This document shows positions 1 to 64,000 of a stretch of DNA of 64,000 bases, in pieces. How positions within the stretch are numbered: the first letter of the stretch is position 1; each line of letters starts with the position of its first letter. The stretch is from Neobacillus sp. FSL H8-0543. GTDB taxonomy: Bacteria > Bacillota > Bacilli > Bacillales > Cytobacillaceae. The notes under the pieces are model-generated. The model had not been told where the DNA came from, made no database searches, and saw nothing but the letters and a program-made list of their open reading frames with translations. A program made the position numbers and the translations under genes. The stretch spans positions 5,158,501 to 5,222,500 of the forward strand of contig NZ_CP151943.1 in the NCBI RefSeq assembly GCF_038592905.1. Direction: 5' to 3'.

Positions 1-993
1 TATAAGAAGGATATTAACCTTGGTGATTACAGTAAAGAAGATTTAATTAAGTTTTATAAAGAAATGGTTAAAATCAGGAAATTCGATGAGAATTTAATCC
101 GTTTAATGCATGAAGGAAAGGTTTCGGGATTCTATCATTCTGGTATTGGTTCAGAGGGTCTATCCGTTGGATCCATCGTTAATAATCTTCGTGACGAGGA
201 TTATATTTTCTACAACCACCGCGGTTGTAACCAAAAGATTGCTAAAGGGGTACCACTTTCAAAAATATATGGTGACTTTTTAGGCACGATAGAAGGAACC
301 ACTAAAGGTCTGGGTGCAGGGATTGTCCATAGTGCTGACCCTTCACGCGGAGTGTTAGGGCAATGTGGAACAATCGGATCTCAGTTTAACATCGTTGTAG
401 GAACCGGTTACTCCACAAAATTACAAAACACTGACCAAGTATCAGTTTGTTATTTCGGTGATGGAGCAGCATCGAGAGAACCCCTCCATGGATCACTGAA
501 TTGGGCAGGTCTATATAAATTACCGGTTATATATATTTGTGAGAATAATGGTTATGCCATTTCTTCTACATTAGAAGAAACTCATTCGGTTAGAGAACAT
601 ATCGCCGACTGGGCATGGGGCTATGGAATTCCAAGCTGTGTGGTCGATGGAAATGACGTTTTATTAATGAATAAGGTCGTTAAGGAAGCGATTGACAGAG
701 CGCAAAGGGGAGAAGGTCCAACCTTTATTGAGGCACAGACTTTCCGTCACAGGGGTCATTTTGAAGGAGACGCCTATGATTATGTTGATAAAGCAGTGAT
801 AAACGATTGGAAAGAAAACAGAGACCCAATTAAAAACTATAAAAAACTATTGCTGGAAAATGAAATTTGTACTGAAAAGGATCTCTTAAGTATTGATGAG
901 CAACTAGACCAGGAAATTCTTGAAGCAATTAAAGTGGCAGAAGAAGCGCCGCTGCCTGATCCAAGCAGAATTTATCAAGGATTATTTGCCTAA
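1..993 (+). CDS. 2-oxoacid dehydrogenase E1 alpha (AcoA-like), 5' partial
   Basis: Thiamine-diphosphate-dependent alpha subunit of a pyruvate/acetoin/branched-chain type 2-oxoacid dehydrogenase E1, which decarboxylates the 2-oxo acid and passes the acyl group to E2. The reading frame is open from base 1, so the gene begins upstream; the first in-frame ATG (64) lies inside the conserved N-terminal region and is not the start. The TPP motif is visible as GDGAAS...ENN, and RHRGHFEGD near the C-terminus resembles AcoA. It is followed after 12 nt by the beta subunit. The true substrate (acetoin, pyruvate or another 2-oxo acid) cannot be told from the sequence. Confidence 0.93.
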   Translation, partial: YKKDINLGDYSKEDLIKFYKEMVKIRKFDENLIRLMHEGKVSGFYHSGIGSEGLSVGSIVNNLRDEDYIFYNHRGCNQKIAKGVPLSKIYGDFLGTIEGTTKGLGAGIVHSADPSRGVLGQCGTIGSQFNIVVGTGYSTKLQNTDQVSVCYFGDGAASREPLHGSLNWAGLYKLPVIYICENNGYAISSTLEETHSVREHIADWAWGYGIPSCVVDGNDVLLMNKVVKEAIDRAQRGEGPTFIEAQTFRHRGHFEGDAYDYVDKAVINDWKENRDPIKNYKKLLLENEICTEKDLLSIDEQLDQEILEAIKVAEEAPLPDPSRIYQGLFA

Positions 994-1005
994 GGAGGGG
1001 TAAGG

Positions 1006-2001
1006 ATGAGTACAAAAGTTAAAGTGAAAACGATTTCAATGCGTGATGCTATTATTGAAGCGTTAACTGAGGAAATGGAACGCGATGAAAAAACCGTTTT
1101 ATTTGGTGAAGACGTTGGTAAGTTCGGCGGCATTAACGCTGTTACAAAAGGTTTATATGATAAATTTGGCGGAAAAAGAGTATTTGATACGCCAATCGCT
1201 GAGACAACCATTGTTGGTGCCGCTTTAGGCATGGCTATTACTGGGTTGAGGCCGATTCCGGAATTACAATTTGGTGATTTTGTTGGGATTGCCTTTGATG
1301 AGGTATTTAACAAACTCGGAAAATGGCGTTATATGCACGGGGGGCAAATGGAGGTCCCTGTCACACTAAGGCTGCCAATTGGGATTGCTGGAGGGGCTGG
1401 TCCTGAGCACTCACAAAGCCCTCAAGCATTATTCATGCATGCCCCCGGAGTGCAAATTGCCATTCCTTCTACGCCATATGATGCTAAGGGCTTATTAAAA
1501 ACAGCCATTCGTGACAATAATGCCGTTCTCTTTTTTGAGCATAAGTTGCTATACGGAATGAAGGGCGAAGTGCCTGAGGAGGAGTACTTAATTCCATTAG
1601 GGAAGGCGGATATTAAACGTGAAGGAAGCGATGTAACAATTATCGCAACTGCACTGCAAGTTCACACTGCCTTAGATGCAGCCAAAACATTAGCAAAAGA
1701 AGGCATCCAAGTCGAAGTAGTCGATCCTCGCACACTTGCGCCTTTAGATAAAGAAACCATCCTTGGCTCCGTGAGAAAAACGGGGAGGGTTTTAATTGTT
1801 CATGAAGAACCAAAAACGGGTGGTTGCGGTGCAGAAATTGCCGCACAAATTTCAGAGGAAGCTTTATTCGACCTCCATGCTCCAATAAGAAGAATAGGAA
1901 GCCCGGATGTTCCAATCGCTCAAAGTATTTATTTAGAGCAATTCTACCGACCTAGTGAAGAACAAATAATCGAGGTAGTTAGGGAATTACTAGAATACTA
2001 A
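1006..2001 (+). CDS. 2-oxoacid dehydrogenase E1 beta (transketolase-like)
   Basis: Beta subunit of the E1 component, 331 aa, full length for AcoB/PdhB-type proteins. The ATG at 1006 follows AGGAGGGG (993-1000). Seen motifs are FGEDVGKFGG near residue 35, the pyrimidine-binding segment FDTPIAE, and a C-terminal transketolase domain ending in the usual QIIEVVRELL helix. It forms the alpha2beta2 E1 with the preceding gene and shares its operon. A hairpin without a T-run separates it from E2. Confidence 0.95.
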   Translation: MSTKVKVKTISMRDAIIEALTEEMERDEKTVLFGEDVGKFGGINAVTKGLYDKFGGKRVFDTPIAETTIVGAALGMAITGLRPIPELQFGDFVGIAFDEVFNKLGKWRYMHGGQMEVPVTLRLPIGIAGGAGPEHSQSPQALFMHAPGVQIAIPSTPYDAKGLLKTAIRDNNAVLFFEHKLLYGMKGEVPEEEYLIPLGKADIKREGSDVTIIATALQVHTALDAAKTLAKEGIQVEVVDPRTLAPLDKETILGSVRKTGRVLIVHEEPKTGGCGAEIAAQISEEALFDLHAPIRRIGSPDVPIAQSIYLEQFYRPSEEQIIEVVRELLEY

Positions 2002-2010
2002 ACAGATAGT

Positions 2011-2037
2011 CCGAATACATCTTAATGGTGTATTCGG
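2011..2037 (+). other. Intercistronic stem-loop between E1 beta and E2
   Basis: Perfect 9-bp inverted repeat CCGAATACA / TGTATTCGG with a 9-nt loop in the 70-nt E1 beta-E2 gap. No T-run follows, so it is not a classical terminator. It may protect or mark an mRNA processing site that sets subunit stoichiometry (inference). Confidence 0.5.
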
Positions 2038-2071
2038 AAGGTTATACATAATGAAGAAGGAGGAGAATTCG

Positions 2072-3235
2072 ATGAATGAAGTAAAAATGCCTAGACTCGG
2101 AGTAACAATGAAAGCTGGGACAGTATCTTCCTGGTTAGTTGAGGAAGGTGATTATGTTGAAAAGGGTGATTATCTGTTTGAATTGGAAACAGAAAAATCA
2201 ACAGTAGAAATCGAAGCAATGGCCTCAGGAGTTTTACGTAAGGTAATCATCCCAGAAGGTGAAGAAGTTTCCGTTAATACGGTCATTGCTATTATTGCCC
2301 AAGAGGATGAGGAGATTGATTTTACTCCATATTTTGAAACAAATCCTATTGAAGTTACAGAGACACAAACAGCGGCAACCGTCGAAGCTGTAGAAGAGAA
2401 ACCAGTAGTAGCGAAGGTTGGCGGAGGTGGCAAAGTTGCGCCAAAGGCACGTCAGTTAGCTAAGCAATTAGGTGTTGTCCTCGAAACTGTAATTGGCACA
2501 GGAAGAGATGGGTTGATTACCGAAAAAGATGTGCAAAATGCGGTTAACCAAAATACATCCATTAGAGTCAAAGAAACCATTAGTTTAAATAATGTAAAGA
2601 AATCGATGTCAGAGAACATGTTGAATAGCTGGAGAAATATTCCTCAGTTTACTCAGATTGTCAGTGTCAACATGGAGAACGTCTTGAAGACAAAGAAAGA
2701 ATTGGAGGGCGTTTCCATAAACGATTTGATTGTTAAGACAGTTGCAAATGTAGTTCAGGAGAATTTAATTGTCAATAGTAGTTTAGAAGACAATAAAATC
2801 CTTGTTTATGAGGATGTCAATATTTCAGTTGCCGTTAACAGCGAACAAGGCTTAGTCGTTCCAGTTATCAAAAACGCAAACAAAAAACTAATTTCTGAAA
2901 TTTCGAGGGAAATCAAAGGTCTCTCAGAAAAGGCTCAAAATAATCAGTTGACGCTAGATGACTATGCACATGGAACAATTACTGTGTCAAATTTAGGGAG
3001 CCTAGGAATTGAAACAGGGACACCAATTATCAATATTCCGCAATCTACCATTATTTTTGCGGGTAGTATTCAAAGGGTTCCAGTCATTAACGAGTACGAC
3101 GAAATTACGATTGCCTCAATGATGAAGCTTTCAATAGCCTATGATCACCGTTTTATCGACGGTGTTACTGCTGCAGGTTTCACAAATGCCTTAAAAGATG
3201 CTCTTGAGAATTTGTCTGTCAATTACCTTTCATAA
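2072..3235 (+). CDS. 2-oxoacid dehydrogenase E2 (dihydrolipoamide acyltransferase)
   Basis: Lipoyl-bearing acyltransferase core of the complex. I chose the ATG at 2072 (387 aa) because GGAGGAG ends about 7 nt before it; the in-frame ATG at 2051 lies upstream of that site. There is one N-terminal lipoyl domain (lipoyl lysine K42 in ETEKS), an acidic linker, a peripheral-subunit-binding domain around residues 122-155 (PKARQLAKQLG), and a C-terminal catalytic domain with the HxxxD motif in YDHRFIDG. No E3 (dihydrolipoamide dehydrogenase) gene follows, so E3 must be upstream or supplied from another locus. Confidence 0.94.
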   Translation: MNEVKMPRLGVTMKAGTVSSWLVEEGDYVEKGDYLFELETEKSTVEIEAMASGVLRKVIIPEGEEVSVNTVIAIIAQEDEEIDFTPYFETNPIEVTETQTAATVEAVEEKPVVAKVGGGGKVAPKARQLAKQLGVVLETVIGTGRDGLITEKDVQNAVNQNTSIRVKETISLNNVKKSMSENMLNSWRNIPQFTQIVSVNMENVLKTKKELEGVSINDLIVKTVANVVQENLIVNSSLEDNKILVYEDVNISVAVNSEQGLVVPVIKNANKKLISEISREIKGLSEKAQNNQLTLDDYAHGTITVSNLGSLGIETGTPIINIPQSTIIFAGSIQRVPVINEYDEITIASMMKLSIAYDHRFIDGVTAAGFTNALKDALENLSVNYLS

Positions 3236-3263
3236 GAGGGCCAGATTGGTTCTCTTCTTTGTC
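3234..3263 (+). terminator. Terminator of the E1/E2 operon
   Basis: AAGAGGGCCA / TGGTTCTCTT stem (two G-U pairs, 3-nt loop) overlapping the E2 stop codon, followed by a T-rich stretch. Moderate strength. Confidence 0.55.
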
Positions 3264-3276
3264 ATTATTTATAAAA

Positions 3277-3452
3277 TGGCTGTGTAATTGTTAGTGTTGA
3301 TTTTTGCGAAATCCGCTTCGCTTTCCGCGGGTTCGCCGGTGAGCCTCCTCGGTCGTTCCTCCCTGTGGGGTCTCACCGTGCTCAAATCTGAGCAGGAGTC
3401 TCGCAGATTTCGCAAAAATCTATTCAAAATAACCTTCTCATTAACACAGCCA
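3277..3452. repeat. Palindromic MITE-like intergenic repeat
   Basis: An element of about 176 bp bounded by inverted termini TGGCTGTGTAA / TTAACACAGCCA, with an inner inverted pair GATTTTTGCGAAATC / GATTTCGCAAAAATC. Its core (GCTTTCCGCGGG ... GAGCCTCCTCGG ... GGGGTCTCACC) is GC-rich against the AT-rich flanks. From memory this core matches a dispersed intergenic repeat common in Bacillaceae genomes. It has no coding capacity of its own; short frames across it are chance. Confidence 0.75.
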
Positions 3453-3488
3453 ATAAAGTTTATTATTATCCAAAAGGAGTGATTTGTT

Positions 3489-4703
3489 GTGTTCAATTTT
3501 ACTGAAAGTGAAGAGCAGAGACGGATGCTTGATGATGCAACTGAAATTATGAAGAAGTATGTGTTTCCAAATGAAAAGTACATGGTCCCACATCGCGGGT
3601 TACCGGGTGAGATATTGAAGCCGTTGCAGCAAATAGTTAAGGAAAAGGGTTTATGGGCAGGCCACTTACCCAAAGAATTTGGCGGTATCGGGATGGGCTT
3701 TGTGTCCTTAGGATTGCTTTCCGAAGTAATTGGCCAGAGTCCAATCGGTCCATATGTTTTTGGTTCGATGGCTCCTGACGCCGGAAATGGTGAAATTTTG
3801 GTCCATGCGGCGAGTGAAGAACAAAAGGAAAAATACTTAAGGCCTCTAGCAAATTATGAAATTCGCTCTTGTTTCGCAATGACTGAGCCTGAAGTTTCTG
3901 GCTCTGACCCAAGAACATTACTCGGGACAGCCGTTCAGGATGGTGATGAATGGGTAATTAATGCTCATAAGTGGTATACGACAGGTGCTGAAGGTGCGGC
4001 TTTTGCTATTGCGATGGTTGTAACCGACCCTGATGCAGAACCTCACCAACGAACAAGTTTGTTTATAGTCGAAACAGATAATCCTGGATTTGAAATCGTC
4101 CGCGAGGTACCTGTCATGGGTGACCATTACCCAGGCGGGCACTGTGAAGTTCGTTTTAATGATTGTCGTATACCAGCAAAAAATTTGCTTGGTAAACGAG
4201 GCGAAGGGTTTAAACTGGCACAATTGCGATTAGGGCCAGGTAGAATCACTCATGCCATGCGTTGGCTCGGTGTTGCTCGCCGCTCATTGAATGAGATGAT
4301 TGTCTATTCGCTAACAAAAAAGGATGGCGAGAAAACTCTTGCTGACTCACAAACCATTCAAAATTATATCGCCGATTCAGAAGCTGAAATTCAAGCCTCC
4401 AGATTGCTGACCCTGCAGGCCGCTTGGAAAATGGATCAGGGAGATCAAGCTCGAAAGGAAGTTTCCCTTATCAAATTTTACGGTGCTCAGATGTTAAACA
4501 ACGTCCTTGATCGTGCCATTCAAACCTTAGGTATGTATGGCGTATCTCAGAATACACCACTTGAGGGTCTGCTTCGGGAAGCAAGGGCAGCACGAATTTA
4601 CGATGGTGCTGATGAAGTGCATCGTATGGTTGTTGCACGTCAAGTCTTGAAGGAGTTCAAATTAAAGGAGAGATTGAATGAGCCAACAGCAGTTCCAAAA
4701 TAA
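3489..4703 (+). CDS. Acyl-CoA dehydrogenase, ACAD10/ACAD11-type
   Basis: Flavin-dependent acyl-CoA dehydrogenase-fold enzyme, 404 aa. The GTG start at 3489 follows AAAGGAGT (3473-3480). It carries AMTEPEVSGSD, HKWYTTGA, RLGPGRITHAMR and YDGADEVH, signatures of the ACAD10/11 branch rather than classical short- or medium-chain enzymes, whose catalytic Glu sits in YEGT; here that position is Asp. Human ACAD11 and Pseudomonas LvaC, of this branch, eliminate phosphate from 4-phosphoacyl-CoA. The 3' end overlaps the following kinase gene by 26 nt, matching the kinase-ACAD fusion of ACAD11 (family knowledge plus inference). Confidence 0.88.
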   Translation: MFNFTESEEQRRMLDDATEIMKKYVFPNEKYMVPHRGLPGEILKPLQQIVKEKGLWAGHLPKEFGGIGMGFVSLGLLSEVIGQSPIGPYVFGSMAPDAGNGEILVHAASEEQKEKYLRPLANYEIRSCFAMTEPEVSGSDPRTLLGTAVQDGDEWVINAHKWYTTGAEGAAFAIAMVVTDPDAEPHQRTSLFIVETDNPGFEIVREVPVMGDHYPGGHCEVRFNDCRIPAKNLLGKRGEGFKLAQLRLGPGRITHAMRWLGVARRSLNEMIVYSLTKKDGEKTLADSQTIQNYIADSEAEIQASRLLTLQAAWKMDQGDQARKEVSLIKFYGAQMLNNVLDRAIQTLGMYGVSQNTPLEGLLREARAARIYDGADEVHRMVVARQVLKEFKLKERLNEPTAVPK

Positions 4704-5730
4704 AATAAATGATATTAACTGGCTAACGGTTGAGGAATATATTCGCGAGCAAATACCTGGGCTGACAGATGATGCACTACAGGTAAAGCCATTTTCTGCA
4801 GGTTACTCAAATTTAACTTACTTTATTTCAATTGGCAATTGGCAAGCGGTTTTAAGGAGACCTCCGTTTGGTCCTATACCACCAAAGGCGCATGACATGA
4901 AAAGAGAATATGAAATATTAGAAAAACTTAATCGTGTATTCCCGCTCGCACCTAAGCCCTATTTTTTCTGCGAGGATCCAAGTGTAATGGACCGGCATTT
5001 CTATGTGATGGAGAAAAAGGAGGGTGTCGTCCTGGATGATTCCCTGCCGATGGAGTTTGAAGATCGGGCAGATACGGGGATTCTAGTTTCAACTGCCGTG
5101 GTCGATACATTAGTCAAATTGCATGCCGTGGATTATAAAGCAGCAGAGTTAACTAGTATCGGCTATCCGGAAGGGTATTTAAGCAGACAGGTAAATGGAT
5201 GGATTAAGCGATTCCATAATGCCAAAACAAACGATATCCCCGGAGTTGAATCACTAGAGAAATGGCTGATTGACAATATCCCACCTTCACAGGCACCAAC
5301 GATTGTTCATAATGATTTCAAGCTGAATAACATGATGTTTTCAGCTACAAATCCAGGAGAGATAATCGGTGTCTTTGATTGGGAATTAAGTACGATTGGT
5401 GATCCCTTAACTGATGTGGCAGCAGCCTTGGCATATTGGACGGAACCAGGGGAAGTAGAATCAGGATTAACCACGGTAACGACAAAACCAGGATTTATTT
5501 CTAGAAAAGAAATGCTGAAAATGTATTCGAAGAAAAGTGGCAGGGATGTAACACATATTGATTACTACCTTACTTTTGCTTTTTACAAAATTGCCGTCAT
5601 TCTCCAGCAAATCTATTATCGCTGGAAAATTGGAGAAGCAACAGATGAACGTTTTAGCAGGTTGGATGTTGGAATCAAGAACCTGCTTGAACAAGCGGGT
5701 AAGGCACAGAGAAAAGAGATTTTAAAATAG
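4678..5730 (+). CDS. APH-type phosphotransferase (ACAD11 kinase-domain/LvaA-like)
   Basis: Aminoglycoside-phosphotransferase-fold kinase, 350 aa, of the subgroup fused to ACAD in ACAD10/11. The Brenner loop HNDFKLNN (H211, D213, N218) and the metal-binding FDWE (D234) are intact, and the N-lobe shows FSAGYSNLTY and a nucleotide-binding VLRRPP segment, so it should be active. Known relatives phosphorylate the 4-hydroxyl of 4-hydroxyacyl-CoA. It overlaps the preceding dehydrogenase gene, implying translational coupling. It is unlikely to be an antibiotic-resistance gene. Confidence 0.86.
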   Translation: MSQQQFQNKINDINWLTVEEYIREQIPGLTDDALQVKPFSAGYSNLTYFISIGNWQAVLRRPPFGPIPPKAHDMKREYEILEKLNRVFPLAPKPYFFCEDPSVMDRHFYVMEKKEGVVLDDSLPMEFEDRADTGILVSTAVVDTLVKLHAVDYKAAELTSIGYPEGYLSRQVNGWIKRFHNAKTNDIPGVESLEKWLIDNIPPSQAPTIVHNDFKLNNMMFSATNPGEIIGVFDWELSTIGDPLTDVAAALAYWTEPGEVESGLTTVTTKPGFISRKEMLKMYSKKSGRDVTHIDYYLTFAFYKIAVILQQIYYRWKIGEATDERFSRLDVGIKNLLEQAGKAQRKEILK

Positions 5731-5751
5731 ATCTCAATTGGAGGGAAAATA

Positions 5752-6897
5752 ATGTCTGAATTATTATTAGACAAAGAACTGCAACTATTAAAAAAGACCG
5801 TACAGTCGTTTATTAAAGAAAGTGTCGCACCAGCAGAATTATCGCCTGGAGAATATGTGAAAAAATTGCCTGAAGAAGTAGTTTCTCGACTGCAAACGGA
5901 AGCAAAGAGTTCGGGACTGCAAGCATTAGGAGCAAAAAAGGAATGGGGCGGTGCCGGCTTATCTGTACTGGCAAGGGCAGTTTTGCTTGAAGAAGCTGCC
6001 CAGCATCGTCTAGGGCTTTACCATCCAGCGGGCGATGCCTTTGGAGGTGAATTTCCTCGTTTCTTAGAAAAATGTTCCAATGAGCAAGTTGAATGGTTGA
6101 TTAAACCCGCTATTACTGAAGGAAAAGGTTGTTTTATTGCTCTGTGGGAGGAACATGAGGATAACTACCTAGAGAATCTGACCGCCACTGCAGTCAAGGA
6201 CGGAAATGAATGGGTACTTAACGGGAAAAAGACATACATCCAAAACCTGGAACAGTCTGCTTTTGGCGCAGTCCTTGTGAATTGTCTGTTAGATAATGGG
6301 GAAAGTCAGCCGACTCTTTTCCTATTAGAGCTGGATGACCAATTAGAAGAACAGGAAACGGTTTTGATTGATGTTCAAACAACACATAGCATTTCATTAA
6401 AAAATTATCGATTGAATGATAGTCAACGTATTGGTGAAGTGGGTGAGGGCGCTGACTTAATTAAGCTGTGGCTGGCAGAAGCACAAATTCTGCTTGCTGC
6501 AAAATCTATTGGGGTAGCTTCTAAAGCCCTTGAGTACGGAAAGCAGTTTGCCAAAATTAGAATTACAAGGGGGCAGCCGCTAGCAGAATTCCCGTCCATT
6601 CGAACCATGCTTGCGAAAGCGGTTATTAATCTTCAGGCCGCGAGATTAATGGTTCAAGATGCTGCAAAAAAAGTAGATTCTCAAATATCTGATTCCGAAC
6701 TTGCTGCGCAAATGGCAAAGCTTCATGCCACGGAAACAGCTGCAAAAATTATCGATGATGTGCTGCAAATCCATGGTGGAACAGGCTATGCTGGCGACCT
6801 GCCAATTGAACGCTGGTTCAAGGAAATACGAATTGCCAGGCTTAACCTGCAAAAAGCTGAAACAATTATTGAAAACGTAGCAGGGTCAATATTATAG
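5752..6897 (+). CDS. Degenerate acyl-CoA dehydrogenase-family protein
   Basis: A 381-aa acyl-CoA dehydrogenase-fold protein directly downstream of the kinase gene (22-nt gap). The three-domain architecture is recognisable (NGKKTYIQN, IHGGTGYAGDLPIERWFKEIR), but the conserved TEPxxGSD flavin/substrate segment is replaced by a WEEHEDNY sequence and the C-terminal Y(E/G)GTNE loop is missing. It may be a non-catalytic partner of the ACAD11-like subunit, as in heteromeric acyl-CoA dehydrogenases of actinobacteria, or act on an unusual substrate (inference). Confidence 0.8.
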   Translation: MSELLLDKELQLLKKTVQSFIKESVAPAELSPGEYVKKLPEEVVSRLQTEAKSSGLQALGAKKEWGGAGLSVLARAVLLEEAAQHRLGLYHPAGDAFGGEFPRFLEKCSNEQVEWLIKPAITEGKGCFIALWEEHEDNYLENLTATAVKDGNEWVLNGKKTYIQNLEQSAFGAVLVNCLLDNGESQPTLFLLELDDQLEEQETVLIDVQTTHSISLKNYRLNDSQRIGEVGEGADLIKLWLAEAQILLAAKSIGVASKALEYGKQFAKIRITRGQPLAEFPSIRTMLAKAVINLQAARLMVQDAAKKVDSQISDSELAAQMAKLHATETAAKIIDDVLQIHGGTGYAGDLPIERWFKEIRIARLNLQKAETIIENVAGSIL

Positions 6898-6959
6898 CAA
6901 GTAAAAGGTTTAGTATAAGTTTTCGCTTAAAAATGGACTCATAGAAAGGGGGCGGTAAA

Positions 6960-8528
6960 ATGCTTGAATTGATGAAATCAAGACAATTGTTAGTAGACCA
7001 AATGCTTACACGTTCAACTAGACGGTTTCCTACTAAAATAGCTTTAGTAAATAAGAATCAACGTGTAACATACAACGACCTTCAAGAGCGTGTCAACAAT
7101 TTAGCAGGCTGGTTCCAAATTAAAGGAATTGCTAAAGGAGACAAGGTAGCTTTATTACTATTCACCCGAATAGAGTATGCAGAATGTTTATTAGCACTAG
7201 CAAGAATCGGTGCAGTTGCAGTGACCATAAACTTTCGTTTACAACCAAATGAAATCGAATATATTTTAAATAATTCCGATGCCAAAATGCTTATTGTAGA
7301 TCACGATCTGACTTCAACAATTGAACCGATTCGTGAAAACCTTCCTTTAATTAGGGATACTATTGTTATTGAAAACAGCTCATCTGATCCTTCTAACTAT
7401 TCCTACAAGAATATATTTTCAAACACATATTATCCAAATTTTGTTGAGTTAGAGGATGATGATGACTTCCTAATTGTTTATACATCAGGTACGACTGGAA
7501 AACCAAAGGGTGCTGTCCTTACACATAAGAATGTTTACTTAAATGCAATGAACTATTCCCTGGAATTTGGACTTACAAAAGATGAAGTCCAGTTAATAAC
7601 CACCCCAATGTTTCATATTGGCGGAATTTCAGCCCTAAGCATGGTGATGTTAATGGGTGGCACGTCTGTTTTACATGAAAAATTTGATCCAGAGAATGTT
7701 TTGCAAACCTATCAATCTGAGAACATTACCTACTCCTTCATGGTCCCTTCGATGTGGAATATGCTGTTAGAGCATCCAAAGTTTTCGGAATATAATCTTA
7801 CAAGCCTTAGAGTTCTTTGTACGGCAGCTGCATCGACACCATTAGAACTGAAGAAACGTCTCATGAAGCATTTTCCGAATGCAGGCGTGTTTGATACTTA
7901 TGGACAGACGGAAACCTCTCCAGGTACGACTACACTAAAGCCAACAGACTCTCTAAATAAGTCTGGATCAGTTGGTTTGTCCTTTACGAATGTAGAGATT
8001 CGTGTCGTGGATGAACAGATGAAAGATGTTCCAAATGGACAGGTCGGCGAAATTATCTTTAGAGGTCCAACCATTATGAAGGAATACTATAAAAACCCAG
8101 AAGCAACTAAGGAGGCCTTTGCAGGCGGATGGCTCCATAGTGGTGATTTGGTTGTAGTCGATGACGATGGGTACATCTCGGTTGTTGACCGTAAGAAGGA
8201 TATGCTTATTAGTGGCGGTGAGAATGTTTATCCAAAAGAAATTGAAGAAATTTTGTATACACACGCGGATATCCTTGAGGCAGCTGTTGTTGGAGTTCCT
8301 GATGAAAAATGGGGAGAAACAGTAAAGGCTTTCGTTGTGATACGGGGTGGGAAAATTTTATCCGAACAAGAAGTGATTGATTATTGTTCTGGAAAAATAG
8401 CAAACTACAAAAAGCCGCGATATGTTGAATTTGTACAGGAATTGCCACGAAATGCTGCTGGGAAAATTCTAAAGACTGTTCTTAGGAAGAATGATTCCAG
8501 GAGTCTCACTAATGAAGTTCAAAGATAA
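6960..8528 (+). CDS. AMP-forming acyl-CoA ligase
   Basis: Activates a carboxylic acid to its CoA thioester via an acyl-adenylate; 522 aa, usual length for the ANL family. Motifs: YTSGTTGKPKG (ATP loop), YGQTETSP, GWLHSGD, DRKKDMLISGGENVYP and the C-terminal catalytic lysine in PRNAAGKILK. The ATG at 6960 follows AAAGGGGGCGG. Its 3' end overlaps the SDR gene. In this cluster it probably loads the substrate acid onto CoA; the chain length it prefers is not predictable. Confidence 0.92.
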   Translation: MLELMKSRQLLVDQMLTRSTRRFPTKIALVNKNQRVTYNDLQERVNNLAGWFQIKGIAKGDKVALLLFTRIEYAECLLALARIGAVAVTINFRLQPNEIEYILNNSDAKMLIVDHDLTSTIEPIRENLPLIRDTIVIENSSSDPSNYSYKNIFSNTYYPNFVELEDDDDFLIVYTSGTTGKPKGAVLTHKNVYLNAMNYSLEFGLTKDEVQLITTPMFHIGGISALSMVMLMGGTSVLHEKFDPENVLQTYQSENITYSFMVPSMWNMLLEHPKFSEYNLTSLRVLCTAAASTPLELKKRLMKHFPNAGVFDTYGQTETSPGTTTLKPTDSLNKSGSVGLSFTNVEIRVVDEQMKDVPNGQVGEIIFRGPTIMKEYYKNPEATKEAFAGGWLHSGDLVVVDDDGYISVVDRKKDMLISGGENVYPKEIEEILYTHADILEAAVVGVPDEKWGETVKAFVVIRGGKILSEQEVIDYCSGKIANYKKPRYVEFVQELPRNAAGKILKTVLRKNDSRSLTNEVQR

Positions 8529-9255
8529 AGTTGCGATTGTCACTGGCGGGGCAAGTGGAATCGGCGAATACACGGTTAGAGAAATGGTGAATGAGGGTGC
8601 AAGGGTAATCATCGCGGACCAAAATGATGCATTAGGAACGGCTCTTGCGCTGGATTTGAATCAAGTAAAACAAACAGTGATTTATACACATGTGGATGTA
8701 ACAAATGAACTTGCGGTTGAACAAATGGTAAATTTAGCTGTTTCAGAATTTGGTAGACTTGATATTTTGTTTAACAATGCTGGGGTTGGAACAGCCTGTC
8801 CGACAACCGATTTATCTCTGGAAGACTGGCGTAAAGTGTTGTCAAATAATTTAGATAGTGTTTTTTTAGCTTCAAAGCATGCAATAAGAATGATGAAAAA
8901 ATATGGCGGTGGAAGCATCGTAAATAATTCTTCCATTTTAGGCCATGTTGGTCAGAAGAATGCAGCGGCTTATTCAGCTTCAAAAGGAGCCGTTATTAAT
9001 CTTACAAAGGCATTAGCTTTAGAGTACGCAATGGAAAATATCAGAGTAAATGCAGTCTGTCCAGGTTATGTCGATACACCATTTATTGCTCATTTTGATG
9101 AAGAAAAGAGAAATTTATTAATTTCCCTACATCCTTTAGGCCGTCTTGGAAAGCCGGAGGAAATTGCAAGGGCTGTTGTTTTCCTGTCATCTGATGATGC
9201 TAGTTTTATAACTGGAACGAGTCTGCTAGTTGACGGCGGATATACTGCTCAATAG
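8512..9255 (+). CDS. Short-chain dehydrogenase/reductase
   Basis: NAD(P)-dependent SDR, 247 aa. The start is set at ATG 8512, which has AGGAG 8 nt upstream; an in-frame ATG at 8491 lies before that site. TGGASGIG (residues 11-18), NNAG (88-91) and the YSASK active site (Y154, K158) are intact, and D36 after the glycine motif suggests NAD preference. It overlaps the ligase gene by 17 nt. In an lva-like scheme it would interconvert a keto- and a hydroxyacyl-CoA (inference); FabG-like activity is the alternative. Confidence 0.9.
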   Translation: MKFKDKVAIVTGGASGIGEYTVREMVNEGARVIIADQNDALGTALALDLNQVKQTVIYTHVDVTNELAVEQMVNLAVSEFGRLDILFNNAGVGTACPTTDLSLEDWRKVLSNNLDSVFLASKHAIRMMKKYGGGSIVNNSSILGHVGQKNAAAYSASKGAVINLTKALALEYAMENIRVNAVCPGYVDTPFIAHFDEEKRNLLISLHPLGRLGKPEEIARAVVFLSSDDASFITGTSLLVDGGYTAQ

Positions 9256-9363
9256 AGGGTTTAAACAAGTTATGGAGAATATTAACTTATTATTCGTATT
9301 GTTCAATAAAAAGAGTTTATCAACTTTTTTATAAAATTTTATACTAATTAGGAGGAATTTAAT

Positions 9364-10515
9364 ATGCGTGAAGTTGTAATTGTTGAAGCCGTTCGTACAC
9401 CAGTAGGAAAAAGAAAAGGGGTATTAAGTACAGTACGTCCAGATGACTTGGCTGCAAAAGTACTTAAGGAATTGGTCAATCGTGCAGGAATTAATTCCGG
9501 ACTGGTTCAAGATGTGATTATGGGTTGTGTTTCTCAGGTTGAAGAACAAGGCTTAAATATTGCTCGTAATGCTGTATTGATGGCAGACTTCCCAATTCAT
9601 GTCCCGGGTACAACTTTAGATCGTCAATGTGGCTCTGGTCAACAAGCGATTCATTTCGCAGCACAAGCCATTATGAGTGGTGATATGGATATCGTCATTG
9701 CCGGCGGTGTTGAAAGCATGTCCCGTGTGCCTTTAGGGGCAACACGTCAAAATTCAGATTGGAGCGAGGAACAGACTTCTCGCTATGAAATGATTCATCA
9801 GGGTTTATCCGCCGAGCGAATTGCAGATCTTTGGGGCTTTACTCGCAGTCAATTAGATGAATTTTCATTTGAAAGTCATAATCGTGCCCTAAAAGCACAA
9901 GAAGAAGGTTATTTTGAAAGAGAAATTATGCCTTTAGAAGTAACACTTGAGGATGGAACAACCGTAACTGTAACACAGGATGAGGGTCCCCGCCGCGGTA
10001 CATCTGTTGAAAAGTTAGGCACACTGAAACCTGCTTTTACTGAAGATGGAAAAATCCATGCAGGAAATGCAAGCCAAATGAGTGATGGTGCTGCAGCCGT
10101 ATTGTTGATGTCTAGAGAAAAGGCAGAGGAATTAGGACTGAAACCACGTTTCCGGATTGTTGCTCGCTCTGTTGTAGGCTCTGACCCAACATTAATGCTA
10201 ACTGGTCCAATTGAAGCAACGAAGCAAGTACTCGCGAAAGCTGGACTTACCATAGAAGATATGGACACCTATGAAGTGAATGAAGCCTTCGCCCCTGTTC
10301 CAATGGCCTGGTTGGAAGAAATTAAGGCGGATCCGAAAAAGCTCAATCCAAATGGCGGAGCAATTGCCCTAGGTCATCCACTAGGAGCAACTGGTGCTCG
10401 TCTAATGATTTCGATGATGCATGAACTTGAAAGAACTGGCGGTCGTTTTGGTCTCCAATCGATTTGTGAAGGTGGCGGTATGGCCAACGGAACAATTATT
10501 GAAAGAATAAATTAA
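9364..10515 (+). CDS. Thiolase (acetyl-CoA acyltransferase)
   Basis: Cleaves 3-ketoacyl-CoA or condenses acetyl-CoA; 383 aa. The nucleophilic cysteine lies in LDRQCGSG (C89), the catalytic His in GGAIALGHPLGATG, and the second Cys in CEGGGMANG. The NEAFAPVPMAW segment differs from the NEAFAAQ of AtoB-type enzymes and points to a degradative acyltransferase branch. AGGAGG precedes the ATG. It is separated from the SDR by 108 nt that may hold its own promoter. Confidence 0.93.
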   Translation: MREVVIVEAVRTPVGKRKGVLSTVRPDDLAAKVLKELVNRAGINSGLVQDVIMGCVSQVEEQGLNIARNAVLMADFPIHVPGTTLDRQCGSGQQAIHFAAQAIMSGDMDIVIAGGVESMSRVPLGATRQNSDWSEEQTSRYEMIHQGLSAERIADLWGFTRSQLDEFSFESHNRALKAQEEGYFEREIMPLEVTLEDGTTVTVTQDEGPRRGTSVEKLGTLKPAFTEDGKIHAGNASQMSDGAAAVLLMSREKAEELGLKPRFRIVARSVVGSDPTLMLTGPIEATKQVLAKAGLTIEDMDTYEVNEAFAPVPMAWLEEIKADPKKLNPNGGAIALGHPLGATGARLMISMMHELERTGGRFGLQSICEGGGMANGTIIERIN

Positions 10516-10530
10516 TTTTTGAGTAAACCC

Positions 10531-10565
10531 GCAGAGTCCTTAATCATATGGTGTTAGGACTCTGC
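10531..10565 (+). terminator. Strong stem-loop after the thiolase gene
   Basis: Perfect GCAGAGTCCT / AGGACTCTGC stem with a 15-nt loop, not followed by a clear T-run. It is either an inefficient terminator or an mRNA-stabilising hairpin between thiolase and the next dehydrogenase. Confidence 0.5.
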
Positions 10566-10603
10566 ACTCTTTCAAGTATTTAACTAATAGGGGTGTGAAG
10601 TAG

Positions 10604-11758
10604 ATGGAAAGACCGTTTATTACGGAAAGTCATGAACTTTTTCGAAAATCACTAAGGAAATATTTAGAAAAAGAAGTTATCCCTAACTTCGAGCAATGGG
10701 AAGCCGACCATCAAGTTCCAAACTCATATTGGAAGCAGTTGGGAGAACTTGGGTTTTTATGCCCATGGTTGGATGAAGAATATGGTGGGATGAATGCCGA
10801 CTTTGGTTACTCTGTCGTACTCGGAGAAGAACTTGAAAAAGTAGGAACAGGGATTAGCGGGCCAGCGATTCATAATGATATAGTCATGCCATACATCGAT
10901 TCTTTTGGATCAGTAGAACAAAAGAGAAAATGGCTACCGAGAAGTATTACAGGTGATATGATTTCTTCCGTTGCGATGACTGAACCAGGAACTGGATCAG
11001 ATTTAGCTGCTATCAAAACAACGGCTGTAAGAGATGGTGACCATTACATAATTAATGGTGAAAAGACGTTTATTTCGAATGGCTATACAACTAATTTTGT
11101 CGTGCTGGTTTGTAAAACCGATCCTTTAGCTCAACCTGCCCATAACGGTATAAGCTTGATTGTTGTAGATGCTATTGATCAAGAAGTTCTAGGATTTCGA
11201 AAAGGTAAAAAGTTAAATAAAGTCGGACAGCATTCTGCTGACACAGCTGAATTAATTTTTGAGGATTGTCGAGTACCTGTTGAAAATTTACTGGGTGAAG
11301 AGGGACGGGGCTTTTACTATTTAATGGAAAAACTGCAACAGGAACGCTTAACCGTTGCTATTGGGGCAATGACCGCGGCGGAGAGAATGTTAGAGATTAC
11401 ATTAGATTACGTAAAACAACGCGAGGCCTTTGGAAAACCAATTAGCAAATTTCAAAATACACAGTTTAAAATAGCCGAAATGGCGACTCAAATCCAAATT
11501 GGTCGGACATTTGTAGACCAATTGATTGTAAAACATATGGCTGAAGAGAATATCGTCACTGAAGTGTCGATGGCGAAATGGTGGACAACGGATATGGCGA
11601 AAAAAGTAGCGACAGAATGCATGCAGCTTCATGGTGGCTATGGTTATATGGAAGAATACGAGATTGCCAGAAGGTTCCGAGATATTCCTATTTCAAGCAT
11701 TTATGCGGGTACAAATGAAATTATGAAGGTCATCATCGCAAAAAATTTGGGACTATAA
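10604..11758 (+). CDS. Acyl-CoA dehydrogenase, long-chain (LCAD)-type
   Basis: First dehydrogenation of beta-oxidation; 384 aa. AMTEPGTGSDLA, NGEKTFISNG, KQREAFGKPI and HGGYGYMEEYEIAR are all present. The C-terminal loop reads YAGTNEIM, so the medium-chain-type Glu is absent, while E247 in QQERL occupies the position used as catalytic base in LCAD/isovaleryl-CoA dehydrogenases. The enzyme therefore looks active and LCAD-like. The start ATG follows GGGGTGTGAAGTAG. Confidence 0.92.
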   Translation: MERPFITESHELFRKSLRKYLEKEVIPNFEQWEADHQVPNSYWKQLGELGFLCPWLDEEYGGMNADFGYSVVLGEELEKVGTGISGPAIHNDIVMPYIDSFGSVEQKRKWLPRSITGDMISSVAMTEPGTGSDLAAIKTTAVRDGDHYIINGEKTFISNGYTTNFVVLVCKTDPLAQPAHNGISLIVVDAIDQEVLGFRKGKKLNKVGQHSADTAELIFEDCRVPVENLLGEEGRGFYYLMEKLQQERLTVAIGAMTAAERMLEITLDYVKQREAFGKPISKFQNTQFKIAEMATQIQIGRTFVDQLIVKHMAEENIVTEVSMAKWWTTDMAKKVATECMQLHGGYGYMEEYEIARRFRDIPISSIYAGTNEIMKVIIAKNLGL

Positions 11759-11846
11759 ATAGCAACTAATCAAAAGGAAAAGCACCGATAAACATTATTT
11801 AGTGCCATTTCCATAAAATTTAGGAAGAATGATGGGAGAGATCATT

Positions 11847-12632
11847 ATGACAAAGCTGGTTCATGTAGAAACAACGGAAGGAATTGCCATTGTTACGATT
11901 GATAATCCACCAATGAATGTTTTAAGTACACAAGTTGTCGCCGAGTTAGGCGATGTGTTTTCTGAGATTGCTAATGATCCAAATGTAATCGTTGCGATTT
12001 TAACGGGTGCAGGCAACCGAGCATTTATGGCGGGAGCTGATATTAAGGAATTCCCTTCCTGGTTAGATATGCAAGCAGAAGACTTGAAAAATATGAATAT
12101 GGAGTCGCATAAAGTATTCAATTTCATTGATAACTTAGCAAAGCCAACGATTGCCGTGTTAAATGGAATCACTTTTGGCGGCGGCTGTGAGCTCGCTTTA
12201 ACGTGTGATATTCGGATAGCAGAGGAGCAAATTAAGATTGGCTTACCAGAGGTGAAATTAGGTCTTTTCCCTGGTGGCGGCGGAACGCAGCGTTTACCAA
12301 GATTAATTGGCCCGTCTAAAGCAAAGGAATTAATGTTTTTGGGTGATCCGATTACTGCCGATGAAGCTCTAACACTAGGTTTAGTCAATCAAGTCGCAGC
12401 GAACGGTGAAGGAATGCAGGCTGCAATTAAAATGGCAGAAAAAATGGCTGGTTATTCTCTGCAAGCATTAAGCAGAATTAAAAAGGCTGTTAATCAAGGA
12501 TTTGATACTTCATTTGATGCCGCAATTGAAATTGAGTCAGGACTTTTTGCTGAGGTATTTGGCACAGAGGATGTAAAAGAAGGGGTTCAAGCCTTTATTG
12601 AAAAGCGTGCGCCTTCCTTCAAGCATCGTTAA
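11847..12632 (+). CDS. Enoyl-CoA hydratase
   Basis: Crotonase hydrating 2-enoyl-CoA to 3-hydroxyacyl-CoA; 261 aa. The ATG at 11847 was chosen because GGGAGAG ends 6 nt upstream; an in-frame ATG at 11829 sits before that site. The oxyanion-hole segment FMAGADIKEF and both catalytic glutamates (GGGCELAL and LPEVKLGLFPGGGG) are present. It is followed by the 3-hydroxyacyl-CoA dehydrogenase in the same direction. Confidence 0.93.
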   Translation: MTKLVHVETTEGIAIVTIDNPPMNVLSTQVVAELGDVFSEIANDPNVIVAILTGAGNRAFMAGADIKEFPSWLDMQAEDLKNMNMESHKVFNFIDNLAKPTIAVLNGITFGGGCELALTCDIRIAEEQIKIGLPEVKLGLFPGGGGTQRLPRLIGPSKAKELMFLGDPITADEALTLGLVNQVAANGEGMQAAIKMAEKMAGYSLQALSRIKKAVNQGFDTSFDAAIEIESGLFAEVFGTEDVKEGVQAFIEKRAPSFKHR

Positions 12633-12663
12633 AAAATTTATCTATAAACGGAGGAATGTAACG

Positions 12664-13527
12664 TTGACAGAAATTAAACAAATAACAGTAGTTGGATCTG
12701 GTGTAATGGGTTCGCAAATTGCAATGGTTTCGGCCTTAGCGGGATTCGATGTATATTTACAGGATATTAATGAAGAAAGTCTTAAAGTAGCAGAAGATTC
12801 CTTGCATGGCCATATTAATAAAAGAATCTCTAAAGGCAAAATATCACTCCTAGAAGCAGAGAAAGCATTTGCTAGACTGAAATTTGTCACTTCATTGGAA
12901 AAGGCAGTTGCAGAAACTGATTTCGTGATTGAAGCAATCGTTGAAAAACTCGATGTAAAGCGTCAGTTATTTGCAGAAATAGATAGGTTAGCACCCTCAC
13001 ATGCAATCATTGCTACTAATAGTTCGACGATTGTCAGTTCTAAGCTGGCTGATGCAACAAATCGTCCGGAAAAAATATGTAATCTCCATTTCTTTAATCC
13101 AGTATTGGTTATGGAATTGGTAGAAGTGGTAAAGGGCCCTCAAACCTCTGATGAAACAGCAGACACGGCTGTAGAACTTGTCAAACAAATAAACAAGACT
13201 CCAATTCTCTTGAAAAAGGAAATCTCCGGTTTTGTTGCCAATAGAATACTAGGCGCGTTAATCGATGAAGCCATTTATCTATTAGAAAATGATATCGCAA
13301 CAGTAGAGGAGATTGATCTTGCCTGTACAAAAGCGCTTAATCATCCGATTGGACCATTTGCACTCTTGGATTTAACAGGGATTGATGTCAATTATTATAT
13401 CCGCCAGGTACTATATGAAGAAACTGGCGATGAAAACCAAAAACCGCAAAAAGTGATAACTGAAAAATACTTAAACGGAGAATATGGTCGCAAAACAGGC
13501 AAGGGTTTTTACAGCTATAACTCTTAA
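12664..13527 (+). CDS. 3-hydroxyacyl-CoA dehydrogenase (Hbd-like)
   Basis: NAD-dependent oxidation of 3-hydroxyacyl-CoA, 287 aa, the size of single-function 3-hydroxybutyryl-CoA dehydrogenases. A TTG start at 12664 is preferred because GGAGG (12650-12654) lies 9 nt upstream and the Rossmann motif VVGSGVMGSQ begins at once; an upstream in-frame ATG would overlap the hydratase gene. NSSTI, HFFNP and the C-terminal PFALLDLTGID segment are present. Confidence 0.93.
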   Translation: MTEIKQITVVGSGVMGSQIAMVSALAGFDVYLQDINEESLKVAEDSLHGHINKRISKGKISLLEAEKAFARLKFVTSLEKAVAETDFVIEAIVEKLDVKRQLFAEIDRLAPSHAIIATNSSTIVSSKLADATNRPEKICNLHFFNPVLVMELVEVVKGPQTSDETADTAVELVKQINKTPILLKKEISGFVANRILGALIDEAIYLLENDIATVEEIDLACTKALNHPIGPFALLDLTGIDVNYYIRQVLYEETGDENQKPQKVITEKYLNGEYGRKTGKGFYSYNS

Positions 13528-13594
13528 ATTATTTACTAGCTAATCCAGGTAAACGTTTATTTACAATGGGTTTATAAGGAAGGAGAAGTATTAC

Positions 13595-14533
13595 TTGTTA
13601 AGTGAAATAGGTGTAACACAAGTAACAATCCCATTGCCCTTCCGCTTAAATCATGTGAATTGTTTTTTAGCAGAAGGTGCAAGTGGGTGGACAATTATTG
13701 ATGCAGGATTAAATACAGAAGTATCAAGAAATAGTTGGCAGCCACTTATTGCAAAACATGATATAAAGGATATTATTCTAACCCATTACCATCCCGACCA
13801 TTTCGGCTATGCGGGAAAACTGCAGCAGTTAACAAATGCAGAAGTTTGGATGACGGAAGTGGATGCTCACAATGGCCTAACTTACTGGGAACCCGACTCG
13901 TTGGAGGAAGTAGATAGAAATTATCATATGTGCGGCCTCCCAGGTCATTTATCCGCCAAGTTAACAACGGACGAAGAGAGTTTTAATGCCCAGGTAAAAC
14001 CTTATCCACAAGTGAATCATTACCTAGAAGAAGGTATGAAAATCTTATTTGGGAAATTTGAATACGAGGTAATATTTACTCCAGGGCATTCTGATGGATT
14101 AATCACTCTGTATAACAAAGAAAATAACATTCTTTTTTCAACGGACCATATTTTACCGAGAATCTCACCGAATATTTCGTATTGGTTTCGAGGTATCCGA
14201 AATCCATTACAAGCCTTCTTTATGAGTCTGGAAAAAATTAAACAGCTAGGTGTTGATTATGTTATCCCATCACATGGCACACCATTTAGAAATGCAAATC
14301 ATAGAATTGAAGAGTTATTGCTGCACCATCAGGAACGTTTAGAGGAAGTGTATGGTTATCTTATAAAACCCTCCACTATTTATGAAGTAAATAGTAAGCT
14401 GTTTAAAAAATTGACCATTCACGAGACCAGGTTTGCTATTGGTGAAACTCTTGCCCATCTGGAATTCCTCTATTTGAATAATCAATGTAAAAAGGAATTA
14501 ATAAATGGTACCTGGTTTTATGAGGCAATATAG
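13595..14533 (+). CDS. MBL-fold metallohydrolase
   Basis: Zinc metallo-beta-lactamase-fold hydrolase, 312 aa, TTG start at 13595 after AGGAAGGAG. Metal ligands are complete: THYHPDHFG (HxHxDH), TPGHSDG, STDH and PSHG. No signal peptide, so cytoplasmic. Lying between beta-oxidation genes and 11 nt before a crotonase gene, it could act as a thioesterase or lactonase in this pathway (inference); the exact substrate cannot be read from the sequence. Confidence 0.87.
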   Translation: MLSEIGVTQVTIPLPFRLNHVNCFLAEGASGWTIIDAGLNTEVSRNSWQPLIAKHDIKDIILTHYHPDHFGYAGKLQQLTNAEVWMTEVDAHNGLTYWEPDSLEEVDRNYHMCGLPGHLSAKLTTDEESFNAQVKPYPQVNHYLEEGMKILFGKFEYEVIFTPGHSDGLITLYNKENNILFSTDHILPRISPNISYWFRGIRNPLQAFFMSLEKIKQLGVDYVIPSHGTPFRNANHRIEELLLHHQERLEEVYGYLIKPSTIYEVNSKLFKKLTIHETRFAIGETLAHLEFLYLNNQCKKELINGTWFYEAI

Positions 14534-14544
14534 GAGGTGGTTGT

Positions 14545-15375
14545 ATGTCAGACAATTTCCTTTGTCACATTGAAAACAATATCTTGATGATTACTCTTAA
14601 CCGCCCAGATCGATTAAATGCGCTTACAGAACAGGCGATAAACGAATTTATTGGTATTCTTGATCGAGCGGATCAAGATGATGAAGTGAAGGCAATTATT
14701 GTTACAGGAACTGGTAGGGGATTTTGTGCAGGTGCAGACCTTGAAAAGGGCGGGGATACCTTTGCCGACAATGAAACACCTGAAGAGGATTATCGGGATA
14801 GTGGCGGGCGAATAAGTCTACGAATCTATGAGATGAAAAAGCCAATGATTGCTGCGATCAATGGTCCTGCAGTTGGTGTAGGAATTACAATGACACTGCC
14901 AATGGATATCCGCATTGCCTCAACGAATGCAAAAATGGGTTTTGTTTTTACCCGACGAGGGATTGCTCCTGAAGCCTGCAGCGGCTGGTTTTTGCCGCGT
15001 GTCGTTGGGATAAGTAAAGCGGCTGAATGGACGTTAACCGGCCGGATTTTATCTGCTCAAGAAGCATTGAATGGCGGTTTGGTGAGTCAAGTGGTTTCTC
15101 CGGAGGATCTATTGCCTGCCGCACTATCGATTGCTGCAGAGATTGTCGAAAATACCTCTAGTATCTCAGTAGCCCTTACAAGACAATTGATGTGGCGGAT
15201 GCTTGGTGCTGATCATCCAATCGAGTCTCATAAGGTTGAATCAAAGATGATTCAGTGGCTGGGTGGTCAGAATGATGCAAAAGAAGGAGTATCTTCCTTT
15301 TTAGAAAAAAGACCAGCGAACTTCACCATGAAGACAAGTTCTGATATGCCGCCTTTCTACCCCTGGTGGAAGTAG
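14545..15375 (+). CDS. Enoyl-CoA hydratase/isomerase family protein
   Basis: Second crotonase, 276 aa, start after AGGAGGTGG. FCAGADLE supplies the oxyanion hole, but the first catalytic Glu of classical hydratases is replaced (GVGITMTL where GGGCEL is usual), while a Glu is kept in the RGIAPEACSGWFLP segment. This fits a subgroup with isomerase or unknown activity rather than a standard hydratase. Last gene of the acyl-CoA cluster. Confidence 0.88.
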   Translation: MSDNFLCHIENNILMITLNRPDRLNALTEQAINEFIGILDRADQDDEVKAIIVTGTGRGFCAGADLEKGGDTFADNETPEEDYRDSGGRISLRIYEMKKPMIAAINGPAVGVGITMTLPMDIRIASTNAKMGFVFTRRGIAPEACSGWFLPRVVGISKAAEWTLTGRILSAQEALNGGLVSQVVSPEDLLPAALSIAAEIVENTSSISVALTRQLMWRMLGADHPIESHKVESKMIQWLGGQNDAKEGVSSFLEKRPANFTMKTSSDMPPFYPWWK

Positions 15376-15535
15376 TAATGCTTGCAAAAATAGATAAAAC
15401 AAACAATGGGGTGCCTTTCGATAGGACACCCTGCTTTAGGTTCAAGAGTCTAACATATTCCATGATTTTAATAAATATCTTGTAATAATATCCCTATGAA
15501 TTTTGCGAGTTTTAGATAAATAGGAGGTGGTTTGC

Positions 15536-16864
15536 TTGGTTACAGTTGAATATCTTTCTGAAATAAAGAAATTGGTGAATGAAGAACAAATACGGAAAGA
15601 AGAAAATACGGATCATCCTTTAGGTAATTCCGGACAAATTACTATTTTTCCAAAAACAGAAGAGGAAATATCCGCACTATTAAACTATGCAAATACGAAT
15701 GGGCTATCGATTTCAATCATGGGAGGAGGGTCAAAAAGAGGGTTTGGCGGTCAAGTAAAAGAAGCAGACATCCAATTATCACTCATTCAATATTCAGGAA
15801 TTGTTGAGCATATTCCTGGTGATATGACGTTGACCGTTAAGTCAGGTACTTACTTCAAAGAAATTCAAAGCTATTTAGCCCAATATAATCAAAAAATCCC
15901 ACTAGACCCTTTTTTTTTAGATAATGCGACGATTGGTGGAGTGATTGCTACAAATGATAGTGGCCCCAAAAGATTAGGATATGGATCCGCAAGGGATGCG
16001 GTCATTGGACTCCGAATGGTCTATCCAGATGGAAAAGTAATACGTTCAGGCGGAAGAGTGGTCAAAAATGTGGCCGGCTATGATATGAACAAGCTTTATA
16101 TCGGTTCGATGGGTACACTTGGAGTGATCTCAGAAGTAACATTTAAGCTGCGTCCCATTTCAAAATATGGGTCTATTACTTTAATAAATTTCCCTGAGGG
16201 GAATCTAGAAGTGATACGATCATTTGCCGTTAAAGTGCTTGATTCGATGATTGAGCCGGTTAGCTTCGAATTATTAAACCCAACCTTAGCTAAAAAGCTG
16301 ACAAATAAAAAACACTATACGTTACTGTTGTCTTTTGAAGACGTAAAAAGTTCTGTACAGTATCAAGAAGATTATATTAAGAGTATTGCCCCTCATCAAA
16401 CCAACCTATCATACCTCACACAAAAAGAAGAAATGGAGTCATTTTGGAAACAATTTTATCAGATACATCCAGACGGGAATAAAGGATTAGATAATAATCA
16501 AACAGAAGCAACATTAAAAATTGGTGTTGTGAACCTAGATATAATTAAGATTTTACAAGAGTCAGATCTTATTCAAGATTTGTGTAATGTTTCAATCCAT
16601 GCCCATGGTTGCTTAGGAAATGGCTTATGTCAAATGACAATAGGTGGCGCAAGTAATGATGTTGTTCGTGCCATTCAGCTCGTTAGAGAAAGAGCCGAAA
16701 AGCTTGGTGGTTACGCGGTTATCAAACATCTGCCATACGCTTTACGACAGGAAGTTAATGTATGGGGAGCAAAGACAGCCTCACATTTTCTATTTGCAGG
16801 AATTAAGCAAAAGATTGACCCTAACAGAATTTTGAACCGAAATCGTTTTGTAGAGGGGATATAA
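15536..16864 (+). CDS. glcE: FAD-binding oxidase subunit, GlcE-like
   Basis: FAD-linked oxidase (PCMH fold), 442 aa. The TTG at 15536 is chosen as start because AGGAGG (15522-15527) ends 8 nt before it; the in-frame GTG at 15527 lies within the ribosome site. FAD-binding features include GGGSKRGFGG, the TIGGVIATNDSGP segment and GRVVKNVAGYDMNKLYIGSMGTLG. GlcE is the smaller flavoprotein subunit of glycolate oxidase. The gene ends 1 nt before glcF. Confidence 0.85.
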   Translation: MVTVEYLSEIKKLVNEEQIRKEENTDHPLGNSGQITIFPKTEEEISALLNYANTNGLSISIMGGGSKRGFGGQVKEADIQLSLIQYSGIVEHIPGDMTLTVKSGTYFKEIQSYLAQYNQKIPLDPFFLDNATIGGVIATNDSGPKRLGYGSARDAVIGLRMVYPDGKVIRSGGRVVKNVAGYDMNKLYIGSMGTLGVISEVTFKLRPISKYGSITLINFPEGNLEVIRSFAVKVLDSMIEPVSFELLNPTLAKKLTNKKHYTLLLSFEDVKSSVQYQEDYIKSIAPHQTNLSYLTQKEEMESFWKQFYQIHPDGNKGLDNNQTEATLKIGVVNLDIIKILQESDLIQDLCNVSIHAHGCLGNGLCQMTIGGASNDVVRAIQLVRERAEKLGGYAVIKHLPYALRQEVNVWGAKTASHFLFAGIKQKIDPNRILNRNRFVEGI

Positions 16865-16865
16865 A

Positions 16866-18254
16866 ATGAGGGTAAAGGAACGTGATCTGAACCAAAATAT
16901 TCCTTGTCCAACAACGCTTGGTAATTATCTTTGGAAAGATTTTCCTGATGAAAAAAAATGGGCAGATTGTGTGCACTGCGGTATGTGCTTAGAATCTTGC
17001 CCTACCTATGAACAAACCGGTGAGGAACAACATTCGCCTCGCGGACGTGTCTATCTCATTAAGGCGGTAGCTGAAGGTAAGCTGAATGTGAATGAACATT
17101 TTATGGACCCAGTTTTTGCCTGTCTCGATTGTCGGGCTTGTACCACTGCTTGCCCAGCTAATGTAGATGTAGGTGGACTAATAGAGGAGGCGCGTGGGCA
17201 AGTTCGACAAGCTATACCGCTAAAAGGGATGAAGAAAGCAGTAAATAAATTCTTTCTCCACGGTGTGTTTCCCCATCAATCACGCTTAAATACGCTTGGC
17301 GGTATTTTAAAATTTTACCAGAAGAGTGGGATGCAAAAGGTAGTAAGAAAAACAAAAATTATTAATGTTATGCCAAAGCATTTAGTTGAGATGGAATCAA
17401 TTATGCCAAAAGTAACACAGTCCGTCCGAAGAAAATATAAAAATAAAACACTTATAAAAGCAAAAGGTGAAACCAAGCATGAGGTTGCATTGCTGACAGG
17501 CTGTGTAATGGATGTCATGTTTAGTGATATTAATGAATCAACCATCAATGTCCTAACAAGGAATGGAAATGATGTAAGCATTCCAAAAAATCAAACCTGC
17601 TGCGGAGCCTTGCACGTCCATGCCGGTGATCGAGACATGGGAAGGAAGCTGGCAAAGCAAAATATAGAAGCGTTTGAAGGGGCTGAAAAAATAATTGTTA
17701 ATGCAGCAGGTTGCGGGTGCATGATGAAGGAATATGCAGAATTATTCCGGGAAGAACCAAAATGGAGAGCGAGAGCAGAGAAATTTGAAAATAAGGTAGA
17801 AGATATCTCGAAATATTTACATGACACAGGCTTTGTAAAGCCAAAAACAAGGGTTAATACACGGGTAACATATCACGATGCCTGTCATTTAGCCCACGGA
17901 CAAGGTGTCAGACAGGAACCACGAGAACTTCTGTTGGATATACCTGGACTTGAACTCATTCCTATGCCAAATTCAGACCGCTGCTGTGGAAGTGCGGGGA
18001 TTTATAATCTTACTAATCCTGAAATGGCTGATGCAATTCTCAAAAGTAAGATGGAAAATGTGCCAGAAGACGTTGAAATGATTTCGATGGGGAATCCCGG
18101 GTGTATGCTCCAAATGGCATTAGGAGTTCAAAAATATGGGAGAAATCAAAAAATTGTTCATACGGTTCAGCTTCTTGACTGGGCTTATCAGAAAGATGCT
18201 GAGCATGTGAAGGAGGAGAAGTCTCATGGCACCGAAAAAAATCAAAACCAATGA
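16866..18254 (+). CDS. glcF: Glycolate oxidase iron-sulfur subunit, GlcF-like
   Basis: Electron-transfer subunit, 462 aa. Two ferredoxin-type 4Fe-4S clusters (CVHCGMCLESCP, CLDCRACTTACP) are followed by two cysteine-rich CCG domains (TCCGALHVHAGD, HDACHLAHG, DRCCGSAG). It overlaps glcD by 29 nt, implying coupling. The complex would oxidise glycolate or a related 2-hydroxy acid and pass electrons to the membrane; lactate is the alternative substrate. Confidence 0.9.
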   Translation: MRVKERDLNQNIPCPTTLGNYLWKDFPDEKKWADCVHCGMCLESCPTYEQTGEEQHSPRGRVYLIKAVAEGKLNVNEHFMDPVFACLDCRACTTACPANVDVGGLIEEARGQVRQAIPLKGMKKAVNKFFLHGVFPHQSRLNTLGGILKFYQKSGMQKVVRKTKIINVMPKHLVEMESIMPKVTQSVRRKYKNKTLIKAKGETKHEVALLTGCVMDVMFSDINESTINVLTRNGNDVSIPKNQTCCGALHVHAGDRDMGRKLAKQNIEAFEGAEKIIVNAAGCGCMMKEYAELFREEPKWRARAEKFENKVEDISKYLHDTGFVKPKTRVNTRVTYHDACHLAHGQGVRQEPRELLLDIPGLELIPMPNSDRCCGSAGIYNLTNPEMADAILKSKMENVPEDVEMISMGNPGCMLQMALGVQKYGRNQKIVHTVQLLDWAYQKDAEHVKEEKSHGTEKNQNQ

Positions 18255-19674
18255 CAAGCATATCATTAATCTCGCGGCCATAGTGGGTGGAGTGAAATCG
18301 ATTTTATACCACCAAGAAGACTTACTAGCTTATGACTGTGATGGTTTTACCATCCATAAACATCTGCCAAAAGCTGTTGTATTTCCTGAGAATACGCTTG
18401 AAGTATCGGAGATTGTAAAATATTGCACAGTAAACGGACTCCCATTTCTAGCCCGCGGTGCTGGAACGGGGCTAAGCGGAGGTGCCATTCCTGTTAATGG
18501 GGAAGTAATTATTAGTATGGTCAGAATGAAAAGACTACTAAGTGTCGATCTTGAAAATCGAAGAGCCATTGTTGAACCTGGCTTTGTCAATTTAAAACTG
18601 ACGAATTCAATCTCTGATAAGGGTTATTATTATGCCCCAGACCCTTCAAGCCAATATTGCTGTACCATTGGCGGGAATGTAGCAGAAAATGCCGGTGGGG
18701 CTCACTGCCTGAAATATGGTGTGACAACCAATCATATCCTTGGCCTAGAAGTGGTATTACCTAATGGAGAGATCATAGAAATTGGGAAAAATGGGATTGC
18801 CGACGAACCAGGTTACGATTTGCTGGGATTAATAACGGGATCAGAAGGAACTTTGGGGATAGTAACGAAAATAACTGTGCGCATTCTAAAGAGTCCCGAA
18901 GGAAAACAAACGGTTCTTGCCTATTTCGATAAGGTAGAAGATGGTAGCCAAGCCGTTTCAGATATTATTTCTGCGGGAATTGTCCCTGCCGCACTTGAAA
19001 TGATGGACAAAATAGCTATTGAAGGTGTTGAGGCAGCAGCGTTTCCTGTGGGGCATCCCAAGGATATAGAAGCAGTCCTGTTGATTGAAGTGGACGGAAT
19101 TGCGGCAGGAATTGAGGAACAAATCAACCAAATCTTGGATGTGTGTAAGAATCGAAATGTACGAGATGTACGTGCAGCAAAGGATGAGGAAGAAAGGGGA
19201 AAATGGTGGGCAAATCGCAAAACAGGGTTTGGAGCGATGGGTACTATTTCACCGGATTATCTAGTTCAGGATGGTGTTATACCTAGAAGTAAGCTTCCTG
19301 ACGTTTTGCGTAAAATTAATCAAATTAGTGAAGAATCTGGTTTGCGGATAGCTAATATTTTTCATGCAGGAGATGGTAATCTTCATCCGTTGGTTCTTTT
19401 TGATGCTAAAAAGCCAGGAGAAATCGAAACAGCAATTTTAGCTGGAAGTGCCTGTTTAAAGGCTTGTGCCGATGTAGGCGGAACGATTACAGGCGAGCAT
19501 GGTGTCGGAATTGAAAAACGGGAAGAAATGCGCTTTGTATTTAGTGACGAAGAAATTATCGCCCAGACAAATATTCGTGAAATTTTTAATCCGCACAACC
19601 TATTAAATGCAGGAAAATTATTTCCTGCTCCAGGGCGCTGTGTGGAAATAAAACAGGAGATGGAGACTTCATAA
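18226..19674 (+). CDS. glcD: Glycolate oxidase large FAD subunit, GlcD-like
   Basis: FAD-linked 2-hydroxyacid dehydrogenase subunit, 482 aa, with PCMH domain (RGAGTGLSGGAIP, CTIGGNVAENAGG, GSEGTLGIVT) and C-terminal cap (NIFHAGDGNLHP, GEHGVGIEKR). The start lies inside glcF after AAGGAGGAG. The order E-F-D differs from the D-E-F order of E. coli. A bidirectional terminator follows. Confidence 0.92.
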   Translation: MAPKKIKTNDKHIINLAAIVGGVKSILYHQEDLLAYDCDGFTIHKHLPKAVVFPENTLEVSEIVKYCTVNGLPFLARGAGTGLSGGAIPVNGEVIISMVRMKRLLSVDLENRRAIVEPGFVNLKLTNSISDKGYYYAPDPSSQYCCTIGGNVAENAGGAHCLKYGVTTNHILGLEVVLPNGEIIEIGKNGIADEPGYDLLGLITGSEGTLGIVTKITVRILKSPEGKQTVLAYFDKVEDGSQAVSDIISAGIVPAALEMMDKIAIEGVEAAAFPVGHPKDIEAVLLIEVDGIAAGIEEQINQILDVCKNRNVRDVRAAKDEEERGKWWANRKTGFGAMGTISPDYLVQDGVIPRSKLPDVLRKINQISEESGLRIANIFHAGDGNLHPLVLFDAKKPGEIETAILAGSACLKACADVGGTITGEHGVGIEKREEMRFVFSDEEIIAQTNIREIFNPHNLLNAGKLFPAPGRCVEIKQEMETS

Positions 19675-19694
19675 GTTATGTTTAGAGTAAAACA

Positions 19695-19728
19695 AAAAAA
19701 AGTGAAGAAACAGAACTTCACTTTTTTT
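19695..19728. terminator. Bidirectional terminator between glcD and the XRE-cupin gene
   Basis: AAAGTGAAG / CTTCACTTT stem with an 8-nt loop, flanked by A-run and T-run, serving the two convergent genes. Confidence 0.85.
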
Positions 19729-19746
19729 GTTAATTTCGATTACATT

Positions 19747-20295
19747 TTATAAAAGGTCATTAAGTTCAGTATCTGAATAAACAGCAATTAATACAACAGC
19801 CTTACCTTCCCCAATGTTTTTGACCGTATGCGGCACACTGGCATTCCAACTGAAAGAATCGCCTTCCTCTAATATGATTGAGTCCTCTCCTTGTTCAGCC
19901 AAAATCTTTCCAGCTAATACTAAATGACATTCTTCCCCTTCATGAGCATGGGCATCACCAATGGAGGCGCCTGGCGGAAACTCGACACTCCTTAAACTTA
20001 AACCACCCATAGAGCTAATATGTTCAACGTTCAACTTATTATAGTTAGTCGTCGTTCTACCATCTTTTCTTACCACTCGCATTTGTTGTTTCTTTTCCAG
20101 TAATAAGTAGGGTAAGGGAACTCCTAAATAACTTGCAATTGTTTGCAGGGTACTAATCGATGGGGAGGTGTTATTGTTTTCGACATTGCTTATAAATCCT
20201 TTAGAGAGTCCGGTACCTTCACACATTTGAGCAATTGTAATTTTTTTTCTGTTTCGTATCGCACGGATTTTTGACCCAATATCCAGTTTAATCAC
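19747..20295 (-). CDS. XRE-family regulator with cupin sensor domain
   Basis: DNA-binding regulator, 182 aa. Residues about 6-65 form an XRE helix-turn-helix (IAQMCEGTGLSKGFISNVE) and residues about 105-175 a cupin_2 domain with the histidines of HAHEGEECH. It starts with GTG at 20295. It is divergent from the esterase-DoxX-dioxygenase operon across a 185-nt gap containing a promoter and palindromes, so local control of that operon and of itself is likely (inference). Confidence 0.88.
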   Translation of the reverse strand: MIKLDIGSKIRAIRNRKKITIAQMCEGTGLSKGFISNVENNNTSPSISTLQTIASYLGVPLPYLLLEKKQQMRVVRKDGRTTTNYNKLNVEHISSMGGLSLRSVEFPPGASIGDAHAHEGEECHLVLAGKILAEQGEDSIILEEGDSFSWNASVPHTVKNIGEGKAVVLIAVYSDTELNDLL

Positions 20296-20345
20296 CCTTT
20301 TTGTTTCCTAATATAGAACATAATTATATATTAGCAAAAATATTG

Positions 20346-20375
20346 TTGACAATCCACAAAATATCTTGTTATTAT
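20346..20375 (+). promoter_or_regulatory. Sigma-A-type promoter of the esterase-DoxX-dioxygenase operon
   Basis: TTGACA, 18-nt spacer, TATTAT, about 105 nt upstream of the first gene. It leaves a leader that includes the nested palindromes at 20387-20438. Confidence 0.65.
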
Positions 20376-20386
20376 ATAGACAACAA

Positions 20387-20438
20387 ATATTCGCATTAGA
20401 AAACAAGCGAATTTTTTTGCGCTAATGTTTACGAATAT
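20387..20438 (+). promoter_or_regulatory. Nested inverted repeats in the leader: possible attenuator or operator
   Basis: ATATTCG + CATTAG (20387-20399) can pair with CTAATG + CGAATAT (20422-20438). Alternatively TTCGC (20391-20395) can pair with GCGAA just before a T7 run (20412-20418), giving a weak terminator-like hairpin. The two folds exclude one another. The same arms could instead be a regulator-binding palindrome. Confidence 0.4.
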
Positions 20439-20480
20439 GAATCTTTATTTTATATAAGGAAATAAAAAGAAAGGATGATA

Positions 20481-21131
20481 ATGTTGAACTCACCGATGAT
20501 CTACGAGCTTCGTCAGCCCAAACAGTTTGATCCAGATAAAACATATCCTGCACTGTTTTTAATGCATGGAATGGGCAGTTATGAACAAAACATATTGTCT
20601 TTGGCAGATGGCTTAGAAGATCAGTTTTTCATTTTTAGTATTCGCGGTCATCTATCTCAACCGCCTGGTTTTGCTTATTTCACCATTCAAGGATATGGGA
20701 AACCTCATCGGGACGCTTTTGATCAAGGAGTAAATAATCTTATTAGCTTTATTGACTATGCTTCTGAAAAGTACCCCTTGGATAGTAAGCAGTTATACCT
20801 GCTCGGTTTTAGCCAAGGAGCGATTCTTTCGATGACACTAGGATTAACATTAGGAAATCGCATAAAGGGAATTGTCGCCCTTAGTGGTTATCTACCAGCC
20901 TTTGTTAAGGAAGAATACGAAATAAAACCAGTCAATCAGTTATCAATATTTATTTCTCATGGTGAAATGGATCAAGTTCTGCCGTTCGAGTGGGGAGTAG
21001 CAAATAATGAGTATTTTCTTGGATTAGGAGCAAATGTATCTTTTGAAACGTATCCGGATGGGCATACCGTTTCATTAAAAAACCACCAAGACTTTACAAA
21101 ATGGCTTTTAGATAGCTTAGAGAAAAAATAA
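20481..21131 (+). CDS. Alpha/beta hydrolase, phospholipase/carboxylesterase family (MhqD-like)
   Basis: Serine esterase of about 216 aa. Nucleophile motif GFSQG, acid in HGEMDQVLP and His in DGHTVS form the triad. ATG 20481 suits the AAAGGA ribosome site better than the in-frame ATG at 20475. First gene of a three-gene set with DoxX and an extradiol dioxygenase; B. subtilis MhqD with MhqP/MhqO-type neighbours in quinone resistance is a functional parallel, not proof of orthology. Confidence 0.85.
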   Translation: MLNSPMIYELRQPKQFDPDKTYPALFLMHGMGSYEQNILSLADGLEDQFFIFSIRGHLSQPPGFAYFTIQGYGKPHRDAFDQGVNNLISFIDYASEKYPLDSKQLYLLGFSQGAILSMTLGLTLGNRIKGIVALSGYLPAFVKEEYEIKPVNQLSIFISHGEMDQVLPFEWGVANNEYFLGLGANVSFETYPDGHTVSLKNHQDFTKWLLDSLEKK

Positions 21132-21163
21132 ATAAAATATTAATTAAATTTGGAGGAATAATA

Positions 21164-21580
21164 ATGATAAAAAAATACGAAGCAGGTACATTAATTTTAC
21201 GGGTAGTTTTAGGTTTAACTTTCTTTATTCATGGTCTAGTCAAGTTCCAAAGCGGAATTGAAAATATCGCTGGATGGTTTGATGCAATTGGTTTACCGGG
21301 ATTCTTGGCATACGGAGTAGCCTTGTTAGAAATGGTTGGAGGAATTGCCTTACTAGTAGGTTTTGGAAGCAGAATCGTGTCTGCATTGTTAGCATTATTA
21401 ATGATTGGTGCGACATTAAAAGTAAAATTAGCAGTCGGCTTTATAGGTGATGGAACAATGGGAGCAGGTTATGAATTAGATTTAGCATTTTTAGCAATGG
21501 CGTTATTTATTGCAATCAATGGCAGCAAAATGCTTGCGCTAGATCAAATTCTTTTCAAAGGACAAAAATCGTCAAACTAA
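21164..21580 (+). CDS. DoxX-family membrane protein
   Basis: Small integral membrane protein, 138 aa, four predicted transmembrane segments, with the DoxX N-terminal pattern LRVVLGLTFFIHGLVKF and GxxALLVGFGSR. It has a clean GGAGGA ribosome site. B. subtilis MhqP is a DoxX-like protein induced by quinones; the same role is plausible here given the flanking esterase and dioxygenase. Confidence 0.85.
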   Translation: MIKKYEAGTLILRVVLGLTFFIHGLVKFQSGIENIAGWFDAIGLPGFLAYGVALLEMVGGIALLVGFGSRIVSALLALLMIGATLKVKLAVGFIGDGTMGAGYELDLAFLAMALFIAINGSKMLALDQILFKGQKSSN

Positions 21581-21619
21581 AACATTATAGATTATAGGTA
21601 GAAAAAAGGGGGCAATAAC

Positions 21620-22399
21620 ATGTTACCATCGTTCTTTATCGCTCATGGTGCACCATTAATTGCTGTTGAAAATAATGAATATACCCAATTTATTAATCAG
21701 TTAGGGCAATCCTTGCCGCGTCCAAAGGCGATTATCCTGTTTTCAGCACATTGGGAGTCTAGAACTCAAAAAGTTAGCGAAGTCGATACCTATGACACCA
21801 TTTATGACTTTGGCGGATTCGATCCTGCTTTATACACGATCAAATATCCTGCAAAAGGGGATCAGCAGATTTCACAGGAAATTAAAGATTTGTTCACGGC
21901 CAATGGTGTCCCGTTCGAAGTGGAAAGCAAACGTGGTTTAGATCATGGTGCATGGGTTGTCCTCCGATTACTTTATCCAGAAGCGGATATTCCTGTTATT
22001 GCAATGTCTGTTAATCAGCAGCTTTCACCAGCGGAACAATATAAAATTGGGAAATCTTTATCCGCCTTGCGTGAAAAGGATGTTTTAATTATTGGCAGTG
22101 GTGGTACTGTCCATAACTTACGAATTTTAGACTGGGCAGACAATGGTAAGATCCAGCAATGGTCCCTTGAGTTTGATGATTGGTTAGCCCATCATTTGCA
22201 TAATTGGGATATAGATGCAGTATTCGAGTATGGAACTTTAGCGCCTAATGCAGAAATTGCCGTACCTCCATATGGAAAAGAACATTTTATTCCATTACTT
22301 TATGCGATGGGGGCAGCAGATATTAGCCGCAAAGCTAAACTGCTCCACCGAAGCTATCGTTATGGAACCCTTAGTCATAGTGTATGGCAGTTTGGATGA
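21620..22399 (+). CDS. DODA-type extradiol ring-cleavage dioxygenase (LigB-like)
   Basis: Class III extradiol dioxygenase, 259 aa, related to 4,5-DOPA dioxygenase/YgiD. Conserved histidines are in FFIAHGAP, FSAHWES, LDHGAWV and the GSGGTVHNL segment near residue 170. It would open catechol-type rings, consistent with detoxification with its two upstream neighbours. The set differs from mhq loci, whose dioxygenases are VOC-fold. Confidence 0.88.
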   Translation: MLPSFFIAHGAPLIAVENNEYTQFINQLGQSLPRPKAIILFSAHWESRTQKVSEVDTYDTIYDFGGFDPALYTIKYPAKGDQQISQEIKDLFTANGVPFEVESKRGLDHGAWVVLRLLYPEADIPVIAMSVNQQLSPAEQYKIGKSLSALREKDVLIIGSGGTVHNLRILDWADNGKIQQWSLEFDDWLAHHLHNWDIDAVFEYGTLAPNAEIAVPPYGKEHFIPLLYAMGAADISRKAKLLHRSYRYGTLSHSVWQFG

Positions 22400-22421
22400 G
22401 CATAGGAAGTAAATTATCAAG

Positions 22422-22453
22422 AAAACACCAAAAGATATCGTTTGGTGTTTTTT
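22422..22453 (+). terminator. Terminator of the dioxygenase operon
   Basis: AAAACACCAAA / TTTGGTGTTTT stem followed by T-run. Confidence 0.85.
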
Positions 22454-22568
22454 ACTGTTATGTATAAAAAGTTGAAAGCAAGCTGTAGTTTTTGATATAA
22501 TTATGCGGTTAATATTTTAAACTATATATAAAGTAATAATTATTTTAAAAAGTAGTAAGGTGGTCTTT

Positions 22569-23516
22569 ATGAATCAAGAATATAGAGTGTTATTGTATTA
22601 TAAATATGTAACCATTGAGAATCCTCAAGAGTGTCGGGATGAGCATTTTCAATTTTGCACAGAATTAGGGTTAAAAGGTCGGATTCTTATTGCAGAAGAA
22701 GGCATTAACGGGACGGTCTCAGGTACGATAGAGCAGACGGATGCCTATATGAAGTTTATGGAAGATCATCCGCTTTTTTCAGGTACGATTTTTAAAATTG
22801 ATGAAGCTACCGAGCATGCATTTAAAAAATTGCGTATCCGTGTCCGCCCAGAACTAGTTACCTTACGTCTTGAAGACGATATTGATCCTAGGGCCAAAAC
22901 AGGTAAGCATTTGAAGCCAACGGAATTTTACGAGGCAATGCAAAGAGAAGATACGGTTGTTATTGACGCCAGAAATGATTACGAATTTGATTTAGGCCAC
23001 TTCCGAGGCGCTGTTCGACCAGAGATCACTAATTTCCGCGACTTGCCGGAATGGATCAGGGAAAACAAGCAGGAATTTGAAGGTAAGAAGATTCTCACTT
23101 ATTGTACTGGGGGAGTTCGTTGTGAGAAGTTCTCTGGCTGGCTTCTAGAAGAGGGTTTTGAAGATGTCGGACAACTAGATGGTGGGATTGTCACATACGG
23201 TAAAGATCCTGAAGTTCAAGGTGAATTATGGGATGGGCAGCTATATGTGTTTGATGAGCGCATCAGTGTACCGATTAACCGGAAAGAGCATGTCGTAGTC
23301 GGTAAGGATCATTTCACTGGCGAGCCTTGTGAGCGTTACGTGAATTGCGCCAACCCAGCATGTAATAAAAAAATCCTCTGTTCCGAAGAAAATGAACATC
23401 GCCATTTACGAAGCTGTTCCAATGAATGTAGAGTTCACCCAAGAAACCGTTACGTGGCAGAACATTCATTAAGTGAAGAAGAGGTAAATGAAAGATTAAT
23501 GAACTTACAAAAATGA
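22569..23516 (+). CDS. trhO: tRNA uridine(34) hydroxylase TrhO (rhodanese domain)
   Basis: Oxygen-dependent tRNA U34 hydroxylase (YceA family), 315 aa. ATG 22569 follows AAGGTGG; an in-frame GTG at 22560 overlaps that site. N-terminal UPF0176 domain, rhodanese domain with [12 protein letters not shown] (C179, C185), and a C-terminal cysteine cluster ([12 protein letters not shown] ... CSNEC) likely binding zinc. It makes 5-hydroxyuridine for wobble decoding. Confidence 0.93.
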
Positions 23517-23518
23517 GA

Positions 23519-23560
23519 AAAGGCTGTACCCTCGTTGTTTTTTGAGAGTACAGCCTTTCC
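23519..23560. terminator. Shared terminator of trhO and the GH18 gene
   Basis: AAAGGCTGTAC / GTACAGCCTTT perfect stem between convergent genes. Confidence 0.8.
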
Positions 23561-24712
23561 TTATTTTTTCGCAAGATTTCCACGTGATTTCGTAAGCTCT
23601 TCAAAAATAGCTGCCGTTAAGCTGTGAGGTCCGGATGAATCATGACCAGCCTCCCATAGCATCATACCTCCGAAGCCGCGATCAAGGGCTAACCCAGTCT
23701 TCTTTTGAATGGTGGTAATACCATTATAATGGTAGGTCGTACCATTCATGTTTACCGTATCACTCGTCGCATTCGCGGGGTTATTGTTAATAATTGCTGC
23801 ATAAGAAACCTGTTTAATAGAAGCATCTTCTGGTTGCGCATAAAAAGGGACGCCTAAGACGAGTTTTTCTTTTGAAAGATTATGTTTCTCGAATAGTCCT
23901 GCCCAATAGTTTACGATTTTCTCTGTAAACGGATAGGGTGATAAATTGGCAGCGTTGTAGCCGCCATCCCACTGGCCATCATAGGCCATAATATTGACAT
24001 GATCTACATGCTGAAACATCGTGGGCTCATAGACAACAAAGTCCGTTACCGTACCTGTCCCAGAATGGATCTTCGAATACACGGCAATAGAAAGCTCTTT
24101 CCCATTTGGATGAAGCTGATCGCTTAGCGCTTTCGTAAAAGCAGCCAGGTTTTCTGCATCTGCCTTAGAACGTGGATGTTCAAAATCAATATCAATTCCA
24201 TCTAGCTTTTCACGGTCTACCATACTAGTAAGCTCGTTCACTAGCTTTGTTCTAGAGTTGGGGTTACTAATCGCTGTTTTAAAATAGTCGTAGGATTCTC
24301 CGCCGTTAATGTGAAACCAACCACCAACAGCTAAAATAACTTTTGTATCATGTTTTTCTGCTTTTGCAACCATAGCCCGCAAATTTTTGATTGCGGAGTC
24401 ACCATTAAGCAATATATCGCCTTCCTTCGTCGGGTGGGCAAAGGAAAATATCACATGTGTGAGTTTTGAGTAATCTACCATTTCTGGATCACGAAAATCC
24501 TGGACATAGCCTATTAAAACCTTTGAATCTTCTAATTCCATATTTGGCGCATCCTTTGGCTCAAGCTCTTTAGAAGATTTAGGTGCTTCATTTACTTTTA
24601 GCGCATTTGTTACTTTCTGTTCGCTTTTTGATGTTAAAAATACTCCTGTAAAAATTCCTCCAGTAAAGGTAAGCAGGATTACCATGGTAAGGAGGAGACT
24701 TCGTTTCTTCAT
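23561..24712 (-). CDS. Membrane-anchored or secreted GH18 glycosidase
   Basis: Glycoside hydrolase family 18 protein, 383 aa. An N-terminal hydrophobic segment (residues 5-26) is a signal peptide or anchor, followed by a Lys/Glu-rich linker to about residue 60 and the TIM-barrel. The chitinase motif DGIDIDFE (171-178, catalytic E178) is intact, as are VILAVGGWF and WEAGHD. Likely acts outside the cell on chitin, peptidoglycan or other GlcNAc polymers; no carbohydrate-binding module is visible. Confidence 0.9.
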   Translation of the reverse strand: MKKRSLLLTMVILLTFTGGIFTGVFLTSKSEQKVTNALKVNEAPKSSKELEPKDAPNMELEDSKVLIGYVQDFRDPEMVDYSKLTHVIFSFAHPTKEGDILLNGDSAIKNLRAMVAKAEKHDTKVILAVGGWFHINGGESYDYFKTAISNPNSRTKLVNELTSMVDREKLDGIDIDFEHPRSKADAENLAAFTKALSDQLHPNGKELSIAVYSKIHSGTGTVTDFVVYEPTMFQHVDHVNIMAYDGQWDGGYNAANLSPYPFTEKIVNYWAGLFEKHNLSKEKLVLGVPFYAQPEDASIKQVSYAAIINNNPANATSDTVNMNGTTYHYNGITTIQKKTGLALDRGFGGMMLWEAGHDSSGPHSLTAAIFEELTKSRGNLAKK

Positions 24713-24797
24713 AATCTACATTCCTCCTAAGAATTCTTTCCCTACAAATTGTAACAAAATAAAAGAGAGATTGAGATGGTAAAATCACCCGTTCTAG

Positions 24798-24833
24798 ATG
24801 ACAACGAATCTATCAATAGTTAATAGTTGTCAT
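24798..24833. promoter_or_regulatory. Inverted repeat in the divergent promoter region
   Basis: ATGACAAC / GTTGTCAT, arms of 8 bp separated by 20 nt, between the divergent GH18 and metallophosphoesterase genes. A possible operator; the binding protein is unknown. Confidence 0.35.
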
Positions 24834-24890
24834 AATATCTCGATTATTGTCTAATTATATTAAAGACTTACAATTAAAGGAGATACTTCT

Positions 24891-25988
24891 GTGTGGATTG
24901 TTGGAATTGGAGTTATATTACTATATAATCTGTTTATTTTTTATATTGGCTATAATATTTGGGTTTGGCTTAAAACAATAAGAGGTGAGAAACGGGGTCT
25001 TAAGTACTTCTTTTGGTCCGTCCTAATTCTATTTGCTTATTCCTTCATTTTTGGTTTTTGGATTGAGGAGAGTCTTTTCATTACATGGATGGGTGCAATA
25101 TGGCTATCCCTATTTTATTTCTTAGTGTTGTTGCTTCCAGTGGCAAATCTCAGCCTGTTTTTAAGAAGATTTACGAAGATACCGAAGGAAAAGGCAGTCA
25201 AGTGGATTGGTATCAGCACAGTAATCGTCATCATTTGTTCGTTTACCTTTGGGGTATTTAATGCCTACAGTCCTGTTTTTAAGACGTACCAAATTAATAT
25301 TCCAAAACAAATTGTAGGAAAGCAGGATCTGAAAATTATCATGGCGTCGGATATGCATTTTGGAGACCTTGCTGGCAGCGGTCAAGCAAAAAAATTGGTT
25401 GAACAAATCAATGCAAAAAATCCTGATATTGTCTTGTTCCCAGGAGATATTATCAATGATGATGTAACACCCTTTCTTGAGGAGGGAATTCCAGATATTT
25501 TGAAACAAATTAATGCACCTGTCTATGCTTCATTAGGTAATCACGATCGCGATGATGTCGACCTTGTACAGGTGTTTAATAACAGTGGCATGAAAGTGCT
25601 CGATGATGATGTACTTGTCCTTCCTGAGGGGATTACCTTAATTGGGCGAAAAGACAAGGGCTATCAAGATGTAAAGAGAGCGGAGTTACCTACATTAATG
25701 AAACAGGTTAATCTAAATACTCCTGTTGTTTTACTTGAGCATCAGCCATATGATCTAGATATTGCTGCAGAAAATGGTGTCGACCTAATTCTCTCAGGTC
25801 ATACTCATCGCGGACAAGTGGCACCAGGTAATCTTATTACCAATATGTTATTTGAAAATGATTGGGGTTACCTGAGGAAGGAACAACTACAATCCATTGT
25901 CTCTTCAGGTTTTGGTTTTTGGGGACTGCCACTAAGGATTGGAACTCGTTCCGAAATCGTTGAACTCAATGTAACTTTCAATCAATAA
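24891..25988 (+). CDS. Membrane-bound calcineurin-like metallophosphoesterase
   Basis: 365 aa, GTG start after AAAGGAGAT. Residues 1-125 hold about four transmembrane helices; the rest is a metallophosphoesterase domain with SDMHFGD, FPGDIIND, LGNHDRD, LEHQPYD and LSGHTHRGQ, all metal ligands present. This N-terminal-membrane arrangement is common for Bacillus phosphoesterases of uncertain substrate, perhaps envelope lipids. Confidence 0.88.
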   Translation: MWIVGIGVILLYNLFIFYIGYNIWVWLKTIRGEKRGLKYFFWSVLILFAYSFIFGFWIEESLFITWMGAIWLSLFYFLVLLLPVANLSLFLRRFTKIPKEKAVKWIGISTVIVIICSFTFGVFNAYSPVFKTYQINIPKQIVGKQDLKIIMASDMHFGDLAGSGQAKKLVEQINAKNPDIVLFPGDIINDDVTPFLEEGIPDILKQINAPVYASLGNHDRDDVDLVQVFNNSGMKVLDDDVLVLPEGITLIGRKDKGYQDVKRAELPTLMKQVNLNTPVVLLEHQPYDLDIAAENGVDLILSGHTHRGQVAPGNLITNMLFENDWGYLRKEQLQSIVSSGFGFWGLPLRIGTRSEIVELNVTFNQ

Positions 25989-26006
25989 CAGATCAAAATA
26001 TTTTTT

Positions 26007-26034
26007 AAAAAGTACCGATTTGGTACTTTTTTTA
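26007..26034 (+). terminator. Terminator after the metallophosphoesterase gene
   Basis: AAAAAGTACC / GGTACTTTTT with a 5-nt loop and T-run. Confidence 0.8.
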
Positions 26035-26084
26035 TTTGGTAAAGGATTTACTGTCATTCAATTGAATTAATCATATAAAATAGT

Positions 26085-26116
26085 AATAAAGCGCATGGTT
26101 ATGAAAGCGCTTTATT
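26085..26116 (+). promoter_or_regulatory. Perfect 10-bp inverted repeat / cre-like site before the pterin dehydratase
   Basis: AATAAAGCGC / GCGCTTTATT separated by 12 nt and ending just before the ribosome site. The right arm with its neighbour (TGAAAGCGCTTTAT) matches 12 of 14 positions of the CcpA cre consensus. It may act as operator or as a leader hairpin; a TATAAA -10 lies at 26074-26079. Confidence 0.45.
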
Positions 26117-26130
26117 GAAGGGAGACCGTA

Positions 26131-26427
26131 ATGGAAAAACTAACCCCAATGGAAGTTCAGGAAAAGTTACCTGGTATTCCGAACTGGAAGCTAACCGATG
26201 AAAAATGGATTGAACGAAAATATCGCTTTCTTGATTATTTAAATGGTATTGAGTTTGTTCAACAGGTGGCAAATCTTTCCGAGAAGGCTAATCATCACCC
26301 TTTTATCTCGATTGATTATAAGTTGGTAACCTTAAGGATATCTTCATGGAATGCGAAAGGTTTAACTGCATTAGATTTTGTATTGGCCAAGAAATACGAT
26401 GAGTTATATTTACAGATAAAAAAGTAA
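26131..26427 (+). CDS. phhB: 4a-hydroxytetrahydrobiopterin dehydratase (PCD)
   Basis: 98 aa, normal for pterin-4a-carbinolamine dehydratase. The active-site motif [13 protein letters not shown] is present. It dehydrates the pterin carbinolamine formed by the hydroxylase encoded 24 nt downstream, so the two form a functional pair. Confidence 0.93.
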
Positions 26428-26451
26428 ATGTTTTTGTGGAGGAGAGATCAT

Positions 26452-28191
26452 ATGGGGGAACTAAACTTGCAAGTAAGAAGGATTCCTAGACATTTACAGA
26501 AATACGTTGTTGATCAACAATACGAAAAATACACACCCATTAATCATGCTGTATGGCGTTATGTTATGAGGCAAAATCATAACTTTCTTAAAGATTCAGC
26601 CCATTCCGCCTATATTGGAGGTTTGAAGTCATCGGCGATTTCCGTTGAGAAGATACCAAATGTAATGGATATGAACAAGGCGTTAGCTCCTTTTGGATGG
26701 GGGGCAGCAAATATTGATGGTTTTATCCCAGGAGTGATTTTTTTCGACTTCCAGGGTAATGGGATATTACCAATTGCCTCTGACATTCGTAAACTTGAAA
26801 ATATTCAATATACTCCCGCACCAGATATCATTCACGAAGCGGCAGGCCATGCTCCGATTCTTTGTGAGGAGAAATTTTCTGAATATGTGAAACTTTTTGG
26901 TAAGATTGGCTCGAAGGCACTTGCTACGAGTGAGGAGCATGAACTATTTGAAGCCATTCGCACTTACTCGAATTTACTTGAAAGCGGCAAAGTAACAAAA
27001 GAAGAAATTGATGCGGCAAAAGCTAACTTTGAAGAAAAACAAGCAGCTGTAACGCAAATTTCTGAAGCCGAACAAATTTCTCGTTTATATTGGTGGACGG
27101 TCGAGTACGGGCTGATTGGAACGGTCGATCAACCGCAAATATATGGCGCCGGACTCCTTTCATCTGTTGCAGAAGGGCGGAGCAGTTTAACAGCCTCCGT
27201 TAAAAAACTTCCATTTGATCTTCAAACGGTCATTGAAACGGGCTTTGATATAACTAAGCCGCAGCCACAGCTTTTTGTCTGTGATAGTTTTGAGCAGTTA
27301 ATTGAAGCGGTTAATGAGTTTGCGAGTAAGATGGCCTTTAAGGTCGGGGGAACAGAAGGACTTGATAAAGCACTGCGCTCGAATCATACTGCCACCATTC
27401 AGTATTGCTCGGGTCTTCAGCTAACTGGAACCTTAAGTCGGATTATTAAAGACGCGAAGGGTGAAGCGGTTTACATTAAAACAGATGGTCCTTCTGCATT
27501 AGCGTTTGATAATGAAGAACTAAGTGGACATGGAAAAGCAACACACCGGGATGGTTTTGGTGCTCCTATAGGTAAACTGGTAAATATTCAAAGACCGTTA
27601 GAGAATTTTGCTGATAATGAGCTTACTAGCCTTGGTATTGAGCTAGGGAAAGAATGCACCCTAAATTATGAAAGCGGAGTTGGACTAAGTGGCATTCCAA
27701 CTAAGCTCGTTCGAAAGAATGACAAATTACTCCTGATCACGTTTACAAATTGCACCGTTTCATTAAACAATGAAGTGTTATTCCAGCCTGAATGGGGTTC
27801 ATATGATTTAGCGATTGGCCATAAAATCATGTCTGTCTTTGCTGGTGCTGCAGATTCTGAACATTTTTATGAGGATTTAGAAGAGATAGAAACGAAAGCA
27901 TTGGTTACAGAGGAGTTATCTCCGTTAGAACAATTGTATGGACAAATTAGAACGATTCGTGAAAATGGCAGCAGTGAGTTAAAAAAGGACCTTTTAGCAG
28001 TAATTAATGTACTAACAAAGAATTTTCCTGAGGACTGGTTGTTAAGAATAGAGGTTATAGAACTTTTAGCAAAGCTCGATATTTTGGCAGAAAAACAGGA
28101 ATTACTTAAAGCCCAGCTAGAAAGAATTAAGCATCTACATGAGGAATACTCGGTTCTAATCGACAGAGGACTGATGCTGGCAACCTACTAA
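26452..28191 (+). CDS. phhA: Phenylalanine 4-monooxygenase with long C-terminal extension
   Basis: Pterin- and iron-dependent aromatic amino acid hydroxylase converting Phe to Tyr, 579 aa. ATG 26452 follows GGAGGAGA; the in-frame ATG at 26428 lies upstream of that site. Iron ligands are H128 and H133 in HEAAGH and E218 in WWTVEYG. The catalytic domain ends near residue 300, leaving some 280 residues with no recognised domain, unlike the ~260-280-aa proteobacterial PhhA. Similar long forms occur in Bacillus (family recollection). Confidence 0.9.
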   Translation: MGELNLQVRRIPRHLQKYVVDQQYEKYTPINHAVWRYVMRQNHNFLKDSAHSAYIGGLKSSAISVEKIPNVMDMNKALAPFGWGAANIDGFIPGVIFFDFQGNGILPIASDIRKLENIQYTPAPDIIHEAAGHAPILCEEKFSEYVKLFGKIGSKALATSEEHELFEAIRTYSNLLESGKVTKEEIDAAKANFEEKQAAVTQISEAEQISRLYWWTVEYGLIGTVDQPQIYGAGLLSSVAEGRSSLTASVKKLPFDLQTVIETGFDITKPQPQLFVCDSFEQLIEAVNEFASKMAFKVGGTEGLDKALRSNHTATIQYCSGLQLTGTLSRIIKDAKGEAVYIKTDGPSALAFDNEELSGHGKATHRDGFGAPIGKLVNIQRPLENFADNELTSLGIELGKECTLNYESGVGLSGIPTKLVRKNDKLLLITFTNCTVSLNNEVLFQPEWGSYDLAIGHKIMSVFAGAADSEHFYEDLEEIETKALVTEELSPLEQLYGQIRTIRENGSSELKKDLLAVINVLTKNFPEDWLLRIEVIELLAKLDILAEKQELLKAQLERIKHLHEEYSVLIDRGLMLATY

Positions 28192-28235
28192 TTAACGGGG
28201 CATGGTTATTAATAATAACCTGCTATTTGAAGTCA

Positions 28236-28267
28236 AAAAGGCGAACACCTTGGGTGCTCGCCTTTTG
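28236..28267 (+). terminator. Terminator after phhA
   Basis: AAAAGGCGAACACC / GGTGCTCGCCTTTT stem with one mismatch. Confidence 0.85.
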
Positions 28268-28311
28268 TTATGGTTTCAATGTAATTTATATTATTGAAAA
28301 TAAATACTACT

Positions 28312-28327
28312 TGTGATTCCAATCACA
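28312..28327. promoter_or_regulatory. Fnr-type box
   Basis: TGTGA-N6-TCACA, a perfect match to the Bacillus Fnr consensus, 88 nt upstream of the DUF438 gene. A second palindrome TGAGAA-ATA-TTCTCA lies at 28360-28374 near the expected transcription start and could bind a further regulator. Confidence 0.7.
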
Positions 28328-28414
28328 AACAGCGATATTTATTCATGTTACAGTTGTTATGAGAAATATTCTCACTTGTATTTATAGATTCAACCATTGC
28401 AAAGGAGAATCCCT

Positions 28415-29644
28415 ATGAGCGAAATCATTAATAACCGAGAACAAGTAACGACTAATAATACTGAACGGAAAGAAATACTTAGACAAATTTTTAAAGATCT
28501 CCATAACGGCAAGAATATTGATGAGGTAAAAGCCCACTTTAACGCATTAATCGGTAAAATAACAATTGATGAAATATCTCAGCTTCAACATGATGAGATG
28601 GAAGCAGGGGATCTTTCGATAGCTGAAATGCAGCGCATTTATCATTCGCACAATGAACTTTTTAAAGGTTCGATTGAAGTAATGGATCATATCCAAAAGC
28701 TTGAAGATCAACCAGGGCACCCGGTTCATACATTTAAACTTGAAAATAGAGAACTTGATAAGCTAGTTACAGAGAAGCTTCAAGTCCACCTGGACCTATT
28801 TGTACAGGAAGACACAAGTGAGAATGTGTACAAGCTTATTGAAGATATAAATCTGCTATTAGACATTGATAAACATTTTAGCCGTAAAGAGAATCTAATC
28901 TTCCCATACCTAGAAAAGTATGGTATATATGGCCCGACAACTAATATGTGGCGCATCGACGACTTTATTCGCGATGCAATTAAAGATGCAAAACAAAAAT
29001 TAACAACTTATAAGGGTGATAAACACCCAGTTATCGAAGTGATTACTTTCATCATTCGTGAAGTAACCGGAATGATTTACAAGGAAGAAAATATTCTTTT
29101 CCCAATGGCTCTAAAGAATCTAACTGAAGATGAATGGGTGAAAATTGCCAATGAAAGTGATGAAATTGGCTTTTGTCTGACGGGTCCTGCTGAAGAGTGG
29201 AGACCAGGCAGAAAGGCAATTGATGAGAAAGCCATCTCTGAAGGATATATTAAGATGGAAACAGGAATTTTATCATTAAAACAACTTGAATTATTTTTAA
29301 ACCATTTACCTGTTGATATCACATTTATTGATCAAGATGATGTTGTCCGCTACTTCTCTCATGGAAAGGAAAGAATCTTTGCCCGAACGAAAGCGGTAAT
29401 TGGCCGCACCGTTCAAAACTGCCATCCGCCTAGAAGTGTCCATGTTGTTGAAGAATTATTGGCTGACTTTAAAGCTGGCAGAAAGGAAACCGAAGATTTC
29501 TATATCAAGTTCCGTGATAAATATGTATATATCCGTTATTTCGCTGTCCGTGATGAGAATGGACAATACGTAGGAACACTAGAGTTTACCCAAAATATAG
29601 ACCCGATTCAAGCGATTGAAGGGGAAAAGCGTATATTAACTTAA
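28415..29644 (+). CDS. DUF438 / hemerythrin-like / PAS-domain protein
   Basis: 409 aa. ATG 28415 follows AAAGGAGAA. Residues 1-85 match DUF438, the middle (about 105-230) is a hemerythrin-like HHE domain with KHFSRKENLIFPYLEKYG and YKEENILFPM, and the C-terminus (about 290-405) is a PAS domain. Such proteins bind di-iron and are often tied to nitric-oxide or oxygen stress. The Fnr box upstream suggests anaerobic induction (inference). Confidence 0.88.
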   Translation: MSEIINNREQVTTNNTERKEILRQIFKDLHNGKNIDEVKAHFNALIGKITIDEISQLQHDEMEAGDLSIAEMQRIYHSHNELFKGSIEVMDHIQKLEDQPGHPVHTFKLENRELDKLVTEKLQVHLDLFVQEDTSENVYKLIEDINLLLDIDKHFSRKENLIFPYLEKYGIYGPTTNMWRIDDFIRDAIKDAKQKLTTYKGDKHPVIEVITFIIREVTGMIYKEENILFPMALKNLTEDEWVKIANESDEIGFCLTGPAEEWRPGRKAIDEKAISEGYIKMETGILSLKQLELFLNHLPVDITFIDQDDVVRYFSHGKERIFARTKAVIGRTVQNCHPPRSVHVVEELLADFKAGRKETEDFYIKFRDKYVYIRYFAVRDENGQYVGTLEFTQNIDPIQAIEGEKRILT

Positions 29645-29655
29645 ACCATGTTGAG

Positions 29656-29686
29656 ACAGTCCCAGATTAGCGGGGACTGTTTTTTT
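29656..29686 (+). terminator. Terminator after the DUF438 gene
   Basis: ACAGTCCC / GGGGACTGT stem followed by T7. Confidence 0.9.
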
Positions 29687-29746
29687 GTGTTAAGTTTGGT
29701 TAAATATGGGGAAACTTAAAGAAATTGCGGAATTAGGTGAAGAGAG

Positions 29747-30658
29747 ATGAAAATATTATGCATTGATGGCGGCGGAATTCGAGGTGTTTTTGCGATAGAG
29801 ATCTTACAAGCAATGGAAGAGGAATTCCAGCAACCGATTGGTGACTTATTTGATGTGGTTGCTGGGACAAGTACAGGTGCAATTATAGCTGCTGCCGTGT
29901 CTTTGAATAAAAAGATGGATGAGATACAAGAAAGTTACAAAGTCTATAGCTCAAAAATTTTTAAGCCACAGGCAAAGCTTGGCCTATTTAAGACTGTATA
30001 TAGTGACCGCCATTTACGCTTATTATTAAAAAAGGCATTTGGAGAATTAACACTTGATGATATAAAAAAACCGCTACTTATTCCAGCAGTGGATATTACC
30101 CATGGAAAACCATTTATACATCGTTCAAATTTCGGGCATCATGAGAATACTGATTTATCGATTAAAATTTGGGATGCAGTACTTTCTTCCTGCTCAGCAC
30201 CTGTCTATTTTCCGCCTAACAATGTTGAGAATCGCTATTTATCCATTGATGGTGGATTATGGGCTAATAACCCTTCTTTAGTTTGCCTTACGGAAGCCAT
30301 CTATGGATTCGAAACAGGTTTGGAAGATATTAAAATACTATCGGTCGGGACAGGATTGCAAAAAATTGATTTTACCAACGTTAATGGAGAACACTGGGGT
30401 GTAAGAAAGTGGCTTCCATTTCATTTCCCATCGATGAGAATCACTCCAAAACTTCTCGATTTAGCTCTTCATTTATCATCGGAGTCGGTCTCTTATCATT
30501 GTCAACTTCTTCTAAAGGAGCATTACCTTCGAATCAATGAGGAATTAGGTGAAGAAATTCCTTTTGATGATGTGAACTTTATCGAACAACTCAGTGAATT
30601 AGGGAGAAAGGTTTACAAAAAGCGGCGAGCTGAGATTATTAAATTTATAGAACAATAA
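29747..30658 (+). CDS. Patatin-like phospholipase
   Basis: Lipid acyl hydrolase of 303 aa. The oxyanion motif GGGIRG (residues 8-13), nucleophile GTSTG (S42) and DGG dyad aspartate (D168) are intact, so activity is expected. It is encoded alone between terminators. CBASS patatin effectors share this size and motif set, but no nucleotide cyclase, Cap2 or Cap3 gene is adjacent, so a housekeeping lipase is the simpler reading. Confidence 0.9.
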   Translation: MKILCIDGGGIRGVFAIEILQAMEEEFQQPIGDLFDVVAGTSTGAIIAAAVSLNKKMDEIQESYKVYSSKIFKPQAKLGLFKTVYSDRHLRLLLKKAFGELTLDDIKKPLLIPAVDITHGKPFIHRSNFGHHENTDLSIKIWDAVLSSCSAPVYFPPNNVENRYLSIDGGLWANNPSLVCLTEAIYGFETGLEDIKILSVGTGLQKIDFTNVNGEHWGVRKWLPFHFPSMRITPKLLDLALHLSSESVSYHCQLLLKEHYLRINEELGEEIPFDDVNFIEQLSELGRKVYKKRRAEIIKFIEQ

Positions 30659-30689
30659 ATATAATCTGACTCGAATTGTTCGTATAAAA

Positions 30690-32138
30690 TCAATTAATCT
30701 CTGCTGCTGCTTGTAGAATTGTTTCTTTGTCTGTTGCTGAAGGGAATTTGTAATCATCCTTGTATTTTTCAGACCCTTTTCCTGTAACAATAAGACCATC
30801 ACCGTTATCTAAAAATTTTAGTGCATGTCTAATCGCCAAGGTTCTGTCATCAATAACAGCTACATTTGGATACTCATTACTTAATTTCCGAAGATCGTCT
30901 AGCATCGTTTCCTTCTCCACGCCATTTAAATCATCTAGCGTTAAAAATACTTGCTTTGCTAACCTTTGGCTTATTTTAACCATTGCTTCTCTCTTAGAAA
31001 TATCTCGTTTTCCTCTAAACCCAAATACATGGTATACATCCTGTTCGATACATTCTTTTGCTGTACTCAATGCATGATACAGTCCATCAGGTGTATGGGC
31101 ATAATCCACAATGGCCTTCGAGTTATTGGGAAGGTTGATTATTTCAAATCGGCCAGGCACTCCATTGAAGGCCTGTAAGGGAGGGATGATTTCCTCTGGT
31201 AAGAACCCTAATTCTCTCGCACAGAAATAACTGCCAAGCACATTATAAATATTATGCTTGCCAACGATATTTAATTGAAGAGTAAATTCATTTCCGTGGT
31301 CCTCAAGGACAACTTGTGCTTTTGGAGCAGTAACCATGCTTTTTATTGAAATTGGCCCTTTTACCTCCTTATGACAATAGGGGATTGCAGGTATCAACTC
31401 TTCTGCAAGTTCTGCGTTTAACCGTTCACCCCATGGATTGTAAGCACCAATGATTGCTTTCCCGTCTTTTTTTAAGTATTGAAAGAGCTTTTTCTTCGCT
31501 AAATAATAATCCTCTAAATTTGAATGATAATCCAGATGTTCATGACTCAGGTTTGTGAATAACGCATAGTCAAACATCGAACCGGCCACACGGTACTGGT
31601 CCAATCCATGTGAAGATACCTCCATAACTACATATTCATCATTACTTTCATGCAATATTTTTTGAATAGAAATGGTATCAGGAGTGGTTAATGTAGATTG
31701 GTGCTCGACGCCGTTTAAGCTGTAAACAACGGTTCCTAATAATGATGAAGTTTTCCCGTTATAGGACAATATTTCATGTATTAAATAAGCGGTGGTTGTT
31801 TTTCCATTTGTTCCAGTTATACCAATCATTTTGTGTTTGTTTTGAGGCATTTGATAAAAAAAGTTGGTTAGCGTAAATAACACTTCTCTTGTGTTATCCA
31901 CATGATAGTAGGGAGTGGGAATTTGATCTGTGATAACTCTCTCCCCAATAATAGCAACAGCTCCACGATCAATCGCTGATTTTATAAAGTGATGCCCGTC
32001 AGATTCAAAACCTGGAACTGCAACAAAAAGATCTCCATGATTAACTTTTCTGGAATCTGACTGGATTCCATATACTTCAATACTTACATCACAAACCAAG
32101 CCAACTTGCTCAAGCAATTTATGTAAAGTAATCTTCAT
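30690..32138 (-). CDS. MurE-like Mur ligase lacking the DNPR motif
   Basis: 482-aa Mur ligase with the MurE layout: N-terminal UDP-binding domain (SDSRKVNHGDLFVA), ATP loop GITGTNGKTTT (residues 107-116), central HLDYH and the AK lysine (K215) usually carbamylated, and the C-terminal VTGKGSEKY. The DNPR diaminopimelate-recognition motif is replaced by LDDLNG (401-406), and GGDRDKGKR reads GFRGKRDISKR. It is therefore probably a paralogue with different amino-acid specificity or role. The gene stands alone, away from any dcw cluster. Confidence 0.85.
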   Translation of the reverse strand: MKITLHKLLEQVGLVCDVSIEVYGIQSDSRKVNHGDLFVAVPGFESDGHHFIKSAIDRGAVAIIGERVITDQIPTPYYHVDNTREVLFTLTNFFYQMPQNKHKMIGITGTNGKTTTAYLIHEILSYNGKTSSLLGTVVYSLNGVEHQSTLTTPDTISIQKILHESNDEYVVMEVSSHGLDQYRVAGSMFDYALFTNLSHEHLDYHSNLEDYYLAKKKLFQYLKKDGKAIIGAYNPWGERLNAELAEELIPAIPYCHKEVKGPISIKSMVTAPKAQVVLEDHGNEFTLQLNIVGKHNIYNVLGSYFCARELGFLPEEIIPPLQAFNGVPGRFEIINLPNNSKAIVDYAHTPDGLYHALSTAKECIEQDVYHVFGFRGKRDISKREAMVKISQRLAKQVFLTLDDLNGVEKETMLDDLRKLSNEYPNVAVIDDRTLAIRHALKFLDNGDGLIVTGKGSEKYKDDYKFPSATDKETILQAAAEIN

Positions 32139-32230
32139 TAGTTTAACCTCAAGACATAAATTATGGACATTTTCTCATCTTATAGTTTCAAGCATATGCC
32201 AGTGAAATATACGACAAATATGCCTATTCA

Positions 32231-32262
32231 AAAAAAAAGCAACCCACTTTGTGGATTACTTA
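32231..32262 (-). terminator. Terminator of the small-gene pair
   Basis: On the minus strand AAGTAATCCAC / GTGGGTTGCTT (two G-U pairs) followed by T9. Confidence 0.8.
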
Positions 32263-32268
32263 AATAAG

Positions 32269-32526
32269 TTATATTAATGATTTTACATATTCGTGAATCA
32301 TTTCAACCGTAACGTTTTTTCTCGTTGGGATGATTCGCAGGTTTATCCGATTCATTTTATTGGTCACTTCATTGATTTTATCCGTGGAGAAGGGTTCGCC
32401 AATTTTACATAACTCTACAACTTCCTCAATATAGCTTTCACGTTGTTGATCTAGTGCCAAAAATTCTTGATACGTTTTGTTTTGATTTTCTGCATGTTTA
32501 ATTAAATCCTTATGTACACCCATCAT
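32269..32526 (-). CDS. DUF2533 (YpbS-like) small protein
   Basis: 85-aa soluble, helical, charged protein resembling Bacillus YpbS/DUF2533 from memory (VHKDLIKHAENQNK start, IPTRKNVTVEMIHEY end). Function unknown. AGGAGTG precedes its two adjacent ATGs. It lies 26 nt after another small gene and shares a terminator with it. Confidence 0.75.
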   Translation of the reverse strand: MMGVHKDLIKHAENQNKTYQEFLALDQQRESYIEEVVELCKIGEPFSTDKINEVTNKMNRINLRIIPTRKNVTVEMIHEYVKSLI

Positions 32527-32552
32527 TTCACTCCTCGATAATGTATGTTAAT

Positions 32553-32849
32553 TTATTTCATTTTATTTATCTCTTCCGTAACAATGAATGCTAGCTCGTC
32601 GTTCCCAAATAGTGATAGAACACCGAGTAATGTTTGATCAGAAATTTCACCTGATTCTTCCTTGGGCACTACTAATTCAACGGCTTCCTTTAAGGCGTGG
32701 TTTGCGGACTGATTGGGATAGGCCCGTAAATAAAGTTCTTCAGGGTTAAGGTCATGGTTGATACACCATTGGGCAAATATGAGGATCATCATTTTTTCTT
32801 CACCTTGATAATTTTGAATGATCTTTTCTTCTAATTCTTTTGAATTCAT
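32553..32849 (-). CDS. Hypothetical protein
   Basis: 98 aa. ATG 32849 is chosen since AGGAG lies 8 nt upstream; an in-frame GTG at 32858 overlaps that site. Mostly helical, no signal peptide or cysteine motif; I do not recognise it. Likely co-transcribed with the DUF2533 gene. Confidence 0.75.
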   Translation of the reverse strand: MNSKELEEKIIQNYQGEEKMMILIFAQWCINHDLNPEELYLRAYPNQSANHALKEAVELVVPKEESGEISDQTLLGVLSLFGNDELAFIVTEEINKMK

Positions 32850-32937
32850 TTTAGACACTCCTCAGAAAACGTCATTAATCTATTATAAAGGATTTTACTT
32901 ACAAGTAGTAGAATGTAGGTGTTTTTTATACGAATAA

Positions 32938-32962
32938 AAATAAGGCTATTAAACATAGCCTC
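32938..32962 (-). terminator. Terminator of chrA
   Basis: AGGCTAT / ATAGCCT stem with a 5-nt loop; T-rich on the minus strand. Confidence 0.6.
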
Positions 32963-32983
32963 GAAGTCTAAATAATTCCTTGT

Positions 32984-34177
32984 TTAAAGTAAGGTAAGCA
33001 GTGACCCTCCGACTGCTCCAGTAACAACAATTATCCATGGGGGCAGTTTCCAAAATACTAGCATACTAAATAGAATGGCAGCAAAAGCAAAGTCAAGGGG
33101 AGTTATTATGGCACTTACCCAAATAGGAAGGTAGAATGCTGCAATTAATATCCCGACAACGGCTGCATTTACACCCATCAATGCACCCCCAATTTTAGGA
33201 TTTCGGCGTAATGTATTCCAAAATGGTAAGGTGCCTACAATTAAGAGAAAAGCTGGTAAGAAAATCGCTATAGTCGCAACTATTCCGCCTTTCCAACCAT
33301 TCATGACTGTACCTAGGTAGGCAGCAAATGTGAACAACGGGCCAGGTACAGCTTGTGCAGCACCATAGCCTGCTAAGAATTCTTCCGCACTAAGCCAACC
33401 AGTGGGTACAAATTCACGTTCAAGCAAAGGTAAAACGACATGGCCACCGCCAAAGACCAATGAACCTGACCGATAAAAGCTGTCAAACATGGCAATCCAG
33501 TCCAAAGAGGTTAGTTCTCTAAATATAGGTAAAAGCAAAAGTAAACCAAAAAATAAGGATAAGCATATCATTCCAAAAACGCGAGAAATAGGAAAATGGA
33601 TGTTTGAGTCTTTGGTTTCCGATTGTTGTTTATACAGTTGAAAGCCAATCATTCCTGAAATGACAATAACCCCAATTTGAGTAAAAGCGGTCTGCCACAA
33701 TAGCGTGCCTACTAACGCAAATAAGGCAATTGCTTTTCTATTTAAATCTGGAGTAAGTTTTTGGGCCATTCCGATAATTGCATGGGCGACGACTGCTACA
33801 GCAACAATTTTTAACCCATGAATCCATCCAGCGTCGCCGATTTCAAACCTCTTAAGAATAAGAGCAAATAGGATTAATGCGATAACGGAGGGAAGTGTGA
33901 AACCAATAAAGGAGACAATTCCGCCTAATAATCCTGCTCGCATGACACCTATCCCAATGCCTACTTGGCTACTGGCTGGACCAGGTAAGAACTGACATAA
34001 AGCAACTAAATCAGCATAGCTTTTTTCGTCCATCCATTTTCTTCTCCGAATGTATTCCTCATGAAAATACCCTAGATGAGCGACAGGTCCTCCAAATGAT
34101 GTAAATCCAAGTCTAGTGGAAACGAATAAAATCTCCATAAGTGACTTGAATCTTTTATTCGAATGATTTTGATTCAT
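32984..34177 (-). CDS. chrA: Chromate transporter ChrA, two CHR domains
   Basis: CHR-family membrane transporter, 397 aa, about 10-12 transmembrane segments. The ATG at 34177 is preferred because AAAGGGTG precedes it; the in-frame ATG at 34195 lies upstream. The two homologous halves each carry the CHR signature: FGGPVAHLGYFHEEY...QFLPGPASSQ and FGGGHVVLPLLEREF...QAVPGPLFTF. Expected to export chromate; sulfate-related transport is an alternative. Confidence 0.92.
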   Translation of the reverse strand: MNQNHSNKRFKSLMEILFVSTRLGFTSFGGPVAHLGYFHEEYIRRRKWMDEKSYADLVALCQFLPGPASSQVGIGIGVMRAGLLGGIVSFIGFTLPSVIALILFALILKRFEIGDAGWIHGLKIVAVAVVAHAIIGMAQKLTPDLNRKAIALFALVGTLLWQTAFTQIGVIVISGMIGFQLYKQQSETKDSNIHFPISRVFGMICLSLFFGLLLLLPIFRELTSLDWIAMFDSFYRSGSLVFGGGHVVLPLLEREFVPTGWLSAEEFLAGYGAAQAVPGPLFTFAAYLGTVMNGWKGGIVATIAIFLPAFLLIVGTLPFWNTLRRNPKIGGALMGVNAAVVGILIAAFYLPIWVSAIITPLDFAFAAILFSMLVFWKLPPWIIVVTGAVGGSLLTLL

Positions 34178-34395
34178 AACGTTCACCCTTTTCATTTACC
34201 TTGATATACGATAGTGGGATTATAACATTAGATCAGTGTTTACCAACAGTCCATAGAGCGAATTAACAGAATCTTTACAATAGTTATTCCTCCTATGTTT
34301 TATTTCAGCTATAGAATTACTTTTTCAATGAATAGAGTAGGAATTTGATACACCAATAATGAATGTATATGTAATCGGATATAGGAGGATATGAA

Positions 34396-34800
34396 ATGAT
34401 GGAAAAATTATTAAGGGTAGGAACAACCTATCTGCCTGTTACGAATGTCAAGCTTTCTTCAGAATGGTATGTCAATAAATTAGGTGCAGAATTAAGCTAT
34501 CTAGATGAAGATAAAGCGATTGTTAATTTTGCAAACCAAAGTTTTTTTCTCGTTAAATCAATCAAAAATCAAAATTCCAACTTTTATGATATTTATGGTA
34601 CTGAGAGGTTTTCCATGACATTTGAAGTAAATGGATTGAATGCTTTAAATGCGATTTACAAAGATTTTATCGCAAAAGATATGAAAGTGGGTGAAATCGA
34701 GGATAGGGGTCATGCAGGTAGAAACTTTGTCTTTTATGACCTAGATGATAATATGTTTGATGTCTGGAGTGAATTAAGTCCCTTATTTAAAAAGATTTAA
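34396..34800 (+). CDS. VOC-fold (glyoxalase/bleomycin-resistance-like) protein
   Basis: 134 aa, one VOC domain: TTYLPVTNVKLSSEWYVNKLG at the start and FYDLDDNMFDVWSE at the end. ATG 34396 follows AGGAGG at 34383-34388. Metal ligands are only partly recognisable and the substrate is unknown. Confidence 0.85.
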   Translation: MMEKLLRVGTTYLPVTNVKLSSEWYVNKLGAELSYLDEDKAIVNFANQSFFLVKSIKNQNSNFYDIYGTERFSMTFEVNGLNALNAIYKDFIAKDMKVGEIEDRGHAGRNFVFYDLDDNMFDVWSELSPLFKKI

Positions 34801-34890
34801 ACTGATTAAAAGTAATGGAAGTGGAAAATGTGGAAAGAAAAATTCAAAAAACCATACCAAACTTATGGGTTAACAGGGATAGGATGAATG

Positions 34891-34913
34891 AAAAAGGCTA
34901 CCAGTTGGTAGCC
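34891..34913 (-). terminator. Terminator of the YuiD-like gene
   Basis: GGCTACC / GGTAGCC with a 4-nt loop; T5 on the minus strand. Confidence 0.8.
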
Positions 34914-34935
34914 CATTTTATGTAAAGCTAACCAA

Positions 34936-35406
34936 TTAAAAAGGATAAAAAATATATGTAATAATACCAATGCCAATCCCAGTTAGTGCACCGAAAAAGA
35001 CTTCAGTAGGCTGGTGTCCTAATAACTCTTTTAATTTTTCTCTCGACTCTCGTTTCTTTAAATTTGGGTCTTTAAGAGTATCAATAAGACGATTGAAATC
35101 TGCTAACAAGGTATTTAATATCTCTGCATGATATCCGGCATGTCTTCTTACCCCCATCGCATCATGCATAACGATCATGGAAACTACCGCACAAATGGCA
35201 AATTGATTTGAATGAAATCCTGACATTAAACCAATGACAGTTGTTAAAGAAATAATCATGGCAGTGTGTGAGCTTGGCATTCCGCCAGTGCTAAACATTA
35301 GATTCCATTTCAATTCTCTGGAAACAATAAAGTGAATGGGGATTTTTACAAATTGTGCGATCAACATCCCTAAAAGAGCTGCTAAAATTGGCGCGGATAA
35401 AAACAT
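34936..35406 (-). CDS. Divergent PAP2-family membrane protein (YuiD-like)
   Basis: 156 aa with about four transmembrane segments. FSTGGMPSSHTAM corresponds to the PAP2 SxxxSH motif, and HDAMGVRRHAGYHAEILN matches DUF212/YuiD. Probably a membrane lipid phosphatase or structural relative. GGAGG precedes the ATG at 35406. Confidence 0.88.
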   Translation of the reverse strand: MFLSAPILAALLGMLIAQFVKIPIHFIVSRELKWNLMFSTGGMPSSHTAMIISLTTVIGLMSGFHSNQFAICAVVSMIVMHDAMGVRRHAGYHAEILNTLLADFNRLIDTLKDPNLKKRESREKLKELLGHQPTEVFFGALTGIGIGIITYIFYPF

Positions 35407-35614
35407 GTTAACCTCCTTTGAACAAAACGAGCTTCACAATTAGTTTGATATGTCTTTTCATTGTACCTCAAATTTCCAAATTAATTCTATATTGTATCTC
35501 ACTAAAATGAAATAATTATAGAAATTACAAGTTTTTTTTCTCACGTTAATTCTGTAATCTAATATTTCGGGAGTAGAAATAATATGATAGTATTGGTCTA
35601 TATATGAAAATGGA

Positions 35615-36862
35615 GTGATACGAATTATTATTGAGAGATGGAACAGTGTACAGGTGTGGGAACGAAATTTATGGGTACTTTGGATAGGAGTTTTTTTTAC
35701 TTCGGCTAGTTTTTCTATGGTCATCCCATTTTTACCCATTTTTTTACTTCAAATTGGTGTCCATGAGCACACAGAGATATGGTCAGGTGTGTTATTTAGC
35801 GCCGCATTTTTTGCGGGTGCAATTGCTTCACCTTTTTGGGGGAGGGTTGCTGATAAATACGGAAGAAAGCCCTTATTAATTAGAGCTGGATTAGCTCTCT
35901 TTGTTGTTTATACATTAACAGCTTTTGTCACCAATCCTTATCAACTGTTAGGATTACGAATTACTCAGGGGTTGTTAAGCGGATTTATACCTGGTGCGAT
36001 TGCTTTGATAGGTACAAATACCCCTAATAATAAAATTGGATATTCTTTATCGATGATTTCTTCTGCTTCGGCGTCAGGAGGGATTCTTGGACCATTACTA
36101 GGGGGTGGAATTGCATCCTTGGTTGGCAATCGAATCGCATTTGGGAGTGCTGGATTATTTGCACTGATATCCACACTTCTTGTTATTTTTCTGGTTACGG
36201 AGGAAAATTTCACTCCAAGTAAGGAACGCGGATCGATTAGAAATGATTTTAAACTTGCGCTGGCCAACCGCCCGTTTATGCTTGTCATTGGGCTTACGGC
36301 AATTACTGCGTGTTCCGTTATGACGATTGAACCTATTCTTCCATTATATATTGTTGAACTTGGAGGTTCTTCTGAACATGCTTCGTTAATAGCGGGTATT
36401 GTATTCTCACTTCCCGGGATAGCAAGTGTCATATTTGCCCCTTTTTGGGGGAAATGGGCAGACAAAGTAGGCTTTCAGAGAGTGCTTTTCATTGGGTTAA
36501 TGGGTGGTGGACTGGGTTCAATTGCTCAGATTCTCTTTAGCCAAATATGGGGGTTTTCGATTAGCCGTTTTATTTTTGGTGTGTTCTTCTGTGCCGTTTT
36601 CCCTGCCTTAAATGGTCTCGTAGTAAAGACAACAGCGGCGGATTTCCGTGGAAGAGCATTCGGTTTAAATCAAACCGCTACCCAAATAGGCGGTATGATT
36701 GGTCCAATCATCGGAGGGGTTATAGGAGGGTTTTTTCCGGTTCAAATGGTGTTTATCGTTACGGGAATCCTGCTTTTAGCAGCTATGGGTATGGCCTATA
36801 TAAATGCCAAAAACCTTAATAGGGCAAAAGGGACAGAAGTATCACATCCGAAAGCAGAGTAG
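35615..36862 (+). CDS. MFS multidrug efflux transporter
   Basis: Up to 415 aa, 12 transmembrane helices, DHA1-type drug:H+ antiporter. GRVADKYGRKP lies between TM2 and TM3 and the antiporter motif (ASGGILGPLLGGGIAS) in TM5. The start is uncertain: GTG 35615 overlaps GGAG, and the next plausible start is GTG 35654, which agrees better with usual family N-termini. Substrates unknown. Confidence 0.9.
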   Translation: MIRIIIERWNSVQVWERNLWVLWIGVFFTSASFSMVIPFLPIFLLQIGVHEHTEIWSGVLFSAAFFAGAIASPFWGRVADKYGRKPLLIRAGLALFVVYTLTAFVTNPYQLLGLRITQGLLSGFIPGAIALIGTNTPNNKIGYSLSMISSASASGGILGPLLGGGIASLVGNRIAFGSAGLFALISTLLVIFLVTEENFTPSKERGSIRNDFKLALANRPFMLVIGLTAITACSVMTIEPILPLYIVELGGSSEHASLIAGIVFSLPGIASVIFAPFWGKWADKVGFQRVLFIGLMGGGLGSIAQILFSQIWGFSISRFIFGVFFCAVFPALNGLVVKTTAADFRGRAFGLNQTATQIGGMIGPIIGGVIGGFFPVQMVFIVTGILLLAAMGMAYINAKNLNRAKGTEVSHPKAE

Positions 36863-36878
36863 TATTAATAATAGGGGT

Positions 36879-36919
36879 AAGAGGATGATACCAAAAGGGT
36901 TCATCCTCTTATTTATTTT
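36879..36919 (+). terminator. Terminator of the MFS gene
   Basis: AAGAGGATGA / TCATCCTCTT stem with an 11-nt loop, then T-rich sequence. Confidence 0.75.
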
Positions 36920-37045
36920 AGTTGAATTTTTCATCTGGGACTGTTTAAGGTTCATATATTTTAAAACCATACATACATTTACATTAGGGAGACAAGCAGG
37001 CGAGTGGGTAAAAAAACCTATAATAAAGGAGAAAGGTATAAATGA

Positions 37046-37774
37046 ATGGAGTTCCTAAATGAAATAGTAAATAGTTATGGGACATTTTTTTCAGTTGATG
37101 CATTTGTAAAGGTGTTTTCTGAACCTGCAAACTGGGGAATAATTGGTACTCTTATCATACTTGAAGGGTTATTATCAGCGGATAACGCTCTAGTTTTAGC
37201 TGTTATGGTCAAACATCTACCAGAAAAGCAGCGAAAGAAAGCACTGTTCTATGGTATATTTGGTGCCTATCTATTTCGAATATTAGCGATAGGAATTGGG
37301 GTTTCTTTAATTAATATTGCTTGGATAAAAATAGTTGGCGGTCATTATCTTCTTTGGATTGTCTTTCAAAACTTTGTTAAGAGTGGGGATACAGAAGACG
37401 GAGCCAAGAAGGTTAAAATGGGATTCTGGCGAACGATTTTAGCAGTGGAATTATTGGATATCGCGTTCAGTATTGACAGTGTGATTGCAGCATTTGGGGT
37501 GTCGAATCAGGTGTGGGTTTTATTTATGGGTGGCGTATTAGGTATCCTTATGATGCGTGGGGCCGCACAATTATTCCTTGCACTAATTGAGAAAGTACCT
37601 GAATTTGAAACAACGGCGTTTATTTTAATTGCTATTATTGGTGTAAAAATGATTGCTGGTCCGTTCGGATTTGAACTGAATCAAGCAGTATTCTTTAGTA
37701 TTTTAATCACAGTTTTCCTTGGGACATTTATCGTTCATGCATTCAGAAAAAATCCAGGTAATCCGAACGTCTAG
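37046..37774 (+). CDS. TerC-family integral membrane protein
   Basis: 242 aa, about seven transmembrane segments. The paired acidic motifs LLSADNALVLAVMV and LDIAFSIDSVIAAFG are the TerC metal-binding signature. Bacillus TerC proteins such as MeeF/MeeY export manganese to extracytoplasmic enzymes. I looked upstream for the yybP-ykoY manganese riboswitch and did not find it. It is not adjacent to terD. Confidence 0.9.
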   Translation: MEFLNEIVNSYGTFFSVDAFVKVFSEPANWGIIGTLIILEGLLSADNALVLAVMVKHLPEKQRKKALFYGIFGAYLFRILAIGIGVSLINIAWIKIVGGHYLLWIVFQNFVKSGDTEDGAKKVKMGFWRTILAVELLDIAFSIDSVIAAFGVSNQVWVLFMGGVLGILMMRGAAQLFLALIEKVPEFETTAFILIAIIGVKMIAGPFGFELNQAVFFSILITVFLGTFIVHAFRKNPGNPNV

Positions 37775-37816
37775 AAAAAATCCATCTTAGTCTATTCTGA
37801 CTAAGGTGGATTTTTT
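37775..37816 (+). terminator. Terminator of the terC-family gene
   Basis: AAAAAATCCATCTTAGT / ACTAAGGTGGATTTTTT, a long stem with one G-U and T6. Confidence 0.9.
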
Positions 37817-37891
37817 GAATATTTATGAAAAATAAGTTTTAATTAAAGAGTAAAATCAGATAAACATACTAGACAGACAGGGAGAAAATTC

Positions 37892-38770
37892 ATGAACCAA
37901 GAGGGATTTATCGAAGTTAACGGAGGCAAGGTTTGGTATCAAATACATAATAAGAATTCTAAGGAAACGCCGTTAATTATTTTACACGGCGGTCCAGGAT
38001 CTTCTAGTTTTTCGCTGCAGGGACTTAGTGCCTTGGCTGGAGACCGTCCGGTTATTTTATATGATCAATTAGGTTGTGGCAGGTCGGATCGGCCAGTGGA
38101 TAGGTCTTTATGGAAAATCGAACGATTTGTTGAAGAGCTTGCGCAAATAAAAGCAGCATTAAAACTTGAAGAAGTACATATTCTCGGTCACTCTTGGGGG
38201 ACGACGCTAGCGGCAGCCTATTGTTTAACTAAGCCCAACGGTGTGAAAAGTGTTATTTTTTCAAGTCCATGTCTTAGTGCTCCACTATGGGAGCAAGACC
38301 AGGCAAGAAATATTAAAAAACTGCCGAAAGAAGTACAAGTAACCATTAAGCGTTGTGAAGAAAATGGGACGACCAATTCCGCGGAATTTAAAGAGGCAAT
38401 TGGTGAGTTTAATAAACGATTTGTATGTCTGCTGGACACAGAACCGGACTCCGAATGGTTAAAACAAGGATCTCAGTATCGAAATCCGGAAGTTTACAAT
38501 ATTATGTGGGGTCCATCTGAATTTTCGGTGAGGGGAAATCTTAAGTATTTTGACTGCACTGACCAACTGAATGAAATCACTTGTCCAACCCTGTACACCT
38601 GTGGTCGTTTTGATGAGGCTACTCCGGAATCAACAGAGTATTTCAGCAGTCTTACACCTAATTCTAAGTTTCATGTGTTTGAAAACAGTGCCCACATGGC
38701 ATATTTCGAGGAGAAAGAGGAGTATATAAAGGTAATGGGAGATTTTCTAAAATCAGTAGATTCTATATAG
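37892..38770 (+). CDS. Proline iminopeptidase-family alpha/beta hydrolase
   Basis: 292 aa. LHGGPGSS, nucleophile elbow GHSWGTT, acid in GRFDEATP and His in NSAHMAYFE match prolyl aminopeptidases (S33). Cytoplasmic, no signal peptide. An amidase or lactonase of the same fold is possible. GGGAGAA precedes the ATG. Confidence 0.88.
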   Translation: MNQEGFIEVNGGKVWYQIHNKNSKETPLIILHGGPGSSSFSLQGLSALAGDRPVILYDQLGCGRSDRPVDRSLWKIERFVEELAQIKAALKLEEVHILGHSWGTTLAAAYCLTKPNGVKSVIFSSPCLSAPLWEQDQARNIKKLPKEVQVTIKRCEENGTTNSAEFKEAIGEFNKRFVCLLDTEPDSEWLKQGSQYRNPEVYNIMWGPSEFSVRGNLKYFDCTDQLNEITCPTLYTCGRFDEATPESTEYFSSLTPNSKFHVFENSAHMAYFEEKEEYIKVMGDFLKSVDSI

Positions 38771-38945
38771 GTGGGTAATGGAACCTGGTTGAACAATAGG
38801 GAAGCCTGGTAAACAAAGTAGCCAATCAAGGGTATTGGCGACCGAACACAAGCTAGTGGGAGCCACCCGGTAGTCATTCGGAAAAACTGAGGCAATCGGA
38901 GCGAAGGTAAACACTATTGAAGGATGATGTTTGATATAATAATAT
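38771..38945 (+). ncRNA. Structured-RNA-like intergenic stretch (possible group II intron domain I remnant)
   Basis: The roughly 320 nt between the peptidase and the GNAT gene hold no good ORF. The first 175 nt can form several stems: GGTGG (38770-38774) with CCACC, GCCAAT / ATTGGC around AAGGGT, CCGAA / TTCGG enclosing GTGG / CCAC, and CAAT / ATTG. Composition is richer in purine-rich linkers and GC than the flanks. The layout is reminiscent of group II intron domain I, but no GTGCG 5' end, reverse transcriptase or domain V was found. Confidence 0.35.
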
Positions 38946-38972
38946 TATGTAAACTGTATTACATGAAAACAG

Positions 38973-38995
38973 GGTCACTAATTAGTGGCCTTTTC
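38973..38995 (+). terminator. Terminator after the structured stretch
   Basis: GGTCACTA / TAGTGGCC stem (38973-38990) followed by TTTT. Confidence 0.7.
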
Positions 38996-39088
38996 GTGTA
39001 TCGCCATCTTGAATACTTTAAAAGTCTTTACTTGAGAAAACTGTGTTAAAATCAGGATATTACTTGTAATTTAGAGGAGACCTCGAAT

Positions 39089-39526
39089 ATGAATATCCAA
39101 AAAGCAACCGTAAATGAACTAGATAGTATAGTAGAACTTTTTGATATGTACAGGGTATTTTATGAACAGAAATCTGATATTAAAGCCGCAAAGTTATTTT
39201 TAAATGAAAGGTTACGAAACGAGGAGTCTATTATTTTTATTGCCAAAGACGCCGAAAATACAGTGGGTTTCGTCCAACTTTATCCCGTCTTTTCATCAGT
39301 CAGTATGAGACGAACATGGCTCCTAAATGATTTATACGTAAGAGAAACAAATCGTGGCAAAGGTGTGGGAGAGAAATTAATTAAAACGGCGATTGATTTT
39401 GCGAAAGAAACAGGAGCAAAAGGGGTTTCTCTTGAAACAGGGCAGGAAAACTCATCGGCACAAAGACTCTATGAAAAAATTGGCTTTGTAAGAGAGTCAA
39501 ATTATTTTTACTATTTTTCCATATAA
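39089..39526 (+). CDS. GNAT N-acetyltransferase
   Basis: 145 aa. The acetyl-CoA pyrophosphate loop is RGKGVG, followed by ETGQENSSAQRLYEKIGF typical of GNAT motif B. Acceptor substrate unknown. GGAGA precedes the ATG. Confidence 0.9.
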   Translation: MNIQKATVNELDSIVELFDMYRVFYEQKSDIKAAKLFLNERLRNEESIIFIAKDAENTVGFVQLYPVFSSVSMRRTWLLNDLYVRETNRGKGVGEKLIKTAIDFAKETGAKGVSLETGQENSSAQRLYEKIGFVRESNYFYYFSI

Positions 39527-39633
39527 ACAAGAGCTCCTTTCAAGGTATTGATAGAAGGGTTAACTGGTGGTATCCTCAATACTATTATCTGCTAAACATC
39601 TACTATAAGGTAACATTCAAGGAAGGAAACACA

Positions 39634-42600
39634 ATGAATTTTTTGGTAACCGAAAAAAAAATCAAGCAACTATGTGGAGAAACGGCTTTTAAAAAGGGCA
39701 GGGCCTATTATCGGGCTGGAAAGGTGAGCTTTGAAAGTTATAACGAGGATAGTACTATCTTCAAAGCAAGTGTAAAGGGTGATACCCTCTTTCACGTCAC
39801 GATAAAAGACGGCCAAAATGGCGCAATTAAAGGCGAATGCACCTGTCCAACCTTAGCTTCTTTCAACACATACTGCCAGCATGTTGCAGCCGTTCTTCAG
39901 TGTGTACACGATTTACAGGAGCATGGCAGTTCATCATTTAGCTTTTCATCAAACCATACAAACGAAAATGCTGAAGCAAGACCTGCCGATACTCTAAATC
40001 AGCAACTGGCTAATAAAATGCTAGGATTGTTTAGGAAAAGTACAATTAGACCGAGTGCCAAGCAGTTACATTTCGAAACAAGGGAAGTTCTGCAAATGGA
40101 ATTCATCTGTACACCTATTCCTCTCAATAAGGGAAGGTTTATGTTCGGAGTGGAAGCCAAGATTGGTCCTATTTTTATTAATATATTAAGTGATTTTCTT
40201 GAAAAGATTGACCGGAGAGAACCCTATATTTTATCAAATGATTTTATCTACCATCCAGAACGACATAGCTTTCAAAATGAAACAGATTTAGTGCTCCGAA
40301 AATTATTGATGATCCATCACAATGAACAACTGTACATGGAAATTGGAAAGTATTCTTCCTCCAATAATAATCGAATGATATTGGTTTCACCATCATTTTG
40401 GGAAGACCTCTTTCCATTGCTTTCGGCTGCCCCATACGTAAAATTTCAGCATGATGGTTATTCTGCAAACGGAATCTATTTATCTAACGAACCAATCCCG
40501 CTATCCTTTGAGTTTAAAGAATCATTACAAAATGATTTCAAAAGCTATCGATTAGACGTAAAAGGGTTAAATCAGTTAACTGTAATGAAGGCGTATGGTT
40601 ATGTCCTATTTGAAGGGAAAATCGTAAAATTACCAGCGGAAGATTGTAATCGACTGGCAGAACTAAAGCAAATGCTGGAGGATTCCGGTGAAGATAGTAT
40701 TGTAATCCGACATGAACAAATCGAACCATTTATTGATACGGTAGTGCCTGGTCTAATGAAAATAGGGCATGTTCGAATACCACAGACTGTAACGAAACAG
40801 TTGACTAAAACTCCACTGAAAGCGAAATTGTTTTTAGATCGGGTGAAGAATCGGCTGCTTGCTGGTCTTGAATTTCACTATGGGAACATGGTAATTAACC
40901 CTTTGGAAGGTGAGCAAAAATTATCTTCAGCTTCTCCTAAACTGGTGAGAGAAGGGGATAAGGAGCAGAAAATCCTCCAAATGCTGGAGGAAAGTTCATT
41001 TACCAAAACTGAGGGCGGTTACTTTATGCATAACGAGGAGGAAGAATACCATTTCCTGTATCATGTTGTTCCCAGACTTAAAAAATTAATCCAGATATAT
41101 GCCACAACGGCTGTGAAAATACGAGTCAATACTGGATATATAGGCCCGAAGATTAAGGTAAAAGTTGATGAACGCACAGATTGGCTTGAATTTCGGTTTG
41201 ATATAAAGGCAATCCCTGAAGCTGAGATTCAAGACCTGCTAAAGTCAATTGAGGAAAAACGTAAATATTATCGTATGCAAAACGGTTCATTGGTATCATT
41301 GGAAACCGATGAGTTTCAAAAATTGATCCTTTTCATGAACGAATTGAATGCCTCTGGTGAGGATTTGATGGGAGAGGGAATACGCGTTCCTTTAATCAAA
41401 GGAATCCAACAGATTGATGCTCTTGAGGAAGGAAACCTCCTAAGTGCAGGGCAGACTTTCCACCAATTAATTAAAAATTTGCAGAACCCTGATAACTTGG
41501 AGTTTGCGCTACCGGATAGATTAAACACAGTTCTAAGAGATTATCAAAAATATGGTTTTCGCTGGTTGAAAATGCTGGCAAAGTACAAATTTGGCGGTAT
41601 TCTAGCAGATGATATGGGACTTGGAAAAACACTTCAAAGTATCGCTTTTATCGTTTCTGTTCTCTCTGAAATTCGTGAAAAGCAGCAGCCGGCGCTGATT
41701 GTATGTCCTTCTTCGCTTGTATACAACTGGTTGAACGAGTTAAAGAAATTTGCACCGGAGATTCAAGTGCTAATTGTTGACGGCAATAAAGCAGAACGAA
41801 ATGCACTTCTGAAGGATACTACTGTGATAGACGTAATTATTACCTCGTATCCAATTTTGCGCAGGGATATCAGTACGATTTACGATAAATCCTTTCATAC
41901 GTTGTTTTTGGATGAGGCACAGGCCTTTAAAAATCATACAACCCAGACGGCAAAAGCAGTGAAAAAAATTCAAGCAGATTACCGCTTTGCCCTGACAGGA
42001 ACGCCAGTTGAGAATTCAATCGAAGAACTTTGGTCCATTTTCAATGTGGTTTTTCCGAATTTATTGCCGGGTCGAAGGGTTTTTCAGGAGTTGAGGCGTG
42101 AAAACATTGCCAAACGGGTACGCCCGTTTATACTTCGACGTTTAAAGGAAGATGTACTTAAAGAACTTCCAGAAAAGATTGAAACCATTCAATCTTCGGA
42201 CTTGGTTGTTGAGCAGAAAAAGTTATATGCTGCCTATTTAGCAAAACTGAAACAAGATACTTTGAAGCATTTAAACAAGGAGTCATTCCAAAAAAATCGG
42301 ATTAGAATCCTGGCAGGTCTAACAAGACTCAGGCAGATTTGCTGTCATCCGACACTATTTGTTGAAGACTATCAGGGAAGTTCAGGGAAATTTGAGCAAC
42401 TGCTGGAAATTATCGAAGAATGCCGCAGTACAGGAAAGCGGATGTTGATTTTTTCACAATTCACCAAAATGCTGGATCTTATCGGTAGAGAATTAATAAC
42501 TCAAGGATTGCCATATTTCTACTTAGATGGGCAGACTCCATCATCCGAGCGTGTGGAATTATGCAATCGATTTAATGATGGTGAACGGGATATGTTTCTG

Positions 42601-42894
42601 ATTTCCTTAAAAGCCGGAGGGACAGGATTAAATCTAACAGGAGCAGACACTGTCGTTCTTTATGATTTATGGTGGAACCCAGCGGTAGAGCAACAGGCTG
42701 CCGACCGTGCTCATCGCATGGGTCAAAAAAACGTCGTTCAAGTAATAAAGCTCGTCGCACATGGAACAATTGAAGAGAAAATGAATGATCTTCAAGAGAG
42801 AAAAAAGCATCTGATTGAGGAAGTTATCCAGCCTGGTCAGGAGCAAATGTCGGCTTTTACCGAGCAAGAAATAAGAGAAATTTTGTTAATGTAA
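39634..42894 (+). CDS. SWIM zinc-finger SNF2-family helicase (YwqA-like)
   Basis: 1086-aa DNA-dependent ATPase. A SWIM zinc finger lies at C69-C71...C81-H83 (CxCx9CxH), followed by the SNF2-associated region. The ATPase has DDMGLGKT (Walker A near 662), LDEAQ (near 760), LTGTPVENS, and a helicase C domain with LIFSQFTKMLD, AGGTGLNLTGAD and QAADRAHRMGQ. Related to YwqA/RapA-type remodelers. It is encoded alone with no methylase or nuclease partner, so not an obvious defence system. Confidence 0.95.
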   Translation: MNFLVTEKKIKQLCGETAFKKGRAYYRAGKVSFESYNEDSTIFKASVKGDTLFHVTIKDGQNGAIKGECTCPTLASFNTYCQHVAAVLQCVHDLQEHGSSSFSFSSNHTNENAEARPADTLNQQLANKMLGLFRKSTIRPSAKQLHFETREVLQMEFICTPIPLNKGRFMFGVEAKIGPIFINILSDFLEKIDRREPYILSNDFIYHPERHSFQNETDLVLRKLLMIHHNEQLYMEIGKYSSSNNNRMILVSPSFWEDLFPLLSAAPYVKFQHDGYSANGIYLSNEPIPLSFEFKESLQNDFKSYRLDVKGLNQLTVMKAYGYVLFEGKIVKLPAEDCNRLAELKQMLEDSGEDSIVIRHEQIEPFIDTVVPGLMKIGHVRIPQTVTKQLTKTPLKAKLFLDRVKNRLLAGLEFHYGNMVINPLEGEQKLSSASPKLVREGDKEQKILQMLEESSFTKTEGGYFMHNEEEEYHFLYHVVPRLKKLIQIYATTAVKIRVNTGYIGPKIKVKVDERTDWLEFRFDIKAIPEAEIQDLLKSIEEKRKYYRMQNGSLVSLETDEFQKLILFMNELNASGEDLMGEGIRVPLIKGIQQIDALEEGNLLSAGQTFHQLIKNLQNPDNLEFALPDRLNTVLRDYQKYGFRWLKMLAKYKFGGILADDMGLGKTLQSIAFIVSVLSEIREKQQPALIVCPSSLVYNWLNELKKFAPEIQVLIVDGNKAERNALLKDTTVIDVIITSYPILRRDISTIYDKSFHTLFLDEAQAFKNHTTQTAKAVKKIQADYRFALTGTPVENSIEELWSIFNVVFPNLLPGRRVFQELRRENIAKRVRPFILRRLKEDVLKELPEKIETIQSSDLVVEQKKLYAAYLAKLKQDTLKHLNKESFQKNRIRILAGLTRLRQICCHPTLFVEDYQGSSGKFEQLLEIIEECRSTGKRMLIFSQFTKMLDLIGRELITQGLPYFYLDGQTPSSERVELCNRFNDGERDMFLISLKAGGTGLNLTGADTVVLYDLWWNPAVEQQAADRAHRMGQKNVVQVIKLVAHGTIEEKMNDLQERKKHLIEEVIQPGQEQMSAFTEQEIREILLM

Positions 42895-42898
42895 TGAG

Positions 42899-42930
42899 AA
42901 AAAGCTTGAGGTTCTCCTCAAGCTTTTACA
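42899..42930 (+). terminator. Terminator of the SNF2 gene
   Basis: AAGCTTGAGG / CCTCAAGCTT with a 4-nt loop and a short T-run. Confidence 0.7.
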
Positions 42931-42962
42931 TATGTATTTCAATAAACAATCAGGCAGATAGC

Positions 42963-43325
42963 TTAACCTTCGACAATCTTAAAATAGGGTATCTCTTTAT
43001 CGTTAACTATTACAATGGTTATTTCTGTATCTGTTTCATATATTTTTGCTCCTATGGGCAATTTATTAGCAGAACCATCTTTAAACTTCCATGCCTTGTC
43101 TGTTGTTTTTTTAACCTCTCCAATTTGTCTTCCCAGCGTATATTCTATCTCGGCTACCCAATCCACATTTTCTACATTGGAATATACAATCCCATCCAGA
43201 AGAAAAATATCTGCGTTATCATTTTCTAAAAAATCAGCTGGCCGTGGATTTCCCAGTTCATTGCTGCAGCCTATCATAAAGAAAAACGCAATTATGGATG
43301 GTATTAACAATTTATAATACTTCAA
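42963..43325 (-). CDS. Small lipoprotein of unknown function
   Basis: About 120 aa from a TTG at 43325, which has AGGAGG 6 nt upstream. The N-terminus KYYKLLIPSIIAFFFMIGC is a lipoprotein signal with lipobox MIGC. The remaining ~100 residues (DIFLLDGIVYSNVENVDW, GRQIGEVKKT) are beta-rich and resemble short Bacillus lipoproteins of no known role. Membrane-anchored on the outer face. Confidence 0.82.
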   Translation of the reverse strand: MKYYKLLIPSIIAFFFMIGCSNELGNPRPADFLENDNADIFLLDGIVYSNVENVDWVAEIEYTLGRQIGEVKKTTDKAWKFKDGSANKLPIGAKIYETDTEITIVIVNDKEIPYFKIVEG

Positions 43326-43436
43326 ATTATCCCTCCTCATTCCATTATATATTAGACGAAATACTCCCAATAAAGTTCCAAATAAATCGAGAAATTTAAT
43401 TTCATTTAATAAGAGAATGAAAGAGTGTTAATTAAA

Positions 43437-43949
43437 CTATTTAAGTACTTTTTTATATTCTTGCCCTTTTTGCACATAGTTTTCGCTGGACAATTGCAGC
43501 ATTTGAAGATCCTTTTCATTCAATTCTCGCACGACTCTTCCAGGTGAACCCATTACGAGTGAGCGTGGAGGGATTTTTATTCCGCCTGCAAGCAAGGTGT
43601 TGGCTCCTATTATACACTCCTCACCAACTTCAACATTATCTAATAGCGTCGATCCCATTCCAATAATCGAACTTCTTCCAATCTTACAGCCATGTAAAAT
43701 TACATTATGACCGACCGTAACATCGTCTTCAATCACAACTGGAAACCCTTCAAATAAGTGAATAGTAGCGTTATCCTGGATGCTGCACCTTTCACCAATG
43801 ACAATAGGACCGTCATCACCCCGTAAAACAGCATTAAACCAAACGGTAGACCCTTCACCAATCTGAATATCGCCAATTAAATAAGCTCCAGGTGCTACAA
43901 ATACACTTTCATGAATTACTGGTGTTTTGCCTTTGTAAGGTATCAACAT
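43437..43949 (-). CDS. Gamma-class carbonic anhydrase-like protein
   Basis: Left-handed beta-helix protein with hexapeptide repeats, 170 aa. ATG 43949 has AGGAG 9 nt upstream; the in-frame GTG at 43958 touches that site. Zinc-ligand histidines are in NATIH and GHNVILH. It lacks the extended acidic loop of Cam, as in YrdA/YtoA relatives, so carbonic anhydrase activity is uncertain. Confidence 0.9.
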   Translation of the reverse strand: MLIPYKGKTPVIHESVFVAPGAYLIGDIQIGEGSTVWFNAVLRGDDGPIVIGERCSIQDNATIHLFEGFPVVIEDDVTVGHNVILHGCKIGRSSIIGMGSTLLDNVEVGEECIIGANTLLAGGIKIPPRSLVMGSPGRVVRELNEKDLQMLQLSSENYVQKGQEYKKVLK

Positions 43950-43996
43950 TTCAATCACTCCTATTGATTACAGAATAATCTTACTTTTAAGTAAAA

Positions 43997-44342
43997 TTAT
44001 ATCATTTTGTTTCTTCCAATGTGGGCATGTAAGAGTGATATCTTATTTCTTTTCACAAATTCTTTTGGTGAGAAAATTTCACTTAGAAAATGAACTTTCT
44101 CATTAAGAAGGGAGATGTCCACCATATACTTAGGTTGACGTATCATATGGAGATAATCATACCCGGGAACATTTCGAATCTGTGAAACATACTGGGTAGG
44201 GTCTACTCGTAAATTTAAATGCATAGATCTTGGCAAATAAACCTTCTCCTTTCAATTTAATTTTCGGAATTAAACTATCCGATAAAAATAAAATATGCTT
44301 AATTGAAGGGAAGGCTTGGACAATTGGAGAAATTATGTTCAT
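43997..44342 (-). pseudogene. Frameshifted gene remnant, possibly glycosyltransferase-like
   Basis: Two minus-strand frames join across a shift near 44230: an N-terminal part (MNIISPIVQAFPSIKHILFL...) and a C-terminal part (RVDPTQYVSQIRNVPGYDYL ... LLHAHIGRN). LLHAHIGRN resembles the start of many family-4 glycosyltransferases. The total is much shorter than a full enzyme, so if real it is a decayed 5' fragment. A small sequence with a sequencing error is the alternative. Confidence 0.4.
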
Positions 44343-44394
44343 CCTAGTGAAAGTTTTTTTTGAAGAAAATCAGCTTGGTAACAGCACCAAAAGA

Positions 44395-44410
44395 TGAAAG
44401 CGTTTTAACG
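44395..44410. promoter_or_regulatory. cre-like site upstream of ilvA
   Basis: TGAAAGCGTTTTAA matches the CcpA cre consensus TGWAANCGNTNWCA at 13 of 14 positions, about 76 nt upstream of the predicted ilvA transcription start, a position compatible with activation. Confidence 0.4.
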
Positions 44411-44442
44411 TTATCAAAATAATTATAATAGTCGAAAAATAT

Positions 44443-44471
44443 TGACGGAGCCCGATTCCAGTGGTAATCTT
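44443..44471 (+). promoter_or_regulatory. Promoter of the ilvA T-box transcript
   Basis: TTGACG, 17-nt spacer, TAATCT preceded by TGG (extended -10). Confidence 0.55.
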
Positions 44472-44477
44472 AATAAT

Positions 44478-44761
44478 AATTTAAAATGAATCTGTGAAGA
44501 GAAGAGTAGGATTTGCTCCTTGTTCTAAAGAGAGTCGACGGATGCTGGGAAGTCGACGGCGGGACCTATCTGAAAATCATCTCTGAGATGTGTTGCTGAA
44601 TGAAGAATTTGTAAGCAATGCCGGAGGAGTCCACCGTTAAAGGAACACGTATCCGAAAAGGAACGTTGAACGAGAGCCGCAGCGAAAGGTTAATATGGTT
44701 GCGGAAGTAGGGTGGTATCGCGAGTCTAACTCGTCCCTATAATAATGGGGCGGGTTTTTTG
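44478..44761 (+). promoter_or_regulatory. Isoleucine T-box riboswitch
   Basis: Full T-box leader of ilvA. The antiterminator box AGGGTGGTATCGCG is at 44709-44722, and the terminator is CTCGTCCC / GGGGCGGG with T6 ending near 44760. The likely specifier codon is ATC (Ile) at 44568-44570, just before TGAAAA at the 3' side of stem I. Uncharged tRNA-Ile should stabilise the antiterminator and turn on ilvA. Confidence 0.93.
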
Positions 44762-44863
44762 TTGTTTATTAAATTAAAATTGGGCCTTTTAAAAGGCAAA
44801 AATCATTATTAGTAGCTTAAAAGAAGCGTGCAATCTGAAACAAATGAGGAGGAGTAGTTAAAA

Positions 44864-46135
44864 ATGAACCCACAAGTCGATCAAAAAGAAAAATCTGTAC
44901 AGGTCGAGGATATTATTATTGCCAGCCACAGGATCAAGGATGTCATTTCTCCCACTCCGCTGCAGTATAACCATTTATTATCTGAGAGGTATGGCTGTCA
45001 CATTTATTTAAAACGTGAAGATTTGCAGGCAGTCCGTTCATTTAAAATCCGAGGAGCCTATAATCGAATTAAAAAACTTACAGAAGTAGAATTAGAGAAC
45101 GGAATTATTTGTGCGAGCGCAGGAAATCATGCCCAAGGTGTAGCATACTCCTGTCACCATTTGAATATCAATGGGAAAATCTTTATGCCCACTACAACGC
45201 CAAAACAAAAAGTCAATCAAGTGAAATTTTGGGGTAAAGATAATGTTGAAATTGTATTAGTAGGCGATACCTTTGATGATGCTTATGAGATGGCTATGGA
45301 GTGTAGTCAAACTGAAAGCCGAACTTTTATCCACCCTTTTGATGACCCAGACGTCATCGCCGGTCAAGGGACGGTCGCAGTCGAATTGCTAAATGATTGC
45401 ACAGAAAAGATTGATTATCTGTTTGCAGCCATAGGCGGCGGTGGACTCCTTTCTGGTGTCGGAACGTATATGAAGCATTTTTCACCACAAACTAAACTAA
45501 TTGGTGTTGAACCTTTAGGAGCAGCGGGTATGAAGGAGTCGATTTTAAAAGGAAAAGTGACTACCTTATCCCAAATTGATCCGTTTGTCGATGGTGCCGC
45601 AGTAAAAACAGTTGGCTCTTTGAACTATAAAATTTGTAAAGAAATGGTTAATGATATTGCAGTCGTACCAGAAGGAAAGGTTTGTACAACTCTTTTATCC
45701 TTATATAATGAGAATGCGATAGTCGTTGAACCAACAGGTGCTCTATCAATTGCGGCGTTGGATCAATATACGGAAGAAATTAAAGGGAAAACTGTCGTTT
45801 GTATTGTAAGCGGCGGGAACAACGATATCGGGCGGATGCAGGAAATTAAGGAGCGCTCAAAGCTTTATGAAGGTCTCCAGCATTATTTCATTGTCCAATT
45901 TCCACAGCGACCTGGAGCCCTACGTGAGTTTCTAGATGATGTCCTCGGTCCAAATGATGATATCAGTCATTTTGAATATACGAAGAAAAACAACCGCGAA
46001 ACAGGACCTGCGCTAGTTGGAATTGAATTAAAGGATAAAGTAGACTACCAACCTCTTATACAACGGATTCAAGCTAAAGGATTTAATTATCGGGAGGTAA
46101 ATAAGGATAGTACCTTGTTCCAGATGTTGGTATAA
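44864..46135 (+). CDS. ilvA: Threonine ammonia-lyase (biosynthetic threonine deaminase)
   Basis: PLP enzyme making 2-oxobutanoate from threonine, first step of isoleucine synthesis; 423 aa. PLP lysine K61 in RSFKIRGAYN, phosphate loop GGGGLLSG, and a single C-terminal ACT-like regulatory domain (about 340-423; FPQRPGALREFL), the Bacillus-type short form rather than the two-domain E. coli form. AGGAGGAG precedes the ATG. Regulated by the upstream T-box. Confidence 0.96.
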   Translation: MNPQVDQKEKSVQVEDIIIASHRIKDVISPTPLQYNHLLSERYGCHIYLKREDLQAVRSFKIRGAYNRIKKLTEVELENGIICASAGNHAQGVAYSCHHLNINGKIFMPTTTPKQKVNQVKFWGKDNVEIVLVGDTFDDAYEMAMECSQTESRTFIHPFDDPDVIAGQGTVAVELLNDCTEKIDYLFAAIGGGGLLSGVGTYMKHFSPQTKLIGVEPLGAAGMKESILKGKVTTLSQIDPFVDGAAVKTVGSLNYKICKEMVNDIAVVPEGKVCTTLLSLYNENAIVVEPTGALSIAALDQYTEEIKGKTVVCIVSGGNNDIGRMQEIKERSKLYEGLQHYFIVQFPQRPGALREFLDDVLGPNDDISHFEYTKKNNRETGPALVGIELKDKVDYQPLIQRIQAKGFNYREVNKDSTLFQMLV

Positions 46136-46151
46136 TCGATGTTCCTTCGTT

Positions 46152-46186
46152 GAAACCGAGTGCCGTTTGGTTCTCGGTTTCTATTT
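46152..46186 (+). terminator. Terminator of ilvA
   Basis: GAAACCGAG / CTCGGTTTC stem followed by TATTTGTTT. Confidence 0.7.
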
Positions 46187-46272
46187 GTTTGATAAATCAA
46201 ACAAGTTTTGGGGACCTTACCAACTTTCATATATAATAGTAGAAAATAGTATTTTTCGGTAAGGAGGGGGAT

Positions 46273-47865
46273 ATGTTGTCAAAGACAATTTTTACAAATG
46301 GAAAGGTCTATACAATGGACCCAAAAAATCCTATAGTTGAGGCGGTAGTTGTGGAGAATGGCAGGATAGCAGATGTCGGTTCACATCATGAAATGAATCT
46401 GCAGTGGGGAGTGGCTGGTTCAAAGATTATTGATTTACAAGGGAAGATGGTTACACCTGGACTGATTGATAGCCATCTACACCTTTCAGGGGTTGCTTTC
46501 AACTTTTTGGACCTTAACTTAGCGGGTGTCAAATCAAAATCTGAAATGCTAGAAAAAATAAGAGAGAAAGCCAATACGGTTTCCCCTGGAAAGTGGTTAA
46601 TTGGTATGGGTTGGGATGAAAATCTCTTTAATGAGGGGACAATTCCAACCATTGAGGAACTGGATCATGTAGCACCGCATTGTCCAATCTATCTTAAAAG
46701 GATTTGTTATCACGCCTTTTTAGTTAACAGCAAGGCGCTTGAAATGTGTCATTACCATCCTTCCATCGAGGTTCCTAAGGGAGGAACAGTGGTGCTTGAT
46801 TCCTATACAAAAAAACCGACAGGATTGCTGCTGGAATCTGCTTCAAAGCTTATTACTGAATATATTCCTGAGAAAACCTATGAAGAGTTAAAAAGCGGAT
46901 TAGAGCTAGCAATGAACTACGCAATCAAAAAGGGATTAACATCGGTACATACAAATGACCCTGCTTATTTGGGCGGATTTGATCAAACCTATAGAATGTA
47001 TGATGAGTTAATTAATCATGAACATAAAGGCTTACGATGTAATTTGCTCATCGATTATCCCTATCTTTCACGTTTGAAAGATAGGGGAATGTGTGCAGGT
47101 TATGGCAATGAAAAATTGCAAATTGGTGCCATTAAGATTTTTGCTGATGGGGCATTTGGCCGAAGAACTGCGTTGCTGTCGGAGCCTTATCATGATGAAC
47201 CAAGTCAACTTGGTGAGGCGATGTTTGAGCAAGATGTCCTTTATTCGATGGTCAATGAAATACGAAATCAACATATGCCTATTGCCGTGCATACTATCGG
47301 TGACAAAGCGCTGGAAAATGTATTAGATATACTCGACCAGTTTCCAAAGGTGAAATATCGTGATCGCATCATCCACGTTTCTCTTATTCGACAAGAATTA
47401 CTTAAGCGTTTAGCAGACTCCAGCCGGATTGCAGATATCCAGCCAAGATTTATTGTTGGTGACTATCCATGGGTGAAAGAACGATTAGGAGATAAGAGGG
47501 AACAATATTTATATGCTTGGAAAACCTTACTTTCTTCAGGTGTTTTGTGTGCTGGCGGTTCAGATGCGCCTGTTGAACCGGTTGATCCATTGCTTGGTAT
47601 TCATGCGGCGGTTACTCGGAGAGCACCATTTGAAAACCATAATGGCTGGAATCAACAAGAAAAATTATCAATCCATGAAGCAATACAACTGTTTACCGTT
47701 GGTGGTGCCTATGCAACTAATGAAGAACAGATTAAAGGGACTATTTCGAGAGGAAAGCTAGCAGATATGACAGTCTACTCGAAAAATCTTTTCACACTCG
47801 AAGATCCAGATGAACTTTTACAAACCAACATTGACATGACAATTATCGATGGAGAAATTAAATAA
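46273..47865 (+). CDS. Amidohydrolase family 3 protein (YtcJ-like)
   Basis: 530 aa, ATG after AAGGAGGGGG. Metal ligands: DSHLHLSG, later VHTIGDKAL and GSDAPVEPVDPL, with terminal RGKLADMTVYS as in YtcJ/N-acyl-amino-acid-type amidohydrolases. Cytoplasmic, substrate unknown. Confidence 0.9.
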   Translation: MLSKTIFTNGKVYTMDPKNPIVEAVVVENGRIADVGSHHEMNLQWGVAGSKIIDLQGKMVTPGLIDSHLHLSGVAFNFLDLNLAGVKSKSEMLEKIREKANTVSPGKWLIGMGWDENLFNEGTIPTIEELDHVAPHCPIYLKRICYHAFLVNSKALEMCHYHPSIEVPKGGTVVLDSYTKKPTGLLLESASKLITEYIPEKTYEELKSGLELAMNYAIKKGLTSVHTNDPAYLGGFDQTYRMYDELINHEHKGLRCNLLIDYPYLSRLKDRGMCAGYGNEKLQIGAIKIFADGAFGRRTALLSEPYHDEPSQLGEAMFEQDVLYSMVNEIRNQHMPIAVHTIGDKALENVLDILDQFPKVKYRDRIIHVSLIRQELLKRLADSSRIADIQPRFIVGDYPWVKERLGDKREQYLYAWKTLLSSGVLCAGGSDAPVEPVDPLLGIHAAVTRRAPFENHNGWNQQEKLSIHEAIQLFTVGGAYATNEEQIKGTISRGKLADMTVYSKNLFTLEDPDELLQTNIDMTIIDGEIK

Positions 47866-47869
47866 TAAG

Positions 47870-47902
47870 AAAAGCCCCTTCTGTAATTGAACGGGCTTTT
47901 CT
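47870..47902 (+). terminator. Terminator of the amidohydrolase gene
   Basis: AAAAGCCC / GGGCTTTT stem. Confidence 0.75.
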
Positions 47903-48060
47903 TAATTATTATGAATACTAAGTTGTGAACGGTAATCTGCTACTCTTCTTTTTTTGTTAACAAAATTGTTGATAAGTACTCCTTTAGGTTTCCACTAGAG
48001 GGGATATAATTAAGTTGAAATCTTTATTATTAAAATGAGAATACTTGAGGAGGTGTAGTT

Positions 48061-48552
48061 ATGAGACGTATATCAGTACTAATAGGGTGTCTTCTTCTGC
48101 TTTTTGGATCAATAACGGTGTCAGCCGAAGAGGGGCTTATAGAAGCTAGTTATGATTACAGTGATCCAGAGTTTAAATCAATAGTAAATATGCTATCCAT
48201 GGAAGGACATGCCAATGATGACCTATCCAGCTGTAATGTAAAACAGTTGTATTATCAAGAGGTTGCGGATATGTTAAATGATGGAAAGAAGAAAGATGAA
48301 ATTCTTGACTACTATGTAAGCGAACAAGGCGTTAAAGCCTTACTCGCCCCCCCTAATGAAGGTTTTAATATTTCGCTCTGGGTTACGCCATTTTTGTTAA
48401 TATTAGCCGTTTTTATCCTAATTTTTTTCCTAATTAAAAAGTGGAAAAAGAATAATGCTAGTTTAAATCGAGATGAAGAAGATCAGGAAGACCAAGATGA
48501 TGATGATATCTACGAGTCAATGATAGAGGATGAACGGAAGAAACTAATTTAA
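48061..48552 (+). CDS. CcmH/NrfF-like membrane protein lacking the CxxC motif
   Basis: 163 aa with a signal peptide (residues 1-22), an extracytoplasmic helical domain, one transmembrane segment (about 108-126) and an acidic Asp/Glu-rich tail. The order of features, including VADMLNDGKKKDEILDYYV and PPNEGFNISLWVTPFLL, matches CcmH/NrfF apocytochrome c chaperones, but the usual LxCxxC is LSMEG here; one Cys remains in LSSCN. It cannot act as a standard thiol reductant. No other ccm gene is near. Confidence 0.65.
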   Translation: MRRISVLIGCLLLLFGSITVSAEEGLIEASYDYSDPEFKSIVNMLSMEGHANDDLSSCNVKQLYYQEVADMLNDGKKKDEILDYYVSEQGVKALLAPPNEGFNISLWVTPFLLILAVFILIFFLIKKWKKNNASLNRDEEDQEDQDDDDIYESMIEDERKKLI

Positions 48553-48570
48553 TTATTATTGTAACTATCT

Positions 48571-48602
48571 GCCCCTTCTATTTTGAAGGGGCTTTTTTTT
48601 TT
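48571..48602 (+). terminator. Terminator of the CcmH-like gene
   Basis: GCCCCTTC / GAAGGGGC stem with T10. Confidence 0.92.
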
Positions 48603-48690
48603 CCGATAAAGCCTATTGATATAGTTTTTCATCAAACTTTGTTATAATATAACTATTGTAATTTGACTATAGAATTTAGGGGTGCTTAAA

Positions 48691-49152
48691 ATGGATGATC
48701 GTTTTTTTCGTAATGCAATGGGGAAATTTGCTACTGGAATCACGGTAGTGACAACTGAGGTTAATAGTGAGCCGCATGGCATGACAGCAAATGCCTTTGT
48801 ATCTGTCTCGTTAACTCCAAAATTAGTTCTTGTATCAATAGATAAAAGAGCAAAAATATTGTCCAAAATACAAGATTCAAAAAAGTTTGCGATTAGTTTC
48901 TTATCGGCTGACCAAGAAGCAGAGTCAATGCGATTTGCTGGACAGTTAAAAGAGGATATCCCATATAGTTTTGATCGATTCGGTGAATTACCGGTAATAA
49001 AAGGTGCATTAGCTAATATGTCTTGTAATCTATATAACGAGGTTGAAGCTGGCGACCACATTCTATTTATTGGAGAAGTAACAGATTTACAGGTAAATGA
49101 AGGAGATCCGTTGTTGTATTTCGGTGGAAAGTATCGCACTTTAACAGAGTAG
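48691..49152 (+). CDS. Flavin reductase-family protein
   Basis: 153 aa, flavin reductase-like (HpaC/DIM6-NTAB) split-barrel. FATGITVVTT, HGMTANAFVSVSLTP and the terminal LLYFGGKYRTL are characteristic. ATG 48691 follows TAGGGGTG; an in-frame GTG at 48682 lies in that site. No adjacent monooxygenase, so its partner is unknown. Confidence 0.9.
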   Translation: MDDRFFRNAMGKFATGITVVTTEVNSEPHGMTANAFVSVSLTPKLVLVSIDKRAKILSKIQDSKKFAISFLSADQEAESMRFAGQLKEDIPYSFDRFGELPVIKGALANMSCNLYNEVEAGDHILFIGEVTDLQVNEGDPLLYFGGKYRTLTE

Positions 49153-49165
49153 AAAGCTCTATTTT

Positions 49166-49195
49166 AAAAAGCTGTCGCTTTTGGCAGCTTTTTTT
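49166..49195 (+). terminator. Terminator of the flavin reductase gene
   Basis: AAAAAGCTGTC / GGCAGCTTTTT with one G-U pair. Confidence 0.85.
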
Positions 49196-49245
49196 CTTGT
49201 ACTAACAGATTCCTATTGTACAATATGAATAGGAGGGATGTATTT

Positions 49246-49473
49246 TTGTATAAAAAATTAAGAATCATCTTAGGTATTCTTGTACTAATTCTTGCAGCTT
49301 TTGGATTAATCACAAAAAATTTCGTGGCACAGCCATTTATGATGTTAGGCTTAAGTGCCTTTATTTTAGTCGGCGGTTTAGACGAAATGAAAAAAGGGAA
49401 TAAACGTCGCGGAAACATAAGTATTATTGTTTCTGTCTTTGTGCTGATTATTTTACTGCAAAACTTTGTGTGA
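49246..49473 (+). CDS. Small membrane protein (DUF3953-like)
   Basis: 75 aa from a TTG at 49246 with AGGAGG 9 nt upstream; the in-frame ATG at 49216 lies before that site. Three hydrophobic segments with a charged turn (LDEMKKGNKRRGN). Resembles DUF3953 from memory; function unknown. Confidence 0.75.
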   Translation: MYKKLRIILGILVLILAAFGLITKNFVAQPFMMLGLSAFILVGGLDEMKKGNKRRGNISIIVSVFVLIILLQNFV

Positions 49474-49482
49474 ATTTATACG

Positions 49483-49514
49483 AAAAGGGAGAAATCACTT
49501 GATTTCTCCCTTTT
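49483..49514 (+). terminator. Terminator after the small membrane protein gene
   Basis: AAAAGGGAGAAATCA / TGATTTCTCCCTTTT, perfect 15-bp arms. Confidence 0.9.
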
Positions 49515-49575
49515 CATGCTGATATTCTTTTTTGGGAATAAGGTTGAATCTTTCCTTTGATTTAAAGCTAAAAGG

Positions 49576-49600
49576 GACCCCTTACTAAAAGTGAGGGGTC
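49576..49600 (-). terminator. Hairpin downstream of the HSL hydrolase gene
   Basis: GACCCCT / AGGGGTC stem extended by TACT / AGTG; T-rich on the minus strand. Confidence 0.55.
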
Positions 49601-49622
49601 TTAAATGTGAGTTTTTAGATGC

Positions 49623-50516
49623 CTATGACCCAAGGTGTCTGACAACAAAATCGCCTACTTCATCAATGGATTCCTGGGCTTCTGGTATTTGAAAAGTTTG
49701 AAATACGTGCCACATATCATCCCAGACCTTAAAGGTTACTTCAACCCCTGCAGAACGGGCACGATCAACAAGACGGGCTGAATCGCTCAAAAGAATTTCA
49801 TCATTTCCTACATGTACCAGCAGAGGAGGAAATCCCTCTAGGTCAGCATAAATAGGCGAGACAAGAGGATGACGGCGGTCCAAGTCACGAATATATAATA
49901 CCGGCGTAGCACGGCTTGCTTCTGGAGTTAACCATGGATCTGTAGCTGCTCGTGTTTCCATTGATTCTCCTGTTCCTTCCAAATCTGTCCAAGGAGAAAG
50001 CAGAACAGCTAATCCAGGCAAGGCATCGTTTTCTTCCCTTAAGGTTAAAAGTGTAGATAGAGAAAGGCCTCCGCCTGCAGAGTCGCCTCCAATGATGATT
50101 TGTTCAGGTTTGTATCCAGACGAAATAAGCCAGCGATAGCAAAGAACAGCATCTTCGATAGCAGCTGGAAATGGATGTTCCGGAGCAAGTCGGTACTCAG
50201 GAACCAACACCCGTGATGAAGTAGAACGTGACAGCTTTGCGGCCAGTGCTCTATGAGTGTTGCAATTTCCTAAAATATACGCCCCGCCGTGCAGATAAAG
50301 GAATACTCGATCTTCTACCGTATTTGGAGCGATTACCCACTCTGCGTGAATACCTTCAATTGAAGTCTGTTCAACTCTAATATCCCGGGCAATCGGGGTT
50401 AAACTAGCTAACATTTCTAAGCCTTTTCTAGATGCCTCAAGATCAAAGCCAGCAGGTTGAGAAGCCATATATGCCTTAAGATATTGTCTTACCGCAATAC
50501 TTTCTTGACTAGCCAT
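49623..50516 (-). CDS. Alpha/beta hydrolase, HSL family esterase
   Basis: 297 aa. The HGGAY oxyanion motif, GGDSAGGG nucleophile elbow, and acid/His in VGNDEILLSD and DDMWHVFQ mark the hormone-sensitive-lipase family. Cytoplasmic. GC content is visibly higher than its neighbours and several codons differ, so it may have been acquired. Confidence 0.9.
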   Translation of the reverse strand: MASQESIAVRQYLKAYMASQPAGFDLEASRKGLEMLASLTPIARDIRVEQTSIEGIHAEWVIAPNTVEDRVFLYLHGGAYILGNCNTHRALAAKLSRSTSSRVLVPEYRLAPEHPFPAAIEDAVLCYRWLISSGYKPEQIIIGGDSAGGGLSLSTLLTLREENDALPGLAVLLSPWTDLEGTGESMETRAATDPWLTPEASRATPVLYIRDLDRRHPLVSPIYADLEGFPPLLVHVGNDEILLSDSARLVDRARSAGVEVTFKVWDDMWHVFQTFQIPEAQESIDEVGDFVVRHLGS

Positions 50517-50599
50517 TTCAAATCCCTCCTAAAATAAATGTAAGCGTGTACATATATGTATTTCGCTATATATCAACAAATCCCTCCATCACAAAACAA

Positions 50600-50640
50600 A
50601 AAAAGCCCCTAGGCACTAAAAAATTGCCTGGGAGCTTATT
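50600..50640 (-). terminator. Terminator of the hypothetical gene
   Basis: On the minus strand AGCTCCCAGGCA / TGCCTAGGGGCT followed by T7. Confidence 0.8.
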
Positions 50641-50650
50641 TCAAATCCTT

Positions 50651-51052
50651 TTACCTTGGAGTTAAGGTTTTAACGGAAATAGCTGGTGAGTAGGTTGTCA
50701 CTAAACAGCCATCTAAGTGTTGTTCATTTAATAATCCTAGATTAATAGCAGATTTTATTTTCACTTCATCCGGCTTTTTTACGATTTGAATCAGGTCTGT
50801 CATTTGCAATTCCTCCAGCCGTTTGACAGTTTCCTCTTCGTTGTATTTTTCTACTTTCCGCATTTGCCTTTGCAGCTTATATCCATTCACTGTTATTTCT
50901 CCTTTATCTGTTGAACCAACAAGGTTATTAAAGTACTCATGGAAGCTATTCTTTAATAGATTTAACTCCGCTTCAATTTCTTTTTTTTTCTTATTTAATT
51001 CGTAGTAGTTAACTACCATTTCTTCTGTTATTAAGGAATCATTATTTTTCAA
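50651..51052 (-). CDS. Hypothetical protein with N-terminal coiled coil
   Basis: 133 aa. Residues 8-45 are strongly coiled-coil (YYELNKKKKEIEAELNLLK), followed by a basic stretch (KLQRQMRKVEKYNEEE) and a terminal TTYSPAISVKTLTPR. I do not recognise it; the layout recalls small phage-type accessory proteins but no phage genes are near. AGGAGGAG precedes the start. Confidence 0.7.
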   Translation of the reverse strand: MKNNDSLITEEMVVNYYELNKKKKEIEAELNLLKNSFHEYFNNLVGSTDKGEITVNGYKLQRQMRKVEKYNEEETVKRLEELQMTDLIQIVKKPDEVKIKSAINLGLLNEQHLDGCLVTTYSPAISVKTLTPR

Positions 51053-51233
51053 AAATCCTTCTCCTCCTCATCGAACGTATATTCTAATATATTTTTTTCT
51101 AAGAAGAAATATGACCGTTTTAATTCTACATTTTTTTACAATTAGTTATTTTTGGCATTTAATATTATAAATAGTATGATAGAATAATATTATTAATTTA
51201 GAAAATTCAAATTACTATTATGAGGTGAAGAGG

Positions 51234-52826
51234 ATGAATGTTCCATTAGTACTAACTCAATTTCTTGATAGAGCAGTCAAGCTATATGGTGATAAGCAAG
51301 CAGTTTATTGTGATCAAAGGATGTTTACATACAAGGAGTTAAACACTAGAGTGAATCAGCTTTCGAACGGGTTAAGGGAGTTAGGAGTTGAAAAAGGGGA
51401 CCGTGTTGCCTATTTGGCTCCAAATACAGTAGAAATGCTTGAAGGGTTTTATGGAGTTTTTCAATTGGGTGCAATCATGGTTCCGCTCAATATTCGTTTA
51501 ATTCCAGAAGATTATTTATTCATTTTAAATCATAGTGAATCGAAGGTACTATTCGTTGATCAGGACATCTATCATTTAATCAAGCCGATAATAGAGAAAC
51601 TTACAACGGTTGAGCATATTATTGTTCAATACAAAAACGCAGATACTATTGAAATTGATTATGACGAGTGGTTAGCAAGTCAGTCCAAAGCTGCATTTGA
51701 CCGTGCGGAATTGGAAGAAAATGATGTTAGCAGTCTGCTTTATACAAGTGGTACGACAGGGAATCCAAAGGGAGTGATGTTGACACACCGCAATAATTAT
51801 TTACATGCTCTAACCACCATGCATCATTTACGAGTCAATGATCGTGATGTCTATCTGCATGTGCTTCCAATGTTTCATGTGAATGGCTGGGGGTCACCTT
51901 TCTATTATACTGCTAATGGAGCCACTCATATTTGTTTGAAAAAGGCGACACCAGAGTCAATTTTTAAGGCTATACAAGACCATAAGGTATCAGTCCTGCA
52001 TATGGCACCTACAGTGCTAAATTCACTATTGCAGTATTACGAAAAAAACAAACCTGTAATTGAACAAGATGTACGCGTTGTTATTGCTGGTTCAGCACCA
52101 CCGCCAGCGTTTGTTACTCGGGTTGAAAAAGAACTGGGCTGGGAGTTTATCCAGGTTTACGGCATGACAGAGTCTAGTCCGCTGAGCTTAGTTTCTGCAA
52201 TTCGTTCACAGTTAGTACATTTAACACCGGAAGAGCAGTCAAGAATAAAGGCTAAAGCTGGTTACCCGATGATTGGCAGTGAGGTTAGAGTTGTCAACGA
52301 GAATGGTGAAGAAGTAGTCCATGATGATATCCAAATTGGCGAGGTTGTGGTCAGAAGTCATGGTGTCATGTTAGGTTATTGGAAAAATCCAGAAGAGACC
52401 ATGCAGACTCTTCGCAATGGCTGGCTACATACTGGTGATATGGGAACAGTTGATGAGTATGGCCATATTGATATTGTTGACAGGATGAAGGATATTATTA
52501 TCAGCGGCGGGGAGAACATTTCTTCGATAGAAGTGGAGGGTGCATTGTATGAGCATCCTGCTATTCTTGAAGCGGCAGTTATTGCTGTACCACATGAAAA
52601 GTGGGGAGAAACACCTCATGCCTATGTTGTTCTAAAAGAAAATGAAAAGCTAGGTGAAGAGGATATCATTAGGTACTCCAGGGAAACATTAGCTCATTTT
52701 AAAGCGGTAACAGGGGTTACGTTCGTAAATGAGCTCCCAAAAACGGCTTCAGGGAAAATACAAAAGGTTCATCTCCGCAATGAATACTGGAGTAAAAAAG
52801 GAAAAAGCGGAAGAAAGGTGAATTAA
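51234..52826 (+). CDS. Long-chain fatty acid-CoA ligase-like protein
   Basis: AMP-forming acyl-CoA ligase, 530 aa from ATG 51234 (an in-frame GTG at 51225 is inside the ribosome site). YTSGTTGNPKG, YGMTESSP, GWLHTGD, DRMKDIIISGGENISS and catalytic Lys in PKTASGKIQK are intact. Second enzyme of this class in the window, sharing only family-level similarity with the one at 6960. Confidence 0.92.
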   Translation: MNVPLVLTQFLDRAVKLYGDKQAVYCDQRMFTYKELNTRVNQLSNGLRELGVEKGDRVAYLAPNTVEMLEGFYGVFQLGAIMVPLNIRLIPEDYLFILNHSESKVLFVDQDIYHLIKPIIEKLTTVEHIIVQYKNADTIEIDYDEWLASQSKAAFDRAELEENDVSSLLYTSGTTGNPKGVMLTHRNNYLHALTTMHHLRVNDRDVYLHVLPMFHVNGWGSPFYYTANGATHICLKKATPESIFKAIQDHKVSVLHMAPTVLNSLLQYYEKNKPVIEQDVRVVIAGSAPPPAFVTRVEKELGWEFIQVYGMTESSPLSLVSAIRSQLVHLTPEEQSRIKAKAGYPMIGSEVRVVNENGEEVVHDDIQIGEVVVRSHGVMLGYWKNPEETMQTLRNGWLHTGDMGTVDEYGHIDIVDRMKDIIISGGENISSIEVEGALYEHPAILEAAVIAVPHEKWGETPHAYVVLKENEKLGEEDIIRYSRETLAHFKAVTGVTFVNELPKTASGKIQKVHLRNEYWSKKGKSGRKVN

Positions 52827-52872
52827 ATTAATTAAAAGTGGGATACAAGCTCGCTCTTTATCAATATTTATA

Positions 52873-52881
52873 CATATCCTA
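52873..52881 (+). promoter_or_regulatory. Sigma-K-like -10 element
   Basis: CATATCCTA matches the sigma-K -10 consensus CATANNNTA, 31 nt before the Gly-rich gene start. No good AC -35 at the usual distance. Confidence 0.45.
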
Positions 52882-52911
52882 AATTGTATACTAAATGAAG
52901 GAGCGTGTAAT

Positions 52912-53334
52912 ATGAAGGAAAACAGACAATTTTTACCCGGTACTGGAGGTTTCGGTCATCTTCCTGGCTATGGCGGACAAGGTGGCATGGGTGGAGGCTA
53001 TTATGGACACGGAGGTATGGGCGGACATCCTGGTCATGCCGGATACGGAGGCATGGGCGGACATCCTGGTCATGCCGGATACGGCGGCATGGGCGGACAT
53101 CCTGGTCATGCCGGATACGGCGGCATGGGCGGACATCCAGGTTATGGCGGGTACGGCGGCATGGGCGGACATCCAGGTTATGGCGGGTACGGCGGCATGG
53201 GCGGATATCCTGGTCATGGCGGATACGGAGGCATGGGTGGACATTCAGGATATGGTGGACATGGCGGCATGGGCGGATATCCTGGTCATGGCGGATACGG
53301 TGGATATCCTGGTAAAAGAGACGAAAATAAGTAA
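52912..53334 (+). CDS. Gly/His/Tyr-rich repeat protein, probable spore-surface protein
   Basis: 140 aa. Residues 34-129 are eight 12-residue repeats of the type GGMGGHPGHAGY, with variants PGYGGY, YPGHGGY and HSGYGGH; the ends are basic and hydrophilic (KRDENK). No signal peptide. Such Gly/Tyr/His-rich repeat proteins are common in Bacillus spore coats, and a sigma-K-like -10 upstream supports that. The repeats keep several frames open on both strands, but only this one has AAGGAG and an ATG. Confidence 0.8.
   Translation: MKENRQFLPGTGGFGHLPGYGGQGGMGGGYYGHGGMGGHPGHAGYGGMGGHPGHAGYGGMGGHPGHAGYGGMGGHPGYGGYGGMGGHPGYGGYGGMGGYPGHGGYGGMGGHSGYGGHGGMGGYPGHGGYGGYPGKRDENK
53011..53298 (+). repeat. 36-bp coding tandem repeats
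   Basis: Eight tandem 36-bp units (GGCGGCATGGGCGGACATCC-type) encoding the 12-residue repeat. Copies 2-3 and 4-5 are nearly identical, showing recent duplication or slippage. Higher GC than the flanks. Confidence 0.9.
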
Positions 53335-53344
53335 TTCGAGATAC

Positions 53345-53377
53345 AAAAAATGGACAATTCCTATTGTCCATTTTTTT
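53345..53377 (+). terminator. Terminator of the Gly-rich gene
   Basis: AAAAAATGGACAAT / ATTGTCCATTTTTTT with a 4-nt loop. Confidence 0.9.
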
Positions 53378-53415
53378 CCTGTTTGTGTTCATGTTCTAGA
53401 TTAAGTTATTGACTT

Positions 53416-54033
53416 TCACTTAGATAAAAGTTGGTCCAGATGTTTCATGATAGCGTCCTTATTACCAGAAATATTAGCTTCCCTAAGTTGATCGTTTTCC
53501 AATTTTTTTAAGGATTTTGTAAGTACTTCCTGTTCAAGTGTTTGAGGAATTACCACAACGCCATCAGCATCACCGACCAAAATGTCCCCAGGTTGTACCG
53601 GTACACCGCCGCAGGATATTGGTATATTAACTTCACCAACCCCAGCTTTCCCGCTTGCAGCAACAGTAGTCCCTCTTGAGAAAACTGGAAAATTCAACTC
53701 TTTTATCCCAACAATATCTCGAATCACTCCGTCGACTACAATCCCGCCAACCCCAAGCGTTTGCGCCATCCCGACGACGAAATCTCCTGCGATGGCCCGA
53801 TATTGATCTCCTTTAGCATCGACTACTAAAATATCACCAGGTTTTGAGTCGCGAATGGCTTTTAAAACAGCTAAATTATCACCGACTGGGACTTTTACCG
53901 TAACTGCACGTCCTGCAAACTTGTATGCTTCTTTAAGGGGTTTAATAGCTGGGTGCACATTATTTAGACCTTCCATGGCATCAGAAATACAGGTTGTTGG
54001 AATATTGCGAAATTTATCAACGGTATTCTCCAT
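53416..54033 (-). CDS. RraA-family / HMG-aldolase-like protein
   Basis: 205 aa. GDILVVD, GGIVVDGVIRD (Arg and Asp of the HMG/CHA aldolase site) and DILVGDADGVVVIP are present. Bacillus members are usually aldolases or oxaloacetate decarboxylases rather than RNase E regulators. Substrate unknown. Confidence 0.88.
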   Translation of the reverse strand: MENTVDKFRNIPTTCISDAMEGLNNVHPAIKPLKEAYKFAGRAVTVKVPVGDNLAVLKAIRDSKPGDILVVDAKGDQYRAIAGDFVVGMAQTLGVGGIVVDGVIRDIVGIKELNFPVFSRGTTVAASGKAGVGEVNIPISCGGVPVQPGDILVGDADGVVVIPQTLEQEVLTKSLKKLENDQLREANISGNKDAIMKHLDQLLSK

Positions 54034-54096
54034 TAAAAATTCTCCTCTCCATAATTGAAAACTTTACTTTTATTATACATTGGTTTAAATGAAATT

Positions 54097-54135
54097 AAAA
54101 AGAGAGCTTAGAAGTAATTTCCTATGCGCTCTTTT
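54097..54135. other. Orphan hairpin in the rraA-like/terD gap
   Basis: AAAAGAGAGC / GCGCTCTTTT stem with A- and T-runs on either side, lying upstream of both flanking genes, so it terminates neither. The rest of the 371-nt gap shows no gene; it presumably holds both promoters. The hairpin may end a short antisense or lost transcript. Confidence 0.4.
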
Positions 54136-54404
54136 CCTTACAAGTTTAGTAGCTTGCAATGGTATTAGGTTTAGTGTTTAATCTGTTATTTTTCAAAATT
54201 AGGTTGGTCAATTAACCTTTGAAGGTATCTTTTACTGTCATTTTTTTGTAAACTAAAGTTAACTCTCTAAAATGCATATTTTTGATTCTTGTAACCATGA
54301 AAATGAAATGGCAGTTTTATATGTCTGAAAATTTATATGCAACTCTACTTGGAGAGGAACTTTTACTAGGAACATTATTAAAAATCTGAAGGGGTGTTTT
54401 ATTA

Positions 54405-54983
54405 ATGGCATTATCTTTGTCAAAGGGTCAAAAAGTAGATTTAACGAAAACAAATCCAGGACTTACAAGAGTTGTAGTTGGGCTTGGCTGGGATACAAAC
54501 CGGTACGATGGCGGTGCGGACTTCGACCTTGATGCAAGTGTGTTTCTTCTTGACGCATCAGGTAAATGTACTTCTGAAAGGGATTTTGTTTTTTATAATC
54601 AGCTTGAAGGCGGCAATGGCTCGGTAGTACATACTGGTGACAATAGAACGGGTGAAGGTGACGGGGACGATGAGCAAATTAAAGTAAATCTTTCAACGGT
54701 TCCAGCCAATATCGAGAAAATTTCCTTTGTTATTACCATCCACGATGCGGAATCACGCAGCCAAAATTTCGGACAAGTGTCAAATGCTTTCTGCCGTATT
54801 GTTAATGAGGACACGAATCAAGAAATCATCCGTTATGACTTGGGTGAAGATTTCTCAGTAGAAACGGCTATTGTCGTAGGGGAATTATACCGACATAATG
54901 GAGAGTGGAAATTCTCAGCAGTAGGTTCTGGCTATCAGGGTGGATTAGCTCGGATCGCAACAGACTTCGGTTTGCAGGTTTGA
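54405..54983 (+). CDS. TerD-family calcium-binding stress protein
   Basis: 192 aa, full-length TerD domain. Calcium-binding acidic motifs include DFDLDAS and GDGDDE, and the terminus [14 protein letters not shown] is typical. In B. subtilis homologues sit in the yceCDEF operon; here the gene is alone and the TerC-family gene is 17 kb away. AAGGGGTG precedes the ATG. Confidence 0.92.
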
Positions 54984-54990
54984 TATTATT

Positions 54991-55020
54991 GACAAGAAGG
55001 GGTGCCTTCTTGTCATTTTT
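54991..55020 (+). terminator. Terminator of terD
   Basis: GACAAGAAGG / CCTTCTTGTC stem with 4-nt loop and T-run. Confidence 0.9.
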
Positions 55021-55103
55021 AAAATAGAATTACCTAGAAAAATCGCTCGAATGATTATAATAAGACTTTCGAACTAACTTTTACACTTTAACGCATTTAC
55101 TCG

Positions 55104-55231
55104 TTGTATGAATATTTCGAAAATGTTAAACTAAAGATGTTTAAATTCTTCTGAGTTTAGACCTCCTAAAGGGCTTAGCCTTGACCACTAAGCTCATCTT
55201 GAACCTTTGACCTGTTCAAAGGTTTTTTTCT
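55104..55231 (+). ncRNA. Candidate small RNA with own promoter and terminator
   Basis: The 332-nt gap between terD and the next gene holds TTGTAT-N17-TAAACT (55104-55132), then a GCTTAG / CTAAGC hairpin, then AACCTTTGA / TCAAAGGTT with T7 ending near 55230. A transcript of about 90 nt is predicted. There is no ORF with a ribosome site inside. Confidence 0.4.
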
Positions 55232-55315
55232 GCAGAACCTTCGTATAAATACAGTAACCTAGGTGAAAATAATATATTGTGGAAGTCATAGGAAGTCTAA
55301 AAGGAGTGCTGGAAT

Positions 55316-55726
55316 ATGAAAGAATTAATTACACCGTACCTTTATTTTGACGGGAACGCGAAGGAAGCATTAGAGTTTTATAAGGAATTATTTGATGGTG
55401 AAATTATTGGTATTCAGACTTTTGGTGAGGCGGACTACCCGACACCACCAGAAGCAAAGGATCGAGTGATGCATGCCCAATTAATAAAGGGTAAAATATC
55501 TCTTATGTTTTCTGACTGCTTTCCAGGTCAAACGGTTGAGGCAGGTAATAACCTTTCTTTGACGTTAGAATTTGAAAGCGAAGATGAAATTAAAAAGTAT
55601 TACGACACCTTGGTCAAGAATGGAACTGCCCTTATGGAGTTACAGGATACATTTTGGGGCGCGAAGTATGCAAGGGTTAAAGATGTCTTTGGAATTACGT
55701 GGGATCTAAATTATCAAAAATCCTAA
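55316..55726 (+). CDS. VOC-family protein, PhnB-like
   Basis: 136 aa, start after AAAGGAG. PYLYFDGNAKEALEFY, HAQLIKGKISLMFSD, and WGAKYARVKDVFGITW are characteristic of PhnB/3-demethylubiquinone-type VOC proteins. Function unknown. Confidence 0.9.
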   Translation: MKELITPYLYFDGNAKEALEFYKELFDGEIIGIQTFGEADYPTPPEAKDRVMHAQLIKGKISLMFSDCFPGQTVEAGNNLSLTLEFESEDEIKKYYDTLVKNGTALMELQDTFWGAKYARVKDVFGITWDLNYQKS

Positions 55727-55743
55727 AAGCAAAAAAAAAAACG

Positions 55744-55773
55744 AACCTCGCACCTGACCGGGCGGGTTTTTTT
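55744..55773 (+). terminator. Terminator of the PhnB-like gene
   Basis: AACC-CGC / GCG-GGTT stem with one bulge, followed by T7. Confidence 0.65.
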
Positions 55774-55779
55774 ATGCGC

Positions 55780-55812
55780 AAAAAAAAAAAGAAAGTGGTG
55801 GGGACCACTTTC
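55780..55812 (-). terminator. Terminator of the DCC-family gene
   Basis: GAAAGTGGT / ACCACTTTC perfect stem with 4-nt loop; T10 on the minus strand. Confidence 0.8.
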
Positions 55813-55950
55813 TAAAGGAGGTATTTATCATGGGTTAATATAATATATGTCCGTTGGTGTACGAGCATGTAGTGAACCTGTCCAATTGCTAAAATTTTTT
55901 TCGCGGATTTTTATAATAATTAAAGAGGTTATTAAAAAAATGTTTCTCAT

Positions 55951-56343
55951 CTACTCCAAAAATCTCTTTCTCATTTCTGGTGTTGGAAGCATACAGCTTT
56001 CTTTTTTACCAAACCATTTATAACGATTTTTTGCGACAATATCGTAGAGGAAGTTTCTAATAAATGACGGGACTACCCAAAAAATTGAAAATAGTATCCA
56101 AAACCCGGATAATTTATTACAAACACGGAGAGCAGCACTTGATTTCATGTAGATCCTATCATTTTCAATTAGAATAAAACTGTTCATTTCTTTTTCGGCT
56201 CCGAACGGGCTTAACAGTTTTTGTCCCACTTCACTTTGAAGAGAGGCAAACTTGAAGTGACCATTTGGATCACGCTTTATAATAAATTGAACGCTGTCAT
56301 TGCAGAGATTGCAAACACCATCAAATAAGATAATCCGTTCCAT
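55951..56343 (-). CDS. DCC-family thiol-disulfide oxidoreductase (YuxK-like)
   Basis: 130 aa. DGVCNLCNDSV gives the DCC thioredoxin-like CxxC, and NRYKWFGKKESC the C-terminal signature. Cytoplasmic. A role in disulfide chemistry is presumed. Confidence 0.9.
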   Translation of the reverse strand: MERIILFDGVCNLCNDSVQFIIKRDPNGHFKFASLQSEVGQKLLSPFGAEKEMNSFILIENDRIYMKSSAALRVCNKLSGFWILFSIFWVVPSFIRNFLYDIVAKNRYKWFGKKESCMLPTPEMRKRFLE

Positions 56344-56468
56344 GTCCCACCAACTTTAGGTTTAACATCTGTTTATACTATAAGGATAGCATAAACCTAA
56401 TTACCATAAAACCTTTAAAGCATTATGTATTATGATTTCTCATTTTCCCTAATAAGGTTGTATCAACA

Positions 56469-56500
56469 AAAGGGCACGCAACAAAGTTTACGTGCCCTTT
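56469..56500. terminator. Terminator downstream of the M14 peptidase gene
   Basis: AAAGGGCACG / CGTGCCCTTT with a 12-nt loop. Confidence 0.75.
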
Positions 56501-56565
56501 CACTCGTCACAATGTCCACTCCAGGCGGACATTTGTACATCAATGGTGCCTGTCACCACTCACGT

Positions 56566-57756
56566 TTACATATAAAGCCCAGCAAGGAAGATTCCGAGGA
56601 CTTCTTGGTAGATTTCGTCGAATTGGCTGAGCGGGAGGGGGTTGGTTCCGCTGCCGAGTTCGACGGTGAAGCCAGGTCTTCTCCAGTCTTGTATGAACCA
56701 ATCTTTGTATCCTGCGTAGCTTTCGATGGTTTTGACTGGTTGGTAACCGCTGACTCTGGCAAACTCGTTGACTAGGGTTTCTGCTTCAGGTGGTTCGAGA
56801 TTTTCAAAGCCCCAGTAGATCACTTCTCCTTGTGTATGGAACGCGAGAACCCTGGCGAAATCCCGTCTCCTGGTCATATCTGCCATGGCGATAGCTTCTG
56901 GTTCAGATAATGGGTGTTCACCCACATAATCTCGAGGTCCTGGCTGAGTAGGATTTCTTGCTTTCTCTAATTCCCATCTAGCAGGGAATTGATCATTCAA
57001 GTCGACGCCTCTGATATTCGCCTTCCATCCTGAAAAATCCGTACTACCATTATTTAACTCAACTACGCGACTTCTCCACGGTTCATTTTCCGGTGGTCCG
57101 TTCAAGACAAGACTAACCCCGTCCGGATTTACCATGGGTACGATTGATAAGAAGGTTTGTTGATATAATTGGGAAGTTACTAGACCGCGCATCGGATTAT
57201 GATTGGTAAGTGATAAGCAATAATCATTTAAAAAGGTCATTAAAATTGGTGTGGTTATCCATTCGTTCGCATGAAACGAGCCATTATAATGAACTCGTTT
57301 TCCGCCATTGCCAATGATGATTTCAGGTAAGGAATTACCAAGTACAGAATTTCCAATGGAAGGCATACGTAAAAAAGGGTAAACGGTTTGCAAACGTCTG
57401 ATATCTCTCATCATCCGACTGAAATCGTAACGCTGTTTTCCATCAACTAGCCTCCAGGTGATCCGTAACGGTACCTTTATCGTTTGGCCGACTTGTAATC
57501 GGTTTGGATTCACATCAGGATTTGTTAGAAGCAAAGCATCGAGCGAGAGGTTTCGGCTTTGCGCAATCCTCCAAAAGGAATCTCCGGATTTAACTTGGTA
57601 ATTCTGAGAAACAAAACCAGGAATTCGTATTCTTTGTCCAGCAGAAAGTTTGTTCGGCTGAATCTCCCGATTAGAATCTAATATAAGTTGAAGATTTATC
57701 CTAAAAATTTGACTGAAATACCATAAAGAATCGCCTTGCCTAACAAAGATGTCCAT
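56566..57756 (-). CDS. LysM-M14 gamma-D-glutamyl-diamino acid endopeptidase
   Basis: 396 aa. Two N-terminal LysM domains (about 2-47 and 52-97: QGDSLWYFSQIF, SGDSFWRIAQSRN) precede a zinc carboxypeptidase (M14) domain with FHANEW and FHTQGE ligands and catalytic Glu in FTVELGSG. The layout equals endopeptidase I of Lysinibacillus sphaericus, which cuts gamma-D-Glu-diamino acid bonds in spore peptidoglycan. There is no signal peptide, as in that enzyme. It borders the coat cluster. Confidence 0.92.
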   Translation of the reverse strand: MDIFVRQGDSLWYFSQIFRINLQLILDSNREIQPNKLSAGQRIRIPGFVSQNYQVKSGDSFWRIAQSRNLSLDALLLTNPDVNPNRLQVGQTIKVPLRITWRLVDGKQRYDFSRMMRDIRRLQTVYPFLRMPSIGNSVLGNSLPEIIIGNGGKRVHYNGSFHANEWITTPILMTFLNDYCLSLTNHNPMRGLVTSQLYQQTFLSIVPMVNPDGVSLVLNGPPENEPWRSRVVELNNGSTDFSGWKANIRGVDLNDQFPARWELEKARNPTQPGPRDYVGEHPLSEPEAIAMADMTRRRDFARVLAFHTQGEVIYWGFENLEPPEAETLVNEFARVSGYQPVKTIESYAGYKDWFIQDWRRPGFTVELGSGTNPLPLSQFDEIYQEVLGIFLAGLYM

Positions 57757-58111
57757 TATGATCCTCCTGGTCAGAATAATGTGTATTAGTAAGGCTCTTT
57801 TCTCAAACTTTGTGCTATTTAGATTGAAATATTGGAATTTAAGTTAATTTCTTTAGAGAAAAGAGCTTGCAAACTTTATTCGAAGTGCTTAATAGCTATT
57901 TAAACGTAAAAACCGGCTTTTGGGTTTTTACAACAATCTTTACGAAAAGATCCATTAGTAAAAATGTATGCATGGAAGCCTAGATTATATGTAGGTTTTT
58001 ATCGAGAATGCTAAATAGGGAGCGAATTAGCATACAAAATAAAAAGAGTGCCTTTTAGACACTCTGTGTTAGTTTGTGCTAACATGCAGCCAGCCATGGC
58101 AGACTTCACAG
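57757..58111. other. Intergenic gap with terminator only
   Basis: No gene seen. AGAGTG / CACTCT (58045-58065) with minus-strand T-run ends the CotB-like transcript from the right. The remainder is AT-rich and holds the promoter of the M14 gene. Confidence 0.6.
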
Positions 58112-58783
58112 TTAGGTCATATGAACGGTTTTGATGTGATGGAGGTTTAGATATACAGGATCTTCTTTAGCTGTTATTAATTCAACGAAGTTATTTTTTA
58201 CCCCTTGAACCTTTCCGATTACATTTTCATTTTCACCGATATTAAAGACGATTAAATCTCCAATAAGCTTGTCAATTTGGACCTCAAATGATCGGGCAAA
58301 AGTAATATTTGATGGATTTACAGGCAGATTTGCATTGCTTAAGCCATATGGACGCTGGCTATTTGTATATGGAATTAACCATTTTAAGTGGTTAAGGGAA
58401 ATAAACATTGTTTTATAAATGGGGGAGTAAAAAACAAAGTAATTATTCATAATACTTATTATATAACCGTGTAATGATTGTTTACTAGTTACGTAAATCT
58501 CAGTAAATATTCCCTTTGCGGCGGTAAGGGTTTTTCTTAATGATATTTCTTCATTATGATTAAATATCGGTGATTGTTCGTCAGATAATGTAATAATATC
58601 ATCAATTTCATCTAGTCTTAAAAACTTCCAGTTTTGTATATGGATAATTGGAATGTATAAAAAATCATTTCCGTTATATATAACCCAGAGGTCACTGCCA
58701 ATATCAATCAGGATTCCGCTTAAAATCTTATTTCCAGATATTTCGAGTTTTATATAATTTCCGACCTTGTCTTTTAACTTCAT
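58112..58783 (-). CDS. CotB-family spore coat protein, three Sm-like repeats, no tail
   Basis: 223 aa made of three ~55-residue beta-rich repeats (about 1-55, 85-140, 165-223), each ending in an HI or HL motif (HIQNWKFL, LNHLKWLIP, LHHIKTVHM) like the DUF2642/CotB N-terminal unit. It lacks both the RGGPE motif and any Ser/Lys-rich tail. A sigma-K-like promoter lies 80 nt upstream. Likely a structural coat component; assignment rests on repeat pattern and context. Confidence 0.78.
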   Translation of the reverse strand: MKLKDKVGNYIKLEISGNKILSGILIDIGSDLWVIYNGNDFLYIPIIHIQNWKFLRLDEIDDIITLSDEQSPIFNHNEEISLRKTLTAAKGIFTEIYVTSKQSLHGYIISIMNNYFVFYSPIYKTMFISLNHLKWLIPYTNSQRPYGLSNANLPVNPSNITFARSFEVQIDKLIGDLIVFNIGENENVIGKVQGVKNNFVELITAKEDPVYLNLHHIKTVHMT

Positions 58784-58863
58784 TTAATCACTTCCTTTCC
58801 TCTATAAATAATTACAATTAGAGAAGGGCCAAGTGTTTGGCAAAGTACAAGGTGCCCGTCTCA

Positions 58864-58872
58864 TATTGTATG
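58864..58872 (-). promoter_or_regulatory. Sigma-K/sigma-E-like -10 element
   Basis: Minus strand CATACAATA fits sigma-K CATANNNTA exactly and the sigma-E CATACANT too; an AC lies 18 nt upstream. It precedes the three-repeat CotB-like gene. Confidence 0.5.
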
Positions 58873-58946
58873 GCTCTTGGAAAAACCCTAGTCATGGTGA
58901 TTGACAGAAATGGTTTAATTGAACTCATTTTCGATTAAAATCAAAT

Positions 58947-60113
58947 TTAAAAGCGTCTGGGTGAACTTTTTCTGCTAGGCCAACCAGAGAATATAGACCT
59001 GCGGTCATAGTCGGGTGTAGCAGGCTCACCAGCGAAACGGAAGGCACCAACCTCTTGTGCTACTGGCTTTTCAATTTGGTTTTTATTTTCTGAATGGTTC
59101 TTTTTGCCATTGTCAATTTTCATGAGGGGCTGGGTGGTTTCATAGGAATCTTTCACTTTTTTAACTTTAGTTAATAATTCCTGTGTTTGTTTTACGGTGA
59201 CCCTATTAATAGGGGCTGAATCCACTTTTACTGGTTTAACCTCACTTATTGTTTCTTTTATAGAATTTCTTTTCTCTTGCACGTAAACCATTGGTTTTTG
59301 CAAATGTTCCTGTTCCCGCTTGACCGTATGTTGAACAGAATCTGATTTCTGTTTTTTCGATTCTGTAGGATTGGTTTGTTTTATTTCAGTTTTTGTATTT
59401 TTCGGCTCTTGGTTCGTTTTGGAAGCTGTAGCTACGATTGGTTTTTCAACCGTACTTTTGATAGGCTCAGACCAAACTTTTTTGTCCTTCTCTGTTTCAT
59501 TGACAATGACTTTTGTTACTGGAGGTGCTTCTTTTTCTGCCTTCATGACCTTTTCACGCTGTGGGGCTTTGTTTTCTTTTTTGCTTTCCTTAGCGCTTAC
59601 TTGTTCATCTGCAGATTTATTGTTTTTTTCTTCTTTCTTGTCTTGTTTCTTTTCACTGTTGTTTGCTTGGTTGTTGCTTGCTTTGTCCTCTTCTTTCCGA
59701 TAGCCTTTTAAAATATTGGCAATGTGGGAAATTTTAACTAATATTCGGTTTTCACCATTAATTAAGGTTGCAAAATCTGCATCGACAATACTTAAAACGC
59801 CACTAAATGATTGCTTATTTAAACATAAAATCGATACCCATGAATTATGAAGAGAATTTAACAAGTCGATTAAGCTTTGTGTTTTCATATAGTCTGAAGT
59901 AATATTTTCACTTTTAAATTGTTTCGTATTTTTAGTGATTGCTTGAATTTTATCAATGCTATAATAATAGACATACTTGTTTTCGTCTTCTAAGACTAAG
60001 TGGTCAGTCTCGACGCCCATTAACTTACCCTTTATAATTTCTTCACCTACATAAAGATTTACATAAAAACCCTTTAGTAAATCTAAAGTGGAGGAAAAAT
60101 TACCTGATCCCAT
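58947..60113 (-). CDS. CotB-like spore coat protein with long Lys/Glu-rich tail
   Basis: 388 aa. Residues 10-115 hold two CotB-type beta repeats (KGKLMGVETDHLVLEDE, SGVLSIVDADFATLINGE). The remaining ~270 residues are disordered, rich in Lys, Glu, Asn, Thr and Ser, ending SGWPSRKSSPRRF. This layout parallels B. subtilis CotB, whose tail is Ser/Lys/Arg repeats phosphorylated by CotH. Serines are sparser here. AGGAGG precedes the ATG. Confidence 0.83.
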   Translation of the reverse strand: MGSGNFSSTLDLLKGFYVNLYVGEEIIKGKLMGVETDHLVLEDENKYVYYYSIDKIQAITKNTKQFKSENITSDYMKTQSLIDLLNSLHNSWVSILCLNKQSFSGVLSIVDADFATLINGENRILVKISHIANILKGYRKEEDKASNNQANNSEKKQDKKEEKNNKSADEQVSAKESKKENKAPQREKVMKAEKEAPPVTKVIVNETEKDKKVWSEPIKSTVEKPIVATASKTNQEPKNTKTEIKQTNPTESKKQKSDSVQHTVKREQEHLQKPMVYVQEKRNSIKETISEVKPVKVDSAPINRVTVKQTQELLTKVKKVKDSYETTQPLMKIDNGKKNHSENKNQIEKPVAQEVGAFRFAGEPATPDYDRRSIFSGWPSRKSSPRRF

Positions 60114-60136
60114 GAAAAGTCCTCCTTTGGATAAAT

Positions 60137-60166
60137 TTGCCGCTTCCCCCTAGAGAAGCGACAAGG
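60137..60166 (-). other. Intercistronic hairpin between CotB-like genes
   Basis: TTGCCGCTTC / GAAGCGACAA stem (one G-U) in the 64-nt gap; only a weak T-run on the minus strand, so likely partial termination. Confidence 0.5.
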
Positions 60167-60177
60167 TTGTTATTTTT

Positions 60178-60720
60178 TTATTGTCTGACTTGTGAGTCCT
60201 CACTGCGAACGACTCTTTGACGCAGGTTTTGCTGTTCAGATTGACTTACATTTTCTTCTGAATCCTTGTCATTACTTTTTTCATTCTTTGCCTGTTCTAT
60301 TTTTAATCCATAACTTATATTTCTAATATGGTAAGTGGAAAGTCGTACAACTTCCTCTTTATTGATTAAGGATACAAAGTCCTTATTGATATCGCTTAGG
60401 ACACCTTCTAATTTTTCTGGTCCGCCACGATTGATTTTAACCCATTGGAATTTTAATTGATCTAACAAGCCTGAAAAACTATCTGCAGTTTTATATTCGA
60501 AATCTTCAGGGATTGTAATACCTAAGTTGACTAGGTCTTTTGAATTTTCGGTTACGCTTTTTATATGATGAGTATTGTAATAAACAACACCATCGTCAGC
60601 TGTAAGTAGGACCAGATGATCATTAAGCACATCCATCAATTTTCCCACCCGAGATTCTGGGCCACCTCTATCTACCTTGATCGTCTTCCCCACTAAAGAC
60701 TTCCACATGTCTTTATTCAT
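60178..60720 (-). CDS. cotB: CotB-type spore coat protein (short, without SKR tail)
   Basis: 180 aa from ATG 60720; GGAGG lies 12 nt upstream and earlier in-frame codons precede that site. Two repeats with the CotB signature: DRGGPESRVGKL...YYNTHHIKSVTE and NRGGPEKLEGVL...YHIRNISYG. This is the closest of the three to B. subtilis CotB, but its C-terminus is only a short Gln/Arg/Ser stretch. Just downstream of cotH, in the same direction. Confidence 0.87.
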   Translation of the reverse strand: MNKDMWKSLVGKTIKVDRGGPESRVGKLMDVLNDHLVLLTADDGVVYYNTHHIKSVTENSKDLVNLGITIPEDFEYKTADSFSGLLDQLKFQWVKINRGGPEKLEGVLSDINKDFVSLINKEEVVRLSTYHIRNISYGLKIEQAKNEKSNDKDSEENVSQSEQQNLRQRVVRSEDSQVRQ

Positions 60721-60869
60721 ACAACATTTATCCTCCTTTAAATAAATAAACTTATACACTGCATCTATATGTATCACGGTGTGATGTTGTACTAATATAG
60801 ACGCCTTTTTTCATGCTTTTTGAAAAAAATAGGCAAAAAAAAGGGAAGGAATACCCTACGTATGTTCTT

Positions 60870-61940
60870 TTACGATAATATGCCTATTTTTTCTTTAAGA
60901 TAGGAGCTCCTTTTTTTAATGAAATTGCAGATAAAATCAATTTCTTGTACAAATTTATCCTCTTTTATCTTTATATAGGGGTCTGTCTCGATAAAGGGTC
61001 TTAATCTATGAATTTGTTGTTCAATAATAGGTGTAAGTATTTCAAGATTGAAATGATCTTCAAGAATGGATGACATTATTTCTTTGTATTTTCTTTTAAA
61101 AAGAGAACAGTCAAGGATTCTTCCAGTTAGCGTATTATAACCGCTTATTGGAACAAAATCATGATCTAACGGCCGACCGCGGAGGTCTCTTCCCCAGGTT
61201 CCATCATAATCCCAAGGTGTCATTTCAAAAAGTTTTGATTCCCCATTTAGGTAAATCGCATAGTTATGGATAAAACCGTCAAAGTTCTGTGTGCAGACTA
61301 CACCTGAAAGCCATGTTAAATATTGGTCTACATCCAGGTATTTTTCAATCTCCTTTTCAAATTGGGACTTGTTTAGGGTGTTAAGCATTGCGATAAATTC
61401 TTCTAAGCGCTGAAGATCCTTTTGCTCACCATATTTTATTGTGTATCCTTCATCTAGGCTTGTTTTAAGATCGTTTTCTGGAGTCAGTAAAGAGAAGTTT
61501 GCAAAATAATTTGTTGCATAAATGATGGCGCCCTCTGGAAGATTTCTTTTTTTTAGCAGGTACTGATCAAAAGATTCCAGTTCTAAATAAATACCTTTGG
61601 CAAATCCGTTAATGTACAGGAGGATATGCTTGGAGTGGGGGGAGATGACTCCAATCTGATTAAAGAAATCAAGTGAAAGCTTGTTTCTACTAAGTGATAT
61701 GTCATCGAATTCAGCGTTCAGATGAATTTCATGCGCTCCATTAACTAAATAGGGTTTCTCAAAAGTAATATGATAGGATTTTTTCTTTTTTTTACGAATA
61801 ACATTTCCCCTAAAATTTAAACCAATTTTATATCGATTGTTTCCGATTTTTAAAACAGCAGGGAGATGCTCTTCTGTCCAAATATCATTTTCTAAGGTTT
61901 TTAGCGATTTAGGATTTATAAAAATTTCATATTTTAACAT
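60870..61940 (-). CDS. cotH: Spore coat protein kinase CotH
   Basis: CotH-fold atypical protein kinase, 356 aa from ATG 61940 (GGGGG 7 nt upstream). Catalytic residues are intact: D221 and N226 in NFDGFIHN and D244/D246 in PWDYDGTWG; the 23-residue spacing of D221 and D244 equals that of D228 and D251 in B. subtilis CotH. It phosphorylates Ser in Lys/Arg-rich coat proteins of the CotB/CotG type. It is divergent from the repeat gene at 62159, as cotH is from cotG in B. subtilis. Confidence 0.94.
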   Translation of the reverse strand: MLKYEIFINPKSLKTLENDIWTEEHLPAVLKIGNNRYKIGLNFRGNVIRKKKKKSYHITFEKPYLVNGAHEIHLNAEFDDISLSRNKLSLDFFNQIGVISPHSKHILLYINGFAKGIYLELESFDQYLLKKRNLPEGAIIYATNYFANFSLLTPENDLKTSLDEGYTIKYGEQKDLQRLEEFIAMLNTLNKSQFEKEIEKYLDVDQYLTWLSGVVCTQNFDGFIHNYAIYLNGESKLFEMTPWDYDGTWGRDLRGRPLDHDFVPISGYNTLTGRILDCSLFKRKYKEIMSSILEDHFNLEILTPIIEQQIHRLRPFIETDPYIKIKEDKFVQEIDFICNFIKKRSSYLKEKIGILS

Positions 61941-61970
61941 GCAATACCCCCAATACATACATTTTTTCTA

Positions 61971-61996
61971 GATAGTATGCGATAAACTGCACGTGT
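61971..61996 (-). promoter_or_regulatory. Sigma-K-like promoter of cotH
   Basis: Minus strand AC, 15-nt spacer, CATACTATC (8 of 9 to CATANNNTA), 31 nt before cotH. In B. subtilis cotH is also read from a distant promoter beyond cotG; that cannot be judged here. Confidence 0.45.
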
Positions 61997-62108
61997 GTGA
62001 GTACAAACAACCAGAAATTTATTACTAGGTTAATGGCTGAGGGGCTGAAGAAACGTATATGTTTTTAAAAAAATCATTGTTTGTCTATATCAAGAACCAC
62101 TTTGTAAC

Positions 62109-62117
62109 CATAAATTA
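62109..62117 (+). promoter_or_regulatory. Sigma-K-like -10 of the cotG-like gene
   Basis: CATAAATTA matches CATANNNTA exactly, 42 nt before the start codon. The -35 AC is not clearly placed. Confidence 0.5.
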
Positions 62118-62158
62118 GATATAGAAAATAACTTTTATGAAAGTGGTGGAAAACTGTA

Positions 62159-62866
62159 ATGAGTAATGACATGAATCAATTGTATTCACAGGCAAAGGAA
62201 AATGGCGTAGTTTTATTTCTAGATAATAATCCAAATGAAAAACGGAACAGAAAGGGCTGCGGCTGCAGTGCAAGTAATCACGATAGTGAGGGAAGCAAGG
62301 GAACTAAAGGAAGTCATGGTTCAGGTGGAAGCAGGGGTAGTCATGGCTCAAAAGGAAGCAGAGGCAGTAAAGGTTCAAAGGGCAAACCTGGTCCAAAACG
62401 GAAAAAGAAACATAAAGGGCCTAAAGGACATCACGGATCAAAGGGCAGCAGGGGCAGCAAAGGCAGCAAAGGTAGCAAAGGTAGCAAAGGTAGCAAAGGT
62501 AGCAGAGGCAGCAAGGGTAGCAGGGGCAGCAGGGGCAGCAAGGGCAGCAAAGGTAGCAAAGGTAGCAAAGGCACCAGAGGCAGTAAAGGCAGCAGAGGTA
62601 GCAGAGGCAGCAGAGGCAGCAAAGGCACCAGAGGCAGTAAAGGCAGCAGACGCAGCAAAGGTAGCAGAGGCAGTAAAGGTAGGAAAGGCACCAGAGGCAG
62701 TAAAGGCACCAGAGGCAGTAAAGGCACCAGAGGCAGCAGAGGTAGCAAAGGCACCAGAGGCAGTAAAGGTAGCAAAAGCAGAAAAGGAAGAAAGGGTAGC
62801 AAAGGCAGCAGGGGAAGTAAGGGCAGCAAAGGTGACAAGAATAAAAAATCAAAAGGCAAACACTAA
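62159..62866 (+). CDS. CotG-like Gly-Ser-Lys/Arg repeat protein, likely CotH substrate
   Basis: 235 aa. A unique N-terminus (1-43, with CGCS) precedes about 60 Gly-X-Y triplets, chiefly GSK, GSR and GTR, to near residue 228. Glycine every third residue is collagen-like, but proline is almost absent; every Ser is flanked by a basic residue, the pattern CotH phosphorylates. Position and orientation match cotG, though the B. subtilis CotG unit (Lys/Ser-rich heptapeptide-like) differs. AAGTGGTGG precedes the ATG. Confidence 0.83.
   Translation: MSNDMNQLYSQAKENGVVLFLDNNPNEKRNRKGCGCSASNHDSEGSKGTKGSHGSGGSRGSHGSKGSRGSKGSKGKPGPKRKKKHKGPKGHHGSKGSRGSKGSKGSKGSKGSKGSRGSKGSRGSRGSKGSKGSKGSKGTRGSKGSRGSRGSRGSKGTRGSKGSRRSKGSRGSKGRKGTRGSKGTRGSKGTRGSRGSKGTRGSKGSKSRKGRKGSKGSRGSKGSKGDKNKKSKGKH
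62290..62841 (+). repeat. 9-bp coding repeats (GSK/GSR triplets)
   Basis: Degenerate arrays of GGCAGCAAA / GGTAGCAAA / GGCACCAGA-type 9-mers within the cotG-like gene; long runs are nearly identical, indicating slippage-driven length change. Confidence 0.9.
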
Positions 62867-62877
62867 AATATAATTTT

Positions 62878-62906
62878 CCGATACTCCTAGAGTGTCGGTT
62901 TTTTTT
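62878..62906 (+). terminator. Terminator of the cotG-like gene
   Basis: CCGATACTC / GAGTGTCGG stem with 3-nt loop and T8. Confidence 0.92.
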
Positions 62907-63168
62907 GTTAAGAACACTCTCAATCTAGGTACAAGCCTTTATCATAACGCACAAGGCACCTGCCTAGCAGCCAAATCATAGGGAATGGCCTATAAATTAT
63001 TTAAATAAATTATTTAGACATTAGCTGATTTAGCAATAATCAAGACATACGTTTAGTTCAAGCCCTGTTGGACAGACGTATGATAACGCAAAGGGCAAGA
63101 AAAGACAGTTAAAAAGAGAATATTTAGAAATGAAATTTGAAATGTACGAAGGGAGAGAAATAAATTAT

Positions 63169-64000
63169 ATGTATCATCCATCGACGGTGATCATTACTAT
63201 ATTAGCTTTTTTACTAACCATGGTGATGATTTTTATCCGGCCGAAAAATATGAATGAAGCAATCCCCGCCACCATAGGCGCAATCATTGTTTTTCTTAGC
63301 GGGAGCGTTTCAACCTTGGATTTAATTGATATCAGCTCTAAAGTTACTGGGGCAGCAGTTACCATCATTGCTACTATAGTAATGGCGATTGTTCTAGAAA
63401 GCTTTGGATTTTTTAGGTGGACTGCAGCGCTGATGCTTAAATTATCAAAAGGTTCAGGAATACGCTTATTCTGGTATACCTTATTACTTTGCTTTTTGAT
63501 GACTTTATTTTTAAACAATGATGGTAGTATTCTGATTACCACACCAATTCTCATCTTAATTTTTAAAAATCTAGGGTTAAAGAATCGTCAAAAAATTCCT
63601 TTTTTATTAAGTGGCGCCTTAATTGCCACTGCATCCAGTGCACCAATCGGTGTTAGTAATATCGTAAACTTAATTGCTTTAAAAATTATCGGCATGGACC
63701 TTTATCTTCACACTGCAATGATGTTTATACCTGGAACGATGGGTTTATTATTTTTATCAATTTTATTATTTCTTATATTTAAAAAGGAAATCCCTACGCA
63801 AATTCGCCTCCATTCCTATTCTATCCCGTTAACAAAAAATAATCTTTTCCATCCATTGCAGAAAAAAACCGAGGATTTCTTTGAAAAACAAAAAAAGCTA
63901 ATGATTAAAATGTTGATTTTTGTATTTACTGTTAGAGTTAGTCTTTTTATCGCATCATTTTTAGATATCTCAGTCTCATTAGTAGCAGTCATTGGCTCAC
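63169..64000 (+). CDS. ArsB/NhaD-superfamily ion transporter, 3' partial
   Basis: Membrane transporter running off the window; 277 residues visible. ATG 63169 follows GAAGGGAGAG; in-frame ATGs at 63130 and 63142 are less well placed. About seven transmembrane helices so far, with LNNDGSILITTPI (the conserved NDG loop), ATASSAPIGVSNIVNLIALKI and FIPGTMG, typical of arsenical pump membrane proteins and related Na+/H+ or anion antiporters. Without ars neighbours the substrate is open. Confidence 0.88.
   Translation, partial: MYHPSTVIITILAFLLTMVMIFIRPKNMNEAIPATIGAIIVFLSGSVSTLDLIDISSKVTGAAVTIIATIVMAIVLESFGFFRWTAALMLKLSKGSGIRLFWYTLLLCFLMTLFLNNDGSILITTPILILIFKNLGLKNRQKIPFLLSGALIATASSAPIGVSNIVNLIALKIIGMDLYLHTAMMFIPGTMGLLFLSILLFLIFKKEIPTQIRLHSYSIPLTKNNLFHPLQKKTEDFFEKQKKLMIKMLIFVFTVRVSLFIASFLDISVSLVAVIGS

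Follow-up and report, generated by a model that had tools for sequence, protein, structure and literature searches.

The window analysed here, a stretch of 64,000 nucleotides from Neobacillus sp. FSL H8-0543, contains an acyl-CoA dehydrogenase (ACAD) gene overlapping a gene of an APH-type kinase, which raises the question of which neighbouring genes form a unit with this pair and what reaction the unit would serve. The field question behind it is what the flavin does in an elimination with no net redox change. It was not until 2024-2025 that the kinase plus ACAD route for 4-hydroxy acids was attributed to mammalian enzymes (PMC11342911 and PMC12440821, in the parts used here). The original prediction took the pair, together with the following acyl-CoA ligase and SDR, for the activity set of the Pseudomonas lva pathway. 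Our analysis supports the lva-like reading of the locus in kind, but corrects the unit to three genes instead of two. The genes of the cluster are as follows.

64-3235: 2-oxoacid dehydrogenase of the same cluster.
3489..4703, plus strand: ACADk (alpha), ACAD10/11/LvaC-like acyl-CoA dehydrogenase, 404 aa (from the ORF, alignments and tree).
4678..5730, plus strand: KIN, kinase of the APH type (350 aa) and candidate 4-hydroxyacyl-CoA kinase (from the ORF and alignment).
5752..6897, plus strand: ACADd (beta), an acyl-CoA dehydrogenase of 381 aa, catalytically dead and predicted to be the partner that lends ACADk part of its flavin site.
6960..8528, plus strand: AMP-forming acyl-CoA ligase, possible acid activator, a lineage-specific neighbour.
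8491..9255, plus strand: SDR dehydrogenase, possibly a 4-oxo/4-hydroxyacyl reductase, a lineage-specific neighbour.
9364..13527, plus strand: beta-oxidation set (thiolase, conventional ACAD, enoyl-CoA hydratase, 3-hydroxyacyl-CoA dehydrogenase).
13595..15375, plus strand: MBL-fold hydrolase (speculatively, a lactonase) and a second enoyl-CoA hydratase.
15527-19674: glycolate-oxidase-like set of the same cluster (assigned by eye).

The ACADk and KIN genes are both intact and overlap by 26 bases, as predicted; the identical overlap is seen in 9 of the 18 ACADd-bearing rows (the window included). The gap between KIN and ACADd is 21 bases, with no room there for LvaB (12 kDa). The ligase and SDR genes are present and intact, but a complete ACAD gene, ACADd, missed in the original prediction, precedes the ligase. 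The beta-oxidation genes do lie downstream. An Rfam scan of positions 1-22000 at gathering thresholds gave no match, and promoter and terminator counts in 3000-9500 are close to the shuffled means. Other kinase/ACAD sets lie elsewhere in this genome, at 4.91 Mb (L010), 0.33 Mb (L011) and 5.14-5.15 Mb (L009), so the window does not have the sole one.

The assignment of ACADk to the ACAD10/11 branch had cited the motifs RLGPGRI and YDGADEVH, both of which are found in the protein. In the 37-row ACAD tree, which was built without LvaC itself, one branch (100/100) unites ACADk with ACAD11 and the bacterial relatives of ACAD11, to the exclusion of conventional ACADs. Within this branch, however, ACADk forms a sister clade to the group of ACAD11, the solved 4hr3 and L009-L011, and thus stands outside the ACAD11 clade proper, while the ACADs of L010 and L011 from the same genome fall inside it.

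The best solved relative of ACADk is ACAD11 (E 6.4e-71), and alignment with it recovers the catalytic and phosphate-binding residues in both the dehydrogenase and the kinase. In particular, ACADk R247, R252, H255, R258 and D372 align with R626, R631, H634, R637 and D753 of mouse ACAD11; D372, within RIYDGADEVH, corresponds to the aspartate catalytic base, and R247, H255 and R258 to the phosphate pocket. According to the part of PMC12440821 used here, mutation of the matching residues stops ACAD11, and the phosphate-binding ones are absent from conventional ACADs. The agreement is not complete: alanine replaces the cysteine of HCMR (HAMR in ACADk, with alanine also in 4hr3). ACAD11 R86, by position count, does not coincide with the aligned Arg and is left out of the comparison. 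KIN matches the kinase domain of ACAD11 (E 4.2e-51) and, better, the PDB entry 9o56, 'Aminoglycoside phosphotransferase' (E 5.2e-115); no paper naming 9o56 was found in open-licence PMC literature. KIN D213, N218 and R170 align with ACAD11 D220, N225 and R176 (numbering counted from the alignment).

An APH-class kinase, an ACAD with the Asp base and the R/H/R phosphate pocket, and a link to beta-oxidation genes are common to the window, ACAD10/ACAD11 and Pseudomonas putida LvaA/LvaC, and the position of the kinase gene beside the ACAD gene is shared with the levulinate operon (lva) of P. putida. The window differs from these systems in the sister-clade position of ACADk, in HAMR instead of HCMR, in the loss of the flavin-lending half from ACADk and in the adjoining inactive second ACAD; LvaB was not seen in the window.

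The lending half comprises the motifs RxTRG and QxxGGxG, whose residues are predicted, by analogy with medium-chain ACAD (MCAD) structures, to touch the FAD of the dimer mate. Both are kept in 70/70 ACADd rows (65 distinct), with R270, T272, Q339, G342, G343 and G345 invariant, and both have decayed in ACADk. There the first, RxTRG in relatives, reads KKDGE at 277-281, and the protein's own FAD half is intact. A sliding scan over the whole of ACADk (11 residues, 393 scan windows) placed the greatest conservation loss of the motif-lost clade at this motif (scan windows starting at 271-272), followed by a peak at 352-355 adjacent to the second lending motif. These features argue against ACADk forming a homotetramer in which each subunit has its own FAD. 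ACADd, in turn, is missing its catalytic acid, its substrate arginine and the flavin-binding half of its own: the substrate Arg occurs in 0/70 rows, the GSD glycine in one (L106), and an acidic base in one (P0055, with Glu in this position). Outside the ACADd family the catalytic base is present in 60/60 relatives, and the Phe of the classical RxTFG in 59/60, whereas all ACADd rows and motif-intact ACADk have Arg here.

The loss of catalytic residues, along with the frame of ACADd in L107 being split in two (203 + 166 aa, so that beta may be non-functional in this one genome), could mean that ACADd is a decaying pseudogene copy retained by chance. This is highly improbable in view of the invariant lending half, the 17 open frames among the 18 ACADd-bearing loci, and a dN/dS of about 0.1 (0.096 against L042, 0.124 against L043), by which ACADd is under purifying selection. 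Its AlphaFold model (pLDDT 89) has the full ACAD fold; structure comparison of the model returned the general ACAD fold, with no known beta subunit recognised among the 50 entries and the 50 rows listed.

The two ACADs are also associated across relatives. The lending motif, scored as lost or intact by two of its own columns, is lost in 16 of the 45 distinct ACADk relatives, and ACADd lies downstream in all 16. The remaining 29 have the motif intact, and ACADd accompanies two of them (L052 and L054), is missing in 25 and cannot be judged in two (hence 2/27 judgeable). The 16 cases are not independent trials, because the tree traces the loss to a single event (one branch, 95/97; L120 and L122, whose contigs end just downstream, were left out). 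In named genomes, ACADk is directly upstream in 14/14 loci with ACADd of at least 48% identity; another 10 of the 24 loci found (L056-L065, at 23-31% identity) were excluded from the ACADd count. Among database proteins, 20/66 motif-lost ACADk share a same-size longest contig with ACADd, against 1/54 motif-intact ones, a crude pairing that is supportive and not relied on (P0208, which differs only by Gly to Ala, was counted as motif-lost).

A plain Gram-positive lva-like pathway, where KIN and a homotetrameric ACADk suffice, with ACADd as a passenger of unrelated or regulatory function, would agree with the homotetrameric state of ACAD11, described in part of PMC12440821 as having one FAD per subunit, with the absence of ACADd from 25 of the 27 judgeable motif-intact loci, and with L052 and L054, which retain the motif despite ACADd. 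Nevertheless, we find it unlikely, as ACADk of the window has lost a motif still present in each of the 25 judgeable relatives that have no ACADd, every ACADd row retains the lending half, and the two ACAD genes remain adjacent without an intervening kinase in L051, L106 and L107.

A similar division is known from the alpha2beta2 ACADs of steroid catabolism, ChsE4-ChsE5 / FadE26-FadE27, ChsE1-ChsE2 / FadE28-FadE29 and IpdE1-IpdE2. The alpha subunit of ChsE4-ChsE5 accommodates the flavin ring and provides Glu, with ADP-ribose contacted by the beta subunit; ChsE beta is without the catalytic acid and contains the ADP half of the site (PMC11153573, in the part used here). ACADd likewise has no catalytic acid and is predicted to supply that half. 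The window, too, has two adjacent ACAD genes with the substrate site and catalytic acid in one only (for the acid, P0055 is the exception, 1/70 ACADd). It differs in belonging to Bacilli, in the linked kinase and in an alpha of the ACAD10/11/LvaC type, and its complex is a predicted one. No alpha2beta2 dehydrogenase of this type was found described in open-licence PMC literature, preprints excluded.

The alpha2beta2 ACADs found in print serve steroid or bile-acid catabolism (PMC11153573, PMC6678751, as far as the parts used here go), and ACADk-ACADd might by analogy be an ordinary redox dehydrogenase whose substrate is bulky, as those of steroid side-chain oxidation are, with the kinase acting on something else. 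The three loci without a kinase between the ACAD genes would fit this, and so would the 2-oxoacid dehydrogenase and glycolate-oxidase-like set, neither of which would be needed for 4-hydroxy acids alone. We consider it distinctly unlikely: the phosphate-binding R247, H255 and R258, which conventional ACADs lack (PMC12440821, in part), are kept in 16/16 motif-lost ACADk, KIN adjoins in 15/18 ACADd-bearing rows, and G205 and G231, related genomes with no adjacent kinase, carry a KIN of 66% identity elsewhere. Judging by the kinase-less loci, the dehydrogenase pair may be able to function with no adjoining kinase. Moreover, the tie to ACADd looks looser for the kinase than for ACADk, because ACADd-bearing loci require four changes in the kinase tree (several forks of which are open, the ACAD11 kinase branch being too long to place).

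We therefore favour, as reasonably probable, a 4-hydroxyacyl-CoA kinase and a heteromeric (alpha2beta2) phosphate-eliminating dehydrogenase, a three-gene cassette that would bring 4-hydroxyacyl-CoA into beta-oxidation. KIN, judging by its conserved residues, would phosphorylate the 4-hydroxyl, and ACADk2-ACADd2 would remove the phosphate to give 2-enoyl-CoA, with ACADk providing the aspartate base, phosphate-binding R/H/R and flavin-ring site, and the inactive ACADd reaching across the dimer interface to provide the ADP-binding portion of the flavin site. The downstream hydratase, dehydrogenase and thiolase would finish the chain; levulinate is a putative substrate. In evolutionary terms, derivation of ACADd by duplication of ACADk is unsupported by the 37-row tree. 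It is moderately probable that in these Bacilli an obligate alpha2beta2 enzyme performs the phosphate elimination of ACAD10/11/LvaC, that a pseudo-ACAD of a different ACAD lineage took over half of the flavin site, and that the alpha motif decayed after this recruitment, with L052 and L054 representing the stage before.

If so, the motif-intact L052 and L054 would be intermediates for an enzyme coming to depend on a dead relative, and the alpha2beta2 ACAD design would extend outside steroid catabolism. With the kinase and the two ACAD subunits separable from one another, each half-site could be purified, titrated and mutated alone. ACADd is the most informative gene of the set.

The predicted lva-like activity set stands as regards the residues and the existence of lva-like relatives in Bacilli, but not as regards the ligase and SDR, which were rejected as core members: a ligase of the window type is downstream in 4/14 ACADd loci and such an SDR in 1/14. 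The conserved unit, by comparison of loci, is ACADk-kinase-ACADd, with the ligase and SDR varying. Nor was a sigma-54 activator, expected of an lva operon, or a phosphatase gene found in the window at distances of up to 6 kb from ACADk. An LvaR-like sigma-54 activator is located upstream on the other strand in 14/45 ACADk rows (identified as sigma-54/PAS by Pfam in L052 and elsewhere by BLAST to the L052 protein).

Relatives from other Bacilli (L100-L105, L108, L119, L121, L123, L124) share the ACADk-KIN pair with the window, and add the divergent sigma-54/PAS-type activator, the ligase, the SDR and, in several, a phosphatase gene. The lva cluster of P. citronellolis, which lacks lvaB according to the part of PMC6692424 used here, resembles them. 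Unlike the window, these Bacilli loci have intact RxTRG and no ACADd. As for the distal genes, kin of both the MBL-fold hydrolase and the second enoyl-CoA hydratase lie beside scattered cassette parts in another genome.

The locus lies in a genome consisting of a single 5.3-Mb contig and is organized as follows (window positions).

64-3235: 2-oxoacid dehydrogenase set
3489-4703: ACADk, the ACAD10/11/LvaC-like acyl-CoA dehydrogenase (ACAD), after this set
4678-5730: KIN, the APH-type kinase, after ACADk
5752-6897: ACADd, the catalytically dead ACAD, between KIN and the ligase
6960-8528: ligase, after ACADd
8491-9255: SDR, after the ligase
downstream of the SDR, in this order: thiolase, ACAD, hydratase, 3-hydroxyacyl-CoA dehydrogenase
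13595-14533: MBL hydrolase, after the 3-hydroxyacyl-CoA dehydrogenase
14545-15375: second hydratase, after the MBL hydrolase
downstream of the second hydratase: set of glycolate-oxidase-like look, judged by eye

All genes named in the original prediction of an lva-like 4-hydroxy-acid pathway are present and intact, but ACADd was missing from its list. The closest named relative of ACADd, its own protein aside, is from Neobacillus drentensis (88%).

The solved protein nearest to ACADk is ACAD11 (E 6.4e-71), whose phosphate pocket and base comprise R626, H634, R637 and D753, R631 being conserved across ACADs (available text of PMC12440821). These positions align with R247, H255, R258, D372 and R252 of ACADk, respectively, while D213, N218 and R170 of KIN stand opposite ACAD11 D220, N225 and R176 (numbering counted from the alignment); the alignment with ACAD11, proposed earlier as a check, gave matches in both proteins. 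The HCMR cysteine is replaced by alanine in ACADk, as in the solved 4hr3; among 45 ACADk rows, HCMR is found in paralogues L009-L011 only. In a 37-row tree, built without LvaC, the ACADk clade, ACAD11, 4hr3 and three more ACADs of this genome form a single branch (100/100). The predicted ACAD10/11-branch membership holds at this level, but ACADk itself falls in a sister clade (99/98), L010 and L011 being the ones grouped with ACAD11. LvaC is 62% identical to ACAD10 and 56% to ACAD11 (PMC11342911, available text).

Neighbourhoods of ACADk were taken from 14 named loci (of 24, cut-off at least 48% identity), 30 further Bacilli stretches, six of the genus and this genome, the 54 copies reducing to 45 distinct ones. 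RxTRG, a motif of the flavin-site half presumed to be lent to the dimer mate, was scored as lost if Arg or Gly was missing. It is lost in 16 of 45 ACADk, and all 16 have ACADd at most 5 kb downstream. Of the 29 intact ones, 25 (including the distant paralogues L009-L011) have no ACADd, two (L120, L122) are not judgeable, as their contigs end 266 or 384 bases downstream, and two have it (L052, Aneurinibacillus terranovensis; L054, Ammoniphilus resinae).

Comparison of the 16 motif-lost and 26 intact clade members in 393 sliding windows places the greatest loss of conservation at ACADk residues 271-282 and the second at 352-365, the catalytic stretch being fully conserved in the motif-lost clade. 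T279 drops from 26/26 to 1/16 and R280 from 26/26 to 0/16, neither having been used to define the groups. Motif-lost ACADk form one branch in a 43-row tree (95/97; 96% of 200 bootstrap trees), and therefore the loss is a single historical event. ACADd would have arrived before it, provided that L052 and L054 are early branches.

The sequences give good grounds for predicting an ACADk-ACADd heteromer on the ChsE4-ChsE5 design (PMC11153573 and PMC6678751, available text). KIN would form a 4-phosphoacyl-CoA, and ACADk-ACADd would remove the phosphate with transient flavin reduction, as proposed for ACAD10 (PMC11342911); the hydratase, then later enzymes, would process the product. The pairing of kinase and ACAD is ordinary in kind; the architecture is unusual.

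ACADk is immediately upstream of ACADd in all 14 named ACADd loci, with KIN between them in 13; the exception is L051 from Mesobacillus persicus, whose genome has one KIN relative (46%). In two loci of one other genus (L107, L106; genomes G205, G231) ACADk also adjoins ACADd with no KIN between, the L107 ACADd frame being split in two pieces; both genomes encode a 66% identical KIN elsewhere, beside a relative of hydratase 14545-15375. The window-type ligase is downstream in 4/14 loci, the SDR in 1/14, and a 2-oxoacid dehydrogenase upstream in 3/14. ACADk occurs in 9/61 genomes of the genus (E <= 1e-140), and in 15/397 order-sample and 13/398 class-sample genomes (E <= 1e-150; these samples overlap, the window's own genome counted in). 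One MAG contig (DULJ01000048.1; L048, L053) carries the ACADk-KIN-ACADd cassette twice, with about 52 kb separating the copies, whose ACADd are 63% and 50% identical to that of the window. Four database ACADs, P0057-P0060, are 34-36% identical to ACADd and may be older beta subunits; P0057 likewise lacks the base and substrate Arg, and the tree makes P0057/P0058 the sister group of ACADd.

In 11 ACADd-less loci, a sigma-54/PAS-type activator (assigned by Pfam in L052, elsewhere by BLAST to it), ligase and SDR face ACADk-KIN from the opposite strand; the activator is upstream on the opposite strand in 14/45 ACADk rows. A gene resembling 2-phosphosulfolactate phosphatase, assigned to PF04029 by Pfam in L052 and L048, lies within 6 kb in 11/45 rows, one weak (L127). 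It adjoins the kinase in several Bacilli (L052:11181-11939, L116, L100, L103, L105, others) and, judged by eye, in L146:2583-3344. ACAD10 bears an HAD domain. The kinase-phosphatase pairing may control the phospho-intermediate. The ACADd-less loci resemble the P. citronellolis set, for which the available text of PMC6692424 gives an LvaR homologue, ligase, kinase, ACAD and SDR, no lvaB, and a histidine phosphatase-family gene adjoining the kinase. Of all the findings, this resemblance speaks most strongly for an lva-like pathway, but it does so at clade level.

The MBL hydrolase is closest to 2zo4, uncharacterised-looking (E 3.2e-44), and also resembles 8zxg, 'Paraoxonase from Bacillus' (E 7.6e-23); speculatively, it might open gamma-lactones to 4-hydroxy acids. 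A 52% relative lies near ACADk/ACADd in L107.

The intergenic segment 3297-3428, between E2 and ACADk, is an element with inverted ends, matched at at least 40 places in the same genome, itself counted (40 of 107 candidates scored), and is a member of a dispersed repeat family. Upstream of the window, L009:134-14528 (about 5.139-5.153 Mb) holds a further ligase-kinase set with transporter-like genes alongside, its kinase being 25% identical to KIN and its 406-aa ACAD of HCMR type; from this set through to the window, the region looks like one large catabolic region.
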